64,000 nucleotides of DNA from Deroplatys truncata. Taxonomy: Eukaryota > Arthropoda > Insecta > Mantodea > Mantidae. The notes beneath the pieces are model-generated. The model ran no database searches and was not told the origin of the DNA. It worked only from the letters and a program-made list of their open reading frames with translations. Position 1 is the first letter of the stretch; each line of letters begins with the position of its first letter. The translations under genes and the position numbers were made by a program. The stretch is taken from positions 203,716,007-203,780,006 of the forward strand of contig CM060975.1 in assembly GCA_030765065.1 (NCBI GenBank), read 5' to 3'. Of the stretch, positions 1-64,000 are shown one piece after another.

Positions 1-35
1 AGTGAAATCATTTAAATGTTAAAAATACTGCCACA
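1..35 (-). repeat. Tip of a solo-LTR-type repeat (family B/C), cut by window edge
   Basis: Read on the minus strand this begins TGTGGCAGTATTTTTAACA, the same start as the complete LTR-like copies at 39.5, 40.9 and 59.2 kb. Only the first 35 bases are in the window; the rest lies to the left. It abuts a family A tail, so this LTR probably inserted into a family A copy, as the one at 59.2 kb did. Confidence 0.7.
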
Positions 36-142
36 AAACGAAGTAGACAGGAAAATAAACTTTGTAAGAAAAGTTTGTATACCCACTAATAAGCGATAGA
101 GGGTAGAGAAAGTTATGGGAATGCAACACTTCAGATTTTTAT
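36..142 (+). repeat. Family A repeat, 3' tail
   Basis: Contains the family A 3' end: GTAGAGAAAG followed by a degraded CATGTGAATGTAACACATCAGATTTTT, preceded by 'cactaataagcgatagagg', which marks the A2 subtype. The rest of the copy is missing because the LTR tip lies immediately to the left. Confidence 0.75.
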
Positions 143-779
143 AGTTTTCATGAAAGAATCTTTTCCTCTCGGATGGGGTGAACAGCATGAAAGCCATTGC
201 TTCCGACTCCAACAGATAGCATCCTATGTCAACTGCTGGTGTTCAGTGCAGACAACCTGTTGATGAAACATGTCATAATGCTCAGCGCACGCTCGTCGCC
301 TTAACGCATGGTCACGTCCTAGGATCGCGATAGATGGATGGTGCCAGCAAGACAGCTTACTGCTTACGCATGCGCGTGACATAGAAGTGTTCCCACGGTC
401 ATACCTTCCGTCCCGTCCTCCATATGAGAAATATGTAACTACCGTTGCTTTTCGTCTTGCCCATTCTGCAATTGCAGCACGTGCGCAGGTCGTTGGTCAT
501 TTCTGTATCTCAAATATTTTACAGCAGGCTCTTCCGATTTACGGTTAAATGTTAGCTACATTTCGAAGATAAACAGGATAAAGCTATTGCAGTCATACCG
601 TGCTGCCGGAACGCAACGGAACGGAGTCGGGAACGTGTAGGGAATGGCAGCGCCCTATCGGAAACCTGCATCCATTAAGGAACACTGGGATTAAACTTAT
701 TTTTAATTTTAATGCTATTTACTTGAAAGTTAGCACACTGAATATGGGTAAATAAAGATATGAATTGTTTTTTTAATAG
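143..779. other. Unassigned, GC-richer stretch
   Basis: No repeat family or convincing coding frame seen. The part from about 280 to 660 is richer in GC and CpG than its surroundings, but no long open frame crosses it. Confidence 0.4.
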
Positions 780-784
780 AGTCA

Positions 785-930
785 ACTGAAAAATTCAACG
801 TCACAGCCGGGATTTGAACACGGTTTTGAATTTACCATTGAATTTACTCAAGTTAGGTTCCCAGACAGACCACCAAGGCATCTCACTCGAAATGACAATC
901 TCAATGGCGACCTGCTATCGCAAGTACTTC
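785..930 (-). repeat. Degenerate tRNA-like SINE/MITE fragment
   Basis: On the minus strand it carries a box-B-like GTTCAAATCCCGG next to 'gtcaactgaaaaatt', the same junction as in the better copy at 1.05 kb. Box A is not recognisable, so this is a decayed second copy. Confidence 0.5.
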
Positions 931-984
931 AGTGCTGGGTGTTTATGGGTTTCTTAAGATTTTACTTTATTATTATCAATATTA

Positions 985-1217
985 TTATATATTAATTGAA
1001 ATTATACTTATTACAGACCTTAGCCGGTTTTGGCAAGTTTTTTAATAGTCAACTAAAAAATTTACTGTCAGAGGCGGGATTTGAACACGGCTCTCCCCCT
1101 CTCCGTGTGGCTGTTCTAACCATTGAGCTAGTGTAACAACATGCCGGTGGGACATTGAATTCCCAACTTGCCTAGACCGGCTAAGGTCTGTAAAAAGTAT
1201 ACTTAATTTCAATTAAT

Positions 1218-1249
<32 letters not shown>

Positions 1250-1250
1250 T
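985..1250 (-). repeat. tRNA-like core inside terminal inverted repeats (MITE/SINE composite)
   Basis: The two flanks are inverted copies of each other over about 50-60 bp (left 'acagaccttagccggt', right 'accggctaaggtctgt'). Between them, on the minus strand, are a tRNA-like box A (TAGCTCAATGGTTAGAACA) and box B (GTTCAAATCCC). An (AAT)n tract borders the right side and a shorter ATT-rich tract the left. A pol III core inside inverted repeats fits either a MITE that captured a tRNA-like sequence or a SINE bracketed by another repeat. Confidence 0.65.
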
Positions 1251-2195
1251 AAGAAATGACTGTTCAAAACACAAAGCTGAATTAGTTTCTCAGATAATAC
1301 AATTAAATATTTTAATTAGTGAAAAATATGCAAATTTCAAAAACTGCGTTGCATTCACATTTATCACAAAAGTATGTTTCTAATACTTTGATAGAGTGAA
1401 AATAAATGTAAGAATTTGATTGAAGTTGATGTTATTAATTGCAGGTAAATAAATTGCTGTTTCTATGAAATTTTAGTTTTTCTGGTTTTTAAGTATACAT
1501 TAAACTGCTTGTGAGCCGATGAATAAAGCAATCATAAAATGCATGCTTGAATCTTTAGATAGCATACTTGGGATTGCATATGCAAATTCATACAAATCAG
1601 AGCAAATTGAAATGTAAATAAAAAATTTCATGCGCAAAATGTAAAACTGAGAAAAAACGCATACAACAACGGAGGTGGGGAATCCATTGGGGTTAAAAGG
1701 GAGTGCATGGGTGATTTAAACATGCCGCTGGGCTTTAAAAATGAGCAATCATAAAATATTTGCCAAAATGATTCTCAGGTGCCTAAAGAATATTTATAGG
1801 ATATAATTTAAAAATCGAAAAATGTGTTATTTTCACCGAAAAACTCAGTCCCAGCGTTCCCTATTCTTGGTGCTGATTACATTGCTACAACCTGCCGTCT
1901 TTAGAAAATAAATGACCACTCCTATTATAACTGTTAATGCCTACCTGCACGTTGCCTGCAGCATCTACTAAAATGCTGCAAGCAATTTAAAAAGGTTGGT
2001 TTTCAGACTGCGGCTAAAGCCATGCAAGTCCAACAGCAAAAATATTATAATTCTACGATAACTGCACGCTAGTGCCTTTCGGCCAACATACGGCGTCATT
2101 GATGCCTTATTCAACATTCAGAATCGAAATTAATAGACAGTTTTAGAGCATGGTGTTTAAGAACTAATAACTGATAGTTTTTTCTCCGACATTCA
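1251..2195. other. Unassigned AT-rich spacer
   Basis: No open frame, SINE boxes or known repeat family recognised; only simple AT-rich sequence. Confidence 0.4.
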
Positions 2196-2975
2196 TTTTT
2201 ACATTCTCTACTACGTATAGTACGTAGGGGAAGTACTGCATCCACCCAAAAATTCGACACTGAGATTTCACCTGAAATACATAATTTGAGGTGCCCTGAA
2301 TCCAAATAAAACATTTTTGGAAACATGTTCGCGTGTGTGTATATGTCTGTAGACAGCATAATTCAAAAACCAAAAGTCGGATAAATACTAAACTTGGTGT
2401 TTGAGTTTACTGCCTTCCAAGGATGCGACACGAAGATATTCAAGAAAATATCTCCACCCCAATTCAAAATTTTATTTTCTCAAAAACAGCTCTAACGATT
2501 TTCATTACAATATCATACGTTTAAGTTATTTTTACGGCAAATGAAATGTTTTATTTTGGATTTTCTGGGAATGTTCGCAAAAGTCCTCTTCATTCTGAAT
2601 GATTTTCGTATAACTGGTAAACGTAAGAATAGACAAAGTTTTACTACAGAAAAAGTGTAAATTTTGTTAAAATCAACAATTTATATCATATACATTTTTT
2701 GTCGAGTGAATCATTTCCGATATATTCCCTTTTATGTATTTGAATTTTCCAATACTTATACTTTTTCTCATATGGGAATTTGTCCTGGACATACAAAGAG
2801 AATGGAATGCGCCACATAGCAACCAGCTTAAAGACTACCATATTCCCCTCGCACTAACAAGAAAATTAGCAATAAGCTTAACATCTCGATTAACATGAAG
2901 CATATGGAGAATAAGCGTTTGTAAAAACAGTTTGTACAAGAGTAGAGAAAGTCATGGAAGTGTAACACATCAGGT
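2196..2975 (+). repeat. Family A repeat (A1 subtype), near complete
   Basis: Starts TTTTTAC followed by a TTCTCTACTACGTATAG variant and ends GTAGAGAAAGTCATGG...CACATCAGG. It contains the characteristic blocks in order: 'cacccaaaaattcg', 'tttcacc', a short GT-rich tract before 'gacagcataattc', 'gatgcgacacgaag', 'ctcaaaaacagctctaacga', 'agcaaccagct'. Non-coding. Short open frames in it recur in every copy and are not genes. Confidence 0.85.
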
Positions 2976-3215
2976 TTTTTTTATGTCCTGGGCATGCAAA
3001 GAGAATGGAATGCTCACACAGCAACCAGCTCTTAAAAGATTTGACTATCGCTTAAAGCCTACCATATTCCCCTTGCACCTACAAGAAAATTAGCTATACG
3101 ATGGTTTCGACAAATGTTTGTCTCAATTAACATGAAGTAGATGAAGAATAAGCTTTTATAAAAATAGTTTGTATAAGAGTAGAGAAAGTCATTTAAGTGG
3201 AACACATCAATTTTT
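2976..3215 (+). repeat. Family A repeat, partial tandem 3' copy
   Basis: Repeats the last third of the preceding copy ('tcctgggcatgcaaagagaa' to 'gtagagaaagtcatttaag'). It looks like a local tandem duplication or an insertion at the end of the first copy. Confidence 0.8.
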
Positions 3216-3419
3216 ATTTTATTCTTATTAATTCTGCTATGATTCTACTAGAGATCTAGGAAGCCTATTCTCGTTCATTTTCCTGTTTACTATTGGCGGT
3301 TGGTACAAACTGTAAAAATAGAGAGATTTGTGATATGTGAATCCAAAATATAAAACAAGCGGTAGAGTATCTAAAACCACATAATACGAGATGTAACAGG
3401 TAAGCCACTTCAGTGGTTA

Positions 3420-3725
3420 TACTACTTCCTTCAGGCATTATACATTTCTGTCTGTAGCGATCTACATATCTTGTTCGTGTTACATTTTATTTGGTTTTCC
3501 AATATTTCTTTTCCCTATTGGCTTATAGTTTTCGAAATAGAATGACAGTCTCTCTATATTCATCTTTGAAGATGACCTATCCACTTAGTTTTATATTCTT
3601 TAATTTTTCCATTCAGATTGCATATATCTAAATCATTTTTATACCTTCATTTCTTTCATGATCTGTTCTCTTATATCCCGTTACTGCTCTTAAAAACTTA
3701 ATTTTATTTACTTTGAGTCTCCTTT
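3420..3725 (-). pseudogene. LINE reverse transcriptase C-terminal fragment
   Basis: The minus strand translates in broken frames to the C-terminal tail of a non-LTR retrotransposon polyprotein. FLRAVTGYKRTDHERNEGI is followed, after frameshifts, by parts resembling 'EYKTKW..HLQRM' and 'YKPIGKRNIGKP'. This FLRSV..YTRxDRxRNEDIR / GKRxxGRPxKRW arrangement is typical of the tail of arthropod LINE-encoded endonuclease/reverse transcriptases. Stops and frameshifts show it is dead. Two related fragments lie at 22.4-22.8 and 32.9-33.2 kb on the same strand, and one on the plus strand at 28.0 kb. Confidence 0.65.
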
Positions 3726-4879
3726 TGTTTTTCTCCCCCATGATTCACTCCCACCAAGGGTTTCTTAGGTGAGACCCTTCCGAGGGTTTTCAGAGAAGGT
3801 AGGTGAGAGGTAGAAGAAGCTAAGATTGACCCGCAATGGTTAGAAATGACTCGTGAGCTATAGAGAAAGCAATGCATCAAGATTGGTGCCTCGAAGAATA
3901 CATCCTGCAGGCTGGAGGCAGAAAGATGGCGCCCCAACACCAGCTAATCTGCGCAGCGCTCGTAACGCGGCCAGGGGATTAATCTCTTACTGAAGGTCTA
4001 CATATCTTGATTACATTAGAAGCACAAAAAATGGCATTGTTCTCGCATTGTAATTATCTTACCGAATCCCCATCTAGCTTATAATTTTTCTTAGGTAATT
4101 TATTTGAGCTTGCAAATTGTCATTAGATAAACACTTTTCCACCCTCTGTATCGAAATAATTATCATGACAAGCATTCGTTAACCTGAACAAAACTACCGA
4201 AAATGCCAATCGCAATAACGTGAGGGTAATAATGCGTTTAGCGATTAGTGGTCATGACCTAAGCAGTTGACAAAATCGGCAATATTGTAGCATTCCAGGG
4301 CTACCAGGAGGCCACTTCGAATTCCGTTTCGGAACGTCTCTGCACTGGTCGAACTCGCGACGAGTCTTTTTGTAATTTGTGTATAAGAAACAACTTCACA
4401 AACAGCCAGATATGTAGCAAGCTGAGGTATATACACATTCGGCCGTAGACATTTAATTTAGAATAAAAGGGCTCAAGGCATAGATAGAAGCGTTAACCGG
4501 AGTTTTATTTCTTGCAGCAACTCCTTCCTAAGCGCTGCACGCCCCCTAGACGAGTGCTCATCCTCCAGGCTACGTCACCGTGTGGTACCCGGTATATTGG
4601 TCGTTGCAATATCTCAGAAACTCAGACGATCGGTGATAATCTAAATAATAACTAAGAATATAATCTTAGGATGACCACGGTAAAAACGGCAACATATAAT
4701 TACCTGATTTAATTTTGAGTCGACATAATATTAAAAACCTTCACTTACATCATGATGGTCTAGAAGGATGAATGATCGTTTCGAGTTGGCCATGGCCCTA
4801 TCTTCAGCGGGAACAAGTCGACTGAACTCACAAAGTCAGAAGAAAAGTTTGTGAAACCCATTAAGTCTAATGAAGGACC
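3726..4879. other. Unassigned region with two short minus-strand open frames
   Basis: Short open frames at 3704-3940 and 4245-4436 (78 and 63 codons) have no recognisable domain and are within the range expected by chance. No SINE or family A match seen. Confidence 0.4.
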
Positions 4880-6110
4880 TCAGATGGAAACTTCTGGAAC
4901 TGCCAAAGGTGCACCAAAAAACTGTTGTACTGCCCCCTCTTGGTGTCTTGGAGACCTTAAGATGGAATGGGCTACCATTTCATCCAATCTCTTCTGTGGA
5001 TGGACCAGAAGACGAGTGACCTCATCCAACGGCGGAATTTCAAAATTCAAACCTTGTTGATTGTTTTTAATTATAAATGTTTTTTCCCAAGCATCTAAAT
5101 GGGCTAAATTATGTAAAGATTTTAGCAATTCTATATCTTGGCCAATTTCGTGCTGATTGTTCCAAAAATAATAAGAAACAGCTGATTTATCAATTTGTTT
5201 AAGTTTAGTGTTTCTTTGGTGTTATTTTAAACGGATTAATAGATTACGTTTTGTTTTTCCAATGTAAAACTTATTGCAATGATTACATTTAATTTTATAG
5301 ATACCAGACAAAGTCTTCTTATCTTTGATGTTGGCAGTTGGTCTGTGGAGCTAACTTTATTCCACAAGTCTTAAAAATGTTTTCAAATTTCTTGAATAAT
5401 TTAGGGGGATAAGTATATTTTTTAAACACTGAAGGCTGTTCTTTGATGTTATTGAGAGTACTGATCTCTTTCAATTGTTTTTTATACTTGTAACGTTTTA
5501 CCATTTTGATGATACACACAGGATCAAAACCACTCTTTAAGGCTGTCTGTTGAATATGTTTAAATTCTTTCCAATATTCTTGTTCTGGTAAAGGTAAATT
5601 CACAGGTCTATGAATAGGACTGTGAGAAAAACAGCATATCGATGTTGTACAGGATTACAAGAATTATTCTTGATGTAATTGTCAAAATGTGTAGGTTTAC
5701 AATAAACATCTTATTCAAACTGATTATTGGTTTTTAATATTTTAATGTCCAAGAAAGAACATGGTAAACTTTATGGAGGTATCTTGAGTATTCAATAGAT
5801 CCAAAGCGATCACAATTTGTGATTTAGGAACAATAGCTAGAATGTCGTTCACTTATCTAATCCAAAATTTTAATATGTGTGGGTGAGAACTTGTGACAAT
5901 CGTCTCCAAAGAACTCATATATAGATCTGCTAGCAAAGGATTGCCCATAGCCAAACCATGTGTTTGTTGATAAATCTCTGCATCATAAGCGAAGAAGTTT
6001 TGATTTATGCAGATTTCTGTAAGTGTGATCATATAATTACTTCTGATGCAATCAAAATGCTCATTTACGCAACAAACACACAAGCTGCATTTATATTCGT
6101 ATTTTCTCAG
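4880..6110 (-). pseudogene. Penelope-like retroelement, decayed (RT plus GIY-YIG endonuclease)
   Basis: Reading down the minus strand from 6083, the frame first shows the reverse-transcriptase block IYQQTHGLAMGNPLLADLYM, matching the 'Q..GVAMGSPLSP..AN' motif of Penelope-like elements. Next comes the degraded catalytic box (about 5840-5860): a stop codon where the YVDD tyrosine should be and Asn for the first Asp (VNDIL). After a frameshift near 5755, FLDIKI and VYCKPTHFDNY continue the RT thumb. The segment at 5603-5319 is the linker. The endonuclease follows at about 5310-5100: SGIYKIKCNHCNKFYIGKT (GIY and YIG with a CxxC insertion), one in-frame stop near 5223, then AHLDAWEKTFI. This order is diagnostic of canonical endonuclease-bearing Penelope-like elements. 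The 5' part of the RT was not found upstream of about 6110. At least two stops and one frameshift: non-functional. Confidence 0.9.
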
Positions 6111-8785
6111 ACCACATGATTCTCAGCATCACCGGCCTGATCTGCAGGTAGCAGTTTATCTCACATCTGATTATCTATATTCGTTTTGCGGCTGGCCTTT
6201 AATATGTTTTTCTCGAAGAAGTTGAATAATTAATTTGTTCTTTAAGCACTGGTAAACAATTTATCTCATAAGGAATACTCCTCTGGTTGAAACCTGGGAT
6301 TTCGTTCAGAATACAAGGTAGGCTAGAATTGTTGCCCAAATGCTGTATAGGGCGCTGAAGTTTCTATCTATTGGCATTGTTCGGTACGTTGAATCACTCA
6401 CTCACTTGAGCAATTTTTTGGTATCATCGTCTTCTGTTCTTACGCTCCTTCTATGCACCAAACAAATGTCGATGGCTCAAATCTCAAAAATGGGTCCAAA
6501 TATCATTTTGATCCAAAACTATTTCCAATCCTTTGATGTTCTACCACAGCAATTAAGCCTTGCAACCCAAATCAAATGCCAGTTTCATCAGATGGACAAG
6601 AGATGGGAGTAAACAGAATGCCTGAATTTACACCAAGATCTGCACTTAATAAGTATATCCTTACGCGTCGAAATAGTTATAAACCTTTGGTTATAAGGAA
6701 TTTCCACATTTGCACCTTTGATGTTTCCAGCATCTTCTCACAGATTAGAGCTCATCTGAAAGCTAGTGTTCCTAAAGCTTCATTCTGTATAAAGAGATAT
6801 TCAGCAACTACTGGTAACCCTTAAAAAATAACAGTATGATATGTCGCCAGTTATGAGCTTCATGCTTTCAAAATGCTTCTCTAGGGACCCTTGAGCAGTA
6901 ATGCTCTCAATGATTTTCGTGATTTGTTCTCCTCAACTTCAAATCACAATATAACAAAGTGTGCTGCAACTAAAGGTTGAATAAATCTTTCAGCTGGAAA
7001 GTTCTCTCATACAGACAGGTCATTTTTATACTTTGGACAAATATTGTTCTGACCACACATTCAGAGTTGCTTCTGAAATGAGGTACTAGAGCCGTCTTCT
7101 CGTCAGCTCCTCTTTATAATTACCTCTAGTACCATAGAAGCTAAGAACTCTAAGGGATTCTAATTACTTTCAATTGCAAGTTTGAAGACACATTGAGTAG
7201 GGCACATGCTCTTCAAACTGAGTTCATTGGTTCTTAAAGTTGAACATCCCCTAACATCTCATACCATTTCATCTGAAAATTTTTCATCTGTTATGAGAAA
7301 TATCACAGGATTTTTACGGAGTTACACTTTTAAGGGGTAAATGAAAGGAATTACCATTAAGAGTTTTAGATCACTGTGCAATAATTTCATAAAGAATACG
7401 GAAGAAATCAATTAAATCCACTTTGCAGGCTTATACAGTTTTATGCTACGTAAGACAGATTTTGTTACTATGTTACACGACTACATACAGGACCTCATAA
7501 TATCTTGACAAGATGTCAGAATCATTCTTTCTTTTCGCAGCAGATGTCTCTAAAAAGTATGTGCATTAATTTACTGACACCTTTTTAACCCTGCATGTTC
7601 ACATTTAACATACCGTTGACAAATTTAGAGATATAATATAAAATATAGCAGAAATTTCGAGTGACACGGAATTAATCGATTACTTTGTAAAAGACTTCTC
7701 AAATCTGTCGATTCCTCAACTGCATTGTCTTCAGAGAGAACAACGTAGAATTCCATGTAATCTTGTAGATGTCTAGAGAGTAATTAGCTTGCACAAAGAC
7801 CGGCGTGAAACTTGGCTGAGCACTGGACCGTGACCCTAGGCGATCTATGCTAATGCCCCGTATCATCTCCTATTTCTGGAACCGAAATGGAACAAGAGAA
7901 ATGTTTTTGCATTGCTGTTGAGTGACACGCTCGGAATAAGCAATACAGGTCGCAACACATTCCGCATACCTTATTTGATGAAATACAAGTTTTTTTCTCA
8001 GAAATTTTCCGCTGTTTCCTGTGAACTTCTGCTCCAAAAAATTTATTGTTTACTTCGTTGCCAAGATGTTATGGAAAATTACTCCTTGGTTCTAAAGAGT
8101 CGGCGTAAGCAGGTGGTACCGACGGTGCTGATGAAGTCGCGTCCAACTGCTGAGATCTGATTAGTCCTTGATCTGCGGTAGCATTCGTTTAGCGAAAACC
8201 TCAGCAAAAACATTGAAAGTCCAATGTACTCCATCTAATGGTTGTGTTAAAGACCCGTAAGAGAGTAGAGTCAGAACAGGTAGCAGAACCTAAAACAGAA
8301 ACGATTAGCAAATTTATAGGTACCATTTACCCTTCTCCGGTAGCTAAATCAAAGAGGAGGTTATTTTATGAACGATGAATTGCTAAAAGGGGTTCTGAGA
8401 AATCCTTAATGAGACCTGAGCCAGTCAATTCACTTGGATAAGTAAGCCAGAGGACAGTAGATATTCCCTGTATTTTCTGAACATTGGGAATACTGGAAAT
8501 CTGTTCTGTGCCCAGAATCTTTAGAGAGACCTATCAAAAACCAGAACTAACACTCTACTTTTGCAAAATAGAAAAGGTGGCGAGTGGGCTACTAACAGCA
8601 CTCTGTCGTTTGAAAAAAGTATTCTCTAAGATGAGAGGGTTATTAATTACAGTTATTCGTATAATACTGACTGAAAAATTTCACGAAATTAAGAGTTCTA
8701 CATATGGATATTACTTTCCTATATAAATCACCTAAGCACGCCTCACTGAAGGACTTCAGAACTTTCTGAATGGATTAGTACCATT
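6111..8785. other. Unassigned region
   Basis: Contains short plus-strand open frames (6340-6612, 6576-6824, 7912-8160, 8484-8726; 80-90 codons) without recognisable motifs, plausible splice structure or repeat matches in the window. I cannot distinguish decayed transposon from unique host intergenic sequence. Confidence 0.35.
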
Positions 8786-8787
8786 AA

Positions 8788-9025
8788 TGGGTCGTCCTCA
8801 GTGGTCTAGGGTTCAAACCCGGGCGTAAAAATCCTTAGCACTGCTTTCGGAATGAAAGTAAAGCCGGTAGTCTCGTGTCGTAGGTTTACGGCACGTAAAA
8901 ATACCTCAATCTTGATAAAGAGGCCTCTGAGCAATATTTCCGGTCTTTCACGCCCAATATAGAATCGAACGTTAAGAACGTAGTAGTTAAAGAGCGTCCA
9001 TAAGTAGAACTCAATTAATTATTTA
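8788..9025 (+). repeat. tRNA-derived SINE, family 1
   Basis: Head with box B-like GGGTTCAAACCCGG, followed by the shared body 'gtaaagccggtagtctcgtg', 'acggcacgtaaaa', 'gataaagaggcctctga' and 'tttcacgcccaatat'. The same body recurs at 22.2 kb (+), 34.6 kb (-) and 61.8 kb (+), so it is a dispersed SINE. Box A is degraded. Confidence 0.8.
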
Positions 9026-9639
9026 CTATTAGGGGCTAAACCTGAGAGGGTGCTAAATAATGGATGGTCAAGGTGAAAGGATCTTTAAAACTTCTCCATC
9101 ACTTTAATACCAAGTAATTTCACGTGGAAAGGAAGACTCTTTAACAACTTTTGACTGTCGGAGCAGCATTGTTACCTACTAACAAGCTGATGATGTTTGC
9201 TATTATGGAAGCTAATAATCTTTACTTTAGTGTATTTTCAATCTTTGCTGACATGGGACAGAAATGTGTGGGTCATATTTATAAATAACCTGTCCAAACA
9301 ACCTGTATCAACCGCTATAATAATCTGAAGTGCACAGTACCTCAGTTCCTCGATTAACATTACTGGGGAAGGCTATGGCAGGTAGAAGGCTGCGTACTTT
9401 ACACCTCATGCATGACTGGATCTCGTTATGAGGTGTAGATTGAAGCAGAGGGAGTAAAGAAAAGGAGAAAATACCAATGGGTGGAGTGTAATTCCAAAAG
9501 GAACACGTTTCGCACTGAACAGTGTCCAGTAGAGTAAATTGTCTTACGTAATTATGCAGTAATTATTCGGTAACTTCTAAATCAATAATTATGAATAAAT
9601 TTACTCAACTTAATAAGGGAAAAAATGTGACATAAAACA
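9026..9639. other. Unassigned spacer
   Basis: No open frame or repeat match seen. Confidence 0.35.
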
Positions 9640-10556
9640 ATGTTACACTCATATGACTTTCTCTACTCTTGTACAAACTATTTTTACAAACGCTTACTCT
9701 TCATCTACTTCATGTTAATCGAGATAAACATTTGCATACTCTATCTTATTGCTAATTTTCTTGTAGATGTAAGGGGAATATATATTTACAAGGGCACTAT
9801 CGAAATACAGTAGCCTTTAAGCACATACATATCTCTTAATAGCTGGTTGCTAGGTGCAGCACCATTCGTTTCCCACAGATTAATACTCTTTGCATATCCA
9901 AGACAAAAAAAAATGAATAAGGAATTCCCATTTGAGAAAATAAGTATTGAAAAATTTAAGGGAATAACAAGTAATATCTCGAAAATGGTTCACTCAACAA
10001 AAAAAAATGTATATGACATAAATTGTGTATTTTAACGCGATCTACATTTTTTGCGTAGTAAAAGTTTGTCTATCTCTTATGGTTTACGAGTTATGCAAAA
10101 GTCGTTCACAATATAGAATACTTTTGGAGACATTCCCAGGAAATTCATGATATACATTTTATTTGTCATAAAAATATCTTAAACATATGATATTTTAATC
10201 AAAATCGTTAGAGCCATTTTTGAGAAAATTAAAATTTTCGAAAAATCTTCCATGTAAAGGGTACTCTGGTGTGGGGGGATTTTGTTGAAAACCTTTGTGT
10301 CGCATCTCCGGAAGATACTGAAGCTAAATACCAAGTTTGGTGTTTATCCGACTGTTCGTTTCTGAGTTATGCTGTTCACAGACACACACACACACACACA
10401 CACGAGACACACACACGGACATGTTTCCAAAAATGCTTTTTTTTTGCATTCAGGGGGTCTCAAAACATGTATTTCCGGTGAAATCTTGGTATCAAATTTT
10501 TGGGTGGAATACAATACTTCCCCTACTTACTATACGTAGTAGAGAAAGTAAAAATG
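9640..10556 (-). repeat. Family A repeat (A1), near complete, with CA microsatellite
   Basis: Inverted orientation: begins TGTTACACTCATATGACTTTCTCTAC (split here by one variable base) and ends with TACGTAGTAGAGAAAG before 'taaaaatgg'. A (CA)n tract sits at about 10381-10412 between 'gctgttcacag' and 'cggacatgtttcc', the position it has in other copies. No coding capacity. Confidence 0.88.
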
Positions 10557-11039
10557 GAAACCTTGACGTTTCAAGATCTTTTAACACTACACAACAGATG
10601 ATAGATTATTAAGAAAAAGATTAAGAACTTAAAATGCTGTATTTAAAATATAATCTGATAAGAACGAAAATAGCACATAGAGGAATATTGGTATGTTGTT
10701 TTTATAGAAGGAAATAGGGGATAACTAAGACTAGTACCTTAAAAGAAATCCATTGGCGAATATGTACTGACTTTTCTTTGAACTTTATTCCCTTTTTAGG
10801 TACAATTTTCTAAAACCTATTTCCACATATTGCTTTATGTTGTTTACCTTTTAAAATCCAAATTACATCCAAATACATTATTTATCCAAAATAAAATTAT
10901 TTATAGATTTCAAAAATACTAAATATTGGGGCTATCTGAACCGAAATTTTAAATTGAATTCTTCTAGTGATACTGTCTGTTTTCTGTCTGTCATCTTTCA
11001 TACTTAGTTTGAGAAACAAAGTAGTTAAATAAAATATTT
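10557..11039. other. Unassigned AT-rich spacer
   Basis: No open frame or repeat recognised. Confidence 0.35.
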
Positions 11040-11225
11040 GGGCAGGCCTGTAGTTCAGTAAGTAGAGCACCTACCTGCTGGGATGGAAATTGTTCTCTAG
11101 CCAAAATTATTCCCTATCCTCCCAGAGTCTGAAAGTATGAATGAAGGTGTGAATGTGCGTGTAATGAAGTTATTAAAACCCAAGGTTTATTAGAAACCCA
11201 ACGACAAATGAACATAAGTTAACAC
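11040..11225 (+). repeat. tRNA-derived SINE, family 2
   Basis: Box-A-like TAGTTCAGTAAGTAGAGCA near the start, then the family tail 'ctagccaaaattattccct', 'cagagtctgaaagtatgaat' and 'aacccaaggtttat'. Related copies are at 24.8-25.0 kb (-) and 63.6-63.8 kb (+), where a clear box B (GGTTCGATTC) is kept. Box B is lost in this copy. Confidence 0.7.
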
Positions 11226-12175
11226 CTTTGCCTATAGGCAATAATATGACTATTGTAGTTAAAGGCAGGGTATAATTGAAACTTAATGAAATACTTGGAA
11301 TTTATAGAGTAAGAAAAATTGAGGTAATACAACATTTTTAAAATACAGTTTCCTTTCTTGAATTTTATTGTTGTTTAATATTAAGCAATCATACAATAAA
11401 TGCTGTGGTCTTCAAATACGCCAGTTTTATACTCTTCTAGTATGTGGTGTTTACGCCTCCGAATATTTTCTTTTATGTATTTGAAAGTAGTAGTTTTACT
11501 ATAACTTTTTGACAGTTTACTGTGAGTTGCCAATTTAATTTAGAAATTCCATAAACAAACATCATTGAATATATACATTTATTTTACAAAACCGTTACGC
11601 AATTTATCAAATAATCATACCATTTTAACCTATTTTAAACCCATCTTAATATTTCCTTCATGGGTTATTAGAATAATGTGATTAAAAATAACTACTGTAA
11701 TTTAAAATGTAATATTTTTTTTTAAAATTGCAGGAACATAAAATTCTTCAAATAGCCCTTGAAGAGTCATGTGCTTCATTAAATCTGTAGCCCATAGAAT
11801 TATCGAAGTTGAATGTTTTTCTAAAAAAGCTTTATAGGTACAAATGTTCTTAAAGTGATAGTTCATAAAATAAAGTTTCTCTTCCTGAACACCCTCTTCG
11901 ATAACCATCGTTACAGTTGTTTCTGTTTATGTGTTTCTATTTACAATTTGTTCCAAAATAGTTTATAGTGCAGTGGAGGATTTTATAATAGGTAATTGTT
12001 TTCACGGCGCAAGTAACTTCAGTGTAGCACATTTAAATAATATCTGAGATGATAAACTCACTCCTTGTAAATATAAGAATAAAAAAAACCATGAAAATAG
12101 ATTTGGTCTGCAAAACCAAACACGGTTTTAGTTTTAATTTCTCTGTTATACAGTTACAGTAAGTAACTGATGCAT
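11226..12175. other. Unassigned AT-rich spacer
   Basis: No gene or repeat recognised; one 68-codon minus-strand open frame (11702-11908) has no identifiable feature. Confidence 0.35.
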
Positions 12176-12987
12176 TTTACCGGAAATACACATTTTGAGG
12201 CACCCTGAACTAACAGACAAACCAAAAAAAAAAAAAGAAACAATTCACATAAAAAGACCATGTGCGTGCGTGCGTTTGCACAGCATAACTCAAATCGGAA
12301 AATCGGTTAAATACGAAACATAGTATTTAAGTTCAGGACCTATATATCTCTAGCCCAAGTTACCCTTTCCATTGAAAAATTTTCGTTATTTTTTATTTGT
12401 TCAAAAATCGATCTAACAATTTTAATAATGTGTAAGCCATGTTCACAAATATGCTATTATACTATTTTCAAGAAATAATGACAAAATTTATCTTCTCGAA
12501 TTTTCTGAGAATTCCTCGTCAAGTCTTTATGCTAAACGAGCTTTGTATAATAATCGATAAACCGTAAAATATTTCCAAAATATTAATGCTCAGTAAAATG
12601 TAAATCTCTTTGAAGCACACATTTTATGTCAAATAAAACTTTTTGTGGTGTTAACCATTTCAGAATTATTTTTTGTTAGTGATTTCAATTTTCAAACATA
12701 CTTTTTTTAATTGTAAATCACCATTCTTTTCTCATTTTTTAAAAAATATTTTTCGTGTTCGCAAAAGGACATAAATTTCAAATCCATCACATAGCGACCG
12801 GCTTTGAAAAAAATTGACTATCGGTTTAGCTTAATATATTCTTCTTATACCTATAATGAAAAGTTACATGACTAATGGAGGTTTATATGCATTTACAAGA
12901 AGTGGATGGAAGAATAAGTTTTTGTAATGGTAGTTTGTAGAAGAGTGAGTGGAGAAAGTCATTGAATGTAACATATTAGATTATACA
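12176..12987 (+). repeat. Family A repeat, 5'-truncated
   Basis: Starts inside the element at 'taccggaaatacacatttt' and continues to 'gtggagaaagtcattgaatg' and 'acatattagatt'. It lacks the first 70 or so bases and has no long CA tract, only TGTGCGTGCGTGCG at the microsatellite position. Confidence 0.8.
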
Positions 12988-13382
12988 AAGGAAACTCTTG
13001 GAATTACGCCTACACTAACGCAAAATATGGAATGAAAATAATTAAAAGATGGTTTCATTCACATTTTCTCTCATTAAAGACCAACAAAACCATAGCCATT
13101 CCTTTGTCTTTATCCTCTGTTGGACTTAAATCCTTGATTCTCCATCTCATATTAATATAAATAATTATGATTGCTATCCTAATAACTGTAAATGTTCGGT
13201 TGAATATGAATCATCTTAAACAAAACATAAAACATGATATACATGCACCAGAATTTATTAGCTTATACGCTTATTTGTCATATTTATTGTATACATATTT
13301 GCCTACTGATGTTTTGTGTGTGATGCTCTTATCCTTGGGCAAATCTACTTTTCAATGCGGTATAATATCATATGACAACTTT
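12988..13382. other. Unassigned AT-rich spacer
   Basis: A 79-codon plus-strand open frame (13167-13406) overlaps the next family A copy and carries no recognisable motif. Confidence 0.35.
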
Positions 13383-14537
13383 TTACTTTCTCTAACGTGT
13401 ACATAGTAAACAGAAAAGGTACTGCATTCCACCCAAAAATTTGGTAGCGAGGTTTCCCCGGAAATACAGTTTTGAGGCCCCTTGAATAAGAAAAAAGCAT
13501 TTTTAGAGAAAGGTCCGCGCGCGCGTGTATGTGTCCATGAACAGCATAAATAAAAAACGAAAACTCGATAAGTACCAAGCTTGGCATTTAGGTTCCGTAC
13601 CTTCCAGAGAATAATTTTTGAATTTTTTTATTTTCTAAAATGTGTTAAACTACCATATGTTAAATATATTTACATAAAAATAAAATGTATATCTTGAAGT
13701 TTTGGGGATAGCCTATGAAGTCTTCATTCAGAAGAAATTTTGTATAATTTTGTGTAACGGTAAACGTTAAGCGATAGACGAAAAGGTATTACATAAAAAA
13801 TGAAGATCTCTTTAACATACACAACTTATTTCTTCTTCTTTCTCTGCTTACCCACCTGCATATAGGACTTACAAGCGAGTGCCTGGGGTCAGAGGCTTGT
13901 CGAGGAGCAGACACCTTGGACCAGATAGAATATCCAGGATGGGTGATCAGTCCGAGCCTGGTATGAGAGCGAGGAAGTAGATGATATGAAATGATGGTGA
14001 AATGGATGAAGGGAAAGGTAATGATGAGCAGCTAGTGGAATGAATGGCGGGGGAAACCGGAGAAAACCCGCCCAGACGCGCTTTGTCCTCTACAAATCCC
14101 ACATGAGGGTTCGAACCCCGGTCAGCTTGGTGAGAGACCAGCGATCTAACCACTCGGCCACGCACCGCCACAATTTATATCAAATAATTGTTGTGGCATT
14201 AGCCATTTCCGAGATATATGTTATTAATGTTTGAATTATTCAATACTTAGACATTCCCTTAAAGTCCTGTCGATTTTCACTTGCTTCTCCTATGTCATGG
14301 AAACAATATGGAATTTTAAGCCCAGAACATTGCGTCTAGTATTCTTAAACATTTGACCTTGCTATTCCCTTTATATCTATAATGAAATGTGTAATCCAGC
14401 TATTTCCGGAAATGTTTATCTCGATTAAAATGAAGCAGATAGGAAAATAAACTTATGTAAGAATAAATTGAATTCGCACTAATAAGCCATGCGGATTACA
14501 AAAATCATATGAACATAATACATCAGACTTTATCATT
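13383..14537 (+). repeat. Family A repeat (A2) split by a SINE
   Basis: Left part 13383-13828 ('tttttactttctctaacgtg' to 'acatacacaacttat'), right part 14172-14537 ('caatttatatcaaataattg' to 'acatcagacttt'). The SINE between the parts is listed separately. Joining the flanks restores normal family A order, so the SINE arrived second. Confidence 0.82.
13829..14171 (-). repeat. tRNA-derived SINE, family 3, inserted in family A
   Basis: On the minus strand it begins GTGGCCGAGTGGTTAGA (box A) and has GGGTTCGAACCC (box B), a clear Ser/Leu-type tRNA head, followed by 'gggttttctccggtttcccc' and a tRNA-unrelated body of about 230 bp. The box spacing fits an internal pol III promoter, but the 3' body shows this is a SINE and not a tRNA gene. 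Confidence 0.85.
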
Positions 14538-15864
14538 AGCATTATGTCTTTAATTGCCGGCGAAAATTGCAAAAAAAAAAAACAACAAAAGAAAACCCAA
14601 CACTTCCAGAAATTGGAATTTTAGTTGATGTATGTATACACACATCATTATTATAGCCACAGCAATTGTTTAATAATCTGACTCGATTTGAATTGGCCAA
14701 ATAATACAGAATAATAGATATAATATAATAAAATATGGAAATATACCCATATCAACATAGCTATGGTAAATACACAACAACATCATACTATAACTAAGCA
14801 AAAACATTAAATGTAATATATAGAAGAAAAACAATGAAAATTTTTTACATCTAAAGACCATTAAAATCAATGTCAAATTATGTGCTGCTAATACTATATA
14901 CACCATCAATGAATCACTATTGATTCTTTTACAATTCATTGTACAATAGCGTCCTGAATACTTTTACTAATTTTGTATTTATCCCTCCGATTTACAAATT
15001 CTTGGTTACTCTAACACGTGAAGACACGTCACAGAAATGTTACTTATACTGTAATACTATTTGAAGTATGTGGGTTCATAAACTAATTGTTTTTTTTTTG
15101 TTTTTTTTGTTAGCTTCTTGGTTGATCCACTCCAGTCTCGAATATGATGGTTGGATTAATTTTCTGTGCTTCAGATTTCTTCCTGTTGATATCTATTAGT
15201 CTATTACATCCTTCATATACTCCCAAACCCTTTGCACTAAGTGCTTTAGCTAGCAATGATCAAAGTGTTGCGACTTCTGACATTTAATTCGCAATAGTTC
15301 TCCCCGAGGACTGCTCCCAAACACGGAGGAACGGTTTCATATATACTGCAATGTTTGCAGCGTCTAGGAAGAAAAAGAACAGGAACAACAATAGCATTTA
15401 CCTTAATAATATCTCTCATTCAGAGCTACTTAAGCCCTTTTTATATATAAACCAGCTGTTTGCAGTTGGAACTTGTGAAAATAACTCCATGCTTTTGCCT
15501 TTATGCGGGTAGGAACACCAAGCAGTATATACTTCTTCTTTTTTCGTGTAAAATCTGTCTCGGCTGTCTCACTGGTTTGTTGTGCGTCCGTTTGTTTCAG
15601 TTGTAGCTCAGAGATACATTTGTCTTTTATGCAATCATAAATTCGCACAGCGTTAATGTGAACCTTATCCAGCGACTGAACTATATTGTTGAAGAAAAGC
15701 TTCTCAAGAAGCTCGCATTATCGAAAGACCTTTAAATTTGTGACAAATGTAAATTATTGAGTTAGGAGTATCACTTTTCAAATTGCTAATGCATCTACCA
15801 ATTTGTATTCCGATTTCTGCACCACCTTGGAGAGAGAGAGAAAACCCATCAGATGTGATCCATT
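14538..15864. other. Unassigned region
   Basis: Includes an A-rich run near 14570, a 72-codon minus-strand open frame (15430-15648, ending GLYIKRA) and an 89-codon hydrophobic one (14670-14939). No domain recognised. Codon use is AT-driven and gives no support for a real gene. Confidence 0.35.
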
Positions 15865-16618
15865 CACAAGACTTTCTCTACTCTCTATCGTTTATTAGTG
15901 AGTATAGAAGCTATTCTTACTAAAGCTTATTTTATATATAATAATAACCCAAATAAAACTTTGCAGAAACAGCTACATTACACATTTCATTATAGATACA
16001 AAGGGAATAGCGAGAGTCAAATGTTTGAGAACTGAACACTATATGCTATCCTTAAAATTCCATACTGTTTCCATGCAATCACCAGAAATAATTGAATGTT
16101 GAAGGAACTTCAAGAATGGCCAAGAAATGAACAATTAGAACCATTAATAACGGATATTTCAGAAATGCTTTATGCCAAAAACAGCTTATTAGAAATAAAT
16201 ATTGTTTTAAAGAGATCTACATGTTTTTTGTAGTACATTTTAGTCTATCGGTTAACGTTTATAATTATACAAAATTATACAAAATTCCTTCCGAATGAAA
16301 GCTATTACCAAAAAATTCAAGATATGCATTTTATTTATCACGTAAATATCTTTAATATGTGGTATTTTAATCAAAATCGTTACCGCCACTTTTTAGAAAA
16401 TTAAAATATTCGAAAAGTGTTCCATATAAAGGGTAGTTGGTGTGGGGGTATTTTCTTCAGAATCTTCGTGTCGAATCCTTGGAGGATACTGAAGTTAAAT
16501 ACCATGTTTGGTACTTATACGACTTTGCTTTTTAGTTATGCTATTCACAGACACACACACTGACACACAAAGAGACAGACTGAGACATACACACACAGAG
16601 CCTTTTCTATAAATCTGA
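15865..16618 (-). repeat. Family A repeat (A2), near complete
   Basis: Inverted copy beginning 'gactttctctactctctatcg' style sequence and running through 'gttaccgccactttttagaa', 'gtgtgggggtattttcttc' and a CA-rich tract at 16545-16605. The final block with the other terminus is missing; a further family A end starts at once. Confidence 0.8.
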
Positions 16619-16920
16619 TATGATATATTTACATGACTTTCTCTACATTCTATCTTCATTAGTGGTAACACAGACTATTCTTACTATAGCTTATTTTTCT
16701 ATCTATTACATTTAATCCCATAAAACTTTTTAAAAAATAGCTACATTACATATTTCGTTATAAATACAAAGAGAACAGCGATAGTCAAATGTTTAAAAAC
16801 TAGATCCTATATAACTGGACGCTACATATTAAAATAATCTTTGGTAAGAATAGTTTGTATACCATCTAATAAAGATAGAGTGTAGAGAAAATCATGTGAA
16901 TGTACATCAGATTTTATGAT
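16619..16920. repeat. Two family A (A2) end fragments, tail to tail
   Basis: 16619-16812 is an inverted 3' end ('tgactttctctacattc' to 'aaaaactagatcc'). 16813-16920 is a direct-orientation 3' tail ('taagaatagtttgtatacc' to 'gtagagaaaatcatgtgaa'). Together they form an imperfect palindrome, possibly an internally deleted pair. Confidence 0.7.
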
Positions 16921-17186
16921 ATAAATTACCCTTTTTTCAGAAACTATTGAAGATGTCTGAATTAGTTTTAGGATGTTAAAAAAACCCTCTAATTTCTGTT
17001 TTGGATCCACTTTGGTGTTAATAAAATGCTTGTTTATTTTTTAAAAATATCTGCTGATAAATTGTATTCAGAGTACATGTATATGTAACATTATAAAATT
17101 TTCGGTCTGATATCCTGAATAGCTTTCTAAGATTTAGCAGATTTAACATTGATGTTATAGGGATTAATCGCTCCTTAATCAAAACA
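16921..17186. other. Unassigned spacer
   Basis: Short AT-rich interval between family A copies; nothing recognised. Confidence 0.35.
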
Positions 17187-18012
17187 AATCTGATGTATTA
17201 CATTCACATGACTTTCTCTACCCCCCATCGCTTATTATTGTGTATACAAATTAATCCTACGAAAGTTTAATTTACTAAACTACATTTTAATCGAGATAAA
17301 TCTTTCCGGAAATACTGCGTTACACATTTTCTTATAGGTACAAAGGAAACAGCGATGGTCATATTTTAGAACTGAACTCTGGACCCTGTAAAATTTCACT
17401 CCCTTTCACGACATCGCGAGAAACAGCTGAAAATTGACAGGACTTGAAAAGAGTGACTAAGTATTGAAAAGTTCGAACCCTCAGTAATGGATATCTCGGA
17501 AATGGCTAAAGCTACAAAAAAGTTGTTAGTAATAAACTGTATGCTTTAAAGAGATCTAGATTCTTTTATGTAGTGCATTTCGACTATCGTTAACGTTTAC
17601 CAGTTATACAAGATTACAGGTATTTCCAGAAAATTCAATATATACATTATATTTTCATGTGAATATCTTTAATATACGTATTCTAATCAAAATCGATAGT
17701 GCCATTTTATACAAGATAAAAAATTTCCAAAAATGTTTCATGTAAAAGGATAGTTTCGGGTGAGGAAGTTTTCTTTAAAATCTCTCTTGCATCTTTGAAG
17801 TGTACTAAATTTAAATAGGATGTTTATATTTATCCGACATTGCTGTTCATAGAAAAACACATGCACGGACATTTTTATAAAAATGTTTTTTTTTTAATTC
17901 AGGATGCCTCAAAGCATGTATTTCAGGCGATATCGCGATATCGAATCTTTGGGCGGAATGCAATACCTTCTCTACCTACTACATATGTGATAGAGAAAGA
18001 AAGCAAAAATGG
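17187..18012 (-). repeat. Family A repeat (A2), complete
   Basis: Begins 'atctgatgtattacattcac', then CTTTCTCTACC, and ends 'ctacctactacatatgtg' plus ATAGAGAAAG. It lacks an expanded CA tract ('gaaaaacacatgcacggaca' instead), so the microsatellite is not always present. Confidence 0.85.
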
Positions 18013-19031
18013 TGCAAATTCCAGTTTGTACCATTTTTGGCCATAAATGCAAAAGCAAACGATATGATTTTGTGTGATTATCTGGACTTACATGTTTAAT
18101 AGTGTGACCTTCAACCACAGCAGCAATATTGGTTCAAAAATATTACGATTTGAAGTATTATAGCATTTTGAATAAAAAACCAAAATCAAGATAATTTTCA
18201 GAATACAATTTCTATAAATATAATCATTTTTTATATTTTAAATTAATTCTCTTAATGTGTGCATTATGTATTAGGCTTATGCATTACTTCAGCACAATAT
18301 TTTTTCTTCCCTTTTAATCTTGAATATTGGTTCTCAAGAATTTTTATAATAGAATGGGCTGTTGTAACCTAGAATGATACCTTTTATCGTAAAACATGCC
18401 CATTTAGTTCAGTATTGTTTAGTATTTTAGCTCTCATACATATTTAATTTGTACGCTTATTATTGAGGAATCCCGCTGTAAAATACGAGATTGTCTCGCT
18501 AGGGAATGGTGATACAAATTAGTCATCAGTGGTTATATTTTATATAGTATTTTTCTACCAATAAATTAAATTAAGTTAAAATTATTCTTAATCCCAAGAT
18601 TACAGCAATTAAGCATCATAAGAATACGTTTTGAAGTTTGTTACATAAGATGCAACATATATAAAACACGTACGATTAAATATATTTACACAACACTTGG
18701 GGAAGAAGTCATTCGTGTAGTTATATTAAAAGTAAATACAGATAGAGGCTTTTGGATTCAAACCAGAGACCTGGAAGCCAAGAGGAGGTCGTTTACCCCA
18801 GGCCCTGAGCAGAGTTGAGTGAAATGTCTCTGTGCAGGACATTATTCTTGAATAGATTGCAAGGTTATCGACCGCCGGACTATTGGAAGAGGGACATTGC
18901 GTCCGGAATAATACAACGATACATTTTGTTTACCTTATCTCCATTCATTAAATGTAATTTTTATTCAGTAAGTTATTATACCTGGGTTGAAGAGTAAATC
19001 TATGTTTATACCTATGCCTGACTTAATGTTA
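18013..19031. other. Unassigned region
   Basis: No gene recognised. A short plus-strand open frame at 18815-18997 (60 codons) has no identifiable feature. Confidence 0.35.
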
Positions 19032-19392
19032 TACAGGGTGGACCATTTAAGTTGAGACTGTACAATATCTCCAAAACTAAGCATTGTAGAAAGAAATGTC
19101 TTGAATAAAAGTTGCTTGATATGGGGAAAGTAAATACCATTACTCGTGTTTTACTTGCAGGACGTATGATGATCATTTTAGTGTTAATTTAGTTATATCC
19201 TAATTGTAGGTTTCCCATTTAAATAAATTAAATTGACCTTAAAATGACTATCATAACGTCCTCCAAATAAAACATGACTAATTGTATTTACTTTTCCCCA
19301 TAATATCAAGCAACTTTTATTAAAGAATTTCTTTCCACAACGCTTAGTTTTGGCAATATTGTACAGTCCCAACTTAAATGGTCCACCCCGTA
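19032..19392. mobile_element. Palindromic mariner-type MITE with TA target site
   Basis: Ends are inverted repeats: left ACAGGGTGGACCATTTAAG, right the complement of ACGGGGTGGACCATTTAAG, each bordered by TA. The inverted arms run about 160 bp ('gactgtacaatatctcc', 'aagaaatgtcttgaataaaa', 'gactatcataacgtcc' on the opposite arm), leaving a short loop. TA flanks and the ACAGGGTG start fit the Tc1/mariner group. There is no transposase, so it would have been moved in trans. Confidence 0.85.
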
Positions 19393-19858
19393 TTTATATT
19401 ATGCACACATAAATAATGAATACCTTCTTTAATGAATACCTAAATGAGGTATTAAAAATATTTGAGCTTCCTTGACCGAAGGAAAATGACCTGTGAGCGC
19501 GTATTTGTGTATGAACAGCTTAATTCAATAACAGAGGCTGAGGATAACAAATTTTGCAGTTGATATATAAGGATGGAATGTTGGAGTTAAATTCTCAGTC
19601 CATACCTTTATTATAAGGGAAATTCTTATTAGTTTGTAACTTTTTCCAAAACAACTCAAAAGCTTTTGTTTAAAAGATATACATTTGAGATATTGGCTTG
19701 GAAGAAAGTATGTAGTAAGAAAGAGAGAAACAAACAAAGAGAGAAAGAAAGAAAGAACGTGTACCTTTAACTTTCCTCATTGCTTCTGGATTTTGTATAA
19801 ATGTGTTCGCTATAAGGGGTAGACCATAATAGATTGATCTATTGTGGCTACACTCTCC
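19393..19858. other. Unassigned spacer with purine tract
   Basis: A GAAA/GAGA-rich tract lies at about 19718-19758. The overlapping minus-strand open frames (19525-19867) are its translation and not a gene. Confidence 0.4.
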
Positions 19859-20282
19859 GGGAGGCAAGGATTAGGTGAAGCAGCCGCAGGAGGTCTCAGT
19901 TCCGTAGGAGACAGACCCACAGAGACAAACAGAACTCCTTAATATTTCCAGTTTGAACACCCGCGCATCAGTAGAAGTGAAGAATTCAGAGACGGCGGCG
20001 AAGAGACCCTAACGAGCGACACAACAGACCATAGCGTTCACTGGGAGAAATCTTTCTGGTGCAAGCATCCACGCCATCTGCCCGACACCGCCAGCACCGC
20101 AGAAGCTGAAACGTGAAAAGGAGAAATGCAGTGGTGGAAAGGAGAATACGCATTCGTCTAAGTGACCGGGGGAAAACTACGAAAAACCATATGGTCAGAG
20201 TGAGCGGTCGCTGGGAATCGAACCGGGACCACTGAATGTGGGCAATAGACTTTGCCGCCTGAGCTATCCCGCTCGGTTTATA
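19859..20282 (-). repeat. tRNA-derived SINE, family 4, with long body
   Basis: On the minus strand it starts CCGAGCGGGATAGCTCAGG (box A) with GGTTCGATTCC (box B) about 40 bp on. After 'gtttttcgtagttttcccc' comes a GC-richer body extending to about 19860. Box quality is good, but the long unique body argues for a SINE or retroposed composite and not a tRNA gene. Confidence 0.75.
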
Positions 20283-20621
20283 TACACTGTACTTTGAGTT
20301 AATGTTTTAATGTTAAGTGGTCATTCTTTTGCTTCTCATGCGTTCTTGCAAAGACTATGTAAAGTAAAGAGTACCTTAATAATGTCACGAATAGCATGTA
20401 TCGGTGTACCCTTTAAACGTTTACTGCTCTCTCAACCTACAAATTGTACCTTAGTATTAGTGGCATTATGTAACTGACTCATTGCGAATGTTTATAGCTA
20501 CAAGATTTTCTATGATTAACCTGTACATAGAATAACAATGAAGAAGATAATGGGTAGGGAAAGCTGAGTTGCCGATATACAACATATTTTGGTATAAACA
20601 ATGAAACTTGAACTTCTCTTT
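20283..20621. other. Unassigned spacer
   Basis: AT-rich; nothing recognised. Confidence 0.35.
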
Positions 20622-21438
20622 TACTTTCTCTACTGCGTATAGTAAATACCAGAAGTGTTTCATTTCGCCCAAAAATTTGATATCGAGACTTCACCGGAAA
20701 TACTCGTTTTGAGGACCCCTGAATAAAAAAAGCATTTTTACAAAAAGTCTGTGTCTGAACAGCATAACTCAAAATCCAAAAAGTAGGATAAATACCAAAC
20801 TTGGTATTTAGGTTCAGTATATTTCAAAGATGCGACATGAAGATTTTCAAGAAAATCCCTCCACTCCAGGCTACGCTTTACATAGAACATTTTTCGAAAA
20901 TTTTGATTTGCTCCAAATGGACTAACGCTTTGATTAAAATGTCATAGGTTTAAGATACTTTCATGGCAAATCAAATGTATACCTTAAATTTTCTGGGAAT
21001 GTTCCCAAAAGTCTGCATTCTGAATGAATTTTGCGCAACTGGTAAACCGTAAGAGATAGACAAAATTTTACTATACAAAAAATGTAGATGTCGTTAAAAC
21101 ATCCAATTTATGTCATATGCATTTTTTTGTCGAGTAAACCATTTCCAAAGTATTCCTTGTTATTTGTTTGAATTTTTCAATACTTATACTTTTTCTCAAA
21201 TGGGAATTCGTTATTCGTGTTTTTATGTCCTGGACATGCAAAGAGAATGGAATGTTCCAGATAGCAACCAGCTCTTAAAAGATTTGACTATCGCTTAAAA
21301 CCTAGCTTATTCCCCTTGACCCTACAAGAAAACTAGCAATTCGATAGTTTCTGCAAACTATTATATCGATTAACATGAAGTAGGTAGAGAATAAGTGTTT
21401 GTAAAGAGAAAGTCATGTGGGTGCAACACATTAGATTT
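20622..21438 (+). repeat. Family A repeat (A1), complete
   Basis: Starts TTTTACTTTCTCTACTGCG, ends AAAGAGAAAGTCATGTGGG then 'aacacattagattttt'. It lacks the CA tract ('aagtctgtgtctgaacagca'). It forms an inverted pair with the following A2 copy. Confidence 0.87.
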
Positions 21439-21472
21439 TTTTTTCTACAGGTAGTTTGCCTTAATAAAATCC

Positions 21473-22130
21473 TGATGTGTTATATACAAATAACTTTCTC
21501 TACCCTCCGTCCGTATTAATGGCAATACAAACTATTCTTACTAAAGCTTATTTTTCTGTCTATTACATTTTAATCTAAACAAGCCTTTGCAGAAATAGCT
21601 ACATTAAACATTTCGTTAAGATACAAAGAGAACTGTAATGGTCAGATGTTTAAGAACTGGACGATGTACGCTGGCCTTAAAATTCCTTACTTTTTCCGTG
21701 CGATCGTTAGAAACAACTGCAAATCTGATGGCACTTAAAAGAAATGACAAAAGTATTGAACAAATGAACCATTAATTATGCCTATGTGTAGCAAGTTTTC
21801 ATCTAAAGCTTAATTTCTAACAGTTATATACGATTATACACAATTCCTTCCTAATGAAGAGAATTCACAGTCTATTCGCAGAAAATTTAAAAGTTTACAT
21901 TTTATTTGTCATATAAATGGCTTTAATATATGTTGTTTTAATCAAAATCGTTAGAGCCAGTGTTTAGAAAATCAGAAATTTAAAAAAATGTTCCATGTAA
22001 GGAATAGTTTGGTGTGGGGGATTTTCTTTAAAATCCTATTGTCACATCTTTAAAGTTAAATGTTTATACGACTTTTCGTTTATTGGGTGTTGCTGTTCTG
22101 ACACCCACCCCCACACCCACCCACACCCCA

Positions 22131-22176
<46 letters not shown>

Positions 22177-22432
22177 CATGGCTTCCTTTTGTAAAGCCGG
22201 TGGTCCCGTGTCGTAGATGTAAACAGCACGTAAAAGAACCTCAATCCTGATAAAGAGGTCTCTGAAGAAAATTTCCGATCTTTCACTCTCAGTATAGGAC
22301 GCTAAGGATCACAGCAGTTAAAGAGCGTACATAAATAAAACTTAATTTCAATTCCACACACATTTTTGGCTAGAATGCAATACCTTGTCTACCTACTAGG
22401 TACGTGCTAGAGAAAGTCAAAATACGTAAAAT
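21473..22432 (-). repeat. Family A repeat (A2) split by a SINE, with long CA tract
   Basis: Begins 'tgatgtgttatatacaaat' plus CTTTCTCTACC and ends 'gtgctagagaaagtcaaaa'. An unusually long CCCACACCC/(CA)n tract at 22100-22173 occupies the microsatellite position, and a family 1 SINE fragment is inserted directly after it. Confidence 0.82.
22174..22358 (+). repeat. SINE family 1 fragment nested in family A
   Basis: Matches the SINE body ('gtaaagccggtggtcccgtg', 'cagcacgtaaaagaacctca', 'gataaagaggtctctga') and ends 'cataaataaaacttaattt'. The tRNA head is missing, so it is 5'-truncated, as expected for a retroposed copy. Confidence 0.8.
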
Positions 22433-22830
22433 ATATAATGTAAATATACTTTTACTTAATTCCACACCAACTGTTCTGTATCCAAGGCAATCGCAGCTTA
22501 TCCTTCCAGTCCCACATACTTTAATACAGCCTATATCCAGTTTCATTTATTTTTGTATTTCTTCCTTTTGGTTCCCATCACTTCCTGTAGGCATTTTTCA
22601 TCATTTATTTGAAGTGGCTATAGCATTTAATCTATTTTTCATTGATAGTTATATTTTATAGCCATTGTCTCTCTTATGTGTACCTTCTTGACTCTCCTTG
22701 CTTCTTAGCTGCTCGTTTCCGGGATTCATTTCAATGGCTCTTCCCTTCATTGTTGTACCTTATAAGTATTTCATCGTCCAGCTTTCGCCATACATTGATC
22801 ATTACCCTCTCCAATATGTATTATAGATTA
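22433..22830 (-). pseudogene. LINE 3' coding fragment
   Basis: The minus strand shows, in shifting frames, a 'MYGESWT' block (cf. LYGSECWT of LINE RT tails), 'ARKQGESRR' and 'GSDGNQKEEIQK', in the order of the C-terminal region of an arthropod LINE polyprotein. It is more decayed than the 3.4-kb and 32.9-kb fragments; many stops. Confidence 0.45.
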
Positions 22831-23383
22831 TTATCTCTTTTTTGGTTAAAATATTTCTACTTCACAGTAATAAATTGAATATCGAATACCTAAGTTATCA
22901 TTGGTCATCCGTTTATTTGTTTCTACTTTTGATAATTCGCTGGTCTTTAAATATTTAACGTTTATGGCTTTCTTAACCTTGTAACCTTCGGTTTTTATTT
23001 CATCACTTGCAGTCTATATTCGATTTCATTCAATTGTCTTTCTAATCACCATTTCCTCTTCTCTTACAGTTTCTTGAATATAATTGGAAGGCAACTACCA
23101 CTAACATCAGTAAAAAGGAGGTTATATATCTCATCCTTACACATGTTTTGTCCAAAGTCGTAAGCCCATATTTATATACATGCTAAATAAGGAGTGATAA
23201 GGGGAAACCTTATTACATTTCGCTCAAAAGAGGAAGAAAGAAAGAGAGACACACTTTCTCTGTTTATAAAATTAGTATATATAGATTAGAATCGCGAAAT
23301 GTATGTTGATGACTTCATCAACTAATATTGAGAACACAATACAGTGATATAATAGGGGGAAAATTCTGATATGCTGAAAAGAT
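22831..23383. other. Unassigned spacer
   Basis: AT-rich; nothing recognised. Confidence 0.35.
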
Positions 23384-24066
23384 ACAACTTTCTCTGTTTA
23401 CTCTTCCACGCACTATTCTTATAAAACCTTATTCTTCAATCTACTTTCATTGCACTTTACACACTTCATTGTATGACAAAAGTAGAAATAGGCTAAAGCG
23501 ATAATGAGATTTTTAAAAGCTGATCACTGTGTGATTGCTATAAAATTCTATGCTTTTTGCATGACCATGAGTAAAAATGAATAGCGACTTACCACTGAAA
23601 AGAAAATAATTATTTGAAAATTCAGACCAAAATAAAGAATATCTAGGAAATGGTATTGAACAACAATTTTGTGCTTTGATGAGATCTACATTTTTTGTGT
23701 AGTAAGAGTTTGTGTATCTCTTATGGTTTATCAATTATACACAAGCCATTCAGAATGAAGTCATGTAAATATTTTATCAAAACCTTTAGAGCCAGTTTTT
23801 AAGACATCAAATTTGGTGAACATTTTTCTATACAAAGGGTAGTTTAGGGTGGAGAGTTTTCTTGAAAATCTTCGTGTTGCATCCTTGAAAGACACTGAAA
23901 AGACACTGGAAGGCACAACCACACAGAAACATATGTATACATACAGTTTTTTTAAATGCTTTCTTTGGAAACCTCAAAACGTGTATTTATGGAGAATCTT
24001 GAGTAACGAATTTTTGGGTTAATGTAATACTTCCTCTACTTACCATAGATAAGTGCTAGAGAAAGA
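23384..24066 (-). repeat. Family A repeat (A2)
   Basis: Starts 'caactttctctgtttactc', ends 'gtgctagagaaagaaatag'. Internal blocks 'gatctacattttttgtgtag' and 'aacctttagagccagttttt' confirm identity. No CA expansion. Confidence 0.8.
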
Positions 24067-24794
24067 AATAGCGCAAAAGATAATACTATTTTTACTTTCT
24101 CTACCGCATACATAGTGGGTAGAAAATGTACTGTATTCCACCCAAAAATTCGATACCGAGATTGAATTGGAAATTTGTGTTTCGAGACCCCGAATAAAAA
24201 AAAATCATTTTTAGAAAAAGGTCCATATGTATGCCTGTGAACAGCATAACTCAAAAAGCAAAAGTCTAGTAAATACCTAACGTGGTAATCATGTTCAGTA
24301 CCTTACAAAGATGCGACATGAAGATTTTAAACAAAATTCCCGCACCTCAAACTACCCTTTACATGCAACGTTTTTCTATTTTTTTTATTCTCTAAAAATG
24401 GCTTTAACGATGTTGATTAAAACACCATATATTAAATATATTTACATGATAAAATAAAATGTATATCTTGAACTTTCTGGGAATAGGCTGTGAAGTCCTC
24501 TTCACTCAGCTGGAATTACGTATAATCTTGTGTAACCCGTAAACGTTAAGCGATAGGTGAAAACGTGTTTCACAAAAAATATACATCTCTTTAAAGCACA
24601 CAATTTATTCCAAATAACCTTTTTTATAGCATCAGCTGTTTACGAGATATTCGTAATTAAGGGTTCGAGTTGTTCAATACGTAGTCATTCTTTTAAAGTC
24701 GTGTCTATTTTGAGTTGTTCCTCGCGATGTCATCTAGTTCTGGATCATTTGACTGTCGCTATTACTTTTCTTTTCTTTGTATAACTTTCATTTA

Positions 24795-25033
24795 TACCCC
24801 ACCTTTAACTATAATTGCCTTATCGGCGGCCTTTCCTTTGGAACCTACAGACAATGGTATTACACACACACACACACACACATTCACACTCTCATTTATA
24901 CTTCCAGACTCTGGGGAGTAGGTATAGGGAATAATCCTGGCTAGAAAAAAGTCCCAACCCCTAGCCGGGAATCGAACCCGAGACTCTAACACAACAGGTA
25001 GGTGCTCTACCGACTGAGCTTTGAAGCCAGCCT
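24795..25033 (-). repeat. SINE family 2 nested in family A
   Basis: On the minus strand it begins GGCTGGCTTCAAAGCTCAGT with GCTCAGTCGGTAGAGCACC (box A) and GGGTTCGATTCCC (box B), then 'ctagccaggattattccct' and 'agagtctggaagtataaat', and ends in a (GT)n run. It is the best-preserved family 2 copy in the window. Confidence 0.85.
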
Positions 25034-25133
25034 TTATATCTTACCTTTGCATCTAAATGATAGTTAAACTATATTCGAACCCACTCACGGACTCTCTCTA
25101 CTGCGCGAGACAGACGGCAGTCGCCGGGGACAT

Positions 25134-25797
25134 TACGCCGGCAGAGGCGGACTAAAATCCTTACCTTATAATAGATGCTGGAAATGTTGACCTTCTACTC
25201 TCAAACAGGCAGCATATCTCGTGTAAATATTCTCGCTCACTCTCCAAAGCCCAGCAGCAGGATTTCTTGTGATTTCTTGCACAATGTTTTCTCTAAGTTC
25301 CTGTAGTGTGCGAGGATTGGAACGATACACTTTGTCTTTTAAAGAATCCCATAAATAAAAATCACAACTCGTTAGGTTAGGAGAACGAGGGGGCCACAAA
25401 TCAACACTAATTATTCTGTCATCAAACACCTCTCTTATTGCATGTAATGATTCGGCAACCGTATGTGCTGTAGCAAAACTTGCTGGAACCATCCATACGA
25501 TTTCTCTTCTTCTGTCAAGCGATTGCAAAATGGTCTGAGAATTAACCTCTGATATCGCTCTGCATATATTGTTTCATTAAAGAATATGGGGTCCTATTAT
25601 TCTTTTAGCACTTATCGCACACCACACGCCAATTTTCTGATCATAATGAGGCGTTTCATCACAAGAATTCCTGCTGCTGAGCTTCGGAGAGTGAGCGAGA
25701 ATATTTACACGAGGTATGTTGCCTGTTTGAGAGCAGAAGGTCAACATTTCCAGCATCTATTATAAGGTAAGGATTTTAGTCCGCCTCTGCCGGCGTA
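25134..25797 (-). pseudogene. Mariner-like transposon remnant with inverted 3' end duplication
   Basis: TA-flanked; both ends carry CGCCGGCAGAGGCGGACTAA in inverted orientation. The minus strand from about 25680 reads CDETPHYDQKIGVWCAIS and RYQRLILRPF, then after a frameshift ATAHTV, LWPPRSPNLTSCDFYLWDSL, KDKVYRSNPRTLQELRENI and the terminal GQHFQHLL stop. That is the C-terminal half of a Tc1/mariner (IS630 superfamily) DDE transposase. The catalytic residue before ATAHTV is replaced, while the last Asp (in SCDF) remains. The plus strand of the right end also encodes RVSENIYTRYVACLR..GQHFQHLL, so the 5' end has been replaced by an inverted copy (about 130 bp) of the 3' end. Non-functional. 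Confidence 0.88.
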
Positions 25798-25893
25798 ATA
25801 AACTTTCTAAAGAATAATTTGTATACCCATTAATAAGCGATACAGGGTAGAGGAAGTCATGTGAATGTAACGCATCAGATTTTTAGCAAGCTG

Positions 25894-26809
25894 GTACTGA
25901 AGGCCGAATTCGCATTGAAAGCATTTTACTTCATTTATTTTTAAAATTCTAGATGACGTTTTGTTTGTTTAAGTCTCCTTCCATTTATTTCTAGATTGTT
26001 GAATTCATTACCAGCGTTTGAAACGGAAAAAGGCTATTAGCTGCAGGAGTTTATTCATCTGTATACAGCAAGAAACATTTAGTGTTTTTGTTTTAGCATT
26101 TGGCGGTTCTTAAAGCCTACCTCTTCGTCTTTCTATAGGGCTGTGGGAATATATTAAAGGAAAAATAGGATTCTTAATTAGGTTCCATAGCCTGACCTAA
26201 AATGAGAAACGTTTAAATTTCTAAGAAACAACGAAACCTTTGTATTTAGCACACTATGGAAGGGGAAAAAACTACAATGTATTCCGCCACTTCCATTTAT
26301 AATAATATGCAGCCACGTCGCTTTGTCTCTTCTCGGTGGGTGGTACAATGAACCAATATTTATGATCTTCAACATAAGAACGCTCTGATAGAACGCACTG
26401 GAATCTGAACCCGCTCACAAAAGACTGGACGATCATAAATTATATTTTTCGTGCTTGTGGAATGTCTGCTCTGTCATTCTTTTAATCATTTTAGTTTTCT
26501 TAATGTGGAAAAAGCAAATATCACACAGAGCTATTCGCCGCAGCGATTACTAGCAGTGACCAAACGCTCGTATCCAGTCTTACCAGTTTGCACAGGTCGT
26601 TAATTGTAACGCTATATCAAGTTTTTGTCGCTCTCCAAGCCGACAAAGGAGTGAGATGATCATAGTGATGAATATGAACACGATTTTAACCTCAACGTTC
26701 TTTTCCAACAGTTAAGAACAAAGGATTGTATTTGTGCTATAGAAATTCAAAGCCAAAAATATTCATCGGTTGTCACGCGGTCAGCGCTATTTTCGAGGTT
26801 AGATCATTA

Positions 26810-26810
<1 letters not shown>
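25894..26810. other. Unassigned region
   Basis: No convincing gene or repeat. A minus-strand open frame at 26178-26375 (65 codons) is unremarkable. Confidence 0.35.
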
Positions 26811-26853
<43 letters not shown>

Positions 26854-26855
26854 AA
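26811..26855. repeat. (ATT)n microsatellite
   Basis: About 14 consecutive ATT units, directly visible. Confidence 0.95.
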
Positions 26856-26949
26856 GGAAAATTTCAGTAGATCCAGGACTGGGATTATCAAAGAATGCTT
26901 CTATTTGCAGACGAGCAAATAATAGTTCAGGAAAATGAAACATACAGTT

Positions 26950-27951
26950 TGAAGCAGTATTTTAACACTTAAATGATTTCAGTCTAATTATATAACACAT
27001 AAATTCACTAACTGCCCGCTTTAAAGCAATATGTATATGTAACAATATATAAAAAGTATATATTACAGTGATTGTATATGTTTATATTATTGTATATATG
27101 TTCAATAATGTTATGTGAATGTATTACGTAATTTAATAATGTAGGAGCTGTGAGAATAATAGGTTAAAAGTTGCTAACAGTGAGGTGACAATGAGGTAAC
27201 CTTGAGGCAATAATGAGTAAGAAAGTGTAATAATGCTACTAGTCATTCTTGGAGCAACAATAATGTAATTTTTGTGACAGTTTATAAAATAGCCAATCAA
27301 CAAACAGAAAAAAGCTTAAGTTAAATAAAAGTATTCTATTGGATTAGGAATAGCCAATCAGAGACATGAAATACAGAAATTTACAAAGTTAGGCGGCAGA
27401 AATCAAGACAGTTGCTAGTAGACAGTGCTCATAACTGGACGTGTTGGTTGTAGACAGCGTTCCTAACCGGACGCGAGATGTGTCCTCGAGAAATTTAATA
27501 CGTATTCAGTGTGAATAAAAATAGGTTACGTGTTAAAAGGTGCAAGTAATTAATAAAAGAATCTCACAGCTCTCTAAATCAGTGTTATTTAAATCGTGTC
27601 AAGATTAATAAAAGCAGTGAAGTAAAAATTATAATCTGTGTAACCCTACATTCTTCAGTCGCAACACAACCCTGCAAAGAGAAACATGTCTCTGAAAATA
27701 ATACTGACGCAGCCGAGGCAAACATAAATATCAGTATTTAAAGAAACAGCCAAAATTACAAAGTCAATATTTTTTAAACATTTGGGGTAAAGGCCACCCG
27801 AAAGTACATTTGGGTCGAAGGCTACCGGAAGCTTTTTACCATTCGTGCGGTTGCAACTACTTCAAGTTCGGCTCCCCAACAGTCGAAATATTATACATCT
27901 TCAAAATGACTTTCCATACGTAACAATAAAACGAAGAAACCATCCTCTTCA
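26950..27951 (+). mobile_element. Solo LTR, family B copy 1
   Basis: Starts TGAAGCAGTATTTTAACAC and ends CCTCTTCA, giving TG...CA ends. It shares the full order of blocks with the copies at 38.6 and 59.2 kb: 'gtaggagctgtgagaataat', 'aaccttgaggcaataatgag', two CCAATCA boxes near 27293 and 27355, 'gacgcagccgaggcaaacat' and 'agttcggctccccaacagt'. Flanks AGTT/AATT are an imperfect 4-bp target duplication. No internal region is attached. Confidence 0.8.
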
Positions 27952-27984
27952 AATTCTATATATCTTTTAAATAATTTATGTACA

Positions 27985-28480
27985 TATTATAATTTTAAAA
28001 TTTCAATTAATAAAATGAAAACAACGGATTTTAGAGGAAAAGATCCAGTTATAGCAAAGATTGTACTAGAAAAAAACATTTTAGAACAAGTATCCAATTT
28101 CAAATATCTTGTCTGTGACATTAGGTTTTATAATAACAAGGATACTGAACCAATAGTTCGTAAGGTAAATAAAATGGAATTTTGTAAAGTAATGGCTTTA
28201 CGCACACTGCTAAAAATGACAGTGAAGCCTGGGTAACGACTTAAAAACAACTGAGCAACCGGCAGAAATAAAATTCTTAAGGAGTGTCAACGTATGTACG
28301 AGAGTGGATAAGATAAACATGAAGATGTTAGGGAAGAGCTAAATATCGATTCAGTATACAAGGAAATAAATAATAGACAAGATTGCATAGAACATTTACT
28401 AAGAATTAATCTCAAGGTAGCATTGGGCTACATGCTGAGAGGAAATGTTCTGTCGAAGACGACAGACACACGCTGAAGAC
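27985..28480 (+). pseudogene. LINE reverse transcriptase C-terminal fragment
   Basis: The frame from 28015 reads FRGKDPVIAKIVLEKNILEQ, VSNFKYLVCDI, then FCKVMALRTLL. After breaks it continues with EDVREELNIDSVYKEINNRQ and IEHLLRI. This is the region downstream of the RT catalytic core in arthropod LINE polyproteins (consensus 'VKIVI..I.EQV..F.YLGC.I', 'FYKVMA.PTLLYGSE.W', 'EELNI.SI..KI..Y...W..HL.RM'). Stops after 28236 and a missing YGSE.W block show it is dead. It lies about 60 bp downstream of solo LTR copy 1. Confidence 0.8.
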
Positions 28481-28656
28481 AATTACTGCGAAGCCGGAAC
28501 GGGCAGAGTGCCTAATCCATGAAGTGAAAAAGATTATTAATATTATTATGATTACGTTTATAGAAAAGTTTGAGAAGTCAGTGACTATCTCCCCCCCACC
28601 AAAAAAAGAAAGAAAGAAAGGAATCATAGAGAATAAGAATATAGTCCCAGATATTT
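28481..28656. other. Short spacer with CCCCCCC and (GAAA)n runs
   Basis: Simple sequence at 28590-28622; nothing else. Confidence 0.5.
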
Positions 28657-29433
28657 TTACTTTCTCTTCTACGTATAGTAAGTAGGGGAAGTATCGAATT
28701 CCACCCAAAAGTTTGATACCCACATTTCACGGAAAATATATGTTTTTAGGCCCCCTGGATCCAAAAAATGCACTTTTAGAAAAAGGTCCGTGTGTGTGTG
28801 TGTCTGCGTGGGTGTGTGAACAGCATTATTAAGGTTCAGTATCGTGACACGAAGACTACCTTTACATAGAGCAGTTTTTGAAAATTTTGATTTCATCAAA
28901 AAATCTAACGATGTTGATTAAAATACATATATTTAAGGCACTTTTATGGCAAATGAAATGCATATCTTGAATTTTATGGGAGTGTCCCCAAAAGTCGTCT
29001 TCATTCTGAATGAATTTTGCATAACTAGTAAACCGTAAGAGATAGACAAAGTTTTACTACACAAAAAATGTAGATCTCGTTAAAATACACAGTTTATCTA
29101 TATACTTTTTTGTGGAGTGAACCATTTCCGAGATATTCCTTGCTATTTGATTGAATTTTCCAATACTTATACTTTTTCTCAAGTGGGATTTTTTTTAATG
29201 TCCTGAACATGCAAATAAAACGGAATGCTCCACATAGCAACCCGCTCTTAAAGGATTTTACTATTGCTTAAAGCCTACCATATTTCCCTTGCACCTACAA
29301 GAAAATTAACAATACGATAGTTTCTGCAAATTTTTATAACGATTAACATGAAGTAACATGAGAATAAGCATTTGTAAAAATAGTTTGTACAAGAGTAGAG
29401 AAAGTCATGTGATTGTAACATCAGATTTTTAAC
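28657..29433 (+). repeat. Family A repeat (A1), complete
   Basis: Starts TTTTTACTTTCTCTTCTACG, ends GTAGAGAAAGTCATGTGATT and 'aacatcagatttttaactg'. A (GT)n tract (28788-28802) lies at the family's microsatellite position. Confidence 0.87.
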
Positions 29434-30397
29434 TGTAGTAATGCCACGAGTGGTTTCCAAATATCCATAGATTCTGGAGTCATGAAGTGACGAGAATTTA
29501 TCTATAGGATTTGGAAATCATGAATGGCATTTGGTGAAATTATTTTATGAATAAAACGATGTGAATTACCCAAAATCACGAGTATTATAATAAAATAGTA
29601 AAATATTTATATTATTTACAATATAAGTAGCATTGTTTTCGAAAACAAGTTAGAATCGTATGGTCACGTTTTGTTTGTTTGATAAGTGCAACTTGATCAT
29701 ATAGATATTATTTTCTGCGATTTGGCGTGCGTAACTTGTCGAAGGAATTCACTATTCATTTATCTATGATTGTAAGAATACTGCTAATAGAGTAAATATG
29801 AAGCAAATGAAACCTATATTATTAACATGACTTCTTTATGACTTCTTTACAGAAAAAGGTGGTAAAGTTAACTTGTTTCAATTCATTGGTTTATTATGAA
29901 CGTTATTTAAAAACACAATTACCTGGTTAATTTTGTTGTGTATTTCTTGTGCTCTTCTCCTTTGATTTCCTGACATTGATGCTATAAAAGGAATGTCACA
30001 GCTAAAATTCTACAAGAAATGTATTATAAGGAATATCATATAAAGTTCAATCCATTTGAAGACCAGGAGTTTCAAGAGGCGAGAGCCACAAGGAATGCGC
30101 AAAGAAAACTGCTCAAAAATTACTGGAAAAAAGAAAGATTAGTACAGTACCTTTAAAGTCCAAAGAACATGAACAAGTGATCAATTTATGTGATGAGAAC
30201 ACCTCTGAAGGGCCACAAATGAAGTTCTTCCTTATCGCTGCAATGCAATTGGCATTCTAATTAATAATCTCGCATACATGTTCATTTGAAGCGTTAGCAA
30301 ATCTCGTTTCCGCCATTTTATTTAAACGCAGTGGCATTAATTGTTGGTAGCTGAGTCACTGTAAAATGATACTCCAACGTCTTCAGAGTATTAAAAA
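29434..30397. other. Unassigned region
   Basis: A stretch near 30040-30160 translates on the plus strand to a charged segment (EARATRNAQRKLLKNYWKKE) of about 40 codons, which I do not recognise. It may be part of a decayed coding element; nothing else is visible. Confidence 0.3.
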
Positions 30398-31193
30398 AAA
30401 TCTGTGTTACACTCACATGACTTTCTCTACTCTTGTACAAACTATTTTTACAAACGCTTATTCTCCATATGCTTCATGTTCATCGAGATGTTAATCTTAT
30501 TGCTAATTTTCGTGTAGATGCAAGGGGAATTGGTAGGCTTTAAGCGAGTATTTTAAGAGCTGGTTGCTGTGTGGAGTATTCCATTCGTTTTGCATTACCA
30601 GGACAAAAAAAATGAATAACATATTTGAGAAAAAGTATAAGTATTGGAAAATTTAAGGGAATAACAAGCAATATCTCTAAAATGGTTCACCCAACAACAA
30701 AAAATGTATATGACATAAATTGTTTGTGTAGTAAAATTTTGTCTATCTCTTATGGTTTACCAGATATGCAAAAGTCGTTCATAATGAAGAATACGTTTGG
30801 AGACATTCCCAGAAAATTCGAGACATACATTTCATTTGTCATGAAAATATCTTAAACATATGATATTTTAATCAAAATCGTTAGAGCTATTTTTGAGAAA
30901 ATTAAAATTTTCGAAAAATGTTCCATCTAAGGGGTAATCTGGGGTGGGGAGATTTTCTTGAAAACCTTCGTGTTGCATCTCTGGAAGATAGTGAACCTAA
31001 ATACCAAGTTTGGTGTTTATAAGACTGTTCGTTTCTGAGTTATGCTGTTCACAGACACACACACACACACGGACATGTTTCCAATGCTTTATATGCATTC
31101 AGTGCACCTCAAAACATATTTCCTGTGAAATCTCGGTATCGAATTTTTGGGTGGAATGCAATACTTGCCCTACTTACTGTACGTAGTAGAGCC
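30398..31193 (-). repeat. Family A repeat (A1), near complete
   Basis: Starts TGTGTTACACTCACATGACT plus TTCTCTAC and ends 'ctgtacgtagtagagccca', so the last terminal bases are mutated. A CA tract is at 31055-31071. Confidence 0.86.
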
Positions 31194-32869
31194 CAAAGAA
31201 GCAGTGATAAAGATAGTTCGATAAACATCGAGTAGAATCATAGCCGTAATTGGTTAAAACAATTGGTGGTTGGTCATTATCTCTCATTTGCGGCATGAGT
31301 GAAAGAGTTCCCGAAAATTTATTTGCAAAAAATTATCCAATTAGACAAAATTCTCTTGTTTAACCTTGATACAAAAGTTAAACTCAGAAACATTAATATT
31401 TAACAAAAGCTGATCTCTTCAGCGCATAAATGGCATGGCATTTGTGGACGTGACGTAGCAATTTTACGCAATTCAACCACAGTTTTCTTTTAATTAACTT
31501 AAAATGTCTATCACATACACTGAACATAAAACAAACACAACATAGAGCATCTCAATGAGATGTCAAGCCGCTTTTGAGATACTAATTTTCTGTTGATCAT
31601 TAAATACATTTGATACCAAAATGCCAGTTATACCAACCGGTTTATTGTTTTAATTTTAATTAAGGGGAGACTAAGTTCCCTATCCCGCTGATTATCCTTT
31701 TATTTCCTGACTTTTCTACTGCATAGGTACACAATTTTCCGAAAATATTTGATTTAAAAACTTATAACACCCATTTTATTAAAGGGATCAGCACATTACT
31801 TTACTCTAGCTGACAAAAGAATATTGTTGCATTCTACCCTTTAGTTTATTACTTACTGTGTGATAAACACAGAAACAGAAAATATTGGACGTTTGCTGAA
31901 AAACTCGTTTTCTTTAGAAATTTGTGCCCGCAAAATTCTATAAAGCTCTAAAAATAATATAATCTGATAGAGAAAAATATTCTGCATAGGATAAAGTGTT
32001 GAAGGCTGAAATTTATAATAAATGAATATTTACAACATGTTATTACTTTTTAGCACTTTGGCGACAGCACGAGAATACAAAAGGACTTAGATAGACACAG
32101 AGATATCCCATTTACCTCCATACTGGCTTTTATAGTTTGAGACAAGTTATTGTAACATGACCTATCGTTTAAAGAACTAAACAAACGATAAGAACTATAA
32201 AGAAATCCTTAAATATAAAGCATTTTTATGGGATATAATATATTCTATGGAAGGATTAGGCCCTCTTACCTACTCCGTCTTTACAGTGCTATGACAATTT
32301 CTTCCTCTGATATCCAACATCGAATTTAAGAAGAAATTGGTGGGGTGTCTCTCATGCTTTGGCGCGACAATTTGAAGCTGTGATTGGAAGAATCTTAAAT
32401 TTTTCCCGATAAAAATGAAAGTGTGGAATAGAAAGGCAAACCCAATAATGAAGAAAAAGAAAAATAACTTCGAGTTCTGAATGATGTAATGGAAGGAATG
32501 GGGAATGGAAAAACAATTCGGGGCGGTTCAAGATACCAAAGCTAGGATAAGATATGTGAGGATGAAGAGAAAAACTGAAAATAGAATAGAGGAGGAGGCT
32601 AGGTTATAGGAGACATTTGCTCTCAGACAGACTGCCGATTTCTCTGGACTTCACTGCTTTTAGTGTATTTATTTACCAAGCAAGTGAAAGGAACACCATT
32701 AGTGCGAAACACGTCTTAACACCACCATTGCATTATATTTTCCATATGAATTTATTCTTCTGAAATACTTTATCTGTTTCTTCACTGAATAAGACACCAT
32801 CATCATTCCATTGAGGTTTGAGCCCTAGGCCTGTTCCATCTGCATTAGAATTTTTCACTCTATCTTAAT
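31194..32869. other. Unassigned region
   Basis: Nothing with a recognisable frame, SINE box or repeat relation. The interval 32380-32620 is purine-rich on the plus strand. Confidence 0.35.
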
Positions 32870-33195
32870 TTTAGACGGTCTATATGTCGTTTTCCTTTTG
32901 GATTATAACTAAGCGCTTTCTTCGGTAATCAGTTTTCATCCATTCTGTCTAATGTTCTTTCCAATGTTTATGGTGATTGCCTTTACGATCTACGAGTATC
33001 ACCTCATTTATTCCAAATTCTCTTATTTCTTCCCTCTTTTTTATGTTCAATTAGAGACACACGAGCCACTGATCTTAAAAACCCCATTTCTGACGCTTTT
33101 ACTCTCCTTTTATCTCTTTCGGTACCTACTCAATTCTCTGCGCCATAAAGTAATATTGGCAGTGCCATTGATTTATGAAATTTATATAAGTTTAT
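32870..33195 (-). pseudogene. LINE 3' coding fragment
   Basis: On the minus strand, LYGAENW-like and EMGFLRSVARVSLIEHKK blocks are followed by REFGINE and WKEH.DRMDENRLPKKAL, the standard order at the C-terminus of arthropod LINE polyproteins. Frames shift several times. It has the same strand and position in the protein as the 3.4-kb fragment, but the sequences differ, so these are separate insertions. Confidence 0.7.
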
Positions 33196-33266
33196 CTGCT
33201 TTAGTTAGTAATCTCGATTTTACAATACTAAAGAAAAAACGTCGTAAACCAATTCCGTACTTAATT

Positions 33267-33380
33267 AGTTTCGAAATGGTACCTCATTACGTAGCTAGTT
33301 TCGTAATGAAGCTTCTATTACGCAACGATTTTCGTAATGTAACTCTTATCACGAAACTGATTGCGTATTGTGATTCATAC
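33267..33380. repeat. 31-bp minisatellite of palindromic units
   Basis: Units start at 33267, 33297, 33328 and 33359 (30-31 bp spacing). Each has the form TTTCGTAATG...ATTACG, so each unit is itself an imperfect inverted repeat. The 148-codon open frame over 32952-33398 is a by-product. Confidence 0.8.
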
Positions 33381-34186
33381 ATAAATAATAAAAAATAGAA
33401 CCAATTTTATTTACTATAAACATTGACAAAAATATTTTAAACAATATTTAAAGTCGGGATTTATTAGGAATTAAACTGTCTATTACGGAATTAGCTGCGT
33501 TTGCAATATCTTCGTCAGAACTCATTTTTCAAAGTTTATTTAATTCACCAATACACATGTTCCGCTGCTTTAAACAACAGCCTAACAAATAAATTGTCTA
33601 TAACAACACACACACACACACCAACTATGTATCAATGTAGTGTACTGTTTCAGTGATTCATAATACTACGTCCGAAATAAAAATGTAATTTACCAAAGTA
33701 AATAAAACAAAGTCAATATTACTTAACTAAAATAGACAAAACGTTCTACGTTACACATATAACAAATTCCTATTACTTAGTTGTATTATTGCCTAAACAT
33801 CTTATAATTCCACCAGCATATTGATATTTATAGAGCTTTTCTTCCATGTGCATGTTTTCTTTCCTGGTATGATACTTATATCCCAGATATTTAAAACTGC
33901 TTACTTTATTCAATAATTTGCGAGTAAATTACAATTCTTTATCTTTTAGTTTGGAATGCTATAAACGCCATTGTTTTAGTTTTATTTTGCGAAATGTTAA
34001 GTTTATATTCCTTGATCTTTATTCTTTGCATAACTTGTATGTAGCCATCTGTAGGTTATTCACCAAGTTAGCCATCACCACTTGTTCATCCTCAAACAAT
34101 AAACAGTTTATAGGTGATCCATTAAGAATAAAATTACAATGTAACTATTCAGCCATTTTTCAATGGTATCATCAAGATGTATACAG
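33381..34186. other. Unassigned region
   Basis: A (CA)n run at 33606-33621. No gene recognised; the 161-codon plus-strand open frame at 33918-34403 crosses the MITE boundary, so it is not a gene. Confidence 0.4.
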
Positions 34187-34365
34187 GATGCACCATTTAA
34201 GTTCAGACTGTACAATATCTCCAACACTAAGCGTTGGAGAAAGAAATGTCTTGAGTAAAATTTGCTTGATATTATGGGAGAAAGTAAATGCCATTAGTCG
34301 TGTTTTATTTGGAGGAAGTTGTGATGGTCATTTTAGGGTCAATTTATTTTTTTTAAATGGGAACC
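34187..34365 (+). mobile_element. Half copy of the palindromic mariner-type MITE
   Basis: TATACAGGATGCACCATTTA followed by 'gactgtacaatatctcc', 'aagaaatgtcttgagtaaaa' and 'cgtgttttatttggagg' matches one arm of the 19.03-kb element. The second arm is missing. Confidence 0.8.
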
Positions 34366-34559
34366 TACTTATTTATCTCATCTTATTTTCTCACTCCTCA
34401 TAAAAAACTAAACATTTGTATAAATCAATTTGCAATAATTGTTCCTACACCAATGTAAATAACAATGAAAATTCTGAATGACTGTGTACGAAGAGAAAGA
34501 GAGAGAGAGAAAGCGGAATGAATGGTTGGACCATCCATGGATGATCATTAGAGAGTAAA
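34366..34559. other. Short spacer with (GA)n
   Basis: A GAGA tract at 34494-34511; nothing else. Confidence 0.5.
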
Positions 34560-34767
34560 GTTACGTTTCGTAATTGGGAACCATCAGGTGCTCCCAAATA
34601 TTCAGGCCTCTTATCAGGCTTGAGGTTCTTTTACGTGACGTAAATCTACGATACGGGACCACTGGCTAACTTCCCTTCCGAAGGAAGCCATGCTTAGAAT
34701 TTTACGCCCAAAAAAATCCATCGCCCTCCGCTGGCTTTGAACTTTTCCCAACCGGGAATTCGTTATT
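34560..34767 (-). repeat. SINE family 1, inverted
   Basis: The complement carries 'cagtggtcccgtatcgtaga', 'gtcacgtaaaagaacctcaa' and 'gcctgataagaggcctga', as in the 8.8-kb and 61.8-kb copies. The tRNA-like head is degraded. Confidence 0.8.
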
Positions 34768-35440
34768 GTTTTTTTACTTTCTCTACTACGTATAGTAAGT
34801 AGGGGAAGTATTGCTTTCCACCCAAAAATTCGATACCGAGAGTTCACCGGAAATACATGTTTTGAGACACCCTTTACATGGAAAATTTTTAGAAAATTTT
34901 AATTTTCTCAAAAATGACTAACGATTTTGATTAAAATATCATATGTTTAAGATATTTTCATGACAAATGAAATGTACATCTCGAATTTTCTGGGAATGTC
35001 TCCAAAAGTATTGTTCATTGTGAACGACGTTTGCATAATTGGTAAACCATAAGAGATAGACAAAATTTTACTACACAAAAATGTAGATCGCGTTAAAATA
35101 AACAATTTATGTCATATACATTTTTTGTTGAGTGAACCATTTTCTAGATATTGCTTGTTATTCCCTTAAATTTTCCAATACTTATACTTTTTCTCAAATT
35201 CGTTATTCATTTTTTTTGTCCTGGTAATACAAAGAGAATGTAATACTCCACATAGCAACCAGCTCTTAATATATTTGACTATAGCTTAAAGCCTTCCAAT
35301 TCCCCTTGCATCTAAAGAAAATTAGAAATAAGATTAACAACTCGATATCTCGATTAACATGAAGCATATGGAGAATAAGCGTTTATAAAAATAGTTTGTA
35401 CAGGAGTAGAGAAAGTCATGTGGGTGTAACACATCAGATT
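34768..35440 (+). repeat. Family A repeat (A1) with internal deletion
   Basis: Starts TTTTTTACTTTCTCTACTAC, but after 'tgttttgagacacc' jumps directly to 'ctttacatggaaaattttt'. The segment normally holding the microsatellite and the 'gatgcgacacgaag' block is deleted. Ends GTAGAGAAAGTCATGTGGG. Confidence 0.87.
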
Positions 35441-36224
35441 TTTTTTATGACCTGGATATGCAAACAGAATAGAATGCTCCACATAGCGACCAGTTCTAAA
35501 ATGATTTGACTATCGCTTAAATCCTATCATTTGTGGCGTATTATTAGGTATTAGTAGCTGTTGTCATGCCAGACACATTATTGCATCGTATTGGCGACAA
35601 CGGTAATTCTTTCGGCTTTGGTTTGAAGTTCCGTCTGGCATGGCGACTCGCCGCCTCTAGCTGGTGAGCCTAGCTAACGGTGGAGAGAGAGAGAGAGAGA
35701 GAGGAGGAGGAAATAGTTTAGCGTCCCTTCTTTGTGCGTGCGAGGCGTCAGTCTGGCTTGAAAGTCGAGTGTGTGAGTTTGTGCGTGAAAGAGTGTAAAT
35801 ATAGTTCGTGTGTGTGTCATCTCCCCACAATTATTTCATTATTTCCTTTCTGCGAGATGTAGGGACACTATCTATTTGTCAAATAAACCTCAGCTAATAT
35901 GAATAATGTGAAATCTAAGCAATTTGTTATAAATATCCCACGGCTGCACCTGAATGTGAATATCATTGTCCTAGTCCTCTCGCTGTTTCTGTAGCTACGC
36001 TTCCCTAAGTGCATGTTGGGGTGATCCAAATTTAGTATTTTTGCTGGAAACTTTAGGCCCTCACCCCAGCTTGTAACAATATTCCCCTTGCACCTATAAG
36101 AAAATTAGCAATAAGATGTTTTCTGTAAATGTTTATCTGGATTAATATGAAGTAGATGGAGAATAAGCCTTTGTAAAAATAGTTTGTAGAAGAGTAGAGA
36201 AAGTCATATAAGTGCAACACATCA
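35441..36224 (+). repeat. Family A 3' part split by an LTR-like insertion
   Basis: The left piece (35441-35531, 'gacctggatatgcaaacaga' to 'taaatcctatcat') and the right piece (36079-36224, 'atattccccttgcaccta' to 'gtagagaaagtcatataag') are contiguous in other copies ('cctaccatattccccttg'). Confidence 0.82.
35532..36078 (+). mobile_element. Probable solo LTR (TG...CA), inserted in family A
   Basis: The inserted 547 bp begins TGTGGCGTATTATTAGG and ends CAGCTTGTAACA. It contains a (GA)n tract, a GTGTGAG-rich stretch and one AATAAA (35881-35886), consistent with an LTR. The exact 3' end is inferred from the interrupted family A sequence; a perfect target duplication is not visible (left TCATT, right ATATT). 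Confidence 0.6.
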
Positions 36225-36600
36225 GATTTTTAAACAGAGAACTGACATCTCTACATGCAATAAGCGTGCAAATTTGAGGAAAGCAGATCGGTCACAATTT
36301 TCTCGGAATCACTTGTCGATGAATGCCCCTTCCAAGCAGTAGGAATATGTTTGCAATAAACTGAGATTATTATTGATTACAAGGATGCATATTGCCATGT
36401 TATAGTGCATGGAAGTTTACGGTCCCTATGTCAAACTGCAGTACATAAATTACACTAGTCTGCATGATATCGGATGACTGAAAACTAATAAGTGATTCTG
36501 ACTCACCTTTTTATGCTGATTTCAGAACTGCTTTTAGTTGTTTGCTATCACGTATATTTTTTTCAAAATTTCACTTCGAAATTATAGAGATATAAAGATA
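36225..36600. other. Unassigned spacer
   Basis: May include the 5' part of the decayed gene that follows, but I could not find a convincing frame. Confidence 0.3.
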
Positions 36601-37175
36601 TTGCTTCCGCCACTACACAAAATTGGGCTTGATTAAGCAATTTGTAAGGGCTCTACCACAGGATGGACCCTGCTTCAAGTACCTTTCCAATAAATTTCCC
36701 TTCATTACACAAGACAAATTAAAGGCTGGAATTTTTGTAGGTCATCAAATAAAGAAATTCATGTAGGATGAAGATTTTGAGAAGACAATTAATGAGAGAG
36801 AAATAGAAGCATGGACCACCTTCCGATCAGTTACTGAAAACTTCTTAGGCAATAACAAACATCCTAATTAAAAGGCCATTGTAGAAACAATATTGGAAAA
36901 TTTCAAGAAAATGGGTTGTAACATGAGTGTAAAGGTGCATTTTCTGCATTCACATATCGAGTACTTTCCAGAAAATCTGGGACATTATAGTGAAGAGCAG
37001 GGTGAACGTTTTCACCAAGATATTAGGGAAATGGAGAGGAGGTACTAGGGGAGATGGAATGAAACTGATGGCCGACTACTGTTGGATGTTGGGGAGGGAC
37101 AGTCATCTTCAAGGATCTGCAAGGAAGTCAGAGAAGAGAAAGTTTGAAAAAATTAAATGAAACACTTAGCTTCTT
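36601..37175 (+). pseudogene. Decayed arthropod repeat-associated gene (EEQGERFHQDI family)
   Basis: From about 36603 the plus strand reads LLPPLH, then after a one-base frameshift LGLIKQFVRALPQDG, KAGIFVGHQIKKFM, EAWTTFRSVTENFLGNNKHP, VKVHFLHSHIEYFPENLG and EEQGERFHQDIREMERRY; after another frameshift, MADYCWMLGRDS. I recall a recurrent uncharacterised protein in arthropod genomes with these blocks ('EEQGERFHQDI..ME.RYQGRWN..MMADYCW'), usually multicopy, hence probably of mobile origin. In-frame stops near 36758, 36871 and 37046 and two frameshifts show it is dead. Function unknown. Confidence 0.75.
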
Positions 37176-38586
37176 GTTTTGTTAAAATGTAGTTATGAAA
37201 TAAATTAGGGGAGTTCTTGAGAGTATTCTTAAACCGTTTCTTGAATAAAAACATACCTTGTGTGAAATGGTATTTGAATATTTTTCTACGCTCATTAGTA
37301 AAATTGTTAAAAACCATTACTTGTTTTGCGTAAAAACCTAACGTAATAGAAAAAACGAAAGTTATTTCTGGAATCTGCATAAAACCTTGATTCAAGAACA
37401 CCTACTTTTAAGAAATCATCTGACAAAAAGTTTGAAAATGCAGACTAGTGTTATCATTCATATGGTCAAAGAAAGGAGATACTCGTAGGAAATCAACGAG
37501 GATGTATACTTTTAGTCCATATATTCCATAGATGTATGTCATAGAGGCTCAAGCTAGTGTAGGATTCACTATTTACGACCCAAAGCATAATGCAAACAAA
37601 CTCTTTACGTTCGCAGCCCTCTCCTTGTTGGTACGAACCTTTGAACACTACCAAGCAAGTATTAAAAATGATGAAGTGTGCAGGCTTTTTAACTTGACAT
37701 TCCCTTATCCTGTAAGAATAAGAAAATCTTTATCAGGGGATCACACTTTTAATATTTTTGGGTTCTCCCAGGAATTTAGTGGAGCTGACTGCACCTTAAT
37801 GGAGTTGCTGAGAACCTAAATTTCGCAGGAGAGCAACATTTCCGGACTATACTATTCACGCAGTTATTGTATCTTCGCCAAATTGTATTAATATTTTGCC
37901 ATTAAATCGATCTTTGGTGATCCGGATTTGCTTTCTCTACGCTGAATGCATCCCGCGTTTTGAAACCTCACTTTTATGTTACTCGCCACGTTTACATATG
38001 CTGACAAACCTGCTAGCTATGCCGTATGTTGATGTAACTCTCAGTTATGTGAATGTAGGACGGAACGAATAAAAGCGCGCGTATACAAGCAATTCGTTTT
38101 TGGAATGCTGCTTTGAAGCCAGTGAGTCTCAAATATGTATCTTTTTTAAGAAATTACAATATTGAACTTGAGACGACTATTAACCCAAAAACGCTTAGCC
38201 CCTACTAACGAAGCTTAAATATTTTAAATATTGTGATTTATTTATTCACGACCAATACAATTCTGTTACCATCCTACAACAGAAACGTAATAATTTTAAA
38301 GAGTTATACGTTACGATAATGTATGTATGTTAATATTTAAAAACAGCAAAGCCAGAACTATTTCGTGTTTGCAGCAAGAAGACATAAGTTCCTACAAAGC
38401 TTGTAACAATGTGATTTCAGTAGAAAGAAAGCAACACAGCATATTCTGTATTAACATTGTAGTGTTAACAGTAAACCTCTAGAACATTCGAAAGCTGTTT
38501 TAAAGCTAGCAAACGTTTACATAAGATGTCAATGCTACAGAGCATGTTATAGGTTTATACATATGATACGTAATTATAGTATCCAA
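37176..38586. other. Unassigned region
   Basis: One 95-codon plus-strand open frame (37532-37819, ...FNIFGFSQEFSGADCTLMEL) has mixed amino-acid composition but no known motif. I cannot say if it is real. Confidence 0.3.
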
Positions 38587-39563
38587 TGAAGAAGTAAATT
38601 ATTGTCTTTACGTTGTTTGCCCCACGCAGGGCGCTAATTTGAGAAAGCTTTATTGTTTCACTTTGGGCGCCAATTTGAGGATGTTATATTGTTGTAGGAG
38701 TTGTATTATATTTCAACTGTTGGGGAACCGAACTTGTAGTAGTTGCAACCCCACGTATAGTAAACAGTTTCCGGTAGTCTTTGCCCAAATAAATTGTTTA
38801 CTGTTTCTTTAAATATATATTTATGTTTGCCTCGGCTGCGTCAGTATTTATTTTAGAGGCATGCGTGTCTTGGCAGGGTTGTGGTGCGACTTAAGAATGT
38901 AAGCTTACACGGATTATATTTTTACTTCATTCCTTTTATTAATGCTTGACACGATTTAAATAGCACTTCACTGATATAGAGCTGTGAGATTCTTTTATTA
39001 ATTACTTGCACTTTTTAACACGTAAACTATTTTTCGTCTCGCACTAATACGTATTAAATCTCTCGAGGATGTGTCTCGCGTCCGGTTAGAACACTATTTG
39101 CAGGCAACTGAACTGATTTCAACCGCCTAGACTTGTAAATTTCTGTATTTCAAGTCTCTGATTTGTTATTCCTAATCCAATGGAATAGCTTCATTTAACT
39201 AAATCTTTTTCTTTTTGTTGATTGGCTATTTTTATAAACTGTCATTAAAATTACATTATTGCTCCCAAGAATCACAACAAACATTTAAACTTTCTAATTC
39301 ATTATTGCCTCAAGGTTACCTCATTATTACCTCATTGTTAGCAACTTTTGATCTATTTCTCACAGCTCCTACATTATTAAATTACGTAATACATTCATAT
39401 AACATTATTGAACATGTATACAATAATATGAGCATATGCAAAGACTGTTACGTACATTTTACAAATTATTACATACACATGTTGCTTCAAGGCGGGCTGT
39501 TATTCAATTTAAATATTATAAAATTTGACTGAAATCATTTAAGTGTTAAAAACACTGCCCTCA
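38587..39563 (-). mobile_element. Solo LTR, family B copy 2, with perfect 4-bp target duplication
   Basis: On the minus strand it begins TGAGGGCAGTGTTTTTAACA and ends ATTTACTTCA. The four bases outside each end are identical (CCAA at 38583-38586 and 39564-39567), placing both boundaries. Block order matches copies 1 and 3. TG...CA ends, about 1 kb length, CCAAT boxes in the first half and 4-bp duplication fit an LTR of a Ty3/gypsy-like element. No internal sequence remains. Confidence 0.88.
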
Positions 39564-39567
39564 CCAA

Positions 39568-39915
39568 TAGAAGCCACGTTCTCATACTCTTAGGCGTAGA
39601 TAGACTCCAAGCTAAGACTTCGTACCGCACTCCATGATGTGTAGATGCTCGCATGATACTATGCAAATTATCGTCAAGTGCCTAAATCATATAGAAGTAT
39701 AATTATTACCTTAGCGCAACAACAAGAACAGTATCTACCAAGTGATATAATAATTGTGCTAATAACACTAATAATTAATAAGAGCAGTGAGTACCTATAA
39801 AATAGTTCGAGTGCACATAAATTCTCTGGCAATACGAATAAGTTCATCAGTTTATATCAGTGTTGTATGTGAAAGTGACTTACAAACTTTCAATATATTT
39901 AATTATTCGCACTTT
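39568..39915. other. Spacer between two solo LTRs
   Basis: Holds a CTATAAAATAG box followed about 45 bp on by TCAGTTTATATCAGT, a TATA/initiator-like pair on the plus strand, without a following open frame. Otherwise nothing recognised. Confidence 0.35.
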
Positions 39916-40330
39916 GAATTGAAGTCGAATATTTGTTGGTAGTTGGAAGATGCTTCATGTTTATCTGCACCACATATGGGAGCCAATTTCTCGCGATCAC
40001 TTCGTGTTATCTATTGTTGAGCGCCTGTTATTGTATTACTAGTTTGAATTTTGGGTTATTTGTCCTCCGGCTAGCTATTATTACTACTCAGTCGAGCATA
40101 TCTCTTGAACAGGGTGTGTAAACGGAAAGGATTTGTTACTGAAAGATAACACTTATAGAAGAATTTGTTTTTTACACTTTTATTACCGTCACAATTAATT
40201 AATTTCACATATTGACTCTTGATACACTCCCGACTGAAACTGTTATATTTTCTAATATCACTATAATCACTTATTTGCTACACATTATTAATTCGCGTAT
40301 TTCACTTTTATAACAAACTTTACAACGCGA

Positions 40331-40500
40331 GAGATTCTGTAGAATTGCGCGATGTATAACGCGTGAACGATTCTCTTAAACTGTGCGACGTATAACCTTT
40401 GTATGATTCTGTTGGACTGAACGACGTATTACCCGCGAATCCTTCTGTTGGACTGAACGATGTGTAATGCACGAATGTTTCTGTTGGACTGAGCGTTACC
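40331..40500 (-). repeat. 36-bp tandem repeat inside LTR C
   Basis: About 4.7 units of exactly 36 bp, each starting on the plus strand with variants of GATTCTGTTGGACTGAACGA. On the coding (minus) strand several units carry TCAGTCCAACAGAA. Confidence 0.9.
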
Positions 40501-40524
40501 CATCTCTGGCTTTAGCTTTTTATA
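40487..40524 (-). promoter_or_regulatory. TATA box and initiator of LTR C
   Basis: On the minus strand, GGGAGTATAAAAAGC is followed 34 nt later (first T of TATA to the A of TCAGT) by the arthropod initiator TCAGTC. Two CCAAT boxes lie upstream (about 40578 and 40610). The spacing fits the U3/R boundary of an LTR. Confidence 0.65.
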
Positions 40525-40901
40525 CTCCCTCATCCCGATATGCCTAAAGATTATAACCGAGCTGCTATTGGTTAATAAAACGCGCCAACATTAGCGTCTA
40601 TTTTTATATCCAATCAAAATTACGAACACATATGCTCTAGGGAAGATATTCCCTCCATTTCTAAAGAAACGCGCGCTACTCTGACGTCATTTGTTTGTCT
40701 CTTCTAATTGATAAACAACTCACCCCCTCGCTACATTGTTGCCCGCTCTTATTGTCAGTTTCAGTGAGGCCGTGTAAACTTATTTCCTAACAATGCTTAT
40801 AATTAACAAACATCTCAAATCATTGTCATACAATAATGCTTATTTACACTACAGTCACTCTGGCATTTACATTGTTGTGATATAAAATACTGCCACAGAA
40901 T

Positions 40902-41395
40902 CTTGTGTGTTACATTATCCTAAGTCGTTATGCCACACCCTGACAAGAGCGAAATGTCTACCGCAAAATTATGGCTTGCCGAAACAAAACAAGACATTAA
41001 CACACTAATACATAACAACATTTAAGTATACACAAATTAAAGATACATCTGAAAACAATAATCTACATCAGCATACAACAATGATGATTCGCATAACATC
41101 TTCCAGAGGCCACCAGATCAGCAGCATCAACAGATTTTATATAACAACAGGTATTCTTCGAGAAAGGTACAACGTTAAATTTTTCGATTGAATGTACGAG
41201 TAGTACATTGCTACACTGCTCGTAGTATTTGGTACACTGCTTCTGTCGTAAGCACTGCTGAGAAACAGCTCCACGCACGTGACCGGTGAATACTCTCATT
41301 GGGTTGAGAACGAAGCACTCAACCTAATGAGAGAAAATAGATCCATTTTTTTTAATGTTATTGCTTGCAAAGTGCGCTAATCGATAGTTTAATTA
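40902..41395. other. Unassigned flank of the palindromic element
   Basis: No repeat match. The minus-strand open frame 41063-41299 (78 codons) is unrecognised. Confidence 0.35.
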
Positions 41396-41401
41396 TGGCT
41401 T
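41396..41401. repeat. Target duplication, left (TGGCTT)
   Basis: TGGCTT directly precedes the AGTAGTATAAG terminus and recurs at 53773-53778 after the right terminus. Confidence 0.85.
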
Positions 41402-41411
41402 AGTAGTATAA

Positions 41412-41545
41412 GTCCCGGATGAGCCAATTGGATTAACGATAATCCTGCCGCTAGGGGCGCTAGTGTCGCTGCGAGCGACGGCGGTAAGTTTGAAAAGCGC
41501 CATGAGCGGAAGGATTATCGTTATTGCAATTGGTCCATCCGGGAC
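41412..41545. repeat. Left terminal hairpin of the palindromic element
   Basis: GTCCCGGATGAGCCAATTG and ACGATAATCCT at the outer side face the complement of GTCCCGGATGGACCAATTGC and ACGATAATCCT on the inner side. About 40 bp of stem encloses a GC-rich loop with GGGGCGCTAGTGTCGCTGCG. A foldable terminus inside a longer inverted repeat. Confidence 0.85.
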
Positions 41546-41562
41546 GAGCTAAAAGAATTGAG

Positions 41563-42578
41563 GATTAGGGAAAGATGAACGATTGGTAAGAATAAGAGAG
41601 ATTATGATTGGTGGAAAGAAAAAGATGTGGGAGTGGGGTATGTTGGAGGTGATGGGAAAGGTAAGTTTTCCTACCAACAAGATTTGCAAAAGCCTCTCCA
41701 GAACTCATCAGCAATTTTTGAACGTTGGATGGTAGTTTTCTTGAGTGGATAGAGAGATGGGGCGATATGAGATGCGGTGGCAAAAATGGGAACTAAACAA
41801 GATGGTTGAGACAAGAGGTCTAAGGACGAGGAAATTTCGAGGTTAGTGGTCAACATGGCGGTCGCAAGTGGGGGCAAGGAGACGCGGTGGTGAGAATGGG
41901 AACTAAAAGAAAATGGCGGTAGCAAGAGCTTAGAAGAGCAGATTTTGAGGTTAAAATAGTGGGAACTAAAATGGCGGAGGGTCGGCGACAAGGAGATGCG
42001 GTGGCCAACGTGAGAACTAAACAAGATGGCGGACGCAAGAGGAGGGTAAGGAGATTTGAGGTTAAGATTTTTAGGTTAAAACAGGACGTAAGCATGGGAA
42101 CGAAATCCAAGATGGGAAGGCAATGGTGTGGACGAGGAGATGTGAGGCGCGGTGGAGAAAATGCGAACTAAACAAGATGACGAAGACAAAAAAGTCTAAG
42201 GACGAGGAGATTTCGAGGTTAGTGGTCAACATGGCGGTCGCAAGAGGTGGTGGGCAAGGAGACTTCAGGTTAAGATTTTTACGTTAAAACAGGACGTAAG
42301 AAGGGGAACTAAATCCAAGATGGTGGAGGCAAGGGTGGGACGAGGAGATGTGAGGCGCGGTGGTAAAAATGGGAACTAAATAAGATGGCGGAGGCATGAA
42401 GTTCAGGTTAAAAATATGAGGTAAACGTGGAGAACTTAAACCAAGATGGCGGTGGCGTGGTGGTGAAAATGGGAACTAAACAAGATGGCGGAGGCAAGAA
42501 GTCGAGGGACGAAGAGGTTTGAGGTTAGGGTCAACATGCGAAAGATGTCGAACGCAACAGATGGTGACGAAGAGATAG
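41563..42578 (+). repeat. Left-arm-only duplicated segment
   Basis: Both borders carry GAATTGAGGATTAGGGAAAG (41560 and 42579 areas), whereas the right arm has this junction once (near 53597-53610). The interior duplicates the arm's own ATTGG and ATGGCGG arrays, so this is a local direct duplication of about 1.0 kb. Confidence 0.75.
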
Positions 42579-43372
42579 AATTGAGGATTAGGGAAAGATG
42601 AAGGAAAAACAGGAAGTGACGTGGAGGGTTTTGATTGGTAAAAATAAGACGAAATGGATTGGTTCGTTAATTCGGGTGGAAGATGAAGGAAGGAAGATAA
42701 AAGAGTATGGAGGACACGTGATGGAGAGGAGCGGAGCGGCGAGGTGTTGTCTGTGCGGAGGTCGGGACTGAAAGAGGGAAAAGATGGCGAACGAGGGATA
42801 AAAGTATAACAGAAAGTGACGTGTGAAGTTGTGATTGGTGGGGATAAGGAGTGATGTTATTGGTGGAAAGGAACAAATGAAAGTTGTTGATTGGTAAGAA
42901 TAAGAGAGATTATGATTGGTGGAAAGAAAAAGGTGTGGGAGTGGGGTATGTTGGAGGTGATGGGAAAGGTAAGTTTTCCTACCAACAAGATTTGCAAAAG
43001 CCTCTCCAGAACTCATCAGCAATTTTTGAACGTTGGAGATAGTTTTCTTGAGTGGATAAAGAGATGGGGCGATATGAGACGCGGTGGCGAAAATGGGAAC
43101 TAAGCAAGATGGCGGTGACAAGAGGTCTAAGGACGAGGAAATTTCGAGGTTAGTGGTCAACATGGCGGTCGCAAGAGGTGGGGGCAAGGAGACGCGGTGG
43201 TGAGAATGGGAACTAAAAGAAGATGACGGAAGCAAGAGCTTAGAAGAGCAGATTTTGAGGTTAAAATAGTGGGAACTAAAAATGGCGGAGGGTCGACGAC
43301 AAGGAGATGCGGTGGCCAACGTGAGAACTAAACAAGATGGCGGACGCAAGAGGAGGGTAAGGAGATTTGAGG
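41740..43372 (+). repeat. Degenerate array of GGGAACTAAACAAGATGGCGG units (left arm)
   Basis: Recurring modules: GGGAACTAAACAAGATGGCGG-like (one base variable), AAGAGGTCTAAGGACGAGGA, GATTTCGAGGTTAGTGGTCA, ACATGGCGGTCGCAAGAGG and GGTTAAAACAGGACGTAAG, shuffled at irregular spacing. AAGATGGCGG matches the core of the YY1/Pho binding consensus. Open frames such as 42588-43349 (minus) are low-complexity translations of the array and appear non-coding. The CCAAT array at about 42620-42960 interrupts it. Confidence 0.8.
42620..42960 (+). repeat. ATTGG (inverted CCAAT) array, left arm
   Basis: GATTGGTAAAAATAAG, GGATTGGTTCG, GTGATTGGTGGGGATAAG, TTATTGGTGGAAAGG, TTGATTGGTAAGAATAAG and ATGATTGGTGGAAAG occur in succession. 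The same set lies inverted in the right arm (53220-53580) and a shorter one near the centre (46430-46520, 46840-46930). Dense CCAAT boxes suggest promoter-like sequence, but no downstream gene is seen. Confidence 0.75.
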
Positions 43373-43561
43373 TTTCAGTACCAAAACACGAAAGGATATA
43401 TTCCTACGCCAAGCAGGCCCGAAAAATAATTATGCGTGTGGTACTTACCTCTTACTGGTGTTGATGCGTCACCAAAAGTGCAGCAGCTTCACGCGACGTG
43501 AAAAAATAAAAGCAAACTGTTTTTGAAAATGCTTAACCAGCTTTAAGATCAACCAACATCA

Positions 43562-43861
43562 CTACGCACTGATATACCTAGGTTTTTTAAAGCGGTACAG
43601 ACGCCCTTTGAACAGACGTAATTTAACTATACCAAAAACCTGGTACTGGACCATCGTAATGGTCGCTAGCGCACGTAGGAGCAGGGTTCTCATAGCCGGT
43701 CGAAAGCGGTCAAAAAAGTGTACGACGTAGGTGTTCAAAGTAGCTACTGTCGAGTCAACCATCGAGGTGTGAATGAACGAGATCTGTTCTTGCCAGCAAT
43801 CTGGTTCGGAGATGTGAGGAGCGGTGGCAAAAATGGGAACTAAACAAGATGGCGGAGACAA
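43562..43861 (-). CDS. Hypothetical 99-codon open frame in left arm (doubtful)
   Basis: Mirrored at 52327-52626. The later half (VDSTVATLNTYVVHFFDRFR, MRTLLLRALATITMVQYQVF, GIVKLRLFKGRLYRF) looks less repetitive than the rest of the arm and is basic and hydrophobic. The first 30 or so codons are translation of the ATGGCGG array, so the annotated start is unlikely. The two copies differ at several residues (M/T, L/V, A/T), which gives no sign of selection. No family recognised. Confidence 0.25.
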   Translation of the reverse strand: MSPPSCLVPIFATAPHISEPDCWQEQISFIHTSMVDSTVATLNTYVVHFFDRFRPAMRTLLLRALATITMVQYQVFGIVKLRLFKGRLYRFKKPRYISA

Positions 43862-43954
43862 GAAGTCAAGAACGAGGGGATTTGAGGTTAGTGGTCAATA
43901 TGGCAGACGCAAGAGTGGTAATCAGCAGTCGATGTGCGTCACGATATGCCCGCT

Positions 43955-44118
43955 GCGATTAAAGAGCTGCAAACTGCGCGATACCTTGAAAAATATTGCC
44001 CGGCGTGACGCATTGCGCGGCGCGCGCGTTTGCCGTAAACCGTTACAGTTGCCATACTTATATTATCCGTCTTTTTCTTTTTGTTTTTTTTTTCTTTATT
44101 TTTCTTTTTTTTTAAATA
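43955..44118 (-). repeat. GC-rich module, copy 1
   Basis: On the minus strand: AAGACGGATAATATAAGTAT, GGCAACTGTAACGGTTTACG, GCGCGCCGCGCAATGCGTCA, CGCCGGGCAATATT, then GCGCAGTTTGCAGCTCTTTA. The same order recurs at 46563, 46688 (inverted) and 52110. It contains a CpG-dense inverted repeat. Confidence 0.85.
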
Positions 44119-44330
44119 ACTAGTTTTTCGGGGTTTTCTCTGGTTGGTAGACGAATGCAAGCTCTTTCTGCTTTTTCATAGGTTTTCGCTGGTTGGTAGG
44201 CGTTTGCTGTAGTGGTTGACGATGCCCTTTCTAATTTTCGTGGTTTTTCAGGTTTTTCGTGGTTGTCCCTGTCCGGTACCCAAACGATGAAGTTTTCCCT
44301 TGTCGGCGCACGGATACTAGGCACATACTC
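44119..44330 (-). repeat. Degenerate tandem repeat translating as LPTRENPEK (left outer arm)
   Basis: On the plus strand it repeats the theme TTTTTCGGGGTTTTCTCTGG, TTGGTAGACGAATGCAAGC and TCTTTCTGCTTTTTCATAGG at about 50-60 bp spacing. The minus frame reads LPTRENPEK / PAKTYEKAERACIR / KPRKLERA. Related blocks are at 45530-45880, 47480-47800 and 51900-52100. Confidence 0.7.
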
Positions 44331-44449
44331 GCACACACACACACATTCACACACATACATTCGCTGACAAACTCTTTCTATTTTTCGGGCTTTTAAAAAA
44401 CTAAATAGGCACACACACACACTATAATAGCGTATAAAAAAATTTAACA

Positions 44450-44905
44450 AACAAAATCCACACAATGACAAAATTGAAAATGTATATATATTTTAACACA
44501 AAAGTGTGCACTGCAAAAGAAAATCAAAATTAAATAGGCACACACACATTTAATAGTAGCGATACCGCTTGATAAGGCACCAATTGCACGTTGTTTGTTA
44601 GGGCAATGCATGTTGAAAGTTGGCACACTGGGAAGTTGGTTCGCACAAAATCCGCATAATGACAAAATTGAAAATGTATAGATATTTTAGCACAAACGTG
44701 TGCAGTGCAAAAGAAAAGAAAAATTAAATAGGCACACACACATTTAATAGTAGCGATACCGCTTGATAAGGCACAAATTGCACGTTGTTTGTTAGGGCAA
44801 TGCATGTTGAAAGTTGGCACACTGGGAAGTTGGTTCGCACAGAATCCACACAATGACAAAATAGAAAATGTATATATATATATATATAACACAAAAGTGT
44901 GCAGT
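44450..44905 (-). repeat. 194-bp tandem repeat, about 2.3 units (left outer arm)
   Basis: CAAAATCCACACAATGACAA recurs at about 44452, 44646 and 44841. Each unit ends with 'gcatgttgaaagttggcaca' and contains 'gtagcgataccgcttgataa' plus a short (CA)n. The minus-strand open frames MSLCGFC... arise from it. The mirror is at 51369-51770. Confidence 0.85.
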
Positions 44906-45056
44906 TTATAAGTTTTAGTAACTGACACTCTACATAACAGTTACGATTCGTGTTCACAAATGTGCAAAATGTATGCAGTTTTGACGTAAACTGCATCCTA
45001 GATTATACCAGCTTTCTTAAGCTGACCTAACTCACTATAGGCTCTGGAAATTGATA

Positions 45057-45380
45057 TATTATGATATAAGAGATATTTTTGAGAAAATTAAAAATAACGA
45101 AAACTTTTGCATGTAAAGAGTAGTATAAATTGGAGAGATTTTCTTCAAAACCTTCGTCTCGCACCCCTGAAAGGTCCTGAACTTAAATGCCAAGTTTCGT
45201 ATTTAAACGAGTTTTCGTTTCCCAGTTGTACTGTTCACACACACACACGCGGATCTTTGTCTAAATATGTTTGGTTTTTTGGGTCAGGGAACCTCGAAAC
45301 GGTGAAACCTCGACATAGAATTTTTGGGTGGGGTACAATACTTCCTTTACTTACTGTAAGTACATAGTAGAGAAAGCAAA
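45057..45380 (-). repeat. Family A fragment inside left inner arm
   Basis: Family A blocks 'ttgagaaaattaaaaataac', 'aaaccttcgtctcgcaccc' and CACACACACACGCGG, ending 'acatagtagagaaagcaaa'. Mirrored at 47958-48290, so family A inserted before the inner palindrome formed. Confidence 0.85.
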
Positions 45381-45529
45381 AATAGAATTGCAAACTCTCA
45401 AACATTAAATTGAGTTTTATTTGTTTGTACACACAAAAGTTAGCAAGTCTATTAAACCAAAGCAGAACTGTAAGTGTTCATGATGCAACTGCGTTAATGG
45501 CGTTAGAAACGGCTGATGTGAAACAAACA

Positions 45530-45610
45530 CAAAACCTATGAAAAAGCAGAAAGAGCTTGCAGTCGTCTACCAACCAGAGAAAACCCCGAAAAACTAGTTA
45601 GAGATTTGTG

Positions 45611-45652
<42 letters not shown>

Positions 45653-45880
45653 CGCACTGAGCATGCGTCCGTAAACAGGGGTAAACCACGAAATAGGATA
45701 AAGGACTTAAGTTTAATTGTCTACCCACCAGGGAAAAGCACGAAAAAAAGAAAGAGCTTTGGCAACGGTTGCAGCAATCGCGTACCAACCGGAAAAAGCC
45801 ATGTAAAAGTAGAAAGAGTTTGCATTTGTCTACCAACCAGGAAAAACCCCGAAAAACAGTAAGAACTTCATCGTTTATTG
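45530..45880 (+). repeat. LPTR-type tandem repeat and (GT)n, left inner arm
   Basis: The plus frame gives VNRGKPRNRIKDLSL, VYPPGKSTKKRKSF, RVPTGKSHVKVERVCIC and LPTRKNPEK as consecutive variants of one basic unit. A (GT)n run at 45615-45649 precedes it. Basic and repetitive; coding status doubtful. Confidence 0.65.
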
Positions 45881-45984
45881 GTTGGCTGCAAAAAGAATGT
45901 ACAAGCAACTGCACCACAAAGTGCTTTACCGATGCTAAAAACAAAAAATAAGTTTTTTTTGTGAACGGCACATGGCTTGCCTTC

Positions 45985-46335
45985 ACCGGTCCGAAGTGGT
46001 CCTCAATGTCTGCAAGGAAGCGTCCCACGGACGGTTGCCAATCCCTCGGGAGGACGGTGACGACGATGTCGGTGACGAAGTAGTACACTGGATCTCCAAT
46101 TCACTTCAGGTGACAAAATAACACTAGGTACTTGTGGGCCGTGGTGTAAGCCGCAATCACGGCATTGGTAGCGTGAATCACCTTGGTGCTCTCCTCGGAG
46201 TTTCCTCAACACCACGTACATTACCTGGTTCGTCACGGGTACGCAGGTCTGCACTACCACTTCCTCGGCGTTGAGAAGGCCCAGGAGGCGATCGTACCGG
46301 TACACCAGCTAGCACGTGGACATGTTATCGCGCTG
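45985..46335 (-). pseudogene. GC-rich decayed coding segment, left inner arm
   Basis: The minus strand shows YRYDRLLGLLNAEEVVVQTC and PVTNQVMYVVL, then a one-base frameshift, VIHATNAVIAAYTTAHKYL, an in-frame TGA, and VYYFVTDIVVTVLPRDWQPS with FLADIEDHFGPVKA. Third codon positions are strongly G/C in an AT-rich window, the mark of a once-translated gene from a different sequence background. The mirror copy at 47020-47390 has the same frameshift site. Family not recognised. Confidence 0.6.
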
Positions 46336-46429
46336 TGGTGTTGCGTGTGCGAGGTATGGAAACTCAAGGACGCAAAACATGCACGACCGAGGGTTAAAAA
46401 GTAGAACAAGTAGTGACGTGGAACGTTGT

Positions 46430-46545
46430 GATTGGTGAAAATAAGACGATCTCTGATAGGTGGACAAATTGAAATAACGTGATGTGATAGGCGAAAATAA
46501 AATCAAAGGTGATTGGATGAAAAATGACGAGAAGGAATTAGTGGT
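46430..46545 (+). repeat. ATTGG/CCAAT array next to the centre
   Basis: GTGATTGGTGAAAATAAGAC, CTGATAGGTGG, GTGATAGGCGAAAATAAA and GGTGATTGGATGAAAAATG: the same theme as the outer-arm arrays, mirrored at 46830-46930. Confidence 0.75.
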
Positions 46546-46562
46546 GAATTTGTCAACTAAGA

Positions 46563-46669
46563 TGGCGAAGATTTTTTTAAAAAAAAAAAGACGGATAATA
46601 TAAGTATGGCAACTGTAACGGTCTACGGCAAACGCGCGCCGCGCAATACGTCACGCCGGGCAATAAAAC
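46563..46669 (+). repeat. GC-rich module, copy 2 (left of centre)
   Basis: AAGACGGATAATATAAGTAT to CGTCACGCCGGGCAATAAA: the same module as 43955-44118, here pointing into the centre of symmetry. Confidence 0.88.
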
Positions 46670-46687
46670 AAAAACCATATTCAGCAA
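46670..46687. other. Centre of the inner palindrome
   Basis: The asymmetric spacer between the two CACGCCGG/CCGGCGTG ends is only about 35 bp (roughly 46658-46692) and contains AAAACAAAAACCATATTCAG. Arms on both sides are complementary for about 1.7 kb. Confidence 0.8.
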
Positions 46688-46792
46688 GATGGCCGGCGTG
46701 ACGCATTGCGCGGCGCGCGTTTGCCGTAAACCGTTACAGTTGCCATACTTATATTATCCGTCTTTTTTTTTTAAAAAAAAATCTTCGCCATC
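46688..46792 (-). repeat. GC-rich module, copy 3 (right of centre)
   Basis: Complementary to copy 2: GGCCGGCGTGACGCATTGCG to TTATATTATCCGTCTTTTTT. Confidence 0.88.
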
Positions 46793-47019
46793 TTAGTTCA
46801 CAAATTCACCGCTAATTCCTTCTCGTCATTTTTCATCCAATCACCTTTGATTTTATTTTCGCCTATCACATTACGTTATTTCAATTTGTGCACCTATCAG
46901 AGATCGTGTTATTTTCACCAATCACAACGTTGTTCTACTTTTCAACCCTCGGTCGTGCATGTTTTGTGTCCTTGAGTTTCCATACCTCGCACACGCAACA
47001 CCACAGCGCGATAACATGT

Positions 47020-47390
47020 CCACGTGCTAGCCGGTGTACCGGTACGATCGCCTCCTGGGCCTGCTCAACGCCGAGGAAGTGGTAGTGCAGACCTGCGTAC
47101 CCGTGACGAACCAGGTCATGTACGTGGTGTTGAGGTAACTCCGAGGAGAGCCCCAAGGTGATCCACGCTACCAATGCCGTGATTGCGGCTTACACCACGG
47201 CCCACAAGTACCTAGTGTTATTTTGTCACCTGAAGTGAATTGGAGATCCAGTGTGCTACTTCGTCACCGACATCGTCGTCACCGTCCTCCCGAGGGATTG
47301 GCAACCGTCCGTGGGACGCCTCCTTGCAGACATTGAGGACCACTTCGGACCGGTGAAGGCAAGCCATGTGCCGTTCACAGAAAAAACAAC
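47020..47390 (+). pseudogene. GC-rich decayed coding segment, right inner arm
   Basis: Mirror of 45985-46335. In frame: YRYDRLLGLLNAEEVVVQTC, PVTNQVMYVVL, then TAA at the position where the left copy has AAA (both carry one extra base relative to the frame that continues), VIHATNAVIAAYTTAHKYL, TGA, then FVTDIVVTVLPRDWQPSVG. A TAG lies three codons after MST at the upstream side in both copies. Confidence 0.6.
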
Positions 47391-47479
47391 TTATTTTTTG
47401 TTTTTAGCATCGGTAAAGCACTTTGTGGTGCAGTTGCTTGTACATTCGTTTTGCAGCCAAGCAATAAACGATGAAGTTC

Positions 47480-47800
47480 TTACTGTTTTCGGGGTTTTTC
47501 CTGGTTGGTAGACAAATGCAAACTCTTTCTACTTTTACATGGCTTTTTCCGGTTGGTACGCGATTGCTGCAACCGTTGCCAAAGCTCTTTCTTTTTTTCG
47601 TGCTTTTCCCTGGTGGGTAGACAATTAAACTTAAGTCCTTTATCCTATTTCGTGGTTTACCCCTGTTTACGGACGCATGCTCAGTGCGCTCTCTCTCACA
47701 CACACACACACACACAAACACACGCCTACAAATCTCTAACTAGTTTTTCGGGGTTTTCTCTGGTTGGTAGACGACTGCAAGCTCTTTCTGCTTTTTCATA
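47480..47800 (-). repeat. LPTR-type tandem repeat and (CA)n, right inner arm
   Basis: Mirror of 45530-45880 with a shorter CA run (47697-47718). Units begin 'tttcggggtttttcctggtt' and 'tacatggctttttccggttg'. Confidence 0.7.
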
Positions 47801-47957
47801 GGTTTTGTGTTTGTTTCACATCAGCCGTTTCTAACGCCATTAACGCAGTTGCATCATGAACACTTACAGTTTTGCCTTGGTTTAATAGACTTGCTAACTT
47901 TTGTGTGTACAAGCAAATAAAACTCAATTTAATGTTTGAGAGTTTGCAATTCTATTT

Positions 47958-48290
47958 TTGCTTTCTCTACTATGTACTTACAGTAAGTAAAGGAAGTATT
48001 GTACCCCACCCAAAAATTCTATGTCGAGGTTTCACAGTTTCGAGGTTCCCTGACCCAAAAAACCAAACATTTTTAGACAAAGATCCGCGTGTGTGTGTGT
48101 GTGTGTGTGAACAGTACAACTGGGAAACGAAAATTCGTTTAAATACGAAACTTGGCATTTAAGTTCAGGACCTTTCAGGGCTGCTAGACGAAGGTTTTGA
48201 AGAAAATCTCTCCAATTCAAACTACTCTTTACATGCAAAAGTTTTCGTTATTTTTAATTTTCTCAAAACTGTCTCTTATATCATAATATA
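47958..48290 (+). repeat. Family A fragment inside right inner arm
   Basis: Mirror of 45057-45380, with a longer GT tract (48088-48109). Starts GCTTTCTCTACTATGTAC. Confidence 0.85.
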
Positions 48291-48741
48291 TCAATTTCCA
48301 GAGCCTATAGTGAGTTAGGTCAGCTTAAGAGAGCTGGTATAATCTAGGATGCAGTTTACGTCAAAACTGCATACATTGTGCACATTTGTGAACACGAATC
48401 GTAACTCTTATGTAGAGTGTCAGTTACTAAAACTTATAAACTAATGTTATTTACATTTAAAATATTTATATTTAGTATTTACAAAACTGCATTAAGTTTT
48501 GGAGTAAAATTAGTAGTACCTTTATTTTTTTTGAATGAATGAAATCCTCCTCTGTATTCAAGGTGTGAGTGACAAGGTATCTTTCTAATGCTGACTTGAT
48601 TTTATTTTTATTATTTTTCAGTTCCTTACGGTTTATGATGGAAATGAATTAAACAATACATGTCATTTGCAATGTCCTTGCAAGGCCGATCTAGAAGTAG
48701 TCGATACATAAAATGTCACAATTACTAATAAACAATCTGAT

Positions 48742-49682
48742 GTGTAACACTCACATGACTATCTACTCTTGTACAAACTATTTTTAGAAACTCTTATTCT
48801 CCATCTATTTCATATTAATCAAGATAAACATTCGCAGAAACGATCTTTTGACATGCAAAGAGAATTACATCTTACACATAGCGACCAGTTCTAAAAATAT
48901 ATGACTGTCGCTTAAGGCGTACTATGTTCCCCTTGTTTTGTATTTACAAGGGCAATATAGAAATACAGTAGCCTTTAAGCATATACATATCTCTTAATAA
49001 CTGGTTGCTATGTGCATCACCATTCTCTTTGCCTCAGATTAATACTCTTTGCATATACAAGACAAAAACTGAATAACGCATTCCCATTTGAGAAAATAAG
49101 TATTGAAACATTTAAGGGAATAACAAGCAATATCTCGAAAATGGTTCACTCAACAAAAAAAATGTATATGACATATATTGTGTATTTTAACGCGATCTAC
49201 ATTTTTGTGTAGTAAAATTTTGTATATCTCTTATGGTTTACCACTTATGCAAAAGTCGTTCACAATAAGAATACTTTTGGAGACATTCCCAGAAAATTCG
49301 AGATATACATTTCATTTGTCTTGAAAATATCTTGAACATATAATATTTTAATCAAAATCGTTAGAACCATTTTTGAGAAAATTAAAATTTTCGAAAAATG
49401 TTCCATGTAAAGGGTTGTCTGGGGTGGGGGGATTTTCTTGGAAACCTTTGTGTCGCATCTCTGGAAGATACTGAACCTAAATACCAAGTTTGGTGCTTAT
49501 CCGACTGTTCGTTTCTGAGTTATGCTGTTCACAGACACACACACGGACATGTTTCCAAAAATGCATTTTTTTTATCCAGGGGGTCTCAAAACATGTATTT
49601 CCGGTGAAATCTCGGTATCGAATTTTTGGGTGGAATACAATACTTCCCCTACTTACTATACGTAGTAGAGAAAGTAAAAAAG
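48742..49682 (-). repeat. Family A repeat (A1) in the right-arm insertion
   Basis: Starts 'atctgatgtgtaacactcac', ends CGTAGTAGAGAAAGTAAAAA. Its internal 'caatatagaaatacagtagcc' variant is shared with the 9.6-kb copy, so these two are close relatives. Confidence 0.85.
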
Positions 49683-50077
49683 AAAACTAGGAAAGTAAAA
49701 TGCCTGGCCCGTTATAGAATGTATCAGAAATAAAGCATTCCCCCAGAGTCCTTATTGTTTGCATTACCAAACGTTAAAGGAAATGAAACAAGGATTTAAA
49801 GCAGTTCTATGTAAAAGTAACAATCCATACAGCCCCAAAGCACTGAATATATTGACATTCAGATATAGAAACAAAGTTATATTACAATTGAAGCGTACAG
49901 GATTTGAATTTGTCCTTCTCACACATTTGCCATTTGAAATGGAATTTGTTTCCGGTGCACTTCCGGTCACACCATCCGTCCATCCACCGCTGCACTTTTC
50001 CCTACCATCGACCATAAAACCGCATTTAAAAGATTTTCTCGCTGATGAGCATCCGTTCGCACGGCCATTTTTTTTAA

Positions 50078-50235
50078 AGTTATCGTGCAGTTTGCACCTC
50101 TTTAAACGCGGCTGCTTTATCAGCACCGTTCTCACGGTCATTTTCCAAGTTATCGCGCAGTTTGCAGCTCTTTAACCGCGGCTGCCATATTGTAACACAC
50201 ATCGACTGCTTCATCAGCACACGGCCATTCACGTA
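50078..50235 (+). repeat. Short tandem of the GCAGTTTGCAGCTCTTTAA motif
   Basis: AGTTATCGTGCAGTTTGCAC and AGTTATCGCGCAGTTTGCAG occur about 70 bp apart, each followed by CTCTTTAA and CGCGGCTGC. The motif returns at 43960 (inverted), 51270-51368 (inverted) and 52210. Confidence 0.75.
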
Positions 50236-50286
50236 CTGCTGCTTCCGCTGCACATGAGTATCGTTCTTTTTACTGTTTTCTCCGAT

Positions 50287-51022
50287 ACTAACATGAGCAG
50301 AACTATAACGCTTGCTACATGTTGCTAATAGTGGTTGAGCTTCACTCCCACTAGCGCTTTTCGCGGAAGGTTAAGTATTTCCGCACGGTTATGTGATTTA
50401 TTAAGTGCGTGTGGAGTTAAAAACAGTACCATGCCTCAACTTCAACATCAGTGTCAAATATTTAAAACTATCAGTGTCGTGTGTAGTGATTTTGTGTTGT
50501 GCTGTGCATAAAATCTGAGAAAAATCACGCACAAAATTTCGACGCGAGCAACCAGTGGATGTGTGCCCTTGTTGCACGCATTGCCATAAACTGTCAAATA
50601 TGGCCGCCAACCGCACCATCACCAACGACATCGTAGGAGAAAAGACTAACGCGAGCAGAACTATAACGCTTGCTACATGTTGCTAATAGTGCTTGAGCTT
50701 GCACTCCCACAAGCGCTTTTCGCTGAAAGTTAAGTATTTCCGCACGGCTATGTGATTTATTAAGTGCGCGTGGAGTTAAAAACAGTGCCCCGCCACAACT
50801 TCAACATCAGTGTCAAATATTTAAAACTATCAGTGGCGCGTGTAGTGATTTTGTGATGTGCGGTGCATAAAATCTGAGAAAAATCACGCACAAACTTTCG
50901 ACGCGAACAACAAGTGGCTGTGTGCCCTTGTTGCACGCATTGCAATAAACTGTCGAATATGGCCGCCAACCGCACCCTGTCGAATATGGCCGCCAAGCGC
51001 ACCATCAGCAACAGCATGGTAG
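50287..51022 (+). repeat. 358-bp direct tandem duplication, two units
   Basis: ACTATAACGCTTGCTACATG begins each unit's shared part (offset 358). Each unit contains ATCAGTG initiator-like sites and ends with an ATATGGCCGCCAACCGCACC block. In unit 2 that block is itself duplicated (50958 and 50987). The ATG has an excellent start context and is followed by a short frame (MAANRT...) and, in unit 2, a donor-like ATGGTAGGT. Confidence 0.85.
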
Positions 51023-51368
51023 GTGGAAAAAGCCTGTCCTTCTCCTTGTATTTTCATAGTTGTCATAAATACAAATAGAAACTTCCATTTTCGCAATCCA
51101 TTATATAAAATTAATGCAAAAAACTTATGCCAAAAACGTATTGCCATGAAAAACAAATAAACAATACCTCTAAACGAAATGCGTTGAAAAGGAATATGAA
51201 CATGAAATAAGCCGAAAGGTAAGACAGCTGTGACGGTGTTTGGCGATCATACGGGGAAGCACGTGCTGTACGCGTCGTGCAAACTGCACGATAGCATGAA
51301 AACTGACCGTGTGAACGGATGCTGATGAAGTAGTTGGTTGACCACAGCGATTAAAGAGCTGCAAAACT

Positions 51369-51770
51369 GCGCGAACCAGCTTCCCGGTGTGCCAACTTTC
51401 AACATGCATTGCCCTAACAAACAACGTGCAATTTGTGCCTTATCAAGCGGTATCGCTACTATTAAATGTGTGTGTGTGTGCCTATTTAATCTTTATTTTC
51501 TTTTGCACTGCACACTTTTGTGTTAAAATATATATACATTTTCAATTTTGTCATTGTGTGGATTTTGTGCGAACCAACTTCCCAGTGTGCCAACTTTCAA
51601 CATGCATTGCCCTAACAAACAAAGTGCAATTTGTGCCTTATCAAGCGGAATCGCTACTATTAAATGTGTGTGTGCCTATTTAATTTTGATTTTCTTTTGC
51701 AGTGCACACTTTTGTGTTAAAATATATATATACATTTTCAGTTTTGTCATTGTGTGGATTTTGTTTGTTA
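51369..51770 (+). repeat. 194-bp tandem repeat, right outer arm
   Basis: Mirror of 44450-44905: 'tgccaactttcaacatgcat' recurs at about 51387 and 51588, with (GT)n runs in between. Confidence 0.85.
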
Positions 51771-51899
51771 AATGTTTTTATACGCTACTATTATAGTGTG
51801 TGTGTGTGTGTGCCTATTTAATTTTTTAAAAGCCCGAAAAATAGAAAGAATTTGTGAGCGAATGTATGTGTGTGAATGTGTGTGTGCGAGTATGTGCCT

Positions 51900-52105
51900 A
51901 GTATCCGTGCCCCGACAAGGGAAAACTTCATCATTTGCCTACCGGACAGGGACAACCACTAAAAACCTGAAAAACCACGAAAATTAGAAAGGGCTTCGTC
52001 AACCACTACAGCAAACGCCTACCAACCAGGGAAAACTTATGAAAAAGCAGAAAGAGCTTGCATTCGTCTACCAACCAGAGAAAACCTCGAAAAACTAGTT
52101 ATTTT
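51900..52105 (+). repeat. LPTR-type tandem repeat, right outer arm
   Basis: Mirror of 44119-44330 with 'accaaccagggaaaactta' and 'ctaccaaccagagaaaacct'. Confidence 0.7.
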
Positions 52106-52245
52106 TTTTAAAAAAAAGACGGATAATATAAGTATGGCAACTGTAACGGTTTACGGTAAACGCGCGCGCCGCGCAATGCGTCACGCCGGGCAATATTTTT
52201 CACGTCATCGCGCAGTTTGCAGCTCTTTCATCGCAGCGGCATATC
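52106..52245 (+). repeat. GC-rich module, copy 4
   Basis: AAGACGGATAATATAAGTAT to CGTCACGCCGGGCAATATTT and GCGCAGTTTGCAGCTCTTTC: mirror of copy 1. Confidence 0.87.
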
Positions 52246-52326
52246 GTGACGCACATCGACTGCTGATTACCACTCTTCCGTCTGCCATATTGACCACTAA
52301 CCTCAAATCCCCTCGTTCTTCACTTC

Positions 52327-52626
52327 TTGTCTCCGCCATCTTGTTTAGTTCCCATTTTTGCCACCGCTCCTCACATCTCCGAACCAGATTGCCGGCAAGA
52401 ACAGATCTCGTTCATTCACACCTCGACGGTTGACTCGACAGTAGCTACTGTGAACACCTACGTCGTACACTTTTTTGACCGCTTTCGACCGGCTATGAGA
52501 ACCCTGCTCCTACGTACGCTAGCGACCATTACGATGGTCCAGTACCAGGTTTTTGGTATAGTTAAATTACGTCTGTTCAAAGGGCGTCTGTACCGCTTTA
52601 AAAAACCTAGGTATATCAGTGCGTAG
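52327..52626 (+). CDS. Hypothetical 99-codon open frame in right arm (doubtful)
   Basis: Mirror of 43562-43861 and subject to the same doubts. A consensus 5' splice site, GAGGTAAGT, lies about 110 bp downstream (near 52737-52746), also present in mirror. A spliced transcript from this arm is therefore possible, but unsupported otherwise. Confidence 0.25.
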   Translation: MSPPSCLVPIFATAPHISEPDCRQEQISFIHTSTVDSTVATVNTYVVHFFDRFRPAMRTLLLRTLATITMVQYQVFGIVKLRLFKGRLYRFKKPRYISA

Positions 52627-52779
52627 TGATGTTGGTTGATCTTAAAGCTGGTTAAGCATTTTCAAAAACAGTTTGGTTTTATTTTTTCGCGTCGCGTGAA
52701 GCTGCTGCGCTTTTGGTGACGCATCAACACCAGTAAGAGGTAAGTACCACACGCATAATTATTTTTCGGGCCTGCTTGG

Positions 52780-53600
52780 CGTAGGAATATATCCTTTCGT
52801 GTTTTGGTACTGAAACCTCAAATCTCCTTACCCTCCTCTTGCGTCCGCCATCTTGTTTAGTTCTCACGTTGGCCACCGCATCTCCTTGTCGTCGACCCTC
52901 CGCCATTTTTAGTTCCCACTATTTTAACCTCAAAATCTGCTCTTCTAAGCTCTTGCTTCCGTCATCTTCTTTTAGTTCCCATTCTCACCACCGCGTCTCC
53001 TTGCCCCCACCTCTTGCGACCGCCATGTTGACCACTAACCTCGAAATTTCCTCGTCCTTAGACCTCTTGTCACCGCCATCTTGCTTAGTTCCCATTTTCG
53101 CCACCGCGTCTCATATCGCCCCATCTCTTTATCCACTCAAGAAAACTATCTCCAACGTTCAAAAATTGCTGATGAGTTCTGGAGAGGCTTTTGCAAATCT
53201 TGTTGGTAGGAAAACTTACCTTTCCCATCACCTCCAACATACCCCACTCCCACACCTTTTTCTTTCCACCAATCATAATCTCTCTTATTCTTACCAATCA
53301 ACAACTTTCATTTGTTCCTTTCCACCAATAACATCACTCCTTATCCCCACCAATCACAACTTCACACGTCACTTTCTGTTATACTTTTATCCCTCGTTCG
53401 CCATCTTTTCCCTCTTTCAGTCCCGACCTCCGCACAGACAACACCTCGCCGCTCCGCTCCTCTCCATCACGTGTCCTCCATACTCTTTTATCTTCCTTCC
53501 TTCATCTTCCACCCGAATTAACGAACCAATCCATTTCGTCTTATTTTTACCAATCAAAACCCTCCACGTCACTTCCTGTTTTTCGTTCATCTTTCCCTAA
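52780..53600 (-). repeat. ATGGCGG array and CCAAT array, right arm
   Basis: Mirror of 42588-43372. The translation of 52839-53600 is identical to that of the left arm's 42588-43349, and opposite-strand short frames are identical too, so the two arms are almost or fully identical over at least 760 bp. Confidence 0.85.
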
Positions 53601-53619
53601 TCCTCAATTCTTTTATCTC

Positions 53620-53762
53620 GTCCCGGATGAACCAATTGCAATAACGATAATCTTTCCGCTCATGGCGCTTTTCAAACATACCGCCGTCGCTCGCGGCGAC
53701 ACTAGCGACACTAGCGCCCCTAGCGGCAGGATTATCGTTAATCCAATTGGCTCATGCGGGAC
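53620..53762. repeat. Right terminal hairpin of the palindromic element
   Basis: GTCCCGGATGAACCAATTGC inside faces the complement of GTCCCGCATGAGCCAATTGG outside. The loop contains a 9-bp duplication (GCGACACTAGCGACACTAGC) absent from the left hairpin. Confidence 0.85.
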
Positions 53763-53772
53763 TTATACTACT

Positions 53773-53778
53773 TGGCTT
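53773..53778. repeat. Target duplication, right (TGGCTT)
   Basis: Identical to 41396-41401 and directly follows CTTATACTACT. Confidence 0.85.
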
Positions 53779-53796
53779 TACAATGCGGTGTATTTT

Positions 53797-54615
53797 TTCT
53801 TTCTCTATTACTTATAGTAAGTAGGGAAGTATTGTATTCCACCCAATAATTCGATACTGAGATTTCACCGGAAATACATGTTTTGAGACCCCCTGAATCC
53901 AAAATAAGCATTTTTGGATACATGTTCGTGTGTGTGTGTGTGTCTGTGAACAGCATAATTCAGAAACGAAAAGTCGGAGAAACACCAAACTTGGTATTTA
54001 GGTTCAGTATCTTCCAGAGATGCGACACGAAGGTTTTCAAGAAAATCCCCCCACCCCAGACTACCCTTTACATGGAACATTTTTCGAAAATTTTAATTTT
54101 CTCAAAAATAGCTCTAACGATTTTGATTTAAATATGATATGTTTAAGATATTTTTATGATAAATTAAATGCATATCTCGAATTTTCTGGGAATGTCTCCA
54201 AAAGTATTCTTCATTGTGAACGACTTTTGCATAACTGGTAAACCATAAGAGATAGCCAAAATTTTACTACACAAAAAATGTAGATCGCGTTAAAATGCAC
54301 AATTTATGCCATATACATTTTTTTTTTGTTGAGTGAACCATTTTCGAGATATTGCTTGTTATTCCCTTAAATTTTCCAATATTTGTACTTTTTCTCAAAT
54401 TTGTTATTCATTTTTTGTGCTGGTAATGCTTAGATAATGGAATGCTCCACATAGCAACCAGTTCTTAAAATATTTGACTATCGCCTAAAGCCTACCAATT
54501 CCCCTTGCAACTCGATATCTCGATTAACATGAAGCATATGGAGAATAAGCGTTTGTAAAAATAGTTTGTACAAGAGTAGAGAAAGTCATGTGAGTGTAAC
54601 ACATCAGATTTTTAC
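53797..54615 (+). repeat. Family A repeat (A1), complete
   Basis: Starts TTCTTTCTCTATTACTTATA, ends GTAGAGAAAGTCATGTGAG and 'aacacatcagatttttac'. A (GT)n tract is at 53928-53944. Confidence 0.88.
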
Positions 54616-54759
54616 AGTGTTTAGAATTAAAAATACGCCTGTTCACATGAAATAAGTAGTTACTGTGGCGGGAGAAAAATAAATGGAATGTCAGTGAGAA
54701 TATGGCGGCAAGTTTGCGGCTGCTGCAAATTCGGTAGTGGCAAAAATGAGTATCCGCGT

Positions 54760-55130
54760 TAATAAAAAGCGCCCTATTAAGAAGTGGCGAGCAACAAATT
54801 GTTTTAAATGCATAAGTTAAAGGAGCATAATCTGGATATTCTAGCGAACGCATTGGTTAAAATAACGGCAAAGTACTCTGACGTGAGAAGCCAGTGTTGT
54901 TTATTTTCGCAAAGAACTTAAACAAACCGGTGGTTTTAAAATACCGAGGAAGAGTTCTAAAGTAGTTTTGGGACATGTAGACGACTTCGTTAAGGGCGCA
55001 ATTCGTTCCAAAGAGCATAAGCTTTCTTTAACCGAGCCATCAACAATAAACAAAGTGTTAAGTGCTGTCAACACTACCCGGATTTACCAAATTTTAAGGG
55101 GTTTTCGTTTGTGAAATGTCATTTTAGATA
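54760..55130 (+). pseudogene. N-terminal fragment of a DDE-transposon-type gene (tentative)
   Basis: A frame near 54805-54880 gives LKEHNLDILANALVKITAKY. After a frameshift near 54888 it continues VVYFRKELKQTGGFKIPRK, LGHVDDFVKGAIRSKEHKL, TINKVLSAV and YQILRGFRL, then stops at 55121. Order and motifs (a first helix-turn-helix-like part, 'GG.K.P.K...', 'DDF...AIR.K.H', '...L..LGFR') resemble the DNA-binding half of a gene widespread in arthropods beside DDE_3-type transposases. The catalytic half is absent. Confidence 0.45.
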
Positions 55131-55439
55131 GGGATGATATTGGCTTACTGAAATAAAACCTACTGGTAAGCTACTCTTTTGCATGCAAGTTGTTTAGAAT
55201 GTAATATGGCTTAATACATGGGCGAAGGTGACACTGTCGTCTGTCACATACTCTTGTGCACGTGGGCGCGGCGTAATACAAAAGGTGTGTTACATAAAGC
55301 CGATCCATTATAGCTGTAAAACTTTCTGAATTATACTCGGGTCTTGTAAAAGAAATTGCAGATACTACGAATCAGTCAAATTATTTCCCCCTACCGGACA
55401 AAATATGGGTACCTTCAATAAGTATACTCAATAAAATAA
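55131..55439. other. Unassigned spacer
   Basis: Nothing recognised. Confidence 0.35.
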
Positions 55440-55668
55440 TCTGATGTATCGAACTCACATGACTTTCTCTACTCTTGTACAAACTATTTATACAGACGAT
55501 TATTCTCCATCTATTTCATGTTAATCAAGATATCGAGATGTTAATCTTGTTACTAAATTTCTTGTAGGTGCAAGGGGAATTGGTAGGCTTTAAGCGATAG
55601 TCAAATATTTTAAGAGCTAGTTGCTATGTGGAGTATTCTTCTCTTTGCATTACCAGGACAAGAAAAAA
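55440..55668 (-). repeat. Family A end fragment
   Basis: 'atctgatgtatcgaactcac' to 'gcattaccaggacaag'; the next copy repeats this sequence immediately, so the pair forms a partial tandem. Confidence 0.85.
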
Positions 55669-55669
55669 A

Positions 55670-56560
55670 TCTGATGTGTTACACTCACATAACTTTCTCT
55701 ACTCTTGTACAACCTAATTTTACAAACGCCTATTCTCCATATGCTTCATATTAATCGAGATATGGAGATGTCAATCTTATTGGTAATTTTCTTGTAGATG
55801 CAAGGGAAACATGGTAGCTTTTAAGCGATAGTCAAATATTTTAACGCGGTTGCTATGTGGCGCATTCCATTCTCTTTGCATGTCCAGGCCATAAAAAAAT
55901 GAATAACGCATTTGAGAAAAAGTATAAGTATTGGAAAATTTAAGGAAATAACAAGCAATATCTCGAAAACGGTTCACTCAACAAAAGAAATGTATAGGAC
56001 ATAAGTTGTGTATTTTAACGCGATCTACATTTTTTGTGTAGTAAAATTTTGTCTATCTCTTATGGTTTACCAGTTAGGCAAAAGTCGTTCACAATGAAGA
56101 ATACTTTTGGAGACATTCCCAGAAAATTCAGATATACATTTCATTTCTCATGACATTGCCCTAAACATATGATATTTTCATCAAAATCGTTAGAGCCATT
56201 TTTGAGAAAATTAAAATTTTCGAAAAATCTTCCATGTAAAGGGTAGACTGGGGTGGGGGGATTTTCTTGAAAACCTTCGTGTCGCATCTCTGGAAGATAC
56301 TGAACCTAAATACCAAGTTTGGTGTTTATCCGACTGTTCGTTTTGGAGTTATGCTGTTCACAGACACACAGACACACACACACACACACACAGACACACA
56401 CACACACACACAGTAACACACACGGACATGTTTCCAAAAATGATTTTTTTGGATTCAGGAGGTCTCAAAACATGTATTTCCGGTGAAATCTCGGTATCGA
56501 ATTTTTGGGTGGAATACAATACTTCCCCTACTTACTATACGTAGTAGAGAAAGTAAAAAT
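55670..56560 (-). repeat. Family A repeat (A1), complete
   Basis: 'atctgatgtgttacactcac' to CGTAGTAGAGAAAGTAAAAA. A long interrupted (CA)n tract at 56362-56424 occupies the family position. Confidence 0.9.
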
Positions 56561-57212
56561 GAATAACGAATTCCCATTTGAGAAAAAGTATAAGTATTGG
56601 AAAATTTAACGGAAAAACAAGCAATATCTCGAAAATGGTTCACTCAACAAAAAAAAAGTTTATGACATAAATTGTGTATTTTAACGCGATCTACATTTTT
56701 TGTGTAGTAAACCTTTGTCTATCTCTTATGGTTTACCAGTTATGCAAATGTCGTTCAAAATGAAGAATGTTTTTGGAGACATTCCCAGAAAATTCAAGAT
56801 ATACGTTTCATTTGTCATGAAAATATCTTAAACATATGATATTTGAATCAAAATCGTTAGAGCCATTTTTGGGAAAATTAAAATTTTCGAAAAGTGTTCC
56901 ATGTAATGGGTAATCTGGGGTGGGGGGATTTTCTTGAAAACCTTCGTTTCGCATCTCTGGAAGATACTGAACATAAATACCTAGTTTGGTGTTTATCCGA
57001 CTGTTCGTTTCTGAGTTATGCTGTTCACAGGCACACAGAAGACACACAGACACACAGAAGACACACAGACACACACACACACGGACATGTTTCCAAAATG
57101 CTTTTCTTTGATTCAGAGGGCCTCAAAACATATATTTCGGGTGAAATCTCGGTATCGAATTTTTGGGTGGAATACAACGCTTCCTCTACTTACTATACGT
57201 AGTAGAGAACTT
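56561..57212 (-). repeat. Family A repeat (A1), truncated, in tandem
   Basis: Continues directly from the previous copy with 'gaataacgaattcccatttg' and ends TACGTAGTAGAGAAC. The CA tract (57030-57083) has the 20-bp-scale unit ACACAGAAGACACACAGAC twice. The first third is missing. Confidence 0.88.
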
Positions 57213-57630
57213 GGGCTCAAAGGGGAGTGAGGGGCAAGGCGTTAGGATAATGTGCACTTGCACAATGAAAACAGTACTACATTTGCAGGCCTCAGCCTCA
57301 CTAGTAAATGCAACTCGGAAGTGCGTACGTTTTCTTCACCTGACTGTCCTTCCGATGCCCCACCCACTGCCGTAATTGTTTTGTTGCTCTTCCAACCGCA
57401 CGCACTCATATCGTGACCGACAAGGACATTTTTCCTATACTAAGTTTGGTTTATCTGTAATCGTTTCCCTGCTGTATAAATCTTAATAGGAACGAATTTG
57501 ACTTCACTTTCTATTCACAGCAAATTCAGTATATATAATATATATATATTATATTATATATAATTTCATACGACATTTCCTCAAAGCTTCGTTATTTTGT
57601 CAAAGTGGTTATCTAACTATTTTTGAGACA

Positions 57631-57664
<34 letters not shown>
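57213..57664. other. Unassigned spacer with TA-palindrome and (AAT)n
   Basis: A TATATAAT palindrome at about 57528-57566 and (AAT)n at 57630-57664. No gene recognised. Confidence 0.5.
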
Positions 57665-57759
57665 GAAAGCTTTTTATTACTTACTATATTCTAAACAAAG
57701 ATGTCGAGAGTTCAATGAAAATTGATTGAAGGTACTTGAATAAAAATAAAAACAAAAGG

Positions 57760-57799
57760 GTTTTAAAAATGTCCGTGTGTGCGCGTGCTTTTCGTTAAT

Positions 57800-57838
<39 letters not shown>

Positions 57839-58735
57839 AAACAGCATAACACGAAAACGAAAGGTTGAGTAATTGACAAACTTGGTATTTAAGTTCAGCA
57901 TCTTCGAAAGATGTGATACAAAGATGTTTAGGTCCCGAGTTCAAATCTCGATTAGGGTATACCCGGATAAGCTTTTTTTCCGGGATTTACCCTTATTATG
58001 AAAAGACGAATGTCTGGTAAGTTCAACTATGGTCCCAGACACATTTTAGCATCATTTCAGCCATTTCATTCATCATCCGATATGACCTAATCGGTTAAAG
58101 GACGCTAAACTAACCCCCAAAAAGATTTTGGATAAGATTCCTCCACTGAATCTATCGTTTATAAGAGGAAAATTTTTATTTTTGCTTTTCTCAAAATTGG
58201 TTGTAACAATTTTAATGAAAATATCACAAGTTTAAAATATTTGCATGAGAAATTAAATACATATCTTACATTTTATGCAAGTAATATATAATAATCTCTC
58301 AAGTGCTCTTCATTTTGACTGATTAAATATACTTTTGTACAACTGATGAACTGTAAGAGATAAACCAAAACTTGCCCTACAAAATGTATAAATGGTTAAA
58401 ACATACTTGTATTGAATATATTTGTGGAATTTACCATTTTCGAAAAAGTTGTTGCTATTGCTTTGAATTTGCAAATACATTATCCTTTTATTAAGTGCTA
58501 TGTTACCATTTGTTTGTGTCTCGCGGTCATGCAAGGAATAAGCAATTTAAAAGCCAATGTATAGCAACCGACAATTTAAATATTTGACTATCACTTCAGC
58601 GTACCACGAAATGCATAATGAAACTATTTCAACATTTGTTTATAGTAATTAATATATGCAGACTCAAGTATAGGAGAATAAACTTTCGTAAGTCTATTTT
58701 CAAGGTGTTTGGGGGTTAGAGAAAGTCACTGTGAA
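57760..58735 (+). repeat. Diverged family A repeat split by a SINE
   Basis: Left part 57760-57925 with (GT)n at 57803-57834 and 'gtaaacagcataacacgaaa'. Right part 58128-58735 from 'gattttggataagattcctc' to 'gttagagaaagtcactg'. More diverged than A1/A2. Confidence 0.75.
57926..58127 (+). repeat. SINE family 5 nested in family A
   Basis: Box-B-like GAGTTCAAATCTCG near the 5' side, then 'gggtatacccggataagc', 'atggtcccagacacatttt' and a tail ending GACGCTAAACTAACCCCC. Box A is missing; probably 5'-truncated. Confidence 0.65.
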
Positions 58736-58984
58736 ATTTTCGTTATTTTGGATTTTCTCAAAACTGGCTGTAGGATATTTATTAACACAGCATATGTTTA
58801 AGATATTTATATTGCTAATAAAATTTATACACTAAATTATATGCAATAACTCGTAAAGTCCTCATTTGGAATGGCTATATTACAATGTTGCATAAATGGT
58901 AAACCATAAGTTCCATAAGAGATAGACAAAATTTTAATTCACAAAAATTGTAGATATTGTTGAAATGCACACAATTTTAATACA
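58736..58984 (+). repeat. Family A internal fragment
   Basis: Blocks 'ttttctcaaaactggctgta', 'aagagatagacaaaatttta' and 'aaattgtagatattgttg'. The ends are missing; the next copy follows directly. Confidence 0.75.
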
Positions 58985-60788
58985 TTTTAACTTTCTCTAC
59001 TACGCGTAATAAGTAGGGGAAGTATTGCATTCCACCCATACCAAGATTTCACCGAAAATACATGATTTGAGGTCCCTGAGCCCAAATAAAGCATTTTTGA
59101 AAACATGCCCTTGTGTGTGTCTGTCTGTCTTCGAAAGTACGACACGAATATTTTCCAAAACATCTCCCACCCCAAATTACCCTTTACATGGAACATGAGG
59201 CAGTATTTTTAACACTTGAATAATTTTAATTAAATTATATATGTAAATTCAATAACAGTCCGCCTTGAAGCAATATGTATGTAATAATTTGTTAAAAAAT
59301 GTATGTAACAGTCATTGCTTATGCTTATATTATTCTAAATATGTTCAATAATGTTATGTGAATGCATTTAGGTAATTTAATAATGTAAGAGCTGTGAGAA
59401 TAACAAGTTTAAAGCTGCTAACAATGAGGTAGCCTTGAGGCAATAATGAGTTTGAGAGTTTGAATGCTACTAGTCATGATTAGGGCAGCAATAATGTAAA
59501 TTTTGTGACAGTTTAAAATTAGCCAATCAACAGCCAGAAAATGCTTTAATTAAATGAAGGTATTCTATTGGATGGATTAGCCAATCAGAGACTTAAAATA
59601 CAGAAGTTTACGGGTTTGGACGGTTGAAATATGTTCAGATGCCTGCAGACCTTGGTAGTTACCGGATGGAAGATGTGTTCTCTAACGAAATATTACGTAT
59701 TTGTGTGAAACGAAAATTAGGTATACGCGTTAACAAAGTGCAAGTATTATGTTAAAGAATGTCACAGCTCTTGATATCGGTGTAGTGCTATTTAATTTGT
59801 TTCAAGGTTTAATAAAAAGAAGTGAATTTAAGCTTAAAATCTGTGTAAGCCTACATTCTTGTCGCACCACGCCCTGTCTAAGAGACATGTGACTCTAAAA
59901 CAATACTGACGCTGCCGAGGCAAACATAAACATAAATAATATCTATAGAAGCAGTTTAATAACAAAGTTAAATAGTATTTTTTTTTAAATTTGGAGCGTA
60001 ACAACAAAAATACATCTTAAAATCAGTGTTTTCATACGTAGCAGCATATTACGTAATAAACAAACTTCAACAACAAAACACTTTCTCAAATTGGTTTCCC
60101 AAGTGTGGAAATAAATAAATAAATAAACAACGTAAACTTCAAGAACAATACAACCTCAAATTAACGTTCAAACGGGGTGCAAACAAAAACAACGTAAAGA
60201 CTAATTTCTTCAAACATTTCTCGAAATTTTTTATTTTCTAAAAATTGGCTCTAATGACTTTGTTTAAAATGCCGTATATGAAAGATATGTACATGAAAAC
60301 TGAAATGTATATCTAAAATTTTCGGGGAGTAGCCTATGAAGTCCTCTTCATTCGGAAGGAGTTTTGTATAATCGTGTATAACTGGTAAACGCTAGGCGAT
60401 GGCGAAAGCATGCTACATAAAATAGTGTAGATTTCTTTAAAACACATAATTTGTTTAAAGCATGTTTTTTGTAGCATAAGCCGTTTCCGAGATATCCGTT
60501 ATTAATGGTTCGAATTACTCATTTCTTGGTCATTCTCTTAAAGTCCTTTCAACATTCAGTTGTTTCTCGCGATTGCATGGAAACAGTATGGAATTTTAAG
60601 GACAGCGTATAGCGTTCAATTCTTAAACATTTGACTATCGCTGTTCTCTTTGTATGTATAACGAAATGTATAATGTAGCCATTTCTGCAAAGGTTTATTT
60701 GGATTAAAATGTAAATTTGAGTAAGAATAATTTTATACCCACTAATGAACGATAGAGGGTAGAGAAAGTCATGTAAATGTATCACATT
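58985..60788 (+). repeat. Family A repeat split by a solo LTR
   Basis: Left part 58985-59195 (AACTTTCTCTACTACGCG to 'ctttacatggaaca'), right part 60214-60788 ('aacatttctcgaaattttt' to 'gtagagaaagtcatgtaaa'). The junction reads as uninterrupted family A when the LTR and one AACA are removed. Confidence 0.9.
59196..60213 (+). mobile_element. Solo LTR, family B copy 3, with perfect 4-bp target duplication
   Basis: Begins TGAGGCAGTATTTTTAACAC, ends CTAATTTCTTCA, flanked by AACA on both sides (59192-59195, 60214-60217). It carries the 'gtaagagctgtgagaataac', 'ccttgaggcaataatgag' and 'gacgctgccgaggcaaacat' blocks and two CCAATCA boxes. Its insertion into a known repeat confirms both boundaries. 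Confidence 0.92.
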
Positions 60789-60789
60789 T

Positions 60790-61108
60790 CTTTTACATTA
60801 ACCAATCCTATTGCTGTGAATTTTTCAATACTTCATAATACAATTTTGAAATGCTATGTCACTGTTTCTTTTATTGGTCATGAAAAGAATGGTATTTCAA
60901 AGACAGCATATAGCTACCCGCTTTCTGTAGCTTTGACTACCGCTTTAGCCTACTCTATCCCTCTTGTAATGAAACTATTGCTGCAAACGTTTAATAAGAA
61001 GCAGATAGAGAAAATAAGCTTTCGTAAGAATAACTTTCAGAGGAGATACAAAAATAAAATTTATTGGATAGAGAAATTTATGTGAATGTAGCACAGCAGA
61101 TTTTATGT
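60790..61108 (+). repeat. Family A (A2) 3' fragment
   Basis: 'gaatttttcaatacttcata' to 'gatagagaaatttatgtgaa' and 'agcacagcagattttatg'. Follows the previous copy in the same orientation. Confidence 0.75.
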
Positions 61109-61784
61109 ATTTATATTTTTGCGCGTGGAAATGTACAGATTGTCTGACAATTATGATTTGGTAACAACTTTTTTCTATAAATAAATCATCGTAACGCAAT
61201 AGTTTATGGGGACATAGCTGAAATGTCTATTTTATACATTTTTTGGACTAGTCTACTTTTTGTATAAACTAGCCTCTTATTATTCGTATTAATGGCCTTT
61301 AGTTTAACTAGCATCCATTTGATAGTTTTTGAACTAATGAAGATTTCAGAACGTTTTTTTTTTCAAATTTCACTTATCTACTTCCATAAAACAGGTATAT
61401 GTAAGTACGCCTGAAAAAAATTTGTAGATTGTTTGATATACATATAATTTAACAGCAGGACCATTTTTATAATATTAAGTGTATGAAAGTTCTGAAACAA
61501 AAAATTAATCCAGAGGTTTGGAGTTCCTATTTTCTTTTGTATCCAGATACTACATTTAATTTTCTGTGTTTATTAAAATATTTAATTTGTTCTAAATAGA
61601 GTTCTACAACCATTTTATCCACAGTTTTTGGAACATGCAGTAAAATTTTAGGTTCCTAGCATAGATATTGTAGCATCTTATAGTATTTGAATATGGGTAA
61701 ACGTAGTAAAAAGTGTGCATAAAATTACTACAAAATGACTTTAAGAGACATTTAATGTGCAGAGGCAACTTCCATACGTACTTG
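61109..61784. other. Unassigned AT-rich spacer
   Basis: Nothing recognised. Confidence 0.35.
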
Positions 61785-62000
61785 TCCTCCGTGGTCTAGG
61801 GGTACCTTGCTAGCCTCTAGTTCCCGAGATCCTTAGCCTGGCCTCCTTCGGAAGGGAAGTAAAACCGGTGGTCCCGTGTCGCAGATTTACGGCACGTAAA
61901 AGAATCTCAAGTCTGATAAAGATAAAATTTCCAGTCTTTTACGCCCAATGGGACGCTATAAACCACAGTAGTCCATAAATAAAACCCATTTCTTTGTGAA
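61785..62000 (+). repeat. SINE family 1
   Basis: Head with 'cctccgtggtctaggggtac' and AGTTCCCGAGATCC, then body 'gtaaaaccggtggtcccgtg', 'acggcacgtaaaagaatctc' and 'cataaataaaacccatttc'. Confidence 0.8.
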
Positions 62001-62687
62001 AATATGACCAAAATGTCAGCCATCTCTCCATCAAGCATGCAGCTTCAGGAATGCAGAAATTTCACTCATCAGCCCCGGCTCCTGGGTGAATACAGAGCAC
62101 AGAAAATATGGATCTCATTTATTAAAACATGTTGAATAAGATGTTGAACAAAACTGATACAGCCCAGAAAACATTCACGCAGGTTGTTTTCTTTTAGACA
62201 TCTTTCCTTTGTTTTCGAAGTACTCGCCGCTGGACATTATGAATGCAATTTCCTTTATAAAAGTGCCTGAAGAAACACAACGCTACAATTATCTCTTCTA
62301 CTGGCGACTTCTATATCACACGTCATTTTTAAAATATTACCTAATTCAGTACATCCATCAAGGCAGTAGCTTAATGAGCACATGGATTTTCTCCTGGTTG
62401 TGTTAGTCCATTGACTTGTACCTTTCAATGCAGCTTTAATCGGTGTTATGAGCATCGACGTCGTTAACGTCTTCGTAAAGTGAAAAAGTCAGTTCTTCTT
62501 ATAGCAGTTAATAATAAATCACTACACAATCCTCTCAGTTTGCCAGACTCGGAGGAGTTCAGTGATGAAAAAAGCGGAATTGTCACTAACTACTAGCAGA
62601 CTGTTGGTTACTTTGTTGTAATAGAGAATTCCTTACCATATAACGGTGCAACATTCAAGGACAAGTATTACTGATATATCAAATCCG
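62001..62687. other. Unassigned region
   Basis: Two overlapping 65-codon frames on opposite strands (62209-62406, 62255-62455) without recognisable motif. Confidence 0.35.
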
Positions 62688-63436
62688 ATTTGTTACACTC
62701 AAATGACTTTCTCTACACTCTGTCGCTTATTAGTGGATATACAAGTTATTCTTACGAAAGTTAGCATTACTATCTACTTCATTTTAACCGAGATAAACCT
62801 TTAGGAAATAGGTGCATTACACATTTCGTTATAGATACAAAGGGAACTGAACGCAATACATTACATACGCTTTCCATGTCATCGCGTGCACATGGCTAAG
62901 TATTGAACAATGCCGAATCTTTAACAACGGCTATCTCGGAAGTGGCTGATTACACAAAAATAGTTAATTGACATAAATTGTTTGTTTTAAAGAGATCTAC
63001 ATTTTTTGTGTAGTACGTTTTCGTCTATCGCTTAACCTATACCAGCTACACAAGATTATACAAAATTACTTCGGAATGAAGAGAACTTCAAAGGCTATTC
63101 TCAGAGAATTCAAGATATGCAATTTTTATCATACAATTATCTTTAATATATAGTATTTTAATTAAATTAGTTTGAACCATTTTTTAGAAAATGCAAAGTT
63201 TCGAAAAATATCGCATGTAAAGCGTAGTTTGGGTTGCAGGATTTTCTTAAAAATCTTCATCCTTGGAGCGGACTGAACCTAAATACCAAGTTTGGTGTTC
63301 ATCCGTCTTTGTGTTATGCTGAACATACACATATGGACCTTTTTCTGAAAATGCTTTTTGTTTATGGTTTATTCAAAGGGTCTAAAAGTATGTATTTCCG
63401 GTAAAATCTGGGTATCAAATTTTTGGGTAGAAAGTA
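62688..63436 (-). repeat. Family A repeat (A2)
   Basis: Starts 'ttgttacactcaaatgactt' plus TCTCTACACTCTGTCGC and runs to 'caaatttttgggtagaaagt'. The CA tract is absent ('gaacatacacatatggacc'). Confidence 0.82.
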
Positions 63437-64000
63437 GAAACTTGATGCGTTGTACTCATACGACTTTCTCTACTCTCTGTAAAAACTATTCTTATAAAAA
63501 ATGATTCTTCTGTGTATTTCTTGTTAGTCGAGATAAACTTTCATTATACATATACACACTGCATCTGTAGTCTGGTGGTTAGAATGCTAGCTTCCGAAAC
63601 AGAGATCCCGGGTTCGATTCGTGGCTGGAGGTAGGCATTTTTCTTTAGTCAAGATTCAGGATCCTAGCCAACATCCTCGCTAGAGTCTGGAAGTATGAGT
63701 AAGAGAGTAAATGTATGTATGAATTTAATGCATATAAAGAAAACTCAAAGTAGACAAACCCAAAGATTAACACAACAGTAAAACGAGTGAATAACATTGC
63801 CGATGATAAATGTTCAAAGATAAAAGCCGTACATTTGACTTAGATGTTAAAGGCGGCATATAAATGGAACAAAAGAAGAGGAATGCAGGCGGCTAAAGCG
63901 ATAGTCAGATTTTTAAAAAAACAGAACGATATTCTATTCTTTTGCATAACTACGAGAAAAAACTAAGAGAGACTAAACGCTTGAAAAGTTTAAGCATTTA
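63437..64000 (-). repeat. Family A repeat split by a SINE, cut by window edge
   Basis: Left part 63437-63562 ('gcgttgtactcatacgactt' onward); the sequence resumes near 63885 with 'ggctaaagcgatagtcagat' and runs off the window. Confidence 0.75.
63563..63880 (+). repeat. SINE family 2 nested in family A
   Basis: GTAGTCTGGTGGTTAGAATG (box A) and GGGTTCGATTCG (box B), then 'agagtctggaagtatgagt' and 'gacaaacccaaagatta'. A strong tRNA-like head with the family 2 tail. Confidence 0.82.

Follow-up and report, generated by a model that had tools for sequence, protein, structure and literature searches.

A palindromic derivative of a Maverick/Polinton element, probably with a duplicated right end, in the genome of Deroplatys truncata

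Within the stretch of 64,000 nucleotides analyzed here (the window) lies a large palindromic element (positions 41402-53772; 12,371 bp) that is almost certainly a non-autonomous derivative of a Maverick/Polinton family abundant in this genome. Its sequence shows the right end of the standard element at either terminus, and the two copies stand head to head, linked by an interior that contains a decayed polymerase fragment and a host repeat. Other copies with such a right/right (R/R) arrangement, bearing proper Maverick ends and 6-bp duplications, are found at many places, and the whole is very probably best explained as a palindromic Maverick derivative with a duplicated right end. A first-pass annotation of this DNA had proposed a non-autonomous giant foldback and had contrasted it with the Mavericks. 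The first part of this interpretation has stood; the contrast has not, since the ends, the duplication length, a full-length relative with integrase and type B polymerase (PolB), and a PolB relic all place the element with the Mavericks, from which it is derived.

The element is flanked by the 6-bp target-site duplication TGGCTT (41396-41401 and 53773-53778, both on the forward strand) and has the ends AGTAGT...ACTACT (AGTAGTATAAGTCCC and GGGACTTATACTACT), exactly as first annotated. Its terminal repeat (41402-41582 and 53583-53772; coordinate sums 95174-95165) has an identity of 92.6%. Vertebrate Mavericks are reported to have a 6-bp target-site duplication and the terminal motif 5'-(AGT)2//(ACT)2-3' (PMC8097293); the window element has both, together with terminal inverted repeats. 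It differs from a typical Maverick in that we found no working gene in it, in that both of its ends are right ends, and in that its mirrored arms extend over several kilobases, whereas the terminal inverted repeats reported for intact vertebrate Mavericks measure 46-1,447 bp (PMC8097293). Comparison with a standard copy reveals R-type sequence at both termini, the same end on both sides as in a symmetric defective (DI-type) genome: the left terminus (41402-41545, forward strand) begins with AGTAGT and is of the R type by the bases that follow, and the right one (53620-53772, reverse strand) is an R-type end finishing with ACTACT. Each includes a subterminal hairpin of about 140 nt (z-scores of -11.4 and -5.5), which none of 200 shuffles of either end equaled in stability.

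Foldbacks of the P/Galileo or Mutator kind (FB, Galileo, Tetris) likewise have long, internally repetitive mirrored arms, often without a transposase, as described for Tetris. Such foldbacks belong, however, to other superfamilies, with target-site duplications of 7-10 bp (8-10 bp in Tetris), whereas the copies described here have 6-bp duplications and the Maverick end motif, and genes for PolB and an rve integrase are present in their full-length relative; this assignment is extremely improbable. Just as improbable is IS3EU/GingerRoot, a eukaryotic group for which 6-bp duplications are likewise reported, so that the duplication length would fit; its ends are given as TA..TA, occasionally TG..CA (PMC10045372), whereas the window element has AG..CT and its relative bears PolB. 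Teratorn differs by its piggyBac-like transposase, 18-bp terminal inverted repeats, and herpesvirus genes.

The first-pass annotation had described a nested structure, and both sets of mirrored arms are indeed present: an outer pair, 42577-44076 and 52113-53611 (coordinate sums 96188-96189; identity 98.9%), and an inner mirror in which 44903-48442 maps onto itself (sum 93345; identity 95.4%). By its sequence, however, the element is a single palindrome minus 3.55 kb of its left arm, and it appears nested because of this deletion. A near-perfect palindrome of 17,852 bp aligns colinearly with the window copy, and relative to the palindromic copy C16:595M the deletion junction falls on an AGT microhomology at 44903-44905. 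Two independently nested elements were considered and dropped in view of this colinearity, as was a separate insertion of the inner palindrome, because the adjoining 6-mers differ and the AGT is a deletion microhomology. The left arm (41402-44905, reverse strand) is an inverted copy of the standard right end, in blocks that descend from standard position 17575 to 15201 and lack about 0.29 kb at 41581, and its inner part (44903-46662, forward strand) belongs to the interior of the palindromic lineage. Beyond the center, the inner part of the right arm (46690-48442, forward strand) is followed by a stretch left unpaired through the left-arm deletion (48443-51366, forward strand); the standard right-end block occupies 49949-53772 (forward strand; blocks within standard positions 13525-17575). 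The main blocks of the arms are 93-99% identical to the standard right end. A host-genome interspersed repeat (48443-49684, forward strand) has 39 further BLAST matches within the window and none in the standard copy, and C16:595M and C16:159M carry it in each of their arms.

From the same genome we retrieved four standard relatives, 17.4-17.7 kb long; in the one inspected for genes there are frames for integrase, polymerase, and capsid. A Pfam scan, which took in this one copy, identified in its L018/L019 frames an rve domain (1.5e-15) with a Chromo domain and DNA_pol_B_2 (4e-41). The capsid frame has 67 homologues and a structure model (pLDDT 87.7) with Foldseek matches to the capsid proteins of an iridovirus, Sputnik, PBCV-1, and mavirus and to an adenovirus capsid chain. 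A full-length relative that shares the window element's ends possesses a PolB, a retroviral-type integrase, and a double-jelly-roll capsid protein; the frames assigned by eye to a protease and a packaging ATPase, like the minor-capsid frame, had no Pfam match. The other three standard copies are 92-98% alike in aligned blocks to the left of standard position 13.5 kb.

No Maverick gene had at first been recognized in the window element itself, yet tblastn revealed a mirrored and broken relic of the PolB C-terminus, with one copy at 45993-46308 (reverse strand; E 2.8e-24; 73-75% DNA identity to the standard PolB) and the other at 47034-47346 (forward strand; E 1.1e-25). A scrap of 22 aa from the N-terminal part of PolB (51227-51292, forward strand; tblastn E 2.9e-6, also seen by blastn) lies inside the right-end block, and the stretch around it is also present in the right-end block of the standard copy. 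An autonomous Maverick needs PolB and integrase genes of its own; because only broken PolB relics were found, the element is filed as a non-autonomous derivative and not as a full Maverick. A protein search with the relic frame gave no match, and the relic was thus recognized only through the full-length relative. Among the element's 143 frames of at least 45 aa, Pfam and PHROG scans each gave one weak match (E 0.0074 and 0.0021, respectively), both taken as chance, and the window yielded nothing in searches for tRNA genes or, at gathering thresholds, for Rfam families. In viral contigs, four scans with exact patterns from the arms, termini, and modules had no match; a 16-base end matched twice, at a length where chance matches are possible.

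The mobility supposed at the outset is upheld by the many copies that carry different 6-bp duplications. Genome-wide (4.29 Gb), there are 4,839 matching termini (control 0), and R-type ends number 4,129 against 1,045 L-type ends (reversed-pattern controls 0). All of the first ten bounded copies, picked by a query that contained right-arm sequence and was therefore biased toward right ends, have perfect 6-bp duplications, each different from the others, with AGTAGT at 18 of their 20 ends. A further 29 paired elements with exact termini comprised 20 L/R, 9 R/R, and no L/L, with perfect duplications in 27. Among these sets are 15 R/R copies besides that of the window whose ends were read, 14 of them with perfect duplications. 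Large palindromes are a classic artefact of assembly and might come from fold-back chimeric reads; this is highly unlikely here, given these 14 of 15 copies, the divergence of about 1-5% between the arms, the deletion private to the left arm, and the matching target-site duplication. The first 100 exact R places contained 23 inward-facing pairs of less than 25 kb; the first 100 exact L places contained one. The idea that left/left elements do not occur was abandoned when one was found, with matching GGCCGG flanks; the right-end excess is thus a bias, not a rule.

How such palindromes might have arisen can be envisaged as follows. While a linear Maverick was being replicated from a protein primer, a strand switch or fold-back near the right end would generate a symmetric molecule bounded at each side by the right terminus; we consider the likelihood of this snap-back origin to be evenly balanced. 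Standard Mavericks would provide polymerase and integrase (perhaps also capsid) in trans, and mobilization of the palindromes by Maverick proteins is very likely. The palindromes would then replicate, integrate, and amplify in the manner of symmetric defective adenovirus genomes; the window copy later lost its 3.55 kb. Those genomes, and symmetric virus-host recombinants, have one genome end at both termini, are palindromic, take up host DNA, and depend on a helper. The window element resembles them in the first three properties and differs in that its family is known as integrated, dispersed copies with target-site duplications, which would suggest a helper-dependent replication or packaging. 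That left-end symmetry is so much rarer than right-end symmetry is probably due to a cis signal in the right end, and to assign such a signal, for packaging or replication for example, to the 4-kb right end is plausible, if short of an even prospect.

The hairpins could suggest a different replicon, one of the parvovirus (rolling-hairpin) kind, and a linear replicon with hairpin ends had been among the first suggestions. Terminal hairpins do exist, and in 28 aligned ends the sequence of the stem is largely kept. The fold at the left end, however, leaves the element's outermost 10 bases outside the hairpin, the relative encodes PolB and integrase, and AGTAGT repeats fit jump-back protein priming (PMC8097293); rolling-hairpin replication is accordingly improbable, and the (AGT)2 ends and PolB-bearing relatives would point instead to protein priming.

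Maverick particles are reported not to have been observed (PMC8097293). A linear replicating intermediate is the simplest explanation of palindromic R/R copies that integrated cleanly, and these copies allow one to ask, within a single animal, if Mavericks replicate as free linear DNA or as particles. They also show one route from a virus-like element to a giant foldback and suggest that a cis signal lies in the right end. We tentatively suggest, as a reading somewhat less probable than its alternatives together, that the R/R palindromes are a self-sustaining "defective-interfering" Maverick lineage, born by snap-back, outnumbering its helpers (roughly 1,540 vs 1,045 by end counts), with arm re-copied from arm via a hairpin intermediate and with a cis signal at the right end. 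If so, Mavericks would live much as viruses do and would have natural parasites themselves.

The same element could, with a lesser probability that we consider rather low, have become palindromic in the chromosome, either from two opposed copies or through inverted duplication at a break, after which the Maverick integrase would have spread it as a foldback while gene conversion kept its arms alike. Chromosomal inverted repeats can convert each other, the host repeat lies in both arms of the interior, and arm identity is uneven along a copy (97.8-99.4%). Against this, each end coincides exactly with a Maverick terminus flanked by a target-site duplication, and random chromosomal events would not favor the right end as strongly as the 23 inward pairs to 1 imply, unless selection acted later. 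The arms of one copy resemble each other more closely than they resemble other copies (none of 2,000 random pairings reaches such similarity), which gene conversion could also produce, and partner arms are sisters in four of five copies. The exception is C8:2.2M, one end of which ranks its partner 43 of 54.

The palindrome centers bear on the number of founding events. That of the window copy is a spacer of 27 nt (46663-46689), as measured from the innermost arm pair, 46572-46662 and 46690-46780, and not of the 35 bp or so first estimated. The same spacer is present in four other fetched copies (4/6 of the palindromic copies fetched, the center of C8:153M being left out of the comparison) and, within 4 edits, at the midpoints of four of the nine R/R elements in the census. 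In another of these (L090), the window's center region is matched but the spacer is absent, and the other four are non-deciding, as a midpoint need not coincide with the palindrome center. Many R/R copies may descend from one founding event. The differing center of C8:2.2M may reflect a second event or simply a deletion that spanned the old center, and it was dropped as proof of a second origin since such a deletion would look identical. Over one inner segment, the left arm of the window copy is closer to C16:595M (98.5-98.6% identity) than to its own right arm (97.8%).

The element proper occupies positions 41402-53772 (12,371 bp) of the window, which lies on a 338.6-Mb contig (C1) of a 4.29-Gb genome in 818 contigs. 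It is bordered on either side by TGGCTT and has AGTAGTATAAGTCCC and GGGACTTATACTACT as its terminal sequences. The outermost 181-190 bp pair with each other as a terminal repeat (92.6% identity), the outer arms at 42577-44076 and 52113-53611 mirror one another at 98.9% and an inner stretch, 44903-48442, is self-mirrored at 95.4%. Both the mirrored arms and the perfect 6-bp duplication reported in the first-pass annotation are real. Each end can fold into a hairpin of about 140 nt, whose stability was equaled in none of 200 shuffles at either end. The left arm is purine-rich (purine fraction 0.665; mirror arm, 0.359). The outer arms contain repeated units (41764-44000, mirrored at 52270-53120) with AAGATGGCGG, which resembles a YY1/Pho binding motif; seven copies lie on the left arm's + strand and none in the 51.6 kb of the window beyond the element. 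Two other motifs of these units are less distinctive: AACTAAA (13 versus 19 outside the element) and ATTGGT (9 versus 34).

The first-pass annotation had set this foldback structure apart from the Mavericks. According to a study on vertebrate Mavericks (PMC8097293), these elements generate 6-bp duplications, their commonest end motif is a doubled AGT answered by a doubled ACT, and such end repeats are expected to serve the jump-back in protein-primed replication. Both features, the 6-bp duplication and the AGT/ACT end motif, are present in the window element. The family is very large: the first 29 bases of the element, with up to three mismatches, have 2,428 and 2,411 matches in the genome (4,839 termini), and the reversed pattern has none. 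The full-length copies with different duplications that had been anticipated for a mobile element do exist, as ten complete copies were bounded, all ten with perfect and mutually different 6-bp duplications, and AGTAGT is present at 18 of their 20 ends. These ten were the best matches to a query with right-arm DNA in it and so form an uneven sample.

Four of the ten are standard elements 17.4-17.7 kb long, whose mirrored ends span 144-160 bp. In the one standard copy that was read gene by gene, Pfam places an integrase (rve, 1.5e-15; Chromo, 4.3e-7) in one frame and PolB (DNA_pol_B_2, 4e-41) in another. A 435-aa frame with 67 homologues has a predicted fold (pLDDT 87.7) that matches the capsid proteins of iridovirus, Sputnik, PBCV-1 and mavirus and an adenovirus capsid chain. 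The frames of this copy read by eye as protease, ATPase and minor capsid had no Pfam match, and its last 4 kb, a repeat-rich stretch, contain no frame of at least 190 aa.

In the other six copies, as in the window element, right-end sequence of the standard element stands inverted at either end. A PolB relic lies on each side of the window element's middle (tblastn 1.1e-25 and 2.8e-24); this interior is 95.6-98.6% identical among palindromic copies and 73-75% identical to the standard PolB, and the palindromic arms are 96-98.5% identical to the right end in two standard copies (substitutions only). Judged by these identities, the palindromic copies are an old, common interior attached to arms that are close to standard right ends. 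In mostly open-access literature on Polintons and on broader topics, no palindromic Maverick is described in the title or first abstract lines of any paper listed.

One of them (C16:595079815-595097666; 17,852 bp) is a nearly perfect palindrome, with an arm identity of 97-98% and a spacer of 50 bp. Window positions 41402-51764 and 52113-53611 are colinear with it (94-97% in the larger blocks), except that the window's left arm lacks 3.55 kb (copy bases 3805-7358); its own right arm retains the long version. AGT is present at both edges of this gap in the C16 copy, and the window sequence runs across AGT. The two nested palindromes of the first-pass annotation are therefore a single palindrome with a deletion in one arm. 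There is a further loss of about 0.29 kb near the left end, and the right arm is shorter near its end.

The stretch at 48443-49684 is unmatched in the standard copy; BLAST gives 39 further matches to it in the rest of the window, and it is present in both arms of the copies C16:595M and C16:159M. It is therefore a host repeat that was taken up and mirrored. Related copies (73-96% identity to this stretch) of the abundant interspersed repeat, which has a GT-rich tract, lie at 2192-3220, 9640-10556, 20614-21405, 28653-29430, 30392-31191, 34770-35530, 53793-54400 and 55417-57209, one of them starting about 15 bp past the right duplication. The centre spacer is identical in the window, C16:595M, C16:159M and C16:617M and slightly changed in C8:2.4M; C8:2.2M has a different centre, which may stem from a second origin or from a deletion that spanned the earlier centre.

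A tree built from a 1.5-kb arm segment places both arms of the same copy as sisters in four of the five copies with both arms readable (window 0.976, C16:595M 1.0, C16:159M 0.952, C8:153M 0.922); those of C8:2.2M are not. Among 15 right/right copies, which account for 30 of 55 right-type ends (the window pair was excluded because of the loss near its left end), mean partner-arm identity is 0.978 versus 0.953 for random pairing, and none of 2,000 random pairings was as high. The partner ranked first for 12 of the 30 ends; its median rank was 2.5 and its worst 43 of 54. A contrary case is one inner segment in which C16:595M, and not the right arm of the same copy, is the closer match to the left arm of the window element. 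One palindrome centre is common to the window, C16:595M and C16:159M, yet the arms within each copy are sisters in the tree, and the arms were therefore re-equalised after the copies diverged. Copying through a single-stranded hairpin would have this effect, and gene conversion would equally produce it.

For a census of ends, the first 100 exact termini among the matches listed gave 31 inward pairs under 40 kb (median 18.8 kb), from which two pairs over 31 kb were dropped to leave 29 with both ends fetched. Perfect 6-bp duplications flank 27 of these, and the remaining two are off by one and two letters. On the sequence internal to their termini, 20 are classed as left/right (14.0-23.6 kb), none of the 29 as left/left and nine as right/right (9.4-16.4 kb), a proportion that, being based on exact termini, is biased to young copies. 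Genome-wide, there are 4,129 right-type and 1,045 left-type signatures (controls, 0), which in the census caught 35 of 38 and 20 of 20 ends, respectively. As a rough figure blurred by decay and truncation, and assuming that all ends belong to complete elements, this corresponds to some 1,540 right/right elements next to about 1,045 left/right ones. When the first 100 exact matches listed for each type are paired inward at under 25 kb, 23 pairs are right/right and one is left/left. This rare left/left element (C2, about 178,639,598-178,657,933; about 18.3 kb) is adjoined at both ends by GGCCGG and carries left-end sequence over at least 0.56 kb on either side; a stretch at its midpoint aligns uninterrupted with standard DNA 9870-8666.

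For palindromes observed in many copies with clean ends, duplications, right-end symmetry, a mirrored relic and similar arms, the most likely route, by analogy with protein-primed viruses, would be snap-back followed by replication and integration in trans. A strand would fold back or switch template near the right end and be extended on itself, giving a product with the same terminus at either side. PolB supplied in trans would then replicate this product, and the Maverick integrase would insert it with a 6-bp duplication. The adenovirus packaging signal sits at one end of its genome. By analogy, the fact that right-end symmetry is commoner than left-end symmetry suggests a cis signal within the right end.

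At the window ends and 26 of the 58 census ends, left ends mostly read GGCTCATCC and right ends mostly GGTTCATCC; in standard elements the left end and the right end are therefore not made alike. At these same ends the loop of the hairpin differs by GGC triplets and a 9-base unit, with a nearly constant stem. Eleven of the 20 left/right census elements measure 18.7-19.2 kb versus 17.4-17.7 kb in the first four fetched, and right ends come in two readings, GAGTTAAAAG or GAGCTAAAAG; these size classes and end readings suggest at least two subfamilies. Elsewhere in the window, positions 25166-25573 and 4880-5654 (both on the - strand) have no significant Pfam match; by eye, they may be a fragment of a mariner-like transposase and fragments of a Penelope-like reverse transcriptase, respectively, which would suit an arthropod host.
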